NCBI GenBank assembly: GCA_943332105.1
Contig: CALQOD010000015.1
Coordinates: 1 to 39,551, forward strand
Source of the DNA: Chitinophaga pinensis
GTDB taxonomy: Bacteria > Bacteroidota > Bacteroidia > AKYH767-A > OLB10
Direction: 5' to 3'
Length of the DNA stretch: 39,551 nucleotides
Below the pieces are notes generated by a model. The model saw only the letters and a list, made by a program, of their open reading frames with translations, was not told where the DNA came from and ran no database searches. Positions within the stretch are counted from its first letter, which is position 1. Every line of letters begins with the position of its first letter. Position numbers and translations under genes: made by a program. This document shows, piece after piece, positions 1-39,551 of this stretch.

Positions 1-1883
1 ACATTGTTTACTGTATCTACACCTGCCGTTTTAAATTGGCCGCAAACATATAAATCGTTGCAATGAAAATCCATATCATATACAACCGATGAAAAATTAC
101 CCAGTCCTCCGCCTACAACTTGCCAGTTTATTCCATCAAACTTTGCTATGTGATACATCAAACCTACATTATAACCTAGCGTAAATAATCCACCGATATA
201 TACTTCATCACTTGGAGAAATAGCGATGCACGTAACTGTATTATCTACACCTGATCCAACAGACGACCAAACATTTCCATCATACTTTCCAATATGCTTT
301 GCAGCAGCACCACCAATAGTAGTAAATACTCCTCCTGCATATAAAATCCCATTCGAATCAAATTTGATATCACGTACTAGTCCGTTTGTAAGACCACCTA
401 TAGGAATCCAATTGCTGCCATTGTATTTTACAATATTGTTTGCAGGCCCAGAGCCAATAGCGGAGAAATCGCCACCCACATATAATTCGTTGTTATGTAC
501 CTCTAACGAATACACTCTATAATTAACACCGTTGGGAACTTCTACCCATTGCGTTCCATTCCATTTCATCACATATACCCCTGCTAACGTTGATGGATGT
601 GTGAAGTCGCCACCAGCATATAAAGTGTCCTGATAAAAGATTAAATCATTGATGTTATTAATGATTAATCCTCCTTGTAAAGCATCCCATTGAGATCCGT
701 TCCATTTTACAACTTTGTTTACGATGATTCCACCAGCTTGTGTAAAAGCTCCTCCTGCATAAACGGTATCGTTATGGACCAAAACAGCATTTACATTTCC
801 ATTCATTCCGTTTCCTGTTGGTAGCCAAGTATTATTTTTTCTGATAGCTATATTGTGATAATCAAAGGGACCAGGGAATACACTGTAATATCCTCCTGCC
901 AGCTCACAAAAACTATTTACTTCAACTGCCGAAACCTCCATATTTAAATCAGCGCCTTCATTTTTCCAAGTAGTGCCATCCCACTTTCCAACTTTGTTGA
1001 TACTCACGCTACCGCAGGTAGTAAAATTTCCTCCTATGTAAATGTTATTATTGTAGCTGGTAATATCGTTAACTGGGGCGTCAAAATAATTTCCTAAACG
1101 GGTAAAGGCATTGCCGTTATACTTGAATACTGCATTTTGCCATAAGCCACCTTGATAACTGGAATTAGCCGCAATATAAAGGTCGTTGTTAATGTTTGTC
1201 ATGCTAACAGTACCACCAATTGCATAACCAGCGGTATTAGGTATCGACCATGATGTGCCATTCCACTTCGCAAATCCGTTCGCTAAAAATCCTCCAACAT
1301 TGGTCATGTTTCCACCAACGTAAACGGAAGTGCCTATTACTTTCACAGCAAAAGGATAATCGCTTGTGACATTAGCTGCACCACTACCCAAAGCCGACCA
1401 TGTAGTTCCGTTATACTTTGCGATTCCGTTTACGGTCACTCCATTCATCGTTGGGAAATTGCCTACTGCATAAATATTCCCTGCTGCATCAAAATCCAAA
1501 TCAAAAACTGAATAGCCCGCAGCATTACCGATTATACTCCAGGTATTATTCCATCGATACACATATCCATCAGATAAAACATATACCACGCCATTGCGCA
1601 CTTTAATTACTCTTCCGTTATAAGGCATGTTTACCGTATCAGGGAAAGCAGACCAACTATTGCCATCAAAGCGGGCTATGCGTGGCGACTTATAGCTACC
1701 CGTAATAGTAGTGAATGATCCAAGCACATATACATAGGGGGAGTCGGTAGCCATTGACCATACGATACCTTCTACACCTGGTGCGTTAAAACCATTTTTC
1801 CAATTATCGTTAAGAGAGGGATTCCCGAAAGAAGAAAGGCAAAATAATAAAATACCGGTAAGAAGAAATAACTTATTTTTCAT
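1..1883 (-). CDS. Secreted beta-propeller-like repeat protein (partial, C-terminus outside window)
   Basis: An uninterrupted reading frame runs from ATG at 1883-1881 to the left edge, giving 627 residues without a stop. It begins with a signal peptide (MKNKLFLLTGILLFCLSSFG), so the product is exported. The rest is a string of units of about 40-60 residues with recurring 'KWNGTxW', 'G.G...V' and 'YVGGNFT' or 'YAGGDFT' motifs. This is the pattern of secreted Bacteroidota propeller proteins (kelch-like or delta-60-like repeats). The family usually ends in a T9SS sorting domain, which would lie beyond the window, so that part is inference. No enzyme motif is visible. The function is probably cell-surface or extracellular binding, but it is unknown. 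The gene is divergent from the tRNA-Asn unit. Confidence 0.85.
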   Translation of the reverse strand, partial: MKNKLFLLTGILLFCLSSFGNPSLNDNWKNGFNAPGVEGIVWSMATDSPYVYVLGSFTTITGSYKSPRIARFDGNSWSAFPDTVNMPYNGRVIKVRNGVVYVLSDGYVYRWNNTWSIIGNAAGYSVFDLDFDAAGNIYAVGNFPTMNGVTVNGIAKYNGTTWSALGSGAANVTSDYPFAVKVIGTSVYVGGNMTNVGGFLANGFAKWNGTSWSIPNTAGYAIGGTVSMTNINNDLYIAANSSYQGGLWQNAVFKYNGNAFTRLGNYFDAPVNDITSYNNNIYIGGNFTTCGSVSINKVGKWDGTTWKNEGADLNMEVSAVEVNSFCELAGGYYSVFPGPFDYHNIAIRKNNTWLPTGNGMNGNVNAVLVHNDTVYAGGAFTQAGGIIVNKVVKWNGSQWDALQGGLIINNINDLIFYQDTLYAGGDFTHPSTLAGVYVMKWNGTQWVEVPNGVNYRVYSLEVHNNELYVGGDFSAIGSGPANNIVKYNGSNWIPIGGLTNGLVRDIKFDSNGILYAGGVFTTIGGAAAKHIGKYDGNVWSSVGSGVDNTVTCIAISPSDEVYIGGLFTLGYNVGLMYHIAKFDGINWQVVGGGLGNFSSVVYDMDFHCNDLYVCGQFKTAGVDTVNN

Positions 1884-2128
1884 TGTGAATGTTGTTTTGG
1901 AATTACGAAAATAAAACAAACGTTCAATTCATTACGCGTGAAAAGCATTCTGTTAAATCCATGAAACGTTTACGGAAATAAAAATGATTTTTGATTTATC
2001 AAAAAAACGGATAATTATTAGATTGAGGAGCAAATGCTAGGAGATTTGGCAAAACACGATAATAAACAGAGGCTTAGTAAATCCAAACAACTAAAAACCA
2101 GCTTTTTAAAAAAACAAGTACAAACCAT
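1884..2128. other. Intergenic region upstream of the tRNA-Asn unit
   Basis: This AT-rich stretch lies between the start of the left-edge gene and the tRNA promoter. I see no convincing gene. A TATTTTCG box (on the minus strand, at 1906-1913) could be part of the promoter for the left-edge gene, but no matching -33 box was found. Confidence 0.5.
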
Positions 2129-2159
2129 TTTGTTAATTAAAAATCTAGGTGTATTTTTG
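2129..2159 (+). promoter_or_regulatory. Bacteroidota-type sigma promoter for tRNA-Asn
   Basis: A TTTG box at 2129-2132 is separated by 19 bp from TATTTTTG at 2152-2159. This matches the Bacteroidota housekeeping consensus (TTTG, about 19 nt, TAnnTTTG). Transcription would start near 2165 and run through a leader of about 135 nt into tRNA-Asn. Confidence 0.7.
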
Positions 2160-2165
2160 CCGTCC

Positions 2166-2301
2166 GTTGTAGAAATGCTCGTTCTTATAATACTACAACA
2201 AAGTTCCCACCCGAACACGTGTTTTAGTCCCGATTGTAAACATCGGGATAGCTAGAGCCGGAAACGATGTTCTTCTCCTTGTCAGGCAAAGAGAAGAGTA
2301 T
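2166..2301 (+). ncRNA. Structured leader between promoter and tRNA-Asn (candidate small RNA)
   Basis: Several inverted repeats lie between the consensus promoter and the tRNA. They are a 7-bp stem 2166-2172 with 2193-2199, a perfect 7-bp hairpin TCCCGAT/ATCGGGA at 2228-2248, and a TCTTCTC/GAGAAGA pair just before the tRNA. The leader could simply be trimmed from the tRNA precursor, could be a dispersed palindromic repeat, or could make a separate small RNA. No known RNA family was recognised. Confidence 0.3.
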
Positions 2302-2375
2302 TCCTTCTTAGCTCAGCTGGTTAGAGCACATGACTGTTAATCATGGGGTCCCTGGTTCGAGTCCAGGAGAGGGAG
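2302..2375 (+). tRNA. tRNA-Asn (anticodon GTT)
   Basis: A full cloverleaf of 74 nt is visible. The acceptor stem TCCTTCT pairs with AGAGGGA, the D stem GCTC with GAGC, the anticodon stem CATGA with TCATG around loop CTGTTAA (GTT at 2336-2338), and the T stem CCTGG with CCAGG around TTCGAGT. The discriminator base is G and the 3' CCA is not encoded. A terminator follows 9 nt later. The last 17 nt of the gene plus the next two bases recur 2 kb downstream in a tandem repeat. Confidence 0.96.
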
Positions 2376-2384
2376 CGTTCATAG

Positions 2385-2418
2385 ACAGGAGGTCATTTTT
2401 GACCTCCTGTTTTGTTTT
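2385..2418 (+). terminator. Intrinsic terminator after tRNA-Asn
   Basis: A perfect 10-bp stem, 2385-2394 paired with 2401-2410, has a 6-nt loop (ATTTTT) and is followed by TTTGTTTT. It sits 9 nt after the tRNA. Confidence 0.9.
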
Positions 2419-2766
2419 AATCAAGTCCTAAAGTATTGATATATCAGTAGTTTAATACCCTTTTTTAAAAGTAACAGGTTGTTGCAACTTTGGTTTTATA
2501 AAAAGAGAGTTTTTTCGGAATAGTTGCAAACAGTATTTCAATTCTATAGAATTATAGATTTACTGTTTATATATAAAATACGCCAACGAAAGAGTTATTC
2601 AAATAGTGGAATTTTTATGAGAATTAATTAACAGCCCATACAAAACAAATATGATACTTTGATTTTATGAAATAGTATCAATTATAAAATTGAATCTATT
2701 ATTTTTATCAGATAAAGAATTTAAAGTATATAAATTAGTATTTTTAATCATTCAAAAATCTCCCTA
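2419..2766. other. AT-rich intergenic region upstream of the seven-repeat gene
   Basis: No gene is seen. It must hold the promoter of the T9SS gene at 2767. A near-consensus -7 element TATTTTTA lies at 2739-2746, with no clear -33 partner. Confidence 0.5.
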
Positions 2767-4317
2767 ATGAAAAAACTATTTGCATTATTTCTTTTTACAA
2801 TTCTCCAATTATCTGTTTACGCACAACCATCAATCCAATGGCAGAAATGTTTAGGAGGGACAAGTAGTGAGGGAGCAACTTCAATTCAACAAACTACAGA
2901 TGGGGGATATATTCTGACTGGATGTACTAATTCAAATGATGGTGATGTAAGTGGAAAACATGGTGGTCAAGATGTTTGGGTTGTAAAATTAGATGTTACA
3001 GGAACTATTCAGTGGCATAAATGTTTAGGTGGAACATATTTTGACTTTGCAAGTTCAATACAACAAACCACAGACGGGGGGTATGTTTTGACAGGGTGTA
3101 CAAGCTCAAACACTGGAGATGTAAGTGGCAATCATGGATTACAAGATATTTGGGTTGTAAAGCTAAATAGTTCAGGAAGTATTCAGTGGCAGAAATGTTT
3201 AGGCGGAACAAGTGACGAAGGTGCAAACTCAATACAACAAACCACGGATGGAGGTTATGTTTTGACAGGGTATACTGAATCAAGTGATGGTGATGTGAGC
3301 GGTTTCCATGGTATAAGTTATGCTGATATTTGGGTTGTAAAATTGGATTGTTTAGGAACTATTCAGTGGCAGAAATGTTTAGGCGGAACAAATTTTGAAT
3401 ATGGTAGATATATCCAACAAACTTCGGATGGTGGATATATAATAGCAGGTCATACAACATCTAATGATGGAGATGTAATTGGAAATTATGGAGGAATGGA
3501 TTTTTGGGTTGTAAAAACAGATAGTTTAGGAGCTATTCAGTGGCAGAAATGTTTTGGTGGAACAAATGGTGAAGAGGCCTATGCTTTGAAACAAACCACC
3601 GATGGGGGATATACATTGACTGGATTTACTGCATCTGGCAATGGCAATGTTAGTGGGAATCACGGTGGTACTGATGTTTGGGTTGTGAAATTAGATAGTA
3701 TAGGAACTATTCAGTGGCAGAAATGTTTAGGCGGAACAAGTGACGAAGGTGCAAACTCAATACAACAAACAACGGATGGAGGTTATGTTTTGACAGGGTA
3801 TACAACCTCAAATAATGGAAATGTTAGTGGGAATCATGGTGGTGCTGATGTTTGGGTTGTAAAATTAGATAGTACAGGAACTATTCAGTGGCAGAAATGT
3901 CTCGGTGGAACAGACGCAAGCGGTGAAGGTGCAAGCTCAATACAACAAACTGCAGATGGAGGTTATATTCTGACGGGATATGCTACATCAAACGATGGAG
4001 ATGTGAGTGGAAATCATGGGGGTGTAGGTGATTATTGGGTTATTAAACTTTCTTCTACCGTTGGGATGAATGAGCTTTCTTCTATTACATCTTTAAATGT
4101 TTTCCCCAATCCCACCAACGATGAATTAAACATTCAAGTTGAGACCTCTGTCATTGGATCAACATATCAATTATCAGATATAATAGGAAGACCTATTACA
4201 ATAGGAATAATCACAGAAAAAGAATCAAGGATTTCACTTCAAGGTTTATCATCAGGAACATATCTATTTTCAATCGGTGATCAAATAAGAAAAACGTTGA
4301 AAGTGGTGAAGGAGTAA
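2767..4317 (+). CDS. Secreted seven-repeat protein with T9SS type A sorting domain
   Basis: The 516-residue product starts with a signal peptide (MKKLFALFLFTILQLSVYAQ). It then has seven near-identical units of about 58 residues, each with 'IQWQKCLGGT', 'QQTTDGGY', 'GDVSGNHGG' and 'WVVKLD' motifs. Seven such units could fold as a seven-bladed beta-propeller (inference). The last 80 or so residues (NVFPNPTNDEL to the end) form a T9SS type A C-terminal sorting domain, which directs export across the outer membrane and surface attachment in Bacteroidota. Repeats 3 and 6 share 94 of 95 bases, which suggests recent duplication or gene conversion. The gene lies between tRNA-Asn and repeated copies of the tRNA 3' end. 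Two strong terminators follow. The ligand is unknown. Confidence 0.9.
   Translation: MKKLFALFLFTILQLSVYAQPSIQWQKCLGGTSSEGATSIQQTTDGGYILTGCTNSNDGDVSGKHGGQDVWVVKLDVTGTIQWHKCLGGTYFDFASSIQQTTDGGYVLTGCTSSNTGDVSGNHGLQDIWVVKLNSSGSIQWQKCLGGTSDEGANSIQQTTDGGYVLTGYTESSDGDVSGFHGISYADIWVVKLDCLGTIQWQKCLGGTNFEYGRYIQQTSDGGYIIAGHTTSNDGDVIGNYGGMDFWVVKTDSLGAIQWQKCFGGTNGEEAYALKQTTDGGYTLTGFTASGNGNVSGNHGGTDVWVVKLDSIGTIQWQKCLGGTSDEGANSIQQTTDGGYVLTGYTTSNNGNVSGNHGGADVWVVKLDSTGTIQWQKCLGGTDASGEGASSIQQTADGGYILTGYATSNDGDVSGNHGGVGDYWVIKLSSTVGMNELSSITSLNVFPNPTNDELNIQVETSVIGSTYQLSDIIGRPITIGIITEKESRISLQGLSSGTYLFSIGDQIRKTLKVVKE
3181..3275 (+). repeat. Long intragenic direct repeat, copy A
   Basis: This 95-bp segment at the start of protein repeat 3 matches 3709-3803 at 94 of 95 positions. 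The offset is 528 bp, or three protein repeats. Confidence 0.9.
3709..3803 (+). repeat. Long intragenic direct repeat, copy B
   Basis: Partner of the repeat at 3181-3275. The single difference is CCACGG against CAACGG. It covers the start of protein repeat 6. Confidence 0.9.
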
Positions 4318-4370
4318 TTCAAAATAATTAAATAAATGTTGCAACTTCTGAAATAAAGGGGAGCTAAATT

Positions 4371-4409
4371 AAAAGACCTGATTCCATTGGAGTCAGGTCT
4401 TTTTGTTTT
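4371..4409 (+). terminator. Intrinsic terminator, tandem copy 1
   Basis: An 11-bp perfect stem, 4371-4381 with 4393-4403, can be extended inward to 15 pairs including one G-T pair, leaving a 3-nt loop. A T-rich tail follows. It lies 53 nt past the stop of the seven-repeat gene and probably ends its transcript. Confidence 0.88.
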
Positions 4410-4478
4410 CTACCCTTTTGAAGGGCGAGAAGTTTATCCTGAGCTTGTCGAAGGGAGTCCAGGAGAGGGAGCTAAATT

Positions 4479-4517
4479 AAAAGACCTGATTCCATTGGAG
4501 TCAGGTCTTTTTGTTTT
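4479..4517 (+). terminator. Intrinsic terminator, tandem copy 2
   Basis: Exact copy of the hairpin at 4371-4409, displaced by 108 bp. It is a second, backup terminator for the same transcript. Confidence 0.85.
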
Positions 4518-4581
4518 CTGCCATTTTGAAGGGCGAGAAGTTTATCCTGAGCTTGTCGAAGGGAGTCCAGGAGAGGGAGCG

Positions 4582-4989
4582 GTGAAGCCTTTTTAATTAC
4601 AGCCTGCAATTTGCCCCTTTTAACAATGAAATTCACTTGTTCAGGTAAAATAGCTTGATGAAAATGTTAGTTAATAGTTTATTTACTTAATAAATAGTAA
4701 TAAGACTAAACTAACCAACTATGATTGTTCTAAAGTCAATTATTAAAAAAGCGAAACAGCTGTTATCATTTAACTTGAATACAAGTCGTGCAGCAATAAC
4801 AATGCACCGACTACGCAATATGCAAATGAGTCGTAAAATAGTAAAGGCTTAGTCGTACCCAATATTTTTTATTGAATAAATTTTTTATCATCAGATTGGT
4901 AGTAAAGATGTCAAATTTATTTTTTTAGAATTAAATTATACTAAGAAAATTTGATTTGATGATGAAGAATAATTTAAGCATCTTGTTTA
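4582..4989. other. Intergenic region downstream of the tandem repeat
   Basis: This AT-rich region has no recognisable conserved gene. The only candidate is a short basic reading frame at 4721-4852. The region separates a plus-strand unit from the minus-strand FISUMP gene. Confidence 0.5.
4721..4852 (+). CDS. Possible 43-residue basic peptide
   Basis: ATG at 4721 opens 43 codons ending in TAG. The peptide (MIVLKSIIKKAKQLLSFNLN...) is rich in Lys and Arg, with an amphipathic N-terminal half and a basic C-terminal half (HRLRNMQMSRKIVKA). It has no signal peptide and no recognised family. It may be a real small protein, a gene fragment or chance. The ORF is short and the region is AT-rich, so support is weak. 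Confidence 0.2.
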   Translation: MIVLKSIIKKAKQLLSFNLNTSRAAITMHRLRNMQMSRKIVKA

Positions 4990-5667
4990 TTAATCTGCAA
5001 CGCATCTTATTGAGAACCCAGATGTTTTAAGATCATAATCTTTAATCAATAAAGAATCGTTGTTTTTGATATAATAATTAAATGCAGTATTAAAAGTTGA
5101 GTCGTCAGAACACCACCAACGCCCTTGAAGGCTTAGATTGGCAAAAACACCTGTGTATGTTCTAAATCCACTTCCTAAGGCAGAAAAATTATATAAATCG
5201 GAAGCTGCAATATTCGGCGACGCCCAGTTCGTAGTACCAATTTCTTTAAGAACACCTCCGTTTGAGTTAATAACTGAATTTAAGTCTATCCAATCCGAAT
5301 CATTTGCTACATGCGATCCAATTGGGCATATTGCTCTAGGATCAGTAATCGTTGCAAAATTGTATAAAAACCCATAAACACTACCCAATGCAGAATCGTT
5401 ATTATAAAAACAAAATGAGCCTACACTCGAATTTTGCCATTGTGTCCCAGATACAACGTACATAATACTATCTCCGTTATTGAATTTTTTAGTTTTTAAA
5501 TTAGTAGAAAACCAACATTTATTTCCAATAGTAACTGTTGAATAGCTATTACCAGAACCATCTATAAAGGAGGAGTTACTACAAGAGTTTAAATTGATTA
5601 TTTTATCATTTTCTTTTTTACATGAATAGAATAAAATAAAAATAATTGATAGGAAGAAATATCTCAT
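4990..5667 (-). CDS. FISUMP-domain lipoprotein
   Basis: This 225-residue product begins with a lipoprotein signal (MRYFFLSIIFILFYSC, lipobox ending at C16), so it should be anchored to a membrane by a lipid. Residues from about 35 on match the FISUMP pattern (Fibrobacter succinogenes major paralogous domain): 'DGSGNSYSTVTIGNKCWFSTNLKT', then 'YGFLYNFA', 'CPIGSHVANDSDW', 'LGSGFRT', 'GRWWCSDD' and 'GFSIRCV'. The two conserved W/C-rich blocks are present and the length is typical. The biochemical role of FISUMP proteins is not established. It lies 85 nt downstream of the adhesin gene on the same strand and may be the last gene of that operon. Confidence 0.85.
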   Translation of the reverse strand: MRYFFLSIIFILFYSCKKENDKIINLNSCSNSSFIDGSGNSYSTVTIGNKCWFSTNLKTKKFNNGDSIMYVVSGTQWQNSSVGSFCFYNNDSALGSVYGFLYNFATITDPRAICPIGSHVANDSDWIDLNSVINSNGGVLKEIGTTNWASPNIAASDLYNFSALGSGFRTYTGVFANLSLQGRWWCSDDSTFNTAFNYYIKNNDSLLIKDYDLKTSGFSIRCVAD

Positions 5668-5752
5668 ATTAATAATTTGACTTAAAAGTCTAAAAATTAA
5701 ACTTAGAAATAGTAGATTTAATATTAAAATATTAACAAAAAACTGTTTATAA

Positions 5753-8608
5753 TTATCTAACTAGAGAAAAAAATCCTTTAAAATTATGAGATTCATTGCA
5801 CAGGTCTACTGCTGAAAATAAATAAATGTATATTCCTTCAGGAGAATCGGAACCTTTATAAGTCCCATCCCATCCTTCATTTAATGAGTTGCTTTCAAAA
5901 ACTTTATCTCCCCATCGGTTATAAATTGTTAAAGTTGCTTCTTTTGCTGAAAGTAAGACTGGATAAAAAACTTCATTCTTTAAATCTTCATTGGGGGTAA
6001 ATGCATTTGGTGTCCAAGCAGAAAACTTATTATTTACGTATATATTTCGTGTCAAAGAATCAACACATCCAAATTCGGAAGTACCAATTAGTTTTATTTG
6101 ATAATCTCCATAAATTAAAAAATCATAGGAGGGTGAAAATTCTTTTGAGGGAAATTTATCTCCAATTTGCCAAACAAAACTTGAAGCGCCCGATGATAAA
6201 TTAATAAATTCAATGTTTGATGAGAATTCACAAGGTATTGGATTAGAAACAAAATCTATGATTGGTGTCGGTTCAATAAAAACAGAGGCAGCTAAGTTTA
6301 ATGGTGTAAAACAAGCTGGGTTACTGGATGAAGTAACACCTGTTAAAATATAATTAACGGTATCAACTGTTGCAGTATTACACAATAGATTTAAACTACC
6401 ATTAACACTTTGTGCTTGAAAAGGAATATTGTCAATTAAATAATCAAAGGTGTATGGGTCAAATCCATTATAACCATTTAATACTACCTCTGCAGGGTTG
6501 TCATTAATACATACAGTGGGTTGTGATCTAATAGTTGCGGTCGGGGTTGGTTTTACGTTTATTACAGCACTTGAATTAACAAGGTTTTTACAAACAGGAT
6601 TTGAGCTACCAGTAACTTCAATTAAATTATAAGTGAAAATTCCAGTATCTGAAGTAGGGATACTAATTGTGTTACTATTTATAGGTATATTTAAATAATT
6701 TAAAGGCCCATTGTTTAAATTATAAGCAATAGAATATGATGGGTTATTCCCACTACAATTTATTGTTAATACAGGGGAAACACTATTTTGACAGATGCTA
6801 ACACTTCCTGTTATACTAGCAACAGGTAAATCAATTACCTCAACTTGCGTGCTTAAATTAAGATTTACACCACATGATGGATTTCCACTGTCATAAATAG
6901 ATATTAAATTATAATTATAAACACCAGCTTGGTTACTTGAACAATTAACAGAAAAAGTGTTCCCATTTGTTATAACCGATGGTGAAACTATACCATCTAC
7001 TGAATAAGATATTAAATAAGGTGCTATTCCGCCTATTCCGGTAAAAGTAACAATCGGCTGTGGGTCATTTTGACAAATTTTAATTGATGGACTAATTAAT
7101 GCACTAGGCAATGGTCTGATAATTACTGTATCAATTTGGTTAAGTATCCTTTTACAGTTTGGTGATGAAAGACTCTCAACACTAATTAATTTATATAAAA
7201 ATACACCTGGTAAATTTGTAGGAACAGAAATGCTAGCGACATTGTTAGTAGAGTTAATTGTCTGTATTGAACCTCCGTTAATATTATATGTGAACAAATA
7301 CGGCCCGATTGAACCGCTTCCTGTAATATCAATTATAGGTGAAGGTGAATTTTGACAATATGTTCCTCCACCAGAAATTTGGGCATTCGGTAATTCAATT
7401 ACGTTTATTATTGATGTGCCGAATGCTGAATTTGTACATGCAGGAATAGAACCACTAGTCACACTCAACAAAGAAATTGTATAAGTTCCAGGAACTTGCG
7501 TTGAAAGAGGTAATAAAACAGTGTTACTATTAGAAGTAGTTGTAATTGTTTGCGATGGACCACCATTTATAATATATGTAAATTGGTATGGAGGAGTACT
7601 ATTAGTCCCTGTAAATTCTACAGAAGGTGGTGGATCATTTTCACAAACAGTAAATGAATAATTAATTGACGCTAAAGGCTTAGGTAAGACTAACACGTTA
7701 CTTAAACCAAATACCTGGTTAGGACAACTAGGGAGACTACCACCTGATACATTTATTAAATTATATAATAGATTTCCCGGATTGTTTGTAGATACAGGTA
7801 CATCTACATAAGTATTACTTCCTGTAGTAGTAATGCTTTGCGGATTACCATTATTAATTGTATAAGTAAACGTATAAGGTGTTATATTCCCTGAACCTGT
7901 GAATCTAACAAAAACATTATTGTCATTTTCACAAACAGTAGTAGAGCCACTTAAAGAAGCAGAAGGATAATCATAAACATTAATTTGATAATTCGTTGTT
8001 GCAGATGTAGGACAGATATTTGATGTTCCGCTAAGAATACTATCAATAATAAAATTATAAACACCTACTATGGCTGGATTAAAATTCACAGACGCGTTAT
8101 TGGAATTTATATTAATAGGAGCTTGTGGAACACCATCAATATTGTAGTATATAGTATATGGCGCTAAATTAACGCCAGTTGAAACACTAATATTTATATT
8201 TAAAAGAAAGGTGGGATCACCTACACAAGCACTTATTGGACCACTAAATAATCCAGTAATATTTGGACCTTGATTGACAATTATTTGTTGTGATCCAGTA
8301 CATACCTTATTAGGAACGCAACTACTAGCATCATATATTAAATAAACTGTGTAAGTATTGTTGCAATTATAGGTATGACATACTGTATTGGCGCCTTGAA
8401 TTGTAGTTACTGGTGGTGTCCCATCGCCAAAATCCCAAGTGCAAACACCAGAAGATCCACAATCATTAGAGGTTGTATTCGTAAAAAAATAACAATTATT
8501 AGTAGGATTGTAAGTAACATTAAAACTAGCTGCACCCCTACATCCATCCGATATCGCATAATTACTATATAGGATTGCAAATAATAAGATTACTAATCTA
8601 TGTTTCAT
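5753..8608 (-). CDS. SprB-like multi-repeat adhesin with gliding-motility-type (type B) T9SS sorting domain
   Basis: The 951-residue product starts with a signal peptide (MKHRLVILLFAILYSNYAIS). A PKD-like domain follows (about 28-115, 'CTWDFGDGTPP'). Then come seven Ig-like units of about 88 residues, each opening with a 'xxCxND..P.V.FTG' strand, continuing with 'PY.FxYxING', and carrying a second Cys near its end ('PxC'). Each unit could hold its own disulfide. A second PKD-like domain (about 785-860, 'SFVWQIGD') precedes a CHU_C gliding-motility-associated C-terminal domain (about 861-951, 'TPNAFTPNEDLKNEVF', 'IYNRWGDKVFES', 'GWDGTYKG', 'GIYIYLF'). CHU_C domains direct T9SS export of large mobile adhesins such as SprB. 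Its start overlaps the preceding gene's stop by 4 nt (ATGA). A role in adhesion or gliding is inferred. Confidence 0.92.
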   Translation of the reverse strand: MKHRLVILLFAILYSNYAISDGCRGAASFNVTYNPTNNCYFFTNTTSNDCGSSGVCTWDFGDGTPPVTTIQGANTVCHTYNCNNTYTVYLIYDASSCVPNKVCTGSQQIIVNQGPNITGLFSGPISACVGDPTFLLNINISVSTGVNLAPYTIYYNIDGVPQAPININSNNASVNFNPAIVGVYNFIIDSILSGTSNICPTSATTNYQINVYDYPSASLSGSTTVCENDNNVFVRFTGSGNITPYTFTYTINNGNPQSITTTGSNTYVDVPVSTNNPGNLLYNLINVSGGSLPSCPNQVFGLSNVLVLPKPLASINYSFTVCENDPPPSVEFTGTNSTPPYQFTYIINGGPSQTITTTSNSNTVLLPLSTQVPGTYTISLLSVTSGSIPACTNSAFGTSIINVIELPNAQISGGGTYCQNSPSPIIDITGSGSIGPYLFTYNINGGSIQTINSTNNVASISVPTNLPGVFLYKLISVESLSSPNCKRILNQIDTVIIRPLPSALISPSIKICQNDPQPIVTFTGIGGIAPYLISYSVDGIVSPSVITNGNTFSVNCSSNQAGVYNYNLISIYDSGNPSCGVNLNLSTQVEVIDLPVASITGSVSICQNSVSPVLTINCSGNNPSYSIAYNLNNGPLNYLNIPINSNTISIPTSDTGIFTYNLIEVTGSSNPVCKNLVNSSAVINVKPTPTATIRSQPTVCINDNPAEVVLNGYNGFDPYTFDYLIDNIPFQAQSVNGSLNLLCNTATVDTVNYILTGVTSSSNPACFTPLNLAASVFIEPTPIIDFVSNPIPCEFSSNIEFINLSSGASSFVWQIGDKFPSKEFSPSYDFLIYGDYQIKLIGTSEFGCVDSLTRNIYVNNKFSAWTPNAFTPNEDLKNEVFYPVLLSAKEATLTIYNRWGDKVFESNSLNEGWDGTYKGSDSPEGIYIYLFSAVDLCNESHNFKGFFSLVR

Positions 8609-9924
8609 TTGTCTAACAATATTAACTTGTTATAATATGATTCACATTTTAATTCCCCAACTCCTTTATTAATGGTAGAAACACCAAACCTTGTAGTGAT
8701 AGTAACCTTTTTAATATTCATTAAATTTAAAGTAATTGGAGAAGATTTATTAATAATTGTCTTATCCCATTCAATTCCTTTATAAAAGCGCAAATAATTA
8801 TTGTATTTATTGCTTGGGTTAATTATTGTTCCAATGGAATAATAATTAAAATAACTACTAAGTTTTTCTATTTTATCGTTACCCCATGTTTGAATTTGAT
8901 ATGTTTTGTCAATCAAATTAAATTTGATAGTTAAATTATTATAACTTAATTCTTTTTCTAAAATTGAAGAAGAAACATATAAGAAATTATTATAAAATTG
9001 AATGGAGGAAGGTAAAATGTTTGCTTTTAATTGCAGTTTATAACTTTCAAGTTGGTTTAATGACAAATCGAATGAGCTAATTACTCCTTCTGTAGAATTA
9101 TTTTTCTCCATAACACCAAATAGCCATATTTTATTATTATAAAATTCTAAATTGTGTATCATAAAACTGTTTCCATTTTCATTAAAATCTAAACACTTTT
9201 CAATCTTTCCTTTTAAATTTAGTTGGATTAATTTTGGTATGAGTACTTTATTTTTTTTGCCGTATGCCAAAATGTAATATTTATTACCTGTACTAATTAT
9301 TTTTATTGCACTATTATCAGTGTATCCTTCAAATTGGATTCCTTTTGACCATAATTTTTTACCATCTTTAGTGAAGGTAGCAATATACATGAATTGATCT
9401 TCATTAAACATAGTAAAATCAAAGCTTCCAATTGGCTCTCTTTTTTTTACAAAACCAGCAATAGTTATTGTGTTATCATTATTTTCAACAATTGTAAATG
9501 GATCAAGTTCATTACCGCCCTCATTAAAAATGAAAGAATTTAAAATTTTTCCATCTAAAAATTCAATAAAATAAAATGATTCTTGGTTATTTTTACTATA
9601 TCCTTCAGCAGCTAAAAGTATACTCCCAGTTTTACTTGGAATAATTTGATTAATTACATATTTATCATTACCTGTAAATCGATATGCTTTGATAAGATTC
9701 GCATATTCATCAGTATAAATAAGGCCGATGTCAGATGTTTCATTTTTAATATAAGAAACAGGAGTAATTGTTATCCCATTAAAATTAATTGAAGGTTTAG
9801 GATTAATATTATATGAATCAACTGAAGTGTAATTTTTTAATACGGATTGACAATTACAATCTGATTTAATTATTGTAATAAAAGAAATAAAGCTTATAGC
9901 AAAATATAGTGGTCTAATCTTCAT
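8605..9924 (-). CDS. Secreted protein of unknown function, coupled to adhesin and DoxX-like genes
   Basis: This 439-residue product has an N-terminal signal peptide (MKIRPLYFAISFISFITIIKS). The remainder is rich in beta-strand-like stretches, with turns such as 'GSILLAAEGYSKNNQ' and 'NNDNTITIAGFVKK' and a 'FTKDGKKLWSKGI' motif. This resembles secreted propeller proteins that report 'data points', but I see no regular repeat or T9SS sorting domain. I do not recognise the family. The start overlaps the stop of the DoxX-like gene (TAATG), and its stop overlaps the start of the adhesin gene. Translational coupling to both suggests a shared complex or pathway. It could be periplasmic or an outer-surface partner of the adhesin (inference). 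Confidence 0.75.
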   Translation of the reverse strand: MKIRPLYFAISFISFITIIKSDCNCQSVLKNYTSVDSYNINPKPSINFNGITITPVSYIKNETSDIGLIYTDEYANLIKAYRFTGNDKYVINQIIPSKTGSILLAAEGYSKNNQESFYFIEFLDGKILNSFIFNEGGNELDPFTIVENNDNTITIAGFVKKREPIGSFDFTMFNEDQFMYIATFTKDGKKLWSKGIQFEGYTDNSAIKIISTGNKYYILAYGKKNKVLIPKLIQLNLKGKIEKCLDFNENGNSFMIHNLEFYNNKIWLFGVMEKNNSTEGVISSFDLSLNQLESYKLQLKANILPSSIQFYNNFLYVSSSILEKELSYNNLTIKFNLIDKTYQIQTWGNDKIEKLSSYFNYYSIGTIINPSNKYNNYLRFYKGIEWDKTIINKSSPITLNLMNIKKVTITTRFGVSTINKGVGELKCESYYNKLILLDK

Positions 9925-10757
9925 TATTTTGATTTAATAAAATTGTACAAATTTAATCGAGAGGTTCTATCATCAATTACATTATAGAACGCGACCATTA
10001 AAAATCCCAAACGGAATATTCCATCAGGTAGAGCAATTATTGATGAAAGTATTACTATGAAAAAAATCCATAAACTTCCAATAGCGGCAACCGTTCTCGT
10101 ATATATACCTAACAAAAGCAAAATTCCTATTATAAGGTCAGATGTACCAGAATAAAAAATAAAATCATTAACATAATTGTCAGGAATAATTTGCGATGCA
10201 ATTTCAATATGGGCTTGATTAAATCCAAAAAAACCCAATGAGGCAAGACCATGAGCTATAAATGCAGAAGAGCTCGAAAATCTGATAAAGTTATAACGAA
10301 AATCTTTTTTATCCTTAAAGTGTAAAAACAATAATAATAAAATCCAAGATATCCTTCTTAAAATTTCTGCAATTGCTAAATATGAGCCAGTTTTTAATTG
10401 ATATAAGTTTAAAACGGCTACTATAACTAATAATAAATAAATGAATGCAAACCGATATGCAATTTTGTAGCACAGATTAAACAAAAACGAAAATCCAATT
10501 ATAATGTCGAAAACACCTGCAATTTGTAATATTTTATTAGAAGAAAACATCCCCCAATTAAAATTTTCGACTAATTTTAAATGCAAAGCTTGACTTGGAC
10601 TAAAACCAAGTGAAACTAATCCGTGCCCAATGAATACGAAAAATAAAACAATACGAATATACATATCAGTATTATTTAAAATAAGAACAAATCGTTCAGA
10701 TTTCATAAAATTAGGTAATATAAAACACGAATTTAAATAAAATAAACAAATATTCAA
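9924..10757 (-). CDS. DoxX-like membrane protein with tandem internal duplication
   Basis: The full frame gives 277 residues, but ATG codons at 10706 and 10664 are better starts. The start at 10664 (MYIRIVLFFVFIGHG) gives 246 residues and places the first membrane segment at the N-terminus. The protein is very hydrophobic with about eight predicted membrane helices. Its two halves align: 'FIGHGLVSLGF...FDIIIGFSFLF' in the first matches 'FIAHGLASLGF...SDLIIGILLLLG' in the second. Both halves resemble the small four-helix DoxX-like family, so this looks like a duplication and fusion. DoxX family proteins have varied roles and often unknown substrates. It is first in an operon with a secreted protein and a T9SS adhesin, an unusual partnership. 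Function unknown. Confidence 0.75.
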   Translation of the reverse strand: MNICLFYLNSCFILPNFMKSERFVLILNNTDMYIRIVLFFVFIGHGLVSLGFSPSQALHLKLVENFNWGMFSSNKILQIAGVFDIIIGFSFLFNLCYKIAYRFAFIYLLLVIVAVLNLYQLKTGSYLAIAEILRRISWILLLLFLHFKDKKDFRYNFIRFSSSSAFIAHGLASLGFFGFNQAHIEIASQIIPDNYVNDFIFYSGTSDLIIGILLLLGIYTRTVAAIGSLWIFFIVILSSIIALPDGIFRLGFLMVAFYNVIDDRTSRLNLYNFIKSK

Positions 10758-10905
10758 AATTGCCTACTTCATTTAAAAATATCGAAATAGTAGAATTATC
10801 TGTATATATTCTAAAAATGCATTATTTGCACTTTAAATAGAACTATTACTGCCACGAATTATCTAATTAATCTAATTCTTTATACAAGATATTTTTGACA
10901 AATAA

Positions 10906-11439
10906 TTACGATTTCTTTACGTACTTCGTCAGGATAACTATCTGTTGTCCGTCAATTTTTCCTTCTATCTGTTCCGTGTTATCGTGAACTAATTTAATAT
11001 TACGAACCGCCGTTCCAATTTTAGCTTGTACCGATGATCCTTTTACATCCAACGATTTAATCAACGTTACAGAATCACCTGCTAATAAAATAGCACCGTT
11101 GCAATCGCGATGCATATCGTTGCCATCACTCTCTAAATGATCGTTGGTTGCTTGTGCCCATGCTAATAAGTCTTCATCCAGATACATCATATCAATTGCA
11201 TCTGCCGCCCATGTTTCGTTTTTCAAACGATTCAACATTCTCCATGCTACTACCTGCACATTCGGGTTCTCACTCCACATGCTGTCTTTTAAGCAGGTCC
11301 AGTGATTAGCATCTAACTCTTCTTTCTTCTCAATTTGTTTGCAGCACTTTTCACAAACAGTAATTGATTTAGCGCCTTCTGGTGCAATAGCATATTGGGT
11401 CAGGTTCTCCGATGAACCACATAGTTCACAACTCATCAT
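10906..11439 (-). CDS. yjdM: PhnA/YjdM family zinc-ribbon protein
   Basis: The 177-residue product has an N-terminal zinc ribbon (C4-x2-C7 and C29-x2-C32, with C33) followed by the PhnA domain with its 'DCNGAILLAGDSVTLIKSLDVKG' core. This matches the PhnA (YjdM) family, at greater length because of a middle insert (about 45-110). Despite its name, PhnA is not shown to take part in phosphonate breakdown. The in vivo role is unclear and a cytoplasmic location is expected. Two ATG codons stand in tandem at the start (11439 and 11436) and either could be used. A TACCTTTG box on this strand (11459-11452) is a candidate -7 promoter element just upstream. The next gene upstream on this strand is the SDR, 43 nt away. 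Confidence 0.88.
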   Translation of the reverse strand: MMSCELCGSSENLTQYAIAPEGAKSITVCEKCCKQIEKKEELDANHWTCLKDSMWSENPNVQVVAWRMLNRLKNETWAADAIDMMYLDEDLLAWAQATNDHLESDGNDMHRDCNGAILLAGDSVTLIKSLDVKGSSVQAKIGTAVRNIKLVHDNTEQIEGKIDGQQIVILTKYVKKS

Positions 11440-11451
11440 TTAAATTTTTTG

Positions 11452-11459
11452 CAAAGGTA
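11452..11459 (-). promoter_or_regulatory. Candidate -7 promoter box of the PhnA gene
   Basis: Read on the minus strand this is TACCTTTG, a perfect match to TAnnTTTG, ending 12 nt before the start codon. A TTTG box lies 23 bp further upstream, somewhat more than the usual 19, so the call is tentative. Confidence 0.35.
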
Positions 11460-11481
11460 ATTTTTTTGATGAGTAATAAAA

Positions 11482-12501
11482 TCAAACGAGCTGTAATTCG
11501 ACCAGCGACTTTGCAGTAGCTTGAATGGCTTCTTTCGCAGTAATAGGTTGAATTTTTAAATCACGTTTTAATTTATCGTTGCTGATAATCGCGCAAAATC
11601 CAAGTTCGTCAATGATCATGCGTGTTGGCTTATCAAACAGAGAGAAAATTTTCAAAAACCAATTGGGTAATTCACGAGCTTTTACTTTTTTATTGTACGT
11701 TGGAAACGCATCCAGAATAGCTTGCGCTAATTCTTTAAACCAAAAAGATTCAGAAACTACTGCATAACGCTCACCAATACTTGAATCGTTTTCTAATGCA
11801 TTGTAATGCGCCGCTGCTACATCACGTACATCAACTATCGGGAAACCTATTTTCGGCACTCCAGGAAATTCACCTTTCATCAATTTTAATATCACACCTC
11901 CACTGGTACCAATTTCTTTATTTAACAACGGACCTAATACAAATCCGGGATTGATTACACTAACTTTTAATTCAGAATGTTGCTTCGCATAATTCCAGAC
12001 ATCTTGCTCCGCCAACGTTTTACTTTTCGTGTAAGGAGAAATCATGGCACCATTAATATTGGTAAAATCTTCCTCTGTAAAATGCGTCTTGCCAGGTTCG
12101 TGCCCGTACATGATTGCAGTAATAGAAGAGGTTTGTACAATACGATAAATCTTATTTTGTAAAGCTGCTTCAAATACATGCTTTACTCCATTGCGAGCAG
12201 GATGAATCAAATCATTTTCATGCTTGGGCAAACCCATCGGGAATGGAGAAGCAACGTGTAATACGGCATCACTACCTTTCATCGCCTCTGCCCAACCGTT
12301 AGGTGAGTTTAAGTCGCAATGAAAAACAGTCAGCGATTTCAAAGCTTCTTCACCAAGTGTATTAGCAATTATTTTCTTAACCTCTTCTTCTTTCTTTTGA
12401 GAACGCGTAGTTCCTGTAATATGATATCCTCTGCGTATTCCTTCAATTGTAATATGTGTTCCGATAAATCCGGAGAAACCAGAGATAAAAATATTTTTCA
12501 T
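11482..12501 (-). CDS. Extended SDR: NAD(P)-dependent epimerase/dihydroflavonol-reductase-like enzyme
   Basis: This 339-residue cytoplasmic enzyme has the Rossmann signature GFSGFIG (G8, G11, G14), a conserved 'TSSITA' segment (T124-S126) and the catalytic pair Y157-xxx-K161. A 'VNPGFVLGP' motif follows. This is an extended short-chain dehydrogenase/reductase, closest in pattern to the DFR/3-beta-HSD-like 'aldehyde reductase' group. That group reduces or epimerises small carbonyl or nucleotide-sugar substrates with NAD(P)H. The exact substrate cannot be told from sequence. It is divergent from the PrsW unit across only 36 bp. It may be co-transcribed with PhnA. Confidence 0.85.
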   Translation of the reverse strand: MKNIFISGFSGFIGTHITIEGIRRGYHITGTTRSQKKEEEVKKIIANTLGEEALKSLTVFHCDLNSPNGWAEAMKGSDAVLHVASPFPMGLPKHENDLIHPARNGVKHVFEAALQNKIYRIVQTSSITAIMYGHEPGKTHFTEEDFTNINGAMISPYTKSKTLAEQDVWNYAKQHSELKVSVINPGFVLGPLLNKEIGTSGGVILKLMKGEFPGVPKIGFPIVDVRDVAAAHYNALENDSSIGERYAVVSESFWFKELAQAILDAFPTYNKKVKARELPNWFLKIFSLFDKPTRMIIDELGFCAIISNDKLKRDLKIQPITAKEAIQATAKSLVELQLV

Positions 12502-12537
12502 GGTGATTGTATGTTATATTAATTATTATTTTTAGTC

Positions 12538-12741
12538 ATGCGAAATACCACGAAGCTCAAACAGATTTTGCTAAAGTATGCAATTACTTTAACGATGGAT
12601 GATGATGGACTTTTTACTTTAGCAATTGATGATAAACACCAGCAAGAAGAAAATGTTTTTTTCGAAGGAAAGAGTTATGCAATTGTAGTGGATAAAGCCC
12701 ATCGATACATGAACAAGAAAATAAAATCCGATTTACAATGA
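12538..12741 (+). CDS. Small protein coupled to the PrsW protease gene
   Basis: This 67-residue product (MRNTTKLKQILLKYAITLTM...) has no signal peptide and no recognised domain. It has a basic start, an acidic middle (DDDGLF, DDKHQQEE) and a basic tail (HRYMNKKIKS). Its last 4 nt overlap the start of the PrsW gene (ATGA), implying translational coupling. Such a partner could be a substrate or regulator of the protease (inference). The 5' spacer to the divergent SDR gene is only 36 bp. Confidence 0.65.
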   Translation: MRNTTKLKQILLKYAITLTMDDDGLFTLAIDDKHQQEENVFFEGKSYAIVVDKAHRYMNKKIKSDLQ

Positions 12742-13439
12742 ATCATTATTTAACGCTTTTGGGTTTAGCAATTGCACCAGGTTTAGCAATTGCCTATTAT
12801 GTTTTCTGGCAAGACAAATACGATCGTGAACCATTATCGTTAATCGTTAAATCGTTCTTTTTAGGAGTAGCTAGTATTATTCCTGCTATCATTCTGGAAT
12901 TAATGTTTAAAGAAACAGGACTATCAGCTTCATCAACTAATATCCTCGAAGGACTAATAGCATGTATTGTTGGAATTGGTTTGATGGAAGAAGGATCGAA
13001 ATATTTTTTCACGCGACGATTCGCTTATCGTTCGGAACATTTCAATGAACCGTTTGATGGAATCACCTATTCAGTAATGGTGAGTATGGGATTTGCAACA
13101 GCAGAAAATATCATGTATGTAATGCAAAATGGTATGACCGTCGCTTTTCTTCGGATGTTTACAGCAGTCCCGGCACATGCATTTTTTGCAGTTATCATCG
13201 GATATTTTTTAGGGATACAAAAGTATTATGATAAAAGAGGATTTGGTACTATTGGTTTGATAGCCGCTTCTGTATTACACGGACTCTATGATTTCTTTAT
13301 TTTTAATGGAGATAACTTTGGGATTTATGGAGGTGCATTAGCATCGTTGATTGTTGGATATTATGTTTCTAAAAAAGCAATAATGCTACATCAACAAGAC
13401 TCGCCCTTTAAACCTGATGAAAGTCAAACAGGGTTTTAA
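12738..13439 (+). CDS. prsW: PrsW-family intramembrane metalloprotease
   Basis: The 233-residue protein has about seven or eight membrane segments and the PrsW motifs: E84-E85-xx-K88, F119...E123-N124, H147 in 'PAHAFF' and H181-xxx-D185 in 'LHGLYD'. In Bacillus, PrsW cleaves the anti-sigma factor RsiW. Bacteroidota homologues are common and their substrates mostly unknown. Length is typical. All expected catalytic and metal-binding positions are present, so it is likely active in the cytoplasmic membrane. It is translationally coupled to the 67-residue protein before it and is convergent with the T9SS protein that follows, with 2 nt between their ends. Confidence 0.88.
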   Translation: MNHYLTLLGLAIAPGLAIAYYVFWQDKYDREPLSLIVKSFFLGVASIIPAIILELMFKETGLSASSTNILEGLIACIVGIGLMEEGSKYFFTRRFAYRSEHFNEPFDGITYSVMVSMGFATAENIMYVMQNGMTVAFLRMFTAVPAHAFFAVIIGYFLGIQKYYDKRGFGTIGLIAASVLHGLYDFFIFNGDNFGIYGGALASLIVGYYVSKKAIMLHQQDSPFKPDESQTGF

Positions 13440-13441
13440 AT

Positions 13442-14854
13442 TTATTTCTCAATAATAAATTTCCTCGAGAAGACTTTATTATCCGAATAAAGCACAATAA
13501 AATATAAACCATTAGGTAAGTAAGAAAGGTTTAAAGAGCAGTCGGAATTATTATAAAGATCACCCGAATAAACACATTGATTATTGGCATTGTAAATTTT
13601 AAAAGGAGCACCCTTTTTTGCAATCCCTTTTGCATTCAGGGTAAACACACCACTGTTAGGGTTAGGATATATGGTAAGGCTAAATGGATTATTAACTTCA
13701 GAAATACCAGTGGTAGAATAGACCATTCCTAAACTATCGGTTTTAACGATGTATAGGCCAGCAGGCGCCATAGTTGAAACACCACAGAAGATATATCCCT
13801 TGTCCTTTGTTTGCCGTACACAAGAGGAAGAGTTATTAAAGCTCGTCCCTCCTGCTTTAAATTGTCTTGACCATAGGGTGTCGCCCATGGCATTTGTTTT
13901 TATCAGGAAAACACTTCTTTCAAAATTAATATTTTCACATTCTCCCGTAATTATATATCCTCCATCATCTGTTTGTTGAAGAGATGTGGGCACAGGACGG
14001 TAATTAAAATTATAGGTTTTTGTCCAAGTGGTGTCTCCGTTACCATTGGTTTTTATTAAATAAATCTCATAATTTGTACTACCTTGAAGTACCGAAACCA
14101 TAGCAAAACCACTATCAGTCGTTTGAATTACTGCTTGTCCAACTTCTACATTTACTTTATCGTATCTTTTTGTCCATATCGTATCACCGAAGGCATCGGT
14201 TCTAATCATATAGATATCACTAGACGTAGTAGATACTGCAATTTCTCCTACAATAATGAAATTACCATCAAATGTTTTATTTATTCCTCTCGCATCGGAA
14301 CCAAATGGAGTAGGGTATACTTTATTGGAAAGTAAAACACCATTATTTAAATAGGATTGAAAAAAAATATCTGACGTTTGTGAGGCTTGGTTATAAAAAC
14401 CAGTTATTCCGTAAATGGCGCTGTTTATCGAAGCCATGCTATTACTTCCACATGGGTAAGTTAATCCTATACCGGCTGAAAATTCCTTTGTCCATATCGT
14501 GTCTCCATAAGGATTGAGTCGCAATAGTGAGGCTTTAATTGATGTAGCTGTTGAACCACAAGCTGAATTAACCATAAACCCACTGTCTGGTGTCTGTTCT
14601 ATATATCCTCCACCGCCTTGACCAGTGCCATCAATTATTTTATACCATTCCATCGAACCAAATGAATCTAGTTTTAATATTAAAGTACCACTAATTGTTC
14701 CTCTTCCACTTAAAACATATCCTCCGTCAAACGTTTCTTGAACACAAGTTGCTAATCCCATTCCCAACGTATCAATTACTTTTTCAAAGGTAATTTGTGC
14801 TTGTAAAGCAGTGCTTATGAAAACAAATAAAAAAGCTAGTATTGATTTATGCAT
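13442..14854 (-). CDS. Secreted repeat protein with T9SS type A sorting domain
   Basis: The 470-residue product has a signal peptide (MHKSILAFLFVFISTALQAQ). The body is made of about six or seven imperfect units of about 55 residues with 'QTxDxGyxxxG', 'IKTNxxGDTxWTK' motifs. This resembles the neighbouring seven-repeat protein but is diverged, and probably forms a beta-propeller. The C-terminus (about 395-470, 'LTIYPNPNSGVFTLNAKG' to 'YLPNGLYFIVLYSDNKVFSRKFIIEK') is a T9SS type A sorting domain. It should be exported to the surface. No enzyme motif is seen, and the ligand is unknown. It ends 2 nt from the PrsW gene, with no terminator visible between. Confidence 0.9.
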   Translation of the reverse strand: MHKSILAFLFVFISTALQAQITFEKVIDTLGMGLATCVQETFDGGYVLSGRGTISGTLILKLDSFGSMEWYKIIDGTGQGGGGYIEQTPDSGFMVNSACGSTATSIKASLLRLNPYGDTIWTKEFSAGIGLTYPCGSNSMASINSAIYGITGFYNQASQTSDIFFQSYLNNGVLLSNKVYPTPFGSDARGINKTFDGNFIIVGEIAVSTTSSDIYMIRTDAFGDTIWTKRYDKVNVEVGQAVIQTTDSGFAMVSVLQGSTNYEIYLIKTNGNGDTTWTKTYNFNYRPVPTSLQQTDDGGYIITGECENINFERSVFLIKTNAMGDTLWSRQFKAGGTSFNNSSSCVRQTKDKGYIFCGVSTMAPAGLYIVKTDSLGMVYSTTGISEVNNPFSLTIYPNPNSGVFTLNAKGIAKKGAPFKIYNANNQCVYSGDLYNNSDCSLNLSYLPNGLYFIVLYSDNKVFSRKFIIEK

Positions 14855-15208
14855 GATCGGAATAAATTGTTAGTAAAGTAATATTAAATAAAATCATTGG
14901 AATAGGAAAACAAGTAAGAATAATTTTTCCAAAGTATTATTAACAGCAATAATCATATAGAACTTTTCAAGAATAAAAGGGAAATTTAAATACCTGCATT
15001 AATTATAAAAACCGAAAACAAAGTGTTTTTTTAAGAGAGCCAAAAGTCAAATAGGATTTTAGCACAATATATAAATCAAGGTTTGCGTTAATATTTCGTT
15101 AACCACAATTACTCAACACAATTTATTTACTGTTTATAAAAAGTATCCACTGCATGGACTGAAAATTTACTGCCTGAAAAATTTGTCTAACCTTTAAACT
15201 TATATTGT
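14855..15208. other. Divergent intergenic region, AT-rich
   Basis: This stretch of about 350 bp separates the minus-strand T9SS gene from the plus-strand three-gene secreted operon, so both promoters should lie here. I see no gene and no exact TAnnTTTG box. A long run of A/T tracts makes finer calls unreliable. Confidence 0.5.
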
Positions 15209-16414
15209 ATGAAACGACAAATAAAAGTTAATGCAGTACTATTCATGCTGGGAGCATTGAGTATTTTATCGTTCAAAAGTAATGCGAGCGATACCACCAA
15301 AGTCTATAAAAATATCCTGGTCGATGTCGGACGTAAACCCGAAGTGCTCGACTCTGCTGCTATCGATGCCATACGAACTGCATCTAATGATATGTTTGCG
15401 GCCGATTTTGTAACCGTGGTCTATTCCGATGAGAGCGATAAGAAATGCGCAGATAAACTTGGCTACTTACTATTAGCCGAAGGAATTCCTCCGTCAAGAA
15501 TTGCCATGGAGCAAACAGCACTCACTACGAATCCTGCAGGTAAAATAATTAAAAGCGGTCAAGTACTCGTTTATTATAAAGCAAGCGGAGTTGAGAAAAA
15601 GAATCCAACTACATTAGTCTATAATCCCGATCCTCTTTGTGCAAAGGATACACTGATTAAATTAGAAAACGGCTATTCGCTGAAATACAGAATTTGTGAT
15701 TACCTGCTAAAATCGGGAGTGCCAGCTGTTCGTTCAATCGATCCTTATAATAATAACGAGAAATTCAGTGAAACACTCGAGAAGTACAATACCGTAGACG
15801 CATCCAGCATTCTTGCCTTTTTCAAAATAGAAAAACTCGCGAATGATACTATCATGGATGAAGTATTAATTCCATACAAGACTTCTATGTCAACCAAACT
15901 ATTGACGATGGAATATTTTGATGCTAACTCACGGATGTGGCTACCCGCACAATTTAAATATCCGAGAAAGGCAATTAACGAAAGACAATCTTATTTATGT
16001 TGCCCTGTTTCTACTTCAGGATATTATCGAATCATGGCACTCGATCAAAATAAAAACGCTTTGTTAATCCGTGCACCAAAAGGGACAGCATTTACATCAG
16101 CATCCATACAAAAAAGTGTGTATTGTAATTGGGAAGGAACTCCTGTTAACGGTGGAACTGCAATGTTGTTTCTTCTTCCAAAATTAACAGACGATATGAC
16201 AGTGCAGTATTCAATTATTGATGACAATGGAAAAATAAAATACTCTGGCGTGCAAGACTGGGAGCATATGGTAGGTCATCAATTTAAAATTAAAACATCA
16301 TCAAAAAATTATGGTGTGGTTCACGGACTAAAAGTGAACTTTCCTGCAAAAGGATATCAGGTCTATGATGATTTCGATAATGAAAAAACAGTAACCCTTA
16401 AACAAATTAAGTAA
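15209..16414 (+). CDS. Secreted protein of unknown function, first gene of three-gene operon
   Basis: The 401-residue product has a signal peptide (MKRQIKVNAVLFMLGALSILSFKSNAS). Residues about 37-130 have an alternating strand-helix-strand pattern ('KNILVDVGRKPEVLDSAAIDAI', 'FVTVVYSDESDKKCADKLGYLLLAEGIPPSRI') that recalls the OmpA C-terminal (peptidoglycan-binding) fold. The key OmpA residues were not clearly identified, so this is only a hint. The C-terminal half (about 190-400) is mixed beta sequence of no known family. The next gene starts 1 nt after its stop. Function unknown. Confidence 0.75.
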   Translation: MKRQIKVNAVLFMLGALSILSFKSNASDTTKVYKNILVDVGRKPEVLDSAAIDAIRTASNDMFAADFVTVVYSDESDKKCADKLGYLLLAEGIPPSRIAMEQTALTTNPAGKIIKSGQVLVYYKASGVEKKNPTTLVYNPDPLCAKDTLIKLENGYSLKYRICDYLLKSGVPAVRSIDPYNNNEKFSETLEKYNTVDASSILAFFKIEKLANDTIMDEVLIPYKTSMSTKLLTMEYFDANSRMWLPAQFKYPRKAINERQSYLCCPVSTSGYYRIMALDQNKNALLIRAPKGTAFTSASIQKSVYCNWEGTPVNGGTAMLFLLPKLTDDMTVQYSIIDDNGKIKYSGVQDWEHMVGHQFKIKTSSKNYGVVHGLKVNFPAKGYQVYDDFDNEKTVTLKQIK

Positions 16415-16415
16415 T

Positions 16416-17141
16416 ATGAAAAAAAGAGCATTAATAATGATGGTTTGCTTTTTAATATGCAAGGTTGCTATTTCACAAACCCCACAAGAGACTTCCGATT
16501 TGCGTATTTTATCTTTTGATGAGTGGAGTAATAAATACTCAACGTTAGATGATAAAAATAAAATCATTAATGCAGTAAGCATTTGTGAACTTACCATCGA
16601 TGGAAAAAGATGTCTGGATAATCCGGTAGAAGTAAAACTCAATGCAGATTCCAAAATGGAATTCAAAAATCTGTTGTGGTACCGTTGGGATATTCAAAAG
16701 AAACGTTGGGTGAAAGAATCGTCTCCTAAATTTCGCATCGATCGGAATAAAAAGAATGGAGCTTATTACACCGCTATAAATTGCCCTGGTGTTTATGGCT
16801 TCTTTTGTCCTGATGAAAAATTAAACAGTGGACTCAACATCATTGCACCATCGGGTTGTAAAATTTTAACGGTGAGTGTTGCACAAAAAAATCCTTCTAC
16901 AGCTTACAATGCTTTGTACGAAAAGCCAACATCAAAAATTAATATTCCTGTTTCTGATTTACAATTCGCAGGATTTATTGATGTAGAAATTATCGATAAA
17001 GCAGGAAAGCATTACGGACTTAAAAAAAATCTAATTGGTGCGCATATCGATTTGCGAAATGGATTTGACAGATGCGAAAGCATGAATTTAAAAATTAGTC
17101 GTAACGACCTTATTGAAAAACAAAACTTATCAAACAAATAA
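16416..17141 (+). CDS. Secreted protein of unknown function, second gene of three-gene operon
   Basis: The 241-residue product has a signal peptide (MKKRALIMMVCFLICKVAISQ). Its mature part has several Cys and Trp residues in patterns such as 'LLWYRWDIQKKRW' and 'INCPGVYGFFCPD'. These echo a segment of the upstream protein ('MEYFDANSRMW...CCPVSTSGYYRIM'), so the two may be distant relatives: both have 'W/M-W, then Cys, then G-Y' blocks. No catalytic motif is recognised. Coupled by a 1-nt spacer to the gene before and 4 nt to the gene after. Confidence 0.75.
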   Translation: MKKRALIMMVCFLICKVAISQTPQETSDLRILSFDEWSNKYSTLDDKNKIINAVSICELTIDGKRCLDNPVEVKLNADSKMEFKNLLWYRWDIQKKRWVKESSPKFRIDRNKKNGAYYTAINCPGVYGFFCPDEKLNSGLNIIAPSGCKILTVSVAQKNPSTAYNALYEKPTSKINIPVSDLQFAGFIDVEIIDKAGKHYGLKKNLIGAHIDLRNGFDRCESMNLKISRNDLIEKQNLSNK

Positions 17142-17145
17142 AACT

Positions 17146-18006
17146 ATGAGAAACAAAATTAAGCTAATGGTAGTGATGACTGTGTGGATGATCACTACTG
17201 CTTCCTACGGATCCACAATGGTAACCTTTGAAGATGCAATTAAACGCGGACTAATTTCTTATCACGTGAATACAGATTATGTTGCTAATCGATCAATGGA
17301 ATTAGAGTTAAACAACAACTCAAACAATCCGGTTAATGTTCAACTAGAGGCAGGCCGAATATTTTATGCAACGCAGGATATACAGCCGTATGTTGTTACG
17401 CGTCCTTCTATTATTGCACTGGCTCCGCACGCACAAGATGAAGTAATGATTTATGCACGATGCGGAAACAGCAGTGCCAAGAGTCCTTTGACCGACACTC
17501 GATTTGAAAGAACCAGTATGGGTCCGCAACTGTTAGTACAGGCATTAAACGAATTAAATAATTTACGAATTAACAATAACTCCTTAGCGCAACAGGTTGT
17601 TTGGCATTATACCAACGGACATAGTCTAAATTCTATCATAGTGTATTCAGACAATGAGAAAGAATTATTAAAACGTATTTGTGATAATGAAAATGCAGAG
17701 TTCCCTTGGTATCAAAAGCATTATGCGGCATCGCAAACAGGTAATGATTTAGATTTTTCGAATATTCCAACATTAATACAGGGCGATATGCAAGTGGTGT
17801 TAACACAGCCTACCAACATTCAGATAAAGTTGTATAACAGCGATGGCAAATCGGTAAAAACGATTTCTGCATTTTTAAATCAGCCAGCAGGGCAATGTAC
17901 AATTCCACTGAATATTAATCTGTCGGATATTGCAACAGGTGATTATAAAATTGTAATTGAAAATGATGCTGGAGTAAAAATAGATGAGCGGTCAATAGCA
18001 GTATAA
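17146..18006 (+). CDS. Secreted protein with T9SS-like C-terminal domain, third gene of operon
   Basis: I chose ATG at 17146 because it gives a normal signal peptide (MRNKIKLMVVMTVWMITTASYG) and a 4-nt spacing from the previous stop; an upstream ATG at 17113 would overlap that gene. The 286-residue product has an unrecognised middle and a C-terminal Ig-like segment (about 222-286: 'IQIKLYNSDGKSVKTISAF', 'LSDIATGDYKIVIEN'). That pattern is like T9SS type A sorting domains or FlgD-like Ig domains, but the usual 'PNP' start is missing. A segment 'NNSLAQQVVWHYTNGHSL' stands out but its meaning is unknown. A strong terminator follows 14 nt after the stop. Confidence 0.75.
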   Translation: MRNKIKLMVVMTVWMITTASYGSTMVTFEDAIKRGLISYHVNTDYVANRSMELELNNNSNNPVNVQLEAGRIFYATQDIQPYVVTRPSIIALAPHAQDEVMIYARCGNSSAKSPLTDTRFERTSMGPQLLVQALNELNNLRINNNSLAQQVVWHYTNGHSLNSIIVYSDNEKELLKRICDNENAEFPWYQKHYAASQTGNDLDFSNIPTLIQGDMQVVLTQPTNIQIKLYNSDGKSVKTISAFLNQPAGQCTIPLNINLSDIATGDYKIVIENDAGVKIDERSIAV

Positions 18007-18020
18007 GTATTTCAGGTAAG

Positions 18021-18052
18021 GAGGAGCAAATTTTTGCTCCTCTTTGTTTTTT
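18021..18052 (+). terminator. Intrinsic terminator of the three-gene secreted operon
   Basis: GAGGAGCAAA at 18021-18030 pairs with TTTGCTCCTC at 18033-18042, leaving a loop of about 2-6 nt, followed by a T-rich tail. It ends the three-gene transcript. Confidence 0.9.
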
Positions 18053-18090
18053 AATTCGTGTTGTATGAATTATTTTATCATTTTTGTATA

Positions 18091-18495
18091 ATGAACAGAC
18101 CTATTCGAGTATTAATAGCAAAAGTAGGATTAGACGGTCACGATCGTGGGGCAAAAGTGATTGCTTCTTTTTTACGTGATGCAGGTATGGAAGTCATTTA
18201 TACCGGACTTCGTCAGACACCAGAAATGGTAGTGAATGCAGCCTTGCAGGAAGATGTAGATGTGATTGGAGTTAGCATTTTATCAGGCGCTCACATGACG
18301 GTCTTTCCAAAGATTTTAAATTTGATGAAAGAGAAATCGCTGACCGATGTATTGCTTACAGGCGGTGGAATTATTCCCGATGCAGATATGAAAAAACTGG
18401 CGAACATGGGCAGCGGAGAATTATTCGCGCCAGGCACCGAAACTAAAACGATTATTAATTACATCACCGATTGGGTAAATAAAAACAGAAGATAA
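18091..18495 (+). CDS. Stand-alone cobalamin-binding domain (methylmalonyl-CoA mutase C-terminal type)
   Basis: The ATG at 18091 ([20 protein letters not shown]) is preferred over an upstream GTG at 18058. The 134-residue protein is a complete B12-binding domain: the D15-x-H17-x-x-G20 motif gives the histidine that coordinates cobalt, and 'GVSILSGAH' and 'LLTGGGIIP' form the rest of the cofactor pocket. In methylmalonyl-CoA mutase this domain is normally fused to, or partners with, the catalytic TIM barrel. Here it is alone, 5 nt before a crotonase gene. It probably serves a separate catalytic subunit encoded elsewhere, for example for acyl-CoA mutation in propionate or branched-chain metabolism (inference). 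Confidence 0.88.
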
Positions 18496-18500
18496 TTTTT

Positions 18501-19277
18501 ATGTATCAGAATATTACAACAGAACAAAAAGGAAAAATTTTAATTGTTACGGTTAACCGCCCTGATAAATTAAACGCATTAAATAAAAATACAATTGCAG
18601 AAATTGGTGTAGCCATCAATGCTGCTTCAACTGATAATACTGTTGGAGGAATTATTTTAACGGGTGCAGGCACGAAAGCATTTGTTGCTGGTGCTGATAT
18701 CAGTGAGTTCGCTGCTTATTCGTTGGAAGAAGGGAAAGCGTTATCTGCTCACGGACATGCAGTTTTTAATTCGATTGAAGCATGTGGGAAACCTGTTATT
18801 GCAGCTGTTAACGGATTTGCATTAGGAGGAGGATGTGAATTAGCGATGGCTTGTCATATGCGTGTAGCCGCAGAAAATGCAAAGTTTGGTCAGCCGGAAG
18901 TGAAGTTAGGATTGATACCAGGATATGGTGGAACGCAACGATTACCAATGTTGATAGGTAAGAGCAAGGCCATGGAATTATTAATGACGGCTGATGTGAT
19001 TGATGCAAATGAAGCACACCGCTTAGGTTTAGTGAATCATGTGGTGCCGCAAGATAATCTGATTGCAAAGTGCGAAGAGATTTTGAATAAGATCATTGAC
19101 ATGGCGCCATTAGCTATTGGCGAGATTGTGAAAACAGTGAATGCTTGTTACGATAAAGAGAGCAATGGATATACAACTGAAATCGAACGATTTGGTGCTT
19201 GCTTCGTAACGAATGATTTTAAAGAAGGAACCGAAGCTTTTTTAGGTAAGCGCAAAGCGGATTTCAAAGGCAATTAA
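18501..19277 (+). CDS. Enoyl-CoA hydratase/isomerase (crotonase family)
   Basis: The 258-residue protein has the crotonase fold with oxyanion-hole segments (A65-D66-I67 region and 'FALGGGCE') and both catalytic glutamates, E113 and E133 ('GQPEVKLGLIPGYGGTQRL'). The 'GGCE' and 'PE' pair marks a true hydratase, which adds water to trans-2-enoyl-CoA in beta-oxidation or butyrate metabolism. It is cytoplasmic. Length is typical. The gene lies 5 nt after the B12-domain gene, so the two are probably one transcript that acts on acyl-CoA. The exact acyl chain cannot be told. 3-Hydroxybutyryl-CoA dehydratase is one candidate. Confidence 0.92.
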   Translation: MYQNITTEQKGKILIVTVNRPDKLNALNKNTIAEIGVAINAASTDNTVGGIILTGAGTKAFVAGADISEFAAYSLEEGKALSAHGHAVFNSIEACGKPVIAAVNGFALGGGCELAMACHMRVAAENAKFGQPEVKLGLIPGYGGTQRLPMLIGKSKAMELLMTADVIDANEAHRLGLVNHVVPQDNLIAKCEEILNKIIDMAPLAIGEIVKTVNACYDKESNGYTTEIERFGACFVTNDFKEGTEAFLGKRKADFKGN

Positions 19278-19452
19278 CATAATTTGCTATTAGTTTAGTT
19301 ATTTAGGGGCAAATACTGAAACTATATTTTAGAAGGCAGGTACAATGGTTTCTTGTCAAAATAGGATATTCACCAAGTTTTAATGTGATTTGACAAAAAT
19401 TACATACGTTTAAAATGCCAATTAAATATCTTCGTACCTCTTTTATAAGTCT

Positions 19453-20523
19453 ATGTTTACAATTCTACTTTCTTCTTCAATCGCATTCATCATCACCTTT
19501 TTTGCTATTCCAGCAATTATCAGGGTTTCGGTGCTTAAGGGGTTGTTTGATGAACCAACAGAGCGAAAACAGCATGCTCAAAATATCCCAACCTTAGGTG
19601 GTTTGGCCATATTTGCAGGGACTGCTTTTTCCTATACTTTTTGTTCAGCAAGCATAGAAACGAGCGTTTCACAATACATCTTAGCTGCTATTATTGTAAT
19701 GTTCTTTATCGGAATAAAAGACGATTTATTTGAGCTAACGGCACATAAAAAATTAATTGGTCAGGTGTTGGCAGCAGTGATTGTGGTATTTTTTGCGAAT
19801 ATTCGTATTACTAGTCTATGTGGCATTTTCGGCGTTTATCAGATTCCATATTGGTTTAGCGCTGGACTTTCAATCTTTACAATTTTAACCATCATTAACG
19901 CCTATAATTTAATTGATGGAATTGATGGATTAGCAGGTGGCATCGGAGCAATAGCTTCATTTACCTTCGGATTATGGTTTTATAACTACGGCAATATGGG
20001 GTTATGTATTCTGTCGTTTGCTGTATTCAGTTCACTAATTGCATTCTTGATTTATAATTTTAGTCCTGCAGCCATTTTTATGGGTGATACAGGTTCGCTT
20101 GTTGTTGGATTGATTTTATCAGTGCTGGCCATTAAATTCATAGGGTTAAGTTTCGAATCATTGCCATTTGAATTTCCATTCAGATCAAGTCCTGCTATGG
20201 CCATTGCGATTTTAATTATTCCTTTAGCAGATACATTCAGAATTTTCTTGGTGAGAATACTAAATGGAAAATCTCCTTTCGAAGCAGATAGAAATCATAT
20301 CCATCATAATTTGCTTGATTTAGGAATGACGCATAGAGAGGCTACATTAACGTTGTATGTTATCAATATTGTTTTCATTTCAACGGCTATGTTACTTCGT
20401 AATATTTCAAGCTTGTTTTTACTTTACATTCTGCTGGGAATGGCGGTCTTGTTTTGCACGCTACCTTACTTTTTAAAACTCATTTTTCGCCCACAGCAAA
20501 AAATCGTAAAAATGGCTGAATAA
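19453..20523 (+). CDS. WecA/MraY-family glycosyl-1-phosphate transferase (glycosyltransferase family 4)
   Basis: The 356-residue membrane protein has about ten helices and the family motifs: D90-D91 in 'GIKDDLF', N149-AYNLIDGIDGLAGG (N149, D155, D158), 'FMGDTGS' (G211, D212) and 'DRNHIHH' (H282, H284, H285). Such enzymes transfer a sugar-1-phosphate from a UDP-sugar to undecaprenyl phosphate on the cytoplasmic face, the first step of polysaccharide or O-antigen synthesis. The WecA/TagO branch (GlcNAc-1-phosphate) is the best fit because of the HIHH block. MraY itself is less likely. It may feed the surface sugar pathway that the flippase at 22937 serves (inference). Confidence 0.9.
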   Translation: MFTILLSSSIAFIITFFAIPAIIRVSVLKGLFDEPTERKQHAQNIPTLGGLAIFAGTAFSYTFCSASIETSVSQYILAAIIVMFFIGIKDDLFELTAHKKLIGQVLAAVIVVFFANIRITSLCGIFGVYQIPYWFSAGLSIFTILTIINAYNLIDGIDGLAGGIGAIASFTFGLWFYNYGNMGLCILSFAVFSSLIAFLIYNFSPAAIFMGDTGSLVVGLILSVLAIKFIGLSFESLPFEFPFRSSPAMAIAILIIPLADTFRIFLVRILNGKSPFEADRNHIHHNLLDLGMTHREATLTLYVINIVFISTAMLLRNISSLFLLYILLGMAVLFCTLPYFLKLIFRPQQKIVKMAE

Positions 20524-20564
20524 AGCTCTTCATACTTTATTCACTGTTTTTTAATCTTTTTCCT

Positions 20565-20572
20565 TAAATTTG
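20565..20572 (+). promoter_or_regulatory. Candidate -7 promoter box of the transglycosylase gene
   Basis: TAAATTTG matches TAnnTTTG. A TTTT run is near the expected -33 position but there is no clear TTTG. The 5' leader would be about 140 nt. Confidence 0.4.
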
Positions 20573-20721
20573 TCACTGATACATTTTTAATGTGACGATA
20601 ATAAACTGAAAACTAGTCGTTTATTGTTGTACAATAAAAACAAGTAATTGAGTTAGCTTGTTAATCACTTCAAATGTGTTTCAAGATAAATCGTCTAACC
20701 CTAAAACATAATATTAATCGA

Positions 20722-22428
20722 ATGAATCCATTAAAAAAATTAAGTAAAATTTTCTTGATTTTTTTCTTTTCCCTAGTGGGTACAAAATCTTCGGTTGCAC
20801 AGATTAGCGATTCTACACAAAACATCAGAGCTATTTCAAGCATGCTGGATAGTTTGGTTACACTAAATCACGTAGTACGATTCAATTGCTTAGATGCCAA
20901 TTGCTTTAACTCAAGCATGGCGAATACAGGAGTGATTCCTTATTTTTCGGATGAGGAATACATCGCAAGAATGTCCAAGATTTCTTGTCCGATTCCACTT
21001 TCGTACAACCGATATGTAAAAGACTTTATCGATTTGTATGCTTACAAGCGAAGAGCATTAACGCAAAGGGTAATGGGCTTATCCAGTCTTTATTTTCCAA
21101 TGTATGAAGAGGTATTAGATAAAGAAGGATTGCCACTTGAATTCAAATATTTATCAATCATCGAATCGGCACTTAATCCGATAGCAGTATCACGAGTAGG
21201 TGCAACAGGACTTTGGCAGTTCATGTATTCAACCGGAATCATCTATGATTTAAAGGTGAATTCATTTACTGATGATCGTCGTGATCCAGTGAAATCAACG
21301 CATGCAGCATGTAAATACTTCAAAGACATGTATTCGATTTACGGAGACTGGTTGCTTGTAATTGCATCTTATAATTGCGGAGCAGGTAATGTCAATAAAG
21401 CGATAAAGCGTTCAGGAGGTAAAAAGAATTTCTGGGAAATCATGCAGTATTTGCCTGCTGAAACAAGAAGTTATGTACCCGCATTTATTGCTGTAGCGTA
21501 TGTGATGAATTATTCGCGTGATCATAATTTGTATCCAATTACACCTGCTTATTCTTACTTTCAGGTTGATACAATTAATGTAACCCAGCAGGTGAACTTT
21601 AATGTACTTGCTAATCAAATCGACTTACCGTTAGATGTAATTTCTTTTTTGAATCCTATCTATAAGAAGAATTATATACCAGATACGGAAGAGAGTTATA
21701 CGCTTCGACTTCCAACAAATAAAATCGCGTTGTATATGGCGAAAGAGGAACAAATTATTGCATCGTCAATTCCTCCTCCAAAGCCAGTAATGCCCATTGC
21801 AGTTAAAGTTGTAATTAAAGATTCTGCCTCAACAGATAGTTCATTGGCTATTCAACAAATTGATTCTACTAATGCTGTAGCACAAACAGTGGAAGTAGTT
21901 AAAACGCAGTATAAGTTTGTCGAAAAGAAAGTTGTAAAAACACATATCGTTAGAAAGAATGAATCTGTAACCTCTATTGCTGCATTATACAAAATGTCTG
22001 TTGCTGAACTAAAGCGCATCAATCGTTTAAAAACAAATTTACTTTTAAAAGGCCAGCGATTAACAGTAAACACTTCCGTTAAAACGAAAGTTCCCGTTGA
22101 AAATAGCTCGGTTACAATAAAGCAAAAGTCTATTTCCAATACTTCAACAGATATTGTCACGGCTACAGCAGTAAAAGATTCTTCGGGAAAAGCATTAATT
22201 GTTGATGCTAAAACGGATAGCATAGCCGTAAATATGGCTAAAACAAATCCCGCACCTCCAGTTGTAACGCCAAAATATATTTACTATTTAGTTCAACCTG
22301 GTGATACATTATGGAACATTGCTAGAAGATACAATGGTGTTACAATCGAAATGATTAAGAATATCAATAATTTAAGGTCTTCCGAGTTGAAGATTGGAAC
22401 TAAATTGAAAGTATTAGTGAATGGTTAA
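20722..22428 (+). CDS. LysM lytic transglycosylase (MltD-like)
   Basis: The preferred start is ATG at 20722, which gives a signal peptide (MNPLKKLSKIFLIFFFSLVG...); an ATG at 20674 would add a charged leader. The 568-residue protein has an SLT-type catalytic domain (about 130-280) with the catalytic glutamate E148 in 'SIIESALNP', then 'GATGLWQF' and 'ASYNCGAGNV'. Two LysM domains (about 405-450 and 519-566) bind peptidoglycan. This is the architecture of MltD: it cleaves glycan strands to 1,6-anhydro products during wall remodelling, in the periplasm. A Thr/Ser/Val-rich linker joins the LysM domains. A -7 box at 20565 and a leader of about 150 nt precede it. Confidence 0.92.
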   Translation: MNPLKKLSKIFLIFFFSLVGTKSSVAQISDSTQNIRAISSMLDSLVTLNHVVRFNCLDANCFNSSMANTGVIPYFSDEEYIARMSKISCPIPLSYNRYVKDFIDLYAYKRRALTQRVMGLSSLYFPMYEEVLDKEGLPLEFKYLSIIESALNPIAVSRVGATGLWQFMYSTGIIYDLKVNSFTDDRRDPVKSTHAACKYFKDMYSIYGDWLLVIASYNCGAGNVNKAIKRSGGKKNFWEIMQYLPAETRSYVPAFIAVAYVMNYSRDHNLYPITPAYSYFQVDTINVTQQVNFNVLANQIDLPLDVISFLNPIYKKNYIPDTEESYTLRLPTNKIALYMAKEEQIIASSIPPPKPVMPIAVKVVIKDSASTDSSLAIQQIDSTNAVAQTVEVVKTQYKFVEKKVVKTHIVRKNESVTSIAALYKMSVAELKRINRLKTNLLLKGQRLTVNTSVKTKVPVENSSVTIKQKSISNTSTDIVTATAVKDSSGKALIVDAKTDSIAVNMAKTNPAPPVVTPKYIYYLVQPGDTLWNIARRYNGVTIEMIKNINNLRSSELKIGTKLKVLVNG

Positions 22429-22462
22429 TTAACAAACTCTTTTTATTTAAGAGGAAAAGGTG

Positions 22463-22470
22463 TAAATTTG
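22463..22470 (+). promoter_or_regulatory. -7 promoter box of tRNA-Gln
   Basis: TAAATTTG lies 16 nt before the tRNA, a good distance for a transcript starting just ahead of it. The -33 region is only TTTT at 22440-22443, at 19-bp spacing. Confidence 0.55.
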
Positions 22471-22486
22471 CCCCGCGAAAGTTGAT

Positions 22487-22557
22487 TGACCGATGGTGTA
22501 ATGGCAACACTGCAGATTTTGATTCTGCCTTTCAAGGTTCGAATCCTTGTCGGTCAA
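22487..22557 (+). tRNA. tRNA-Gln (anticodon TTG)
   Basis: A full 71-nt cloverleaf can be drawn. The acceptor TGACCGA pairs with TCGGTCA, the short D stem GTG with CAC, the anticodon stem GCAGA with TCTGC around loop TTTTGAT (anticodon TTG), and the T stem CAAGG with CCTTG around TTCGAAT. The discriminator base is A and the CCA is not encoded. Confidence 0.96.
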
Positions 22558-22566
22558 CAGTACTAC

Positions 22567-22602
22567 AAGAAAGCTCCAATTTGGGGCTTTCTTATTTTTT
22601 AA
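22567..22602 (+). terminator. Intrinsic terminator after tRNA-Gln
   Basis: An 11-bp stem (22567-22577 with 22583-22593, one G-T pair) with a 5-nt loop is followed by a T-rich tail. It begins 9 nt after the tRNA. It lies just past the stop of the convergent thioredoxin gene and may act in both directions. Confidence 0.88.
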
Positions 22603-22613
22603 TGTATTAGATA

Positions 22614-22940
22614 TTAAATTAAAAACTCTTCAATGCGCTTTTTTAAATCCTGTGCTAATTCAAATCCAGGCATCCTCCAACGCATTTGCGCATTCTTATA
22701 AATCATCAAGGTAGGGACACTCATTATCGCAAAATGCTTTTGTAAAGCAGGATTTTTATCAATATCAATTTTGCAAATAACTACATCTGCTGGAAGTTCT
22801 TTTGCTAGTGCTGCCAATATTTCATCTAACATTTTACAGGGCTCACACCAGACTGCATAAAAGTCGAATAAAATTAATCCGTGTAAAATGGTAAATTCTT
22901 CAAAGGAATTTACATCTTCAAATTCTTCTTTAATAATCAT
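22614..22940 (-). CDS. Thioredoxin-family protein
   Basis: The 108-residue protein has the redox centre W31-C32-E33-P34-C35 (a WCxPC variant) and the cis-proline loop 'VPTLMIY'. It has no signal peptide, so it is probably cytoplasmic and reduces disulfides. The central residue pair is EP rather than the usual GP of classical thioredoxin, which may shift its redox potential. It is last in the five-gene surface operon, with its start overlapping the flippase stop by 4 nt (ATGA). A general thioredoxin role is likely; a specific role in the operon is unknown. Confidence 0.9.
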   Translation of the reverse strand: MIIKEEFEDVNSFEEFTILHGLILFDFYAVWCEPCKMLDEILAALAKELPADVVICKIDIDKNPALQKHFAIMSVPTLMIYKNAQMRWRMPGFELAQDLKKRIEEFLI

Positions 22941-24415
22941 TGCTCATCAACTAATTCGGTTGTGGAGGAAGGTATTATTAAACGCCACGATACCATAATA
23001 AAAACAGAAAGTACAATAAGCTTCGTTATGTTAGATAGTAAAATGCCCATTGGATAAATAACAAATAAATAATCGCTTGTAATCCATAATCCAACGCTTA
23101 ATAAAATGATCAAAAGACAAATTTTGATGTTGTAAGGTATCGGATAATGTTTCTGACCATAGATATAAGAAATAAACATCATGGCACCATAGCAAATAAA
23201 TGTTGCCCATGCGGCTCCCATATAACCCATAACAGGAATAAGAATAAAGTTAAGAATGATTGTAATCGCCGCGCCAACAATAGAAAACCAGGCACCATAT
23301 TTTGTTTGACCTGATAACTTATACCACATGCTTAAATTCAGATATACTCCTAAAAATAAGTTTGCGAATAATAAAACAGGAACTACCTGCAAGCCTTCAT
23401 GAAATTTTTCGCCAATAAAGTACTTTGCAATATTCATATAAAGCATCACCCCTAGAAATATCAAACTACAAACAAAAACGAAGTAGTTCATTATTGTTGC
23501 ATAAAGCCGTTTGTTATTTTTTTTGCTTTGTTGTGAAAAGAAAAAGGGTTCTGCAGCATATCGATATGTTTGAACAAAAAGCGTCATGATGATGCTTAAT
23601 TTATAACATGCACTATAAACTCCTAACTGATGTAGTGCAGTCGATTTATCTGCTACTAAGTATTTTAAAATTGCCCGATCTAGCGTTTCATTAATCATAC
23701 CTGCAAATCCAGCAATTAATAACGGGAAGGCATATACGAGCATATTTGACATTAACTCTCTGTTAATGTTAAGTCGAAATAATTTAAAGTCGCGGTAAAA
23801 AAACAATAGCGTTATTAAGCTCGAAATCAAATTCGAAATAAAAACATATCCAACGCCAATAGCAGGATTATAGAGGACACCAAACGAATTGTTATTAGTT
23901 ATATGGGGAAGAAAGGCAAGGAAAAATAAATTCAGACCTATATTTGAGCTGATATTTACAATCTTAATTAGCGCAAATTTTTTGGCATTATTTTCTTGAC
24001 GCAATTTAGCAAAAGGCAATGCTGTTATGGCATCAAATGCAAGTATTAATGAAAACCAAACAATATATTCTGGATGATCAGCGTACCCCAAAAAATTAGC
24101 AATCCACTGAGAAAAAATAATTAATAAACTTGATAAAATTACTGAAGATATTACTAGCGTACTAAAACTATTTGAATAAACAGTGTTGTCGTCGTCGTTC
24201 TTATTTGAGAATTGGAAGTAAGCTGTTTCCATTCCATATGTATAAAGCACAATTAAAAAAGTAACATAAGCATAAAACTCAGATACCACTCCGTATGCTT
24301 CCGGTACGAAGATTCGTGTATATAACGGAACTAAAAGATAATTAAGTAATCGACCAACAATACTACTTAATCCGTAAATAGCAGTTTGTCCTGCTAATTT
24401 TTTAATTTGACTCAC
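22937..24415 (-). CDS. Wzx-type polysaccharide flippase (MVF/MATE-like)
   Basis: The 492-residue protein has about 12-14 membrane helices with the typical N-terminus 'GQTAIYGLSSIVGRLLNYLLVPLYTRIF' of polysaccharide biosynthesis (Wzx) proteins. Such proteins flip undecaprenyl-linked oligosaccharide from the cytoplasmic to the periplasmic side of the inner membrane. The C-terminal 15 residues are hydrophilic. It is co-transcribed with an OmpA lipoprotein, a propeller-like protein, a Wzi/RemB-like barrel and thioredoxin, an unusual set for a sugar cluster because no glycosyltransferase is adjacent. The sugar is unknown. Confidence 0.9.
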   Translation of the reverse strand: MSQIKKLAGQTAIYGLSSIVGRLLNYLLVPLYTRIFVPEAYGVVSEFYAYVTFLIVLYTYGMETAYFQFSNKNDDDNTVYSNSFSTLVISSVILSSLLIIFSQWIANFLGYADHPEYIVWFSLILAFDAITALPFAKLRQENNAKKFALIKIVNISSNIGLNLFFLAFLPHITNNNSFGVLYNPAIGVGYVFISNLISSLITLLFFYRDFKLFRLNINRELMSNMLVYAFPLLIAGFAGMINETLDRAILKYLVADKSTALHQLGVYSACYKLSIIMTLFVQTYRYAAEPFFFSQQSKKNNKRLYATIMNYFVFVCSLIFLGVMLYMNIAKYFIGEKFHEGLQVVPVLLFANLFLGVYLNLSMWYKLSGQTKYGAWFSIVGAAITIILNFILIPVMGYMGAAWATFICYGAMMFISYIYGQKHYPIPYNIKICLLIILLSVGLWITSDYLFVIYPMGILLSNITKLIVLSVFIMVSWRLIIPSSTTELVDEQ

Positions 24416-24425
24416 CTATTTTTTT

Positions 24426-26021
24426 TTAAAAATCATAATAACGATTAAACAAACGAGTTTTAACTCCGGCTTGTATAATCATTTCGTTTATGCTTTGTTT
24501 ATCACTATGATCATTACGATTTGTTGCTTCAATAAAACCTGATAAATGTGTTATCGGATTAAATTCATAATAGATGCCTAATGTAGCAATGATTATTTTA
24601 TGTTCATCCCCTTGTCCAATTTCATTTCCGTATTCATTTGCACGCGTTACGTATGGAAGAAAAATATTTTGTCCGAAATTATAACTTCCGCTATCTAAGC
24701 CAACCACATAGTAATTAATTTTTCCTTCAAAGTTCCAGCGCTTATAATGATAATTGCCAATAGCAACTAACTCATAAAAGTTTGCACCCATTGGATGTGC
24801 AAGCGATTGAGCATAATGCCCATAATTTCCTAATACTTCACGATGCTGGTAAGTGAATGGTCGTACTGCATTATATTCTAACTGTCCGTATAAATTTTTA
24901 ATGCCGAATAAATCAAACGATTTAACGCCAAGTTGCCATCCTTGTTTATTTCCCCACCACCCTTTGCCTGCTCTTACTTCTTTAATTAAAAATTCGTCTA
25001 GAATAATTTGTGCGTATGCTGTAGTATGATTAGAAATTTTATATTTCATATTAAAACCCATTAACACATTATCAGGTGAGCCAATAGAAAACTCAACAGG
25101 ACGGAAAAAGATAAATGGATTCATGTAGCCTAAATCGAATCCTCTGTTTGATGCAGAATCGCTATGCCAAACAACACTCTCAAAAACTCCAATTGAAGCA
25201 CGCTTGCCAATATTTAAATCGAGGTAATGAATCGATGTGTATTTCCGTAAAAACGGTTCATTATCCTGAAGATCTTTTCTCGTGATATCCTGCATTTCTG
25301 CAAAGATGTTTACATATCTAAACTTCCAGATATCAGTAATGATTTTTAAGTGTGGATAATTAAATGCATTATCCGAAAGTAGCAATGAACGATATCCGTC
25401 GCCTATAAAGTTTTTATCATTACCAAACTGAAAAGTAAAATGCTTATTTAATTCATAGGTTAAGCTTCCAGTTGCCCATGCATAATCATAAGGCCCTGTT
25501 CCTTTTACTCTACCAGTTCCAGGAACTACACGCGACAACTTAACGGCAGAATCAATATAATAAGGGAATGAGCTCTGATTTTCATAAAAGGAAGCATTAA
25601 ATGAAAAACGTTTACCTATAGACCCTCCTACATTAGCACCGCGCGTATTATTATTGAAACTCTTATTCGAATAATTATCACTACCACCAGATATATCCAT
25701 CACAGGATCCAAAAATAAAAAGTAGTCATCTTCATTAACTACAAACAAATGTTCTTTGAATATTTTTCTTCCAGCATATGTGCTATAAATGTGCGAAGAT
25801 GGAAGCAATGGGCTTTGTAATGAATCGAATGACGAAATACTTTTTAAATCTTTAAATAAATAAGGCTTGAAAGAAGTATGAGAAGAATTTTTTATTTCAT
25901 AAAGTCCATTTTCATATTTTGCATTGGCAATATTGCTTAGAGGTAAAAACCCTAGTTGCGCTTTTGCTGTGGCTACAAAAAATAAAATAGAAATAATTAA
26001 GATAGAAGATTGTTTTTTCAT
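24426..26021 (-). CDS. Outer-membrane beta-barrel, Wzi/RemB-like
   Basis: The 531-residue protein has a signal peptide (MKKQSSILIISILFFVATAKAQ). The mature protein has many alternating aromatic/polar strands and ends in phenylalanine (RYYDF), as outer-membrane barrels do. Blocks such as 'FQFGNDKNFIGDGYRSLLLSDNAFNYPHLKI' and 'LGYMNPFIFFRPVEFSIGSPDN' are typical of the Wzi/capsule-assembly family, to which the Flavobacterium gliding protein RemB belongs. Wzi proteins bind surface polysaccharide. The identity as RemB-like is from memory of the family and is not proven. It follows the propeller-like gene by 2 nt and precedes the flippase by 10 nt. Confidence 0.6.
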   Translation of the reverse strand: MKKQSSILIISILFFVATAKAQLGFLPLSNIANAKYENGLYEIKNSSHTSFKPYLFKDLKSISSFDSLQSPLLPSSHIYSTYAGRKIFKEHLFVVNEDDYFLFLDPVMDISGGSDNYSNKSFNNNTRGANVGGSIGKRFSFNASFYENQSSFPYYIDSAVKLSRVVPGTGRVKGTGPYDYAWATGSLTYELNKHFTFQFGNDKNFIGDGYRSLLLSDNAFNYPHLKIITDIWKFRYVNIFAEMQDITRKDLQDNEPFLRKYTSIHYLDLNIGKRASIGVFESVVWHSDSASNRGFDLGYMNPFIFFRPVEFSIGSPDNVLMGFNMKYKISNHTTAYAQIILDEFLIKEVRAGKGWWGNKQGWQLGVKSFDLFGIKNLYGQLEYNAVRPFTYQHREVLGNYGHYAQSLAHPMGANFYELVAIGNYHYKRWNFEGKINYYVVGLDSGSYNFGQNIFLPYVTRANEYGNEIGQGDEHKIIIATLGIYYEFNPITHLSGFIEATNRNDHSDKQSINEMIIQAGVKTRLFNRYYDF

Positions 26022-26023
26022 AG

Positions 26024-27136
26024 CTAGCGATAAATTTTTCCTTGATAATAAATTGCGGTAATATTCTCGGGACTATTAAACGATAAAATATCATTGTTTA
26101 ATTCGTACGAAGAAAATATTTCTGTTGTAGCAATGGTGGATTTGCCGTTCGAAAACAAATGCAACCTTCTGCTTTGATCTACCCAGGCAATACAATTTTG
26201 GCTGATTTTATAACTCATCGGTTGAAAGTTATCGAGTTCATAGCGAACGCCATTTACAAAAGCCTGAAATTTATTATTGATGAAGAATACTACACATTGA
26301 TCTTTCACATCATATATGTCGGGACTATATGATTCAAGCTTTAGCAACTTACCATCAGCGTAAACTTTAAAATAATTTTCATCACTTACATAAGCTGCTA
26401 AGTTATCACCAACTTTAAACGACTGTGTTTTTATTTCTTCTAAGGTAATTATTTTCTCTAAATAATAAATCTTGAAAGAGTAATTTGCTCCGTCGGTATA
26501 AGCAACAATATTTTTACCGCATGCAAAATCGGTGGTGCCATTGTTATCAATTTCAAAAAGGTTTCCCGAATCAAATATTTTAAGATAGCCATTGCGGTTA
26601 GTAAAAGCAACGGTGTTTTTACCTGCTTCATAGTTGCCTAGTTTTCCCACGAGGGTGGTTTCTAATTCCTGCACTTTCCCATCACGATAAACTTTAAGAA
26701 CATCTGCGATTGTTTCACGAAATACAATTAGTCCTTCAGCTATTCTATAATCTCTGATGAAATAAGTTAGTCTTGTTAAGTTTCCCTTTTCAAAAACAGC
26801 AAGTACATTATCTCTTTTGTATATGAGAAACGAATAATTGACTTCAAAGGAAGTATTGGATGCGTCACCTAAGTCAGTAAATACTCCGTTATAATATACT
26901 ATTATATTATTTGATGCATTTATAAATCCAACATAAGGTCCCGCCGATTTATACTCACTAACTGGTCGAGTATCTAATGTGCGTGGGCCGCCATTTTCAA
27001 ATACAAATAAATAACCACGAATATCTTTGTAAGCTACAACTGGAGCTTGCGCGAATATTATTGAATAAAATAAAATGAAAAAACCACTTAAAAGAAAATG
27101 ACGAAATGACAATAAACTTTTAAGTGGCGCTAACAT
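26024..27136 (-). CDS. Secreted propeller-like protein of unknown function
   Basis: The 370-residue product has an N-terminal hydrophobic segment that could be a signal peptide (about 1-30, ending 'IFAQ'). The rest contains about seven or eight units of about 40-45 residues with motifs such as 'VVAYKDxxG', 'FKVYADGKL', 'FDSGNLFEI' and 'VAYTDGANYSFKIYY', a repeat suggestive of a beta-propeller. It has no sorting domain. I do not recognise the family. It lies 2 nt from the Wzi/RemB-like gene and 14 nt from the OmpA lipoprotein gene, so all three are probably translated from the same mRNA. A scaffold or binding role at the outer membrane is inferred. Confidence 0.7.
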   Translation of the reverse strand: MLAPLKSLLSFRHFLLSGFFILFYSIIFAQAPVVAYKDIRGYLFVFENGGPRTLDTRPVSEYKSAGPYVGFINASNNIIVYYNGVFTDLGDASNTSFEVNYSFLIYKRDNVLAVFEKGNLTRLTYFIRDYRIAEGLIVFRETIADVLKVYRDGKVQELETTLVGKLGNYEAGKNTVAFTNRNGYLKIFDSGNLFEIDNNGTTDFACGKNIVAYTDGANYSFKIYYLEKIITLEEIKTQSFKVGDNLAAYVSDENYFKVYADGKLLKLESYSPDIYDVKDQCVVFFINNKFQAFVNGVRYELDNFQPMSYKISQNCIAWVDQSRRLHLFSNGKSTIATTEIFSSYELNNDILSFNSPENITAIYYQGKIYR

Positions 27137-27150
27137 GTATTTTAGAAGGA

Positions 27151-28149
27151 TTAGTTCTTTTCTAGAACCTTAAATATCTCGTCTAGCTTCGGAGTAATTA
27201 TAACTTCAATACGACGATTTTTTTTACGACCTTCTACAGTATTCGAAGTATCAATTGGATTAAACTCTCCTCTACCTGCAGCCGTTAAACGATTAGGGCT
27301 AACAGTTGAATTGGAAGTAATAATTTTTATAACCGAAGTTGAGCGCATTACGCTTAAATCCCAATTGTCTTTTAGCTCTCCTGTTCCTTTCATTGGAACA
27401 TTATCAGTATGGCCTTCAATTAAAATATCATTTGTTAAATCTTTTTCCAGCACTTTAGCAAGCGCTTTTAACGCCTCCGCTCCTTTAACATCAACAACAG
27501 TACTTCCAGTTGCAAAAAGCAATCGTTCTTCTAACATCACATATACTTTACCGTTACGTAGTTCAACAGTAAGTCCTTTATCAGTAAATCCAGTAAGTGC
27601 ATTTGCAATTGAATTTTTTAATGCAATGGCTGTAGAATCTTTCGAAGCAATTAACTTTTCTAATTCATCTACACGACTAGTTTTTGCATCTAGCTCCTTC
27701 CCTAAAAAGTCAAGTTCTATCGCTTTTTCTTTTAATTCTTTTTCCTTCTTCGCTATTTCGTCTTCTCGCTTTTGTAAATCTTCCTTCGTTTTTTGTAAAT
27801 CACGAATCAATTTTTTGTTGGCTTCTGTATTTGCAGCTGCTAAAGGACCATCTTTTATAAGTTGATCGTATTTACCATTTAATTCTTCTTTTTCTGCTTT
27901 TATCTTTCTTATCTCGCCGTATATTCTTGTTGTGTCTTTCTCGAGATTCGAAATTCTTACTTTTAAATCTTCGTTTTGATACGATAACTCATTGTTATGT
28001 GTCGTCAGATTTAAATTGGCTGCTTTAAGCGAATCGTTTTCTGTAGTACACTTGGCTTTTTGAGCTTTTAGTTCATTGTGTAGTCGAGAAGGCACACATG
28101 AAACAGTCGTAATCGCTACTAATAAGAGGAGAGGAATTAGTTTTTTCAT
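27151..28149 (-). CDS. OmpA-family lipoprotein with long coiled coil
   Basis: The 332-residue protein is a lipoprotein (lipobox ending at C18 in 'TTVSC'). Residues about 25-150 form a long charged coiled coil rich in Lys, Glu and Asp. The C-terminal 120 residues are an OmpA-like domain ('LFATGSTVVDVKGAEALKAL', 'LIEGHTDNVP', 'RLTAAGRGEFNPID', 'RKKNRRIEVIITP') that binds peptidoglycan. It should tether the outer membrane to the wall, with the coiled coil spanning the gap. It is the first gene of the five-gene operon. Its length and layout are common in Bacteroidota, and an annotation as MotB-like would be possible but not supported by a membrane helix. Confidence 0.9.
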   Translation of the reverse strand: MKKLIPLLLLVAITTVSCVPSRLHNELKAQKAKCTTENDSLKAANLNLTTHNNELSYQNEDLKVRISNLEKDTTRIYGEIRKIKAEKEELNGKYDQLIKDGPLAAANTEANKKLIRDLQKTKEDLQKREDEIAKKEKELKEKAIELDFLGKELDAKTSRVDELEKLIASKDSTAIALKNSIANALTGFTDKGLTVELRNGKVYVMLEERLLFATGSTVVDVKGAEALKALAKVLEKDLTNDILIEGHTDNVPMKGTGELKDNWDLSVMRSTSVIKIITSNSTVSPNRLTAAGRGEFNPIDTSNTVEGRKKNRRIEVIITPKLDEIFKVLEKN

Positions 28150-28381
28150 TTTTATTGCTTAGAAGGACTAAAGTACGGAGCATCTCAGTATAAATAGAGA
28201 TTATAAAATGTACTATTCAACACTGTAATGTTAAAACCTTTATTGCTAATAATTCGCAAATACGCAAGCGAAAGATGTTGAAAAAAACAGAAATAATTAG
28301 TGTTTAAAAACGTATTGTAGAACAAGAAAAATTATTGAGCTTGTCGAAGTAAAAAGCATTTCGACCTCAACGATCAGCTAA
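28150..28381. other. Intergenic region with dispersed repeat fragment
   Basis: No gene is seen. GAGCTTGTCGAAG at about 28335 and a nearby 'TTTCGACCTCAACGATCAG' recall the repeat in the 108-bp tandem unit. The region should include the promoter of the five-gene operon. A dispersed intergenic repeat is likely. Confidence 0.5.
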
Positions 28382-29146
28382 TTAGTGTTTTATTTCAAGA
28401 AACACAGGGCAATGGTCAGAATGAACAGCATCATTATAAATTTGAGCACTCACTAATCTAGATTTCAAATTTTCAGTAGCAAGTAAATAATCTATGCGCC
28501 ATCCTAAATTTTTTGCACGAGCACCGGCTCTGAAAGTCCACCAAGTATATTGATGTGGCTCCTGATTAAAATGACGAAACGAATCTATAAATCCTGAATT
28601 AATAAAACCTTCCATCCATTCGCGTTCTTCAGGTAAAAAGCCTGATGATTTAGCGTTACTGATTGGATTGTGAATGTCAATTGCTTTATGGCAAATATTA
28701 GCATCACCGCCAATAATCAAATTAGGTCTTTGTTTTTTTAGGTCTTTGATATATGATTCAAACCAAACCAGCCATTCCATTTTAAAACCTTGTCGTTCAT
28801 CACCGCTAGAACCAGAAGGGATATATACACTCATGATCGACAGATCGCCAAAATCGGCTCTGATAATACGCCCCTCTGTATCAATAGCTGCATTACCTGA
28901 TCCATATTCAACATGGTCTGGCTTAGCTTTAGAAAATAACGCAACACCACTGTATCCCTTTTTCACTGCTGAATGCCAAAAGTGATGGTAGCCCATTTCT
29001 TCTAGCTCTTTCATATCAACTTGCTCCTTTTCAGCTTTTGTTTCTTGTAACAATATCACATCAGGATTTACAGTTTTTATCCATGATGCCAGTCCTTTGG
29101 TAAAAGCAGCGCGAATACCATTTACATTGTAAGTTATAATTTTCAC
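28382..29146 (-). CDS. xth: Exodeoxyribonuclease III (AP endonuclease)
   Basis: This 254-residue cytoplasmic enzyme has every expected active-site residue of the ExoIII/APE1 family: N7, E35 ('LQETKAEK'), Y108 ('SVYIPSG'), D148 and N150 ('GGDANICH'), D219 ('WRIDYLL') and D244-H245 ('SDHCPV'). It cuts DNA at abasic sites in base excision repair and removes 3' blocking groups. Length is typical. It is probably transcribed alone. A TATTTTTG element (minus strand, 29170-29163) is a plausible -7 box 17 nt upstream of the start codon. Confidence 0.95.
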   Translation of the reverse strand: MKIITYNVNGIRAAFTKGLASWIKTVNPDVILLQETKAEKEQVDMKELEEMGYHHFWHSAVKKGYSGVALFSKAKPDHVEYGSGNAAIDTEGRIIRADFGDLSIMSVYIPSGSSGDERQGFKMEWLVWFESYIKDLKKQRPNLIIGGDANICHKAIDIHNPISNAKSSGFLPEEREWMEGFINSGFIDSFRHFNQEPHQYTWWTFRAGARAKNLGWRIDYLLATENLKSRLVSAQIYNDAVHSDHCPVFLEIKH

Positions 29147-29162
29147 AGTGAAAGAGTTTCCT

Positions 29163-29170
29163 CAAAAATA
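29163..29170 (-). promoter_or_regulatory. Candidate -7 promoter box of xth
   Basis: Read on the minus strand this is TATTTTTG, an exact TAnnTTTG match. No clear TTTG -33 partner is found at the usual distance, so confidence is limited. Confidence 0.4.
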
Positions 29171-29278
29171 ATAAATTCAGTATTAAAAACCACCTAATTG
29201 TCAACGGAAGTTTATTAAAAACAAATAAAAACAAACTACAATGAAGAGTATAGTTTACCTAATTTTACTATCGTGAAA

Positions 29279-32200
29279 ATGGCTAGACTGAAAATATTCA
29301 TATTGATAATGATGTGCTATTATAATGGCCTTTCGCAGCACTCTGATTTTATTAAGAGTAAAAAAATTAATACAAATAATGATACAATTCAAATTGACAC
29401 TTTAAGTATTGTTCCTGGAAGTTTGATTTTTTTAGATGGTATAAATCACGCGGTAGACATCGATTATCATTCAGCAAAATTATTTTGGACAGATAGTACA
29501 AGAGACAAATCAGAAGTAGTCGAAATAGTTTATAAGGTTTATCCAATATTATTTGATAAAGAATTCTATAAGCGAAAACGCAACGTAGTTACTAATTTTT
29601 CTCAACCAGGGATACCTGATATTTACAAGGAAACGAACTATGAAAATAAAGAAAATATTTTTGGATTAGGAGGCTTTAATAAATCGGGTAGTATTGCAAG
29701 AGGGATTTCAATTGGCAACAATCAAGATCCAATAGTAAATAGTAGTTTGAACTTGCAGTTATCAGGAAAGTTATCCAATGGAATCGAAATAGTAGCTGCT
29801 ATTACAGATGATAATATTCCAATTCAAGCAGATGGCAATACACAGCAACTACAGGAGTTTGATAAAGTTTTTATTCAAATAAGTAACGAGAAAAATAAAG
29901 TAATTGTAGGAGATTTTGATGCAAGAAATCCCGAAGGATATTTTATGCGTTACATTAAAAAAGGACAAGGGATAAATTATCAATTTAAAGATACCTCTAT
30001 CGTAAGAAAAAATAGAAAGGAAACATTTGAGGTAGGGGTCGCAGCCGCAATTTCACGAGGTAAATTTGCACGACAAATAATTCCTGGTATAGAATCTAAC
30101 CAAGGGCCGTATCGGTTGCGCGGTGCTGAAAACGAGTTTTTTATAATAATACTATCGGGTACAGAAAAAGTTTTTTTGGACGGACAATTACTTGAGAGAG
30201 GTCAGGACCGCGACTATATTATCGATTACAATACAGCTGAAATAAAATTTACACCAAGAAGGATTATCAGCAAAGACTCAAGAATAATCGTAGAGTTTCA
30301 GTACAGCGATAAAAATTATTCTAGATCATTATTAACGGGTAAGGTAAATTATAACACATCAAAGATCTCGACGCGCATTAATATTTATTCTGAGCAAGAT
30401 AGTAAAAATCAACCTGTACTTCAGGATTTATCAGATCAACAAAAAACAATCTTAGCATCAGCAGGTGATAATTTGAATGATGCAATTTATTTAAATGCAG
30501 ATAGTGTATCATACAATGTAAATGAAATACTTTATGCGAAACGCGACACGATTGTATTAGGAATTACTTATAATCCAATATTTGTTTATTCTAATTCTTC
30601 AGATAGTGCGTTTTATCGTTTAGGGTTTACCAATGTTGGAAAAAACAAAGGCAATTATATTGCGCTTGATAATATTGCCAATGGGAGAGTCTATCAATGG
30701 GTAGCGCCAATTAATGGACTTCAGCAAGGCGATTATGAGCCCTACTCGGTATTAGTTAGTCCTAAAAAACGACAAATGCTTGTGGCTGGTATTGATTATA
30801 AAATTTCGGATAAAACAGCTATCGCATTTGAATCAGCATTTACAAAAAACGATATCAATCTGTTTTCCACCGGAGATAAATCTAACGATAAGGGATATGC
30901 GTTCAAATTTCAAATTGATGACAAAAGAAATATTGGTAGAGATAATAGTAAAGAATGGACTCTTTCAACTCAAATTCAATCAGAGGTTACCAACAGAAAT
31001 TTCACGCCAATTGAGAATTACCGTGCAGCAGAATTTACGAGAGACTGGAATACTTCAACATTTAATATAATCCAAAACGAAAATTTGATTTCGTCAAATA
31101 TTGGAATAATACATAGCGATGATTTTAAGTTATCGTATGGGTTAAAATATTATAAACGCGGTGCACAATATGAAGGACTTATGCATCAGTTAAGCACTTA
31201 TTATTCAGCGTTAGGCTGGAAAGTTAAAGGCGATGCATCACAATTAACTACAAGCGGATTGACATTTAACAGTAATTATTTCAAAACAAAAGATGTTATT
31301 CAAAAGAAAATAAAAAACTGGGCGCCTGGTGCTTCATTTGAAAAAGAGGTCAATCAATTAAAAAGTATAAGCAGTGATAGTTTATTATCAGGTTCTTTCT
31401 CATGGAAAACAGGTGAAGCATTTTTAATACACGGAGACACAACGAAATTTCCTGTTAAAGCGAGTATAAGTAGAAGATACGAGGATGGGCTTGTAAATGG
31501 TGGCTTTAATGCTGCTACAATTGCAGATATGGCTTCTTTCTCATTTTCAAATATTAAAAATAATCATCGGATTAGCTCATCAATTAACTATAGGAAATTA
31601 TTTATTGCGGATACTATTGTTACAAATTTAAAGGGTGATCAATCGTTTTCGGGCAGAATAGACTATACAACGAGTCTTTTCAAACGAGCTGTACAGTTTA
31701 ATTCTTATTATGAAGGAGGAACAGGAACGGAGCCTAAACGAATCTATTCCTATATTAAAGTAGCTGATGGTACTGGAGTATATACTTGGAATGACTATAA
31801 CGGAGATGGAATACCGCAATTAAATGAATTTGAAATATCGGAATTTAAAGACCAGGCAAATTATATTAGAATATTTTCTACTACTAATGAGTATACAAAA
31901 GTGGTTTTCAACCAATTTAATTTTTCCGTTAACATCAACCCTTCGAACGCGATAAAAGGAGAAAATAAATTTATTAATCGTATTGTAATACTTTCATCTC
32001 TAAAATTAGATAATAAAATAAGTGCTGATCAATTCAGATTTGATTATTTAAATCCAATTACAAACAACTATTCACTCGAGCAATTAATTGCAACGCAGTC
32101 TTCGGGTAAGCACACTTTATTTTTTAATCGATTAAATCCTAAAGGAGGAATTGAAATGAGTTACTTGCACAATGGAAGCAAACAGTTTTTAAGCAGCGGA

Positions 32201-32743
32201 ATAGAAAGCAGGACGAATAAAGTTTTTTCATCTACTATTAGAAAGTCGATAAAAAAAGAATTAAACCTTTTAGTGTCTGGCGAATTAGGTACGAAATCAT
32301 CAGTTGCAGAATCCTTCTTAAATAGAAATTATACAATTGAAAGCTGGACAATAACTCCGCAGGTAATATATCAACCAAATAGTACTTACAAAATACTTAC
32401 AACATTCAGAAACGCTGATAAGTCAAATAGAGCAATAAATAATAATCAGGAAGAAGCGAAGATTTATGATTTAAGTACTGAGTTTAAATATAGTTCTATT
32501 AAAAAGGGAATTATCGGAATCAAGATAAACTATTTAAAAATTAGTTATAACGGAGAAGCCAATTCGTCGTTGGCTTATGAGATGCTGGAAGGACTAAAAG
32601 AGGGAATTAATTTTAAATGGCAATTATCTATTCAAAGAAATCTAGGAAATAGTTTACAATTATCATTAAATTATGAAGGAAGAAAGCCGAGCAATTTTGG
32701 TATTATTCATACCGGTGGAATGCAACTGCGAGCGTTTTTTTAA
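29279..32743 (+). CDS. Giant outer-membrane protein (barrel-like), family not named
   Basis: I prefer ATG at 29279 (MARLKIFILIMMCYYNGLSQ) over the GTG two codons earlier. The signal peptide is followed by 1,134 residues. A block 'GGFNKSGSIARGISIGNNQD' then 'LNLQLSGKLSNGIEIVAAITDDNIPIQADGNTQQLQEFDKVFIQ' is characteristic of a family of large Bacteroidota/Chlorobi-group outer-membrane proteins. An alternating strand pattern fills the last 700 residues, and the protein ends in 'MQLRAFF', a typical C-terminal Phe of barrels. No catalytic motif is seen. It is probably a surface or secretion-related barrel but is functionally unassigned. Convergent with the coiled-coil gene, 4 nt apart. Confidence 0.8.
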   Translation: MARLKIFILIMMCYYNGLSQHSDFIKSKKINTNNDTIQIDTLSIVPGSLIFLDGINHAVDIDYHSAKLFWTDSTRDKSEVVEIVYKVYPILFDKEFYKRKRNVVTNFSQPGIPDIYKETNYENKENIFGLGGFNKSGSIARGISIGNNQDPIVNSSLNLQLSGKLSNGIEIVAAITDDNIPIQADGNTQQLQEFDKVFIQISNEKNKVIVGDFDARNPEGYFMRYIKKGQGINYQFKDTSIVRKNRKETFEVGVAAAISRGKFARQIIPGIESNQGPYRLRGAENEFFIIILSGTEKVFLDGQLLERGQDRDYIIDYNTAEIKFTPRRIISKDSRIIVEFQYSDKNYSRSLLTGKVNYNTSKISTRINIYSEQDSKNQPVLQDLSDQQKTILASAGDNLNDAIYLNADSVSYNVNEILYAKRDTIVLGITYNPIFVYSNSSDSAFYRLGFTNVGKNKGNYIALDNIANGRVYQWVAPINGLQQGDYEPYSVLVSPKKRQMLVAGIDYKISDKTAIAFESAFTKNDINLFSTGDKSNDKGYAFKFQIDDKRNIGRDNSKEWTLSTQIQSEVTNRNFTPIENYRAAEFTRDWNTSTFNIIQNENLISSNIGIIHSDDFKLSYGLKYYKRGAQYEGLMHQLSTYYSALGWKVKGDASQLTTSGLTFNSNYFKTKDVIQKKIKNWAPGASFEKEVNQLKSISSDSLLSGSFSWKTGEAFLIHGDTTKFPVKASISRRYEDGLVNGGFNAATIADMASFSFSNIKNNHRISSSINYRKLFIADTIVTNLKGDQSFSGRIDYTTSLFKRAVQFNSYYEGGTGTEPKRIYSYIKVADGTGVYTWNDYNGDGIPQLNEFEISEFKDQANYIRIFSTTNEYTKVVFNQFNFSVNINPSNAIKGENKFINRIVILSSLKLDNKISADQFRFDYLNPITNNYSLEQLIATQSSGKHTLFFNRLNPKGGIEMSYLHNGSKQFLSSGIESRTNKVFSSTIRKSIKKELNLLVSGELGTKSSVAESFLNRNYTIESWTITPQVIYQPNSTYKILTTFRNADKSNRAINNNQEEAKIYDLSTEFKYSSIKKGIIGIKINYLKISYNGEANSSLAYEMLEGLKEGINFKWQLSIQRNLGNSLQLSLNYEGRKPSNFGIIHTGGMQLRAFF

Positions 32744-32747
32744 AGTA

Positions 32748-33659
32748 TTATTTCAAAATAACTGACGCACTACCTATTTGATTTCCCTCACAATAAATTT
32801 CTGTAGAATATTTCCCTGCATTAAATGCATTCCCCTTTTCCCAGTAGATGCATAAATCAGTACTTTTATTTTCGTAAAAAATAGTCTGACGAATAGTGTA
32901 AATAGAAGCTTGTCCTTTTAACATAAATGTTTCGTTAGAAGTTGACAAAATTGTTCCATCAGGTCCGATTACTCGAAGGTATATATCCTTTGCGCCTTTA
33001 TCTGCAACTTGATTACCAATAATTGTGAAACAAGTTTTAATTCGGTCGGTTTGTTTTGCTTTTGTTGTTTCAATTTCTTTCCCGCTTCCTTTGTATTTTA
33101 CTCCAGTTGTAATTGCGTTAACTGTTTTAAGTACGGAGGCAATGGCTACTTTATTTGATAAAGTACTATTCTCTTGAATTAAAGATCCGACTTTTGAGTT
33201 GGCAGAAGATAAATCCTGGCTTAGTAAATCATTTTGATTAGAAAGGTCTTTGTTGGCTATCTTTAATGAATCTATTTGTGCTATATAATTTTGGCTTAGT
33301 TGTTTTAAATTGGCTATTTCTAATTTTGCTTTTTTAATTTGAGCAGCATCTCCCGAGTTAATTAATCGTTGAATCTCAGCTATTTTAGTTCTAATTTCTT
33401 CATCTTTTGAACTTAATAGATTTTGAAGACCAGCATTTTCTTGATTTAACTTATCGAACTCATATTTAACTTTTTGAAGCTCTGCATTTAGTGCCTCCTT
33501 TTCTGCTGCTGTATTTTTAAGTTCTACGGTTGTTTGCTGCAAGTCTGTTTTTTTATTAAAAAACTGCCACAATAAAAGGCCATTTACCCCTAACAGAACA
33601 GATATGATGATAATGACAATTGTTTTTTTCGAGTTGGGTTCTTTGTTTTCTACAGACAT
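32748..33659 (-). CDS. Membrane-anchored coiled-coil protein
   Basis: The 303-residue protein has one N-terminal membrane helix (about 13-31, 'TIVIIIISVLLGVNGLLLW'), a coiled coil (about 38-165, with many Lys, Glu, Leu and Gln) and a C-terminal globular part (about 170-303). The globular part has 'DRIKTCFTIIGN', 'DIYLRVIGPDGTIL', 'YENKSTDLCIYWEKG' and 'GKYSTEIYCEGNQIGS' and is probably a small beta-sandwich. The anchor and coiled coil suggest a periplasmic stalk with a C-terminal beta domain. Homologues in Bacteroidota are uncharacterised. Convergent with the giant barrel gene. Function unknown. Confidence 0.8.
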   Translation of the reverse strand: MSVENKEPNSKKTIVIIIISVLLGVNGLLLWQFFNKKTDLQQTTVELKNTAAEKEALNAELQKVKYEFDKLNQENAGLQNLLSSKDEEIRTKIAEIQRLINSGDAAQIKKAKLEIANLKQLSQNYIAQIDSLKIANKDLSNQNDLLSQDLSSANSKVGSLIQENSTLSNKVAIASVLKTVNAITTGVKYKGSGKEIETTKAKQTDRIKTCFTIIGNQVADKGAKDIYLRVIGPDGTILSTSNETFMLKGQASIYTIRQTIFYENKSTDLCIYWEKGNAFNAGKYSTEIYCEGNQIGSASVILK

Positions 33660-33857
33660 AAACTTGCAATTAGGAAAGGTTTATAGTAATATGTGGATAA
33701 AAATAAGTAAAATAAGTGCTAATTCCATCTTAAACTTTTGCCTATTCACCCAACAAAATGCCCACTTCAGATAAATTTAAAACTAATTGGAGCAGTTTGA
33801 TGTATTTTACGCTCTCAAAAATAACAATTTGGTAAGGTAGATGCAGATTGATTTGAT

Positions 33858-33865
33858 TACATTTG
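33858..33865 (+). promoter_or_regulatory. Candidate -7 promoter box of the 998-residue T9SS gene
   Basis: TACATTTG matches TAnnTTTG and leaves a leader of about 35 nt to the ATG at 33906. The nearest upstream TTTG is 26 bp away, too far for a good -33 box. Confidence 0.35.
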
Positions 33866-33905
33866 TAGAGCGGATTGAAAGCATAAAAATCACTAAATAC
33901 ATTTA

Positions 33906-36902
33906 ATGAAAAAACTGCTATTGCTTTTACTTCTTTTTTCGACAATTGCCGGAGAGGTTTTTTCGCAGGTAACAGGAGACTATAGATCTATGATATCGGG
34001 GGGTTGGTCAACTGCATCTACATGGCAGACATGGAATGGTACGATTTGGGTTGTTGCAGCAACAGCTCCTGGTGCAACCAATAATGTTAAAATTCTTAAT
34101 GGACATACAATAACCGTTACTACTTCAGGGGCGCCTTGTGCAGATTTAGTGGTAGATGCTGGCGGTAAATTATTTTGCAATGGTTTTGTGAATGTTTACG
34201 TGAATGTTTATGGTGATACACTGATGTCCAATGGCACAGTAGGTAATGGTGCTACTTTTGATGGAATTTCATTTAATATTTACGGAGCGAATTGTCGGAT
34301 TTTAGGAACCACTGGGACATTTGATGCTTCAAGGATTCGTAAAAACGATGCAACCAATACAATTACTAATTTAATTATTGAGAGAGACGTGAAGTTGCGA
34401 TTTTGTGGTGGTCGTCAGACTCAAATATATAATAATGCGAACAACGCAGGAGGATCAACAGGGACACGTTTTAATGTAACTGTTGCTACTGGTGCAACAC
34501 TTATGTTAGATTCTACCGTTTCGGCTGAATGCCAAGCTACAGGATCATCTACAACTGTAACCCTTGCCTGCGGAACCATATCAGGAAACATTAATGTTAC
34601 TACACTCGCAACCACTGGAATTTCGGTAGGTATGATGGTGTCGGGTGCAGGAATTATTCCTGGTACCACGGTAGCATCCGTAGTTTCGGGTACACAATTT
34701 ACATTATCTCAAAATGCTGTGGTTACCAATGCAATCAATAATCTCACTTTTGGTGGTAATCAGATAACCAACACAACCCCCATTAATTCTTATTATGGAA
34801 CAACATTTTCAGTACCTGGTTCTCTAGTTAATTGCCGGGTATATGGTGCCGGTATTGCTCCTGGTGCATATATAGTTTCAACTGCTCTTGTATCGGGGTC
34901 CTCTTATAATTTGCAATTAAGTTTACCTAATACTGGGCCTGTTAGTGGAACTGTTTATTTTTTATCAGACGGAAATGCAGCAGTTGATGGTATTACTGGT
35001 ACAGCACCTGGCGCATCAGCAGGTTCTTTCACAATTAACGGCACTATGCTAGTATCTGGATTTTTGTATTTAACCACTAATAATGGAAGTACGGTTGCAG
35101 ATTCTGCAGTAACTTGGACAGTAAATAATGGCGGGTTATTAAAGGTAGGCAATGTTTTAACTTCAGCAAGTGGAACTGCAAAGCATACTTTTAGAGTAGC
35201 GGCAGGGGGGAAATTTGAAGTTTTTGGATTGCCAGGATTCTCAACTGCGTTAAATGCAACTAATAATATTTACGATTTACAAGCAGGAAGTTTTACAGAG
35301 TTTTCAGGAAAGGGGAATCAGAACGTGCCGGTAATTTTATCAGTACCTCCATCCTCTGGCTATTATGGTAATCTTAAAATTTCAGGTTACGGGGCAAAGT
35401 CAGAAATAGCTACTACGGCTTACTCTATTTTTAACAATTTTGAAATTTCAAATGCCTCAGGAGCTCCCAAATTTAACGGGTCAGTATCGACTCAATTTTT
35501 GGTAGGTGGTAATTGGATTAATTATGATGATTCGGCTTTTATAGAAAATGTAAACCTTCCAACAGTTACGTTTAACAGAACAGGAGTTTCTACTATATTT
35601 TGTCCATCAGGAGAGGTATTTCCCGTACTCAAATATCAAAAAACAGATTCATCAGAAGTAAAATTTTTATCAGATGTTACAGTAAGAACACAATTATCCA
35701 TAGCAAGTAATGGTAGAGTTAATTTAAATGGTAATACATTAAATGTTTTATCGCCTTTAAATAACGGAATAACAACTATTTCAGCAACAACAGCAAGATA
35801 TATTCTAGGAGAAACCGGCAATTTCAATTCAAAAGTGCGTTGGAATATTGGTACTACAAATACCTATACTAGATACGCAATTCCATTCGCAAAAGAATCA
35901 GGTTCTGCTAACTATACACCATTTGCTTTTACTGTGGATGCAAATGTTCAGGTAGATACCATGACAGTGTCAACGTATGGTACGCCTGCTACTAACTTGC
36001 CTTGGCCATCAGCAGCTCCCTATGGAGTTGCCAATTTGAATTCATCTACTAATCTTAGTCCAGATAATCGCGATGCAACAGCTGATCGTTTTTGGTATGT
36101 TGGCTTTACCTCGCCAAACGTCGTCAATGATACTATCGTGTTAACCTATGCATCCCCATCCGAATTGCCTGCATCCCCTTACAATATTGCAGACTCAATT
36201 CGTGGTCAATATTGGGATGGTGCTAACGGATCATGGGCCCTGCCTGTTGTAGGTTATAATAGTTTAAATGCCGTTGTAATTCCAAGTCCATCATTGAACA
36301 AAGTATGGTCGTTGGTGAGTAATATTTCCCCTATGGGCCCGCTTCCTTTACCAATTGAGTTGATAGATTTCAAAGGAAAATATATTAATAACCAAAGTGT
36401 GCTTTCATGGATAACTGCATCTGAAAAAGACAATGATTATTTTATTTTGGAAAGAAGCGAAGACGCCCATGAGTTTACGCAAATAGGTAAAATAGATGGG
36501 GCTGGTAATTCCAATTCATTTTTAAATTATCAATTTATTGATCCAAAGCCAATCAATCAGGTGGCTTACTACCGATTAAAGCAAATAGATTTTGACGGGC
36601 AATATTCTTATAGTCAAGTGATCGCTTTAAGAAATAATCAAAAACTGAATACAGAAATCAAGGCTTATCCAAACCCTTCCAACGGTAATTTTTTAATAAC
36701 TAATATCCCTTTTCAGACGGGGGAGGCTTTCGTTTGTCAAGTTTTCAACATGCAGGGGGAACTTTTGAAAAAAGACTTGCACATTTCAGATACAAATAAT
36801 AACTTTCAACTCCAATTAAATGAACTGAAAAGTGGAGTTTATTGGGTAAGCTTAACAAACGGCACTAGCACCGTTACTACCCGAGTTAATCTAATTAAGT
36901 AA
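33906..36902 (+). CDS. Large secreted T9SS type A protein
   Basis: The 998-residue protein has a signal peptide (MKKLLLLLLLFSTIAGEVFSQ). A 'GGWSTASTWQTWNG' and 'NVKILNGHTITV' block follows (about 30-65), as in many surface proteins with right-handed beta-helix-like repeats. Two related segments near residues 214-275 and 297-345 share 'V.GAGI.PG' motifs. The last 180 residues start with 'LPIELIDFKGKYINNQSVLSW' and an Fn3-like domain, then a T9SS type A sorting domain ('IKAYPNPSNGNFLITN' to 'VWVSLTNGTSTVTTRVNLIK' region). It should be exported and surface-attached or released. Ligand unknown. It lies 82 nt before another giant secreted gene. Confidence 0.9.
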   Translation: MKKLLLLLLLFSTIAGEVFSQVTGDYRSMISGGWSTASTWQTWNGTIWVVAATAPGATNNVKILNGHTITVTTSGAPCADLVVDAGGKLFCNGFVNVYVNVYGDTLMSNGTVGNGATFDGISFNIYGANCRILGTTGTFDASRIRKNDATNTITNLIIERDVKLRFCGGRQTQIYNNANNAGGSTGTRFNVTVATGATLMLDSTVSAECQATGSSTTVTLACGTISGNINVTTLATTGISVGMMVSGAGIIPGTTVASVVSGTQFTLSQNAVVTNAINNLTFGGNQITNTTPINSYYGTTFSVPGSLVNCRVYGAGIAPGAYIVSTALVSGSSYNLQLSLPNTGPVSGTVYFLSDGNAAVDGITGTAPGASAGSFTINGTMLVSGFLYLTTNNGSTVADSAVTWTVNNGGLLKVGNVLTSASGTAKHTFRVAAGGKFEVFGLPGFSTALNATNNIYDLQAGSFTEFSGKGNQNVPVILSVPPSSGYYGNLKISGYGAKSEIATTAYSIFNNFEISNASGAPKFNGSVSTQFLVGGNWINYDDSAFIENVNLPTVTFNRTGVSTIFCPSGEVFPVLKYQKTDSSEVKFLSDVTVRTQLSIASNGRVNLNGNTLNVLSPLNNGITTISATTARYILGETGNFNSKVRWNIGTTNTYTRYAIPFAKESGSANYTPFAFTVDANVQVDTMTVSTYGTPATNLPWPSAAPYGVANLNSSTNLSPDNRDATADRFWYVGFTSPNVVNDTIVLTYASPSELPASPYNIADSIRGQYWDGANGSWALPVVGYNSLNAVVIPSPSLNKVWSLVSNISPMGPLPLPIELIDFKGKYINNQSVLSWITASEKDNDYFILERSEDAHEFTQIGKIDGAGNSNSFLNYQFIDPKPINQVAYYRLKQIDFDGQYSYSQVIALRNNQKLNTEIKAYPNPSNGNFLITNIPFQTGEAFVCQVFNMQGELLKKDLHISDTNNNFQLQLNELKSGVYWVSLTNGTSTVTTRVNLIK

Positions 36903-36920
36903 AAATAATTTAGAAATTAT

Positions 36921-36947
36921 TTGTTGTTAATATTCAATTAACAACAA
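36921..36947. repeat. Perfect inverted repeat between the two secreted genes
   Basis: TTGTTGTTAAT pairs with ATTAACAACAA, 11 bp, around a 5-nt loop (ATTCA). There is no T-tract afterwards, so it is not a classic terminator. It could be an RNA hairpin in the transcript joining the two genes, an mRNA-stability element or a regulator site. Confidence 0.6.
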
Positions 36948-36984
36948 AGTCGGTAATTGCATTTATAAAAATTAACCTAAAAAT

Positions 36985-39551
36985 ATGTCGACAAGTTTTA
37001 CGAATTCGAAAAAATTAACCTTAAAGAAAATTAAATCACTGGCTCTATTCTTTGCCTTGATATTAGTGACTAGCTTTAAAGCTAATGCTCAAGCTGTTTA
37101 CACGCAAGACTTTAATTTTTCTGGCGGATTAACAACTAATGGATGGACTGCTCATAGCGCTGGTGGAACAAGTGTTATTTCAACTACAACCGGTTTAACT
37201 TATGGTACTCATGCTGGAAGCGGCGTTGGTAATGCCGCTTTAGTTGGTTCTTCTGGTGAGGATATTAATCAAACATTTACCAGTCAAAGTGGAAATGGAA
37301 CGGTAGTTTATACTTCATTTTTATGTAATGTGAATGATGTTTCTACTGCAAAACCAGGAGATTACTTTTTTCATTTAGGGAGTCCGGGTGGGACTACTTG
37401 GACTGCTTTTACTTCAAGGGTATTTGCTAGAATTGTGAGTGGGAATGTAAATTTTGGTATTAGTAATACTTCAACTGCAACCTATGGTACAACCAATTTT
37501 TCGAAGAACACCACCTATTTGATTATTGTAAAATATACAATTAATACTGGGGGCGCAGATCCGGTATCGATGTGGGTACTTCCTAGTGGATTACCTGCTT
37601 CAGAAGCTTCTGCTGTTTCGGCGGAAGTAACCAATACAACAACTTCAGGAACAAACGATGTAATAAATACTGTCGGACTTCGTCAAGGTACCGCGGCGAA
37701 TGCACCACAAGTTATCGTAGATGCAATTCGTGTTGGTACTGATTGGGCCTCTGTTGTGCCAGTAGCTGCTAATGCTCCTTCAACACAAGCATCAACAATT
37801 ACATTTACTAACTCAACATCAAACTCAACCGATGTTAGCTGGACTAACGGTAATGGCAATGGGCGAATTGTAAAAATGAATACTACCAACTCATTTACAA
37901 ATCCATCAAACGGTACACTACCAACAGCAAATGCAACGTATAGCACAGGAGAGCAAGTGGTTTATGCCGGAACAGGAAGCACGGTCTCAGTTGCGGGATT
38001 AAATCCAGGTCAGGCCTACTACTTCAGAGTTTATGAATACAATTCAACTGGGACTTTATACAATACTACAACTGCAACTAACAACCCAAATTCTGTAACT
38101 TTAAATTATCCTGCACCTACATTATCTAGTATTAATCCAACAAATACGAATGCTGCGGGCTCATCATTTGCTTTAACGGCAACGGGAAGCAATTTTTATC
38201 CTGCCTCAGTTATTAATTGGAATGGTTCTGCAAGAACAACAACGTATGTAAATGCAACTACTTTAACTACAATAATCACAGCAGCAGAAATAGCAACAGC
38301 TGGAACAGCAACAGTAAGTATAACTAATCCTACACCAGGTGGAGGAACTTCATCATCACAAACATTTACAATAAATGCTAATGTGTCTCCTACAATTGCT
38401 GTTACATCGTCATTAACGAATTTTGTCGGTGAAGCTTTATCACCATCTACTTCGCAATCTTATACTGTAGCAGGAAGTAATTTAACGAACAATATAATAG
38501 TAACAGCCTCTTCTAATTATCAAGTATCGTCAGATAACGCATCTTGGTCAAGTGCTATTACAATTAATCAAAGTGGAGGAAGTGTTGCTTCAACAACAGT
38601 ATATGTTCGATTAAATGCAGCAACATCAGGTACTTATTCAGGTACAATAACACATACTTCTACAGGAGCAGGTGACCAAACGGTTAATTTAAATGGTAGT
38701 GCAATTAGTGCTGTACCAACAACACAATCTGCGTTATCGGTAACAGCTGCAACAGCAAATTCGCTTTCATTTTCAATGAATGGAGGAAATGGCGCAGGAA
38801 GAATTTTAGTAGCATCAACATCTGCTGTAAGTTTTATCCCATCAGATGCAGTCGCAGCAACAGGAGTGAATGCAAACTGGACATTAGCAACTGATCAAGG
38901 TTCTTCTAATAAAATTGTCTTTGATGGTTCGGGTACATCCGTAACCGTTAGTGGATTAACAGCAAGTACAACTTATTATTTTGCAGTTTATGAATATAAT
39001 GGTTCTACAACAACTTTAAATTATTTACAGACTGCACCAGGTACACTATCAGCTTCTACATTAGTGGCTGAGCCTACCACAGCTTCACTTGTATCAATAA
39101 CTCGAATTACTGCCGATACAGCTTATGTAAACTTTACAGGAGGTAGTGGTCCAAACAGAATTGTGGTTGTTAATACATCAGGAGCAGTAAGTTTTTCTCC
39201 TGTTGATGCAACAACATATACAGGGGCTAATCTTGATTTAAATAGTGCTTTTGATTTAGGTGGAGGAAATAAATTAGTATATCAAGGTAATGCAACATCA
39301 GCAAAAATCACAGGATTTGCAGTTGGTTCTAATTTCAATGTTACTGTTTTTGAATATAACGGCAGCGGCACAACGTTAAATTATAAAAATACAGGTGCAT
39401 CTGCATCTGCTGTTTCTCCTTCTTATATTTCATATACAAGTGGAAATTATTTCCAGGACTTTAACACATTACCATCATCAGGAATATTTCCAACAAGTGG
39501 ATTTGGCCAAGGTCCTTATCACTTAACATCATCTCCAATTAATGCATCAGG
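36985..39551 (+). CDS. Giant multidomain secreted protein (partial, C-terminus outside window)
   Basis: ATG at 36985 opens a frame that stays open to the right edge, giving 855 visible residues. A signal peptide (about 1-34, ending 'SFKANAQ') is followed by a lectin-like beta-sandwich (about 36-250). Then come an Fn3-like domain (about 257-373), a TIG/IPT-like domain (about 376-462, 'PTLSSINPTNTNAAGSSF'), an Ig-like domain (about 466-571), and two more Fn3-like domains (about 575-690 and 690-810) with 'YYFAVYEYNG' motifs. A second lectin-like unit begins near residue 812 ('YFQDFNTLPSSG'). This is a typical large Bacteroidota surface or secreted protein, probably with a T9SS domain outside the window (inference). 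It may be co-transcribed with the gene before it. Confidence 0.88.
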   Translation, partial: MSTSFTNSKKLTLKKIKSLALFFALILVTSFKANAQAVYTQDFNFSGGLTTNGWTAHSAGGTSVISTTTGLTYGTHAGSGVGNAALVGSSGEDINQTFTSQSGNGTVVYTSFLCNVNDVSTAKPGDYFFHLGSPGGTTWTAFTSRVFARIVSGNVNFGISNTSTATYGTTNFSKNTTYLIIVKYTINTGGADPVSMWVLPSGLPASEASAVSAEVTNTTTSGTNDVINTVGLRQGTAANAPQVIVDAIRVGTDWASVVPVAANAPSTQASTITFTNSTSNSTDVSWTNGNGNGRIVKMNTTNSFTNPSNGTLPTANATYSTGEQVVYAGTGSTVSVAGLNPGQAYYFRVYEYNSTGTLYNTTTATNNPNSVTLNYPAPTLSSINPTNTNAAGSSFALTATGSNFYPASVINWNGSARTTTYVNATTLTTIITAAEIATAGTATVSITNPTPGGGTSSSQTFTINANVSPTIAVTSSLTNFVGEALSPSTSQSYTVAGSNLTNNIIVTASSNYQVSSDNASWSSAITINQSGGSVASTTVYVRLNAATSGTYSGTITHTSTGAGDQTVNLNGSAISAVPTTQSALSVTAATANSLSFSMNGGNGAGRILVASTSAVSFIPSDAVAATGVNANWTLATDQGSSNKIVFDGSGTSVTVSGLTASTTYYFAVYEYNGSTTTLNYLQTAPGTLSASTLVAEPTTASLVSITRITADTAYVNFTGGSGPNRIVVVNTSGAVSFSPVDATTYTGANLDLNSAFDLGGGNKLVYQGNATSAKITGFAVGSNFNVTVFEYNGSGTTLNYKNTGASASAVSPSYISYTSGNYFQDFNTLPSSGIFPTSGFGQGPYHLTSSPINAS

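Follow-up and report, generated by a model that had tools for sequence, protein, structure and literature searches.

The window, by which we mean the whole 39,551-nucleotide stretch of DNA analysed here, carries on its minus strand three overlapping genes for an internally duplicated DoxX membrane protein (hereafter DoxX2), a secreted β-propeller protein and a type B T9SS adhesin, followed on the same strand, 85 bases after the adhesin gene, by a FISUMP gene (Table 1). The overlaps are as an earlier, sequence-only reading had described them: the DoxX2 and propeller genes share one base at 9924 within TAATG, and the propeller and adhesin genes share the four bases ATGA at 8605-8608. The ATG at 10706, near which DoxX2 homologs start, is the more likely start of DoxX2, the TTG at 10757 being doubtful.

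Table 1 Features of the adhesin locus and of the block that contains it.
Feature	Position	Strand	Description or basis
DoxX2 gene	9924..10706	minus	260 aa from ATG 10706; 277 aa from TTG 10757
Propeller gene	8605..9924	minus	439 aa, secreted β-propeller protein
Adhesin gene	5753..8608	minus	951 aa, type B T9SS adhesin
N-terminal PKD-type domain of the adhesin, from Cys 23	8252..8542	minus	Alignment, class search
CHU_C type B sorting domain, adhesin residues about 866-951	5753..6013	minus	Pfam/NCBIfam
FISUMP (Fib_succ_major) gene	4990..5667	minus	Profile matches, Pfam and NCBIfam
Block with the trio and FISUMP, about 6.05 kb	4859..10906		Absent from the corresponding site of three sister species

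Type B T9SS adhesins have roles in gliding and attachment. The adhesin of the window consists of a hydrophobic leader (by eye) ahead of Cys 23, the N-terminal PKD-type domain, repeats and the CHU_C sorting domain, with matches to CHU_C (59.6 bits, cut-off 27), PKD_4 (43 bits, cut-off 27) and TIGR04131 (51 bits, cut-off 35). It had been called a SprB-like adhesin with a CHU_C domain; the type B sorting domain was confirmed but the window protein has no Pfam match to the SprB repeat, so that the likeness holds for the sorting domain. SprB repeats are present in six relatives. The N-terminal PKD-type domain is common to the 12 adhesins of the set, whose middle regions differ, and has Cys 23 and Cys 103 in all twelve, with further Cys columns filled in 10, 8, 7 and 6 of them. 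Sorting domains were compared in 10 of the 12 adhesins, leaving out those of genomes G203 and G422, which are cut by contig ends.

The protein encoded between DoxX2 and the adhesin had been described as secreted and unrecognised. It has a hydrophobic leader (by eye) and is indeed without a Pfam or NCBIfam match (E≤10), but its β-propeller fold is recognisable: residues 30-387 of the AF2 model (pLDDT 70, pTM 0.72, residues 387-439 below 50) matched CylK with Z 31.9, 3.3 Å over 337 residues and 15% identity, and a profile search matched CylK at 1.9e-25. No T9SS tail or sorting domain was found in the protein with Pfam and NCBIfam profiles. Among the 12 aligned propellers, DUF5122 was matched in three and Lepto_SBBP_lipo in seven (E≤0.01); a C-terminal Cys is present in eight, and the G422 propeller is without any Cys. 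In one further genome, G196, the open frame that encodes a propeller spans 908 aa and also has PKD and WDG motifs.

DoxX2 matched the Pfam families DoxX_3 (PF13781; 45.5 bits, cut-off 25) and DoxX (PF07681; 39.8 bits, cut-off 23.6), both in two stretches, and at E≤1 these families were matched by 16 and 15, respectively, of its 16 members. The internal duplication seen in the earlier reading is borne out by the alignment of one half with the other (z 6.9 in the window protein; 3.4-9.0 in the 6 of 16 members tried) and by 8 predicted TM helices, and the AF2 model contains 8 long helices (pLDDT 91.5, pTM 0.88). Eight of the 11 invariant charged or His residues lie on the predicted periplasmic half; over all invariant residues the side bias has a p of 0.055. 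A sequence search of the PDB returned nothing at E≤10. By fold, the N-terminal half resembles NACHO/TMEM35A (Z 9.7, 2.9 Å, 121 residues, 13% identity; Foldseek E 1.0, probability 0.96), a Z that may reflect a common helical arrangement, since the top row of the same comparison is 3dby_M (Z 11.5), a soluble helical protein that looks unrelated. GGCX structures make up 14 of the 17 best rows and cover both halves (Z 7.8-9.3, 4.9-5.9 Å, about 200 residues), with the caveat that helical bundles are being compared. These rows, a Foldseek probability of up to 0.69 and the polar residues on the periplasmic half would suit a quinone-using membrane enzyme of GGCX-like fold that modifies exported proteins. 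We consider this very unlikely, given a best Foldseek E of 0.49, an rmsd of about 5-6 Å, the soluble protein in the top row and the lack of a carboxylase family among the Pfam matches of DoxX2.

Thiol oxidases of the DsbB/VKOR type are membrane proteins with conserved redox cysteines. A role of DoxX2 in supplying oxidising power for disulfides in the adhesin N-terminal domain and the propeller tail would account for the invariant Cys 23 and Cys 103, the additional Cys columns and the C-terminal Cys of most propellers. A DoxX protein of M. tuberculosis is proposed to cooperate with SodA and with SseA, a thiol-oxidoreductase (PMC10943396), and disulfide tethers are described as important in gliding and the T9SS (PMC12635249). 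Against such a role, no Cys is invariant among the 16 DoxX2 sequences, in which they differ from DsbB/VKOR-type enzymes; ten carry a C-terminal Cys and the window copy does not. Moreover, the MauE model matched one of the 16 members (E 0.47), no thioredoxin-like partner was noticed in the loci by eye, and one propeller of the set lacks Cys altogether. We therefore regard the redox explanation as unlikely.

Conservation of the gene order across Bacteroidota had been chosen beforehand as the test on which the proposed set could fail. The propeller and adhesin genes were found to adjoin the long DoxX gene in 7 of the 16 genomes with DoxX2, which include distantly related Bacteroidota, and the proposal stood. 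The order DoxX-propeller-adhesin lies on one strand in six of these. Propeller and adhesin genes are spaced by -29 to +36 bases (12 loci; starts chosen by the analyst). The DoxX-propeller spacing varies from -1 to about 195 bases in the six same-strand loci and DoxX is divergent in the seventh, so this overlap is not conserved; fixed-proportion synthesis of the trio through translational coupling, which the earlier reading thought likely, is thus something that we infer from the overlaps of the window. Pattern counts in the window are uninformative on a single transcript for the trio (Bacteroidota-type promoter pattern, 5 versus 4.2 expected; sigma-70-like sites, 45 versus 44.6; terminator-like sites, 5 versus 2.6).

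The nine genomes with a lone DoxX2 were searched with a propeller profile made from the seven linked loci alone. Near-full-length propellers turned up elsewhere in four of them; the propeller of G426 was a weaker match, and that of G423 is cut by the contig. The gene next to each of the five uncut propellers encodes an adhesin that shares the N-terminal domain, and the sorting domain was found in four of these adhesins, the fifth being cut by a contig end. The remaining three genomes had generic propeller matches only, with neighbours that are no such adhesin, and generic N-terminal matches only; DoxX2 is thus not strictly tied to an adhesin of this kind. DoxX2 is rare, occurring in 9 of 395 class-sample genomes. 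With the adhesin N-terminal profile, the same six of 385 class-sample genomes rank first, all with DoxX2, and at the cut-offs used no class-sample genome has the pair without it (6/9 versus 0/386; Fisher p 1.7e-11, partly in-sample, as are the E-value gaps of the propeller and N-terminal searches). In the phylum sample DoxX2 was found in one of 262 genomes, that of the window, and since the 20 others listed all belong to the same class, the sample says little on other classes. None of the other adhesins was seen to have FISUMP as a neighbour, and the gene was rejected as a member of the set, its place inside the window block notwithstanding. We also rejected a chance meeting of DoxX, SBBP propeller and CHU_C adhesin genes, all common in Bacteroidota: the adhesin had matches in 97 of 100 genomes, and generic propellers abound, but the long DoxX is rare and is adjoined by a set with one and the same adhesin N-terminus, a recurrence that contradicts random adjacency and makes it exceedingly improbable.

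A weak point is that the propellers of the set are hard to distinguish from ordinary propellers by sequence. Generic matches to the propeller profile in G101, G137, G168 and the window genome (1.5e-36) beat the G426 propeller (1.2e-27), and in leave-one-out comparisons of single-domain scores the members exceeded the best control in 7 of 12 cases, the window's own propeller not among them and that of G198 scoring 4.9 bits. For the adhesin N-terminus the members did so in 9 of 12. In 13 of the 24 lower-ranking propeller loci, viewed by eye as controls, the tails are mostly type A-like, and in none was a separate CHU_C adhesin with the common N-terminus seen within about 1.5 kb. Five of the best non-member N-terminal matches (L132, L133, L135, L138 and L153) look like ordinary PKD proteins, and a PKD match at E≤1e-6 occurs in 365 of 385 class-sample genomes. 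Distance correlations across 10 genomes were 0.76 (DoxX-propeller), 0.63 (DoxX-N-terminus) and 0.92 (propeller-N-terminus), falling to 0.55, 0.12 and 0.49 without the near-identical G421 and G425; the G426 DoxX groups with those of G421, G425 and G427 and its propeller does not. The RpoB marker is whole in 11 of the 16 genomes, so that its comparison covers 8 of the 12 pair genomes. Support for the trio from co-evolution is thin. The propeller-adhesin pair might be the functional unit, with DoxX2 serving an unrelated envelope function and kept by the same niche or by joint movement, as its separation from the pair in five genomes (a sixth has a cut propeller), its divergent orientation in one, the three genomes without a pair and the correlation of 0.12 would allow. 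We find this doubtful, because all six class-sample pairs occur in genomes with DoxX2, a protein of just 9 in 395.

The block that holds the trio and FISUMP has an empty counterpart in sister species. In G004 the two borders join to within one base, and in G006 and G001 the interval 4798-10906 is replaced by 57-58 bases; G002 has other genes at the matching site, the downstream flank does not match in G005, and G003 was left out of the comparison. GC sets apart only two of the four genes, and the block holds no further ORF of at least 80 aa. The longest words common to both borders are one 10-base and two 9-base inverted matches, with no direct repeat of at least 9 bases between them. Plasmid carriage was considered and rejected: the query P0001 had no match in 72,556 plasmid records, from which records near the window's genome were possibly excluded. 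In the window species the trio was apparently gained in one block.

Since the trio recurs together and seems block-acquired, the membrane protein probably helps the adhesin to reach, or work at, the cell surface. The sequence-only reading had proposed that the T9SS adhesin has an inner-membrane partner of its own, an arrangement with no well-described precedent known. With the pair adjacent to DoxX2 in seven and elsewhere in five of 16 genomes this is a fair reading, and no description of a DoxX-propeller-adhesin set was found in the open-licence literature; the occurrence of DoxX2 without the pair in three genomes speaks against strict dedication. From this we infer a role of DoxX2 in maturation or assembly: that the trio is one functional set, transferable as a block, with DoxX2 as the dedicated inner-membrane maturation or assembly factor of the exported pair, is plausible but falls just short of probable. 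Adhesin and propeller would enter the periplasm through Sec and meet DoxX2, most of whose conserved His, Arg and Glu residues would face the periplasm from the inner membrane; there it may fold the pair, modify it (redox or otherwise) or hold N-terminal domain and propeller together. Export of the adhesin by the T9SS would follow, using a PorP/SprF shuttle whose gene lies at another site, and the propeller may stay with the adhesin as a partner or act as a periplasmic chaperone. More tentatively, the trio would be a mobile adhesin system of three parts, in which the duplicated DoxX, as dedicated inner-membrane enzyme or chaperone, makes a type B adhesin and its propeller ready for export while they are in the periplasm; such maturation would be new for T9SS adhesins. 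An inner-membrane partner conserved in this way would be a sign of maturation in the periplasm and would suggest a testable role for one DoxX group; the known accessory factors of type B adhesins, as far as the available parts of the sources go, are outer-membrane shuttles and cell-wall anchors. A set that appears to move as a block could offer Bacteroidota a way to gain a surface adhesin together with its helpers.

In the available parts of published accounts, the accessory genes of type B adhesins encode PorP/SprF-like shuttles, often directly downstream, and PorE-like proteins (PMC12618676, PMC9143113). The window set resembles the SprB-SprF operons of F. johnsoniae in joining a type B adhesin, for which T9SS export is expected, to accessory genes, and differs in that these are propeller and DoxX genes, with FISUMP where a PorP_SprF gene would lie directly downstream. 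No PorP_SprF gene was detected with profiles among the same-strand downstream genes in G106, G204, G427 and G251, or seen by eye in the remaining loci; PorP/SprF genes occur somewhere in all 12 pair-bearing genomes, the window genome having 8 matches, of which the four listed are all on other contigs. In this the adhesin is like the three type B adhesins of F. johnsoniae that lack a neighbouring sprF-like gene and have one shuttle between them, for which the available part of the report mentions no DoxX or propeller partner (PMC12618676). DoxX2 belongs above cut-off to the same Pfam families as mycobacterial DoxX but differs by its duplication to 8 helices, by an invariant set of its own and by its partners, an exported adhesin and a propeller in place of SodA and SseA. 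NACHO, a receptor assembly factor by the title of entry 9h9e, shares the fold of the N-terminal half but is a human protein of 133 residues. CylK, likened to the propeller by fold and profile, is a larger alkylating enzyme. The SBBP/DUF5122 propellers have the same fold as the window protein, which matches none of the family profiles (0 families). PorZ is likewise a β-propeller protein and is tied to the T9SS; according to the available part of its description (PMC5121618), it is itself an exported protein, built of two propellers and a CTD-type domain at the C-terminus, whereas the window protein is a single propeller without a CTD or sorting-domain match.

The sequence-only reading had described overlapping minus-strand genes, and the overlaps were confirmed: the stop codon of the gene for the long, duplicated DoxX inner-membrane protein (DoxX2) has one base in common with the start of the next gene (TAATG), which itself overlaps the adhesin gene by four bases (ATGA). 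The proposed internal duplication of DoxX2 was borne out by two matches each to DoxX_3 and DoxX and by alignment of one half against the other (z 6.9 against shuffles), and its predicted model has eight long helices (pLDDT 91.5). The secreted protein, taken to be unrecognised, indeed matches no family, but its model is a single beta-propeller (pLDDT 70; residues 387-439 unreliable), closest to CylK with Z of about 31-32 across five CylK entries vs 25.5 for the next structure. Both the expected type B sorting domain (CHU_C/TIGR04131) and a PKD domain were matched in the window adhesin.

Genes of the DoxX2-propeller-adhesin region in the window
Feature	Position	Strand	Remarks
DoxX2	9924-10706	minus	260 aa from ATG; listed TTG start 10757 adds 17 codons
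Secreted protein (beta-propeller)	8605-9924	minus	439 aa
Adhesin	5753-8608	minus	951 aa; PKD domain and type B sorting domain
FISUMP (Fib_succ_major) gene	4990-5667		minus strand; follows adhesin after 85 bases

Elsewhere in the window, 2767-4314, 13445-14854 and 33906-36899 encode three more proteins, each ending in a type A T9SS tail (Por_Secre_tail), the first two also matching the propeller profile (1.5e-36 and 5.2e-26). A PrsW-type intramembrane protease is encoded at 12738-13436, and 29273-32740 is an open frame of 1156 aa that starts with GTG and matches nothing in Pfam at E<=0.001.

Searching with window DoxX2 (P0001) gave matches in 7 of 199 relatives, counting its own genome and one weak match, and none in the six other genomes of the window genus. 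A DoxX2 profile identified 13 loci in the named genome collection and 9 of 395 genomes in a class sample at E<=1e-60 (16 at E<=0.001); combined, the two scans gave 16 genomes with the long form (alignment A3). The gene order described from the window recurs elsewhere in Bacteroidota, with the propeller-adhesin pair adjoining DoxX2 in 7/16 carriers: the window, G106 (JACZWC010000017.1), G203 (where the contig ends within the adhesin), G251 (JAHEYK010000069.1), G204 and G198 (JALWYU010000111.1) have all three genes on the same strand, and DoxX is divergent from the adjoining pair in G427 (JAHCHW010000004.1). The other nine genomes have DoxX alone, the pair not being beside it. Upstream of DoxX2, G106 and G203 have a similar divergent gene, FAD-oxidoreductase-like by eye (L010 6374-7981, L053 4992-6581), followed in G106 by genes resembling, also by eye, pigment or fatty-acid synthesis.

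The nine lone-DoxX genomes, together with five linked ones, were searched with a propeller profile (A4) for which only the seven linked loci were used, a test able to fail. Near-full-length propellers were found away from DoxX in G421 (1.4e-144), G425 (5.9e-144), G424 (5.0e-90) and G422 (7.4e-62), and a match cut by a contig end in G423 (1.8e-56). The best match in G426 was partial (positions 14-349, 1.2e-27) and weaker than generic matches in other genomes, and its membership therefore rests on the neighbouring adhesin. For all five uncut unlinked propellers the next gene encodes an adhesin starting with the common N-terminal domain, the sorting domain being seen in four and the fifth (G422) being cut. 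G101, G137 and G168 gave partial propeller matches only (best 2.1e-36), no such adhesin next to these matches in the seven loci examined, and generic matches only to the adhesin N-terminal profile. The pair is thus adjacent in 7 of the 16 genomes, elsewhere in 5, reduced to a propeller fragment in 1 and not found in 3. In these last three DoxX2 has a common neighbourhood (L033, L034, L036), in which one gene resembles, by eye, an M28 peptidase and others look like housekeeping genes.

In the reverse direction, a 12-row propeller profile reached E<=1e-100 in only six of 395 class genomes (the window genome G000, G106, G198, G203, G204 and G251; next 4.9e-79), and the same six headed the search of 385 genomes with a 12-row adhesin N-terminus profile (E<=2.5e-20; next 4.5e-17, mostly partial PKD matches). 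All six carry DoxX2; the association (6/9 with DoxX2 vs 0/386 without; Fisher p 1.7e-11) is partly in-sample because these genomes are in the profiles. When each member was left out in turn, it scored above the best control in 9/12 cases for the adhesin N-terminus (not G106, G251, G198) and 7/12 for the propeller (not G000, G204, G422, G426, G198), so a divergent pair in a DoxX2-less genome could have escaped detection. The best N-terminus control, L133, was rejected as a member, being a small PKD protein.

Across 12 loci the propeller-adhesin spacing is -29 to +36 bases, with start codons chosen by us. The adhesins have a common N-terminal domain (12/12, by construction of the alignment), middles varying among PKD arrays, SprB repeats and other repeats, and a sorting domain in all ten uncut cases. 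Distances correlated over 12 genomes (DoxX-propeller 0.74, DoxX-N-terminus 0.63, propeller-N-terminus 0.89) and over the ten with uncut adhesins (0.76, 0.63 and 0.92, respectively); in eight genomes with the RpoB marker, DoxX-propeller reached 0.97 and correlations with RpoB 0.78 and 0.83. We give co-variation little weight because the ten-genome values drop to 0.55, 0.12 and 0.49 without the near-identical G421 and G425.

The three genes and FISUMP form a block, probably transferred, that three sister species lack at the corresponding site. Immediately upstream lies the gene for a PhnA-like protein, with identities of 98-99% to its counterparts in G001, G002 and G006 and 86% in G004; bases matching window 10907 and 4858 sit one base apart in G004, and 58 and 57 bases replace 6109 of the window in G001 and G006. 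G002 has different genes there, among them, downstream of its PhnA-like gene, those for a protein of 1294 aa bearing a PKD-like motif (L165 4623-8507) and, further on, a 134-aa protein resembling, by eye, an ordinary short DoxX (L165 12411-12815). The simplest reading is gain in the window lineage, the alternative being loss in several sisters; neither a recombinase nor a long repeat was found at the block ends. GC contents of the propeller (0.245) and DoxX2 (0.280) genes are lower than in all 25 other genes measured, and those of the adhesin (0.324) and FISUMP (0.319) genes are under the flanks (0.38-0.40) but comparable with the lower values among the other window genes (down to 0.320), so composition backs foreign origin for propeller and DoxX2 only.

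We tentatively propose, at a little under an even chance, that DoxX2 is a periplasm-facing maturation or assembly factor: from the inner membrane it would mature or assemble the exported pair, by a chemistry left unspecified. Assuming an N-in topology from positive charges, 8/11 invariant charged or His residues fall in the half assigned to the periplasm, as do 21 of all 31 invariant positions vs 10 in the other half (p 0.055; counted over 16 sequences, ignoring gaps and unknown residues). Two Cys columns are present in 12/12 adhesin N-termini (others in 10, 8, 7 and 6), and a short Cys-bearing tail ends 8/12 propellers, although not that of the window, and the G422 propeller has no Cys at all. 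Because DoxX2 has no invariant Cys, action by thiol oxidation is less likely. An Arg-Cys-His motif lies near the DoxX2 C-terminus in A3 (Cys column 10/16; absent from the window copy). Predicted-structure likenesses of DoxX2 are leads only, namely one half to NACHO (Z 9.7 and 2.9 A over 121 of the 133 residues in that chain) and both halves to GGCX, which accounts for 14 of the 17 best rows (Z 7.8-9.3 at 4.9-5.9 A); the top row was 3dby_M, a soluble protein of B. cereus (Z 11.5, 6% identity), and Foldseek gave E 0.49 or worse. In G427 the adhesin gene is followed, in the same orientation, by one for a TMEM260-like protein O-mannosyl-transferase (L024 3-1445, 231.8 bits), which might act as a glycosylation partner.

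According to PMC12618676 and PMC9143113, F. johnsoniae type B adhesins exit via PorP/SprF-like shuttles, commonly encoded directly downstream, whereas the window adhesin is followed by the FISUMP gene and the same-strand genes downstream of the adhesin in four other loci include no PorP/SprF. PorP_SprF matches occur in 12/12 pair-bearing genomes (eight in that of the window), so a shuttle encoded at a distance could serve for export, and the propeller, having no sorting-signal match, would be periplasmic or carried along. The component families are known and their combination is undescribed, as far as searches of an open-licence library show. Distant-shuttle export here may resemble that of the orphan type B substrates in PMC12618676, and we regard the set as a variant among the T9SS adhesin systems of type B.
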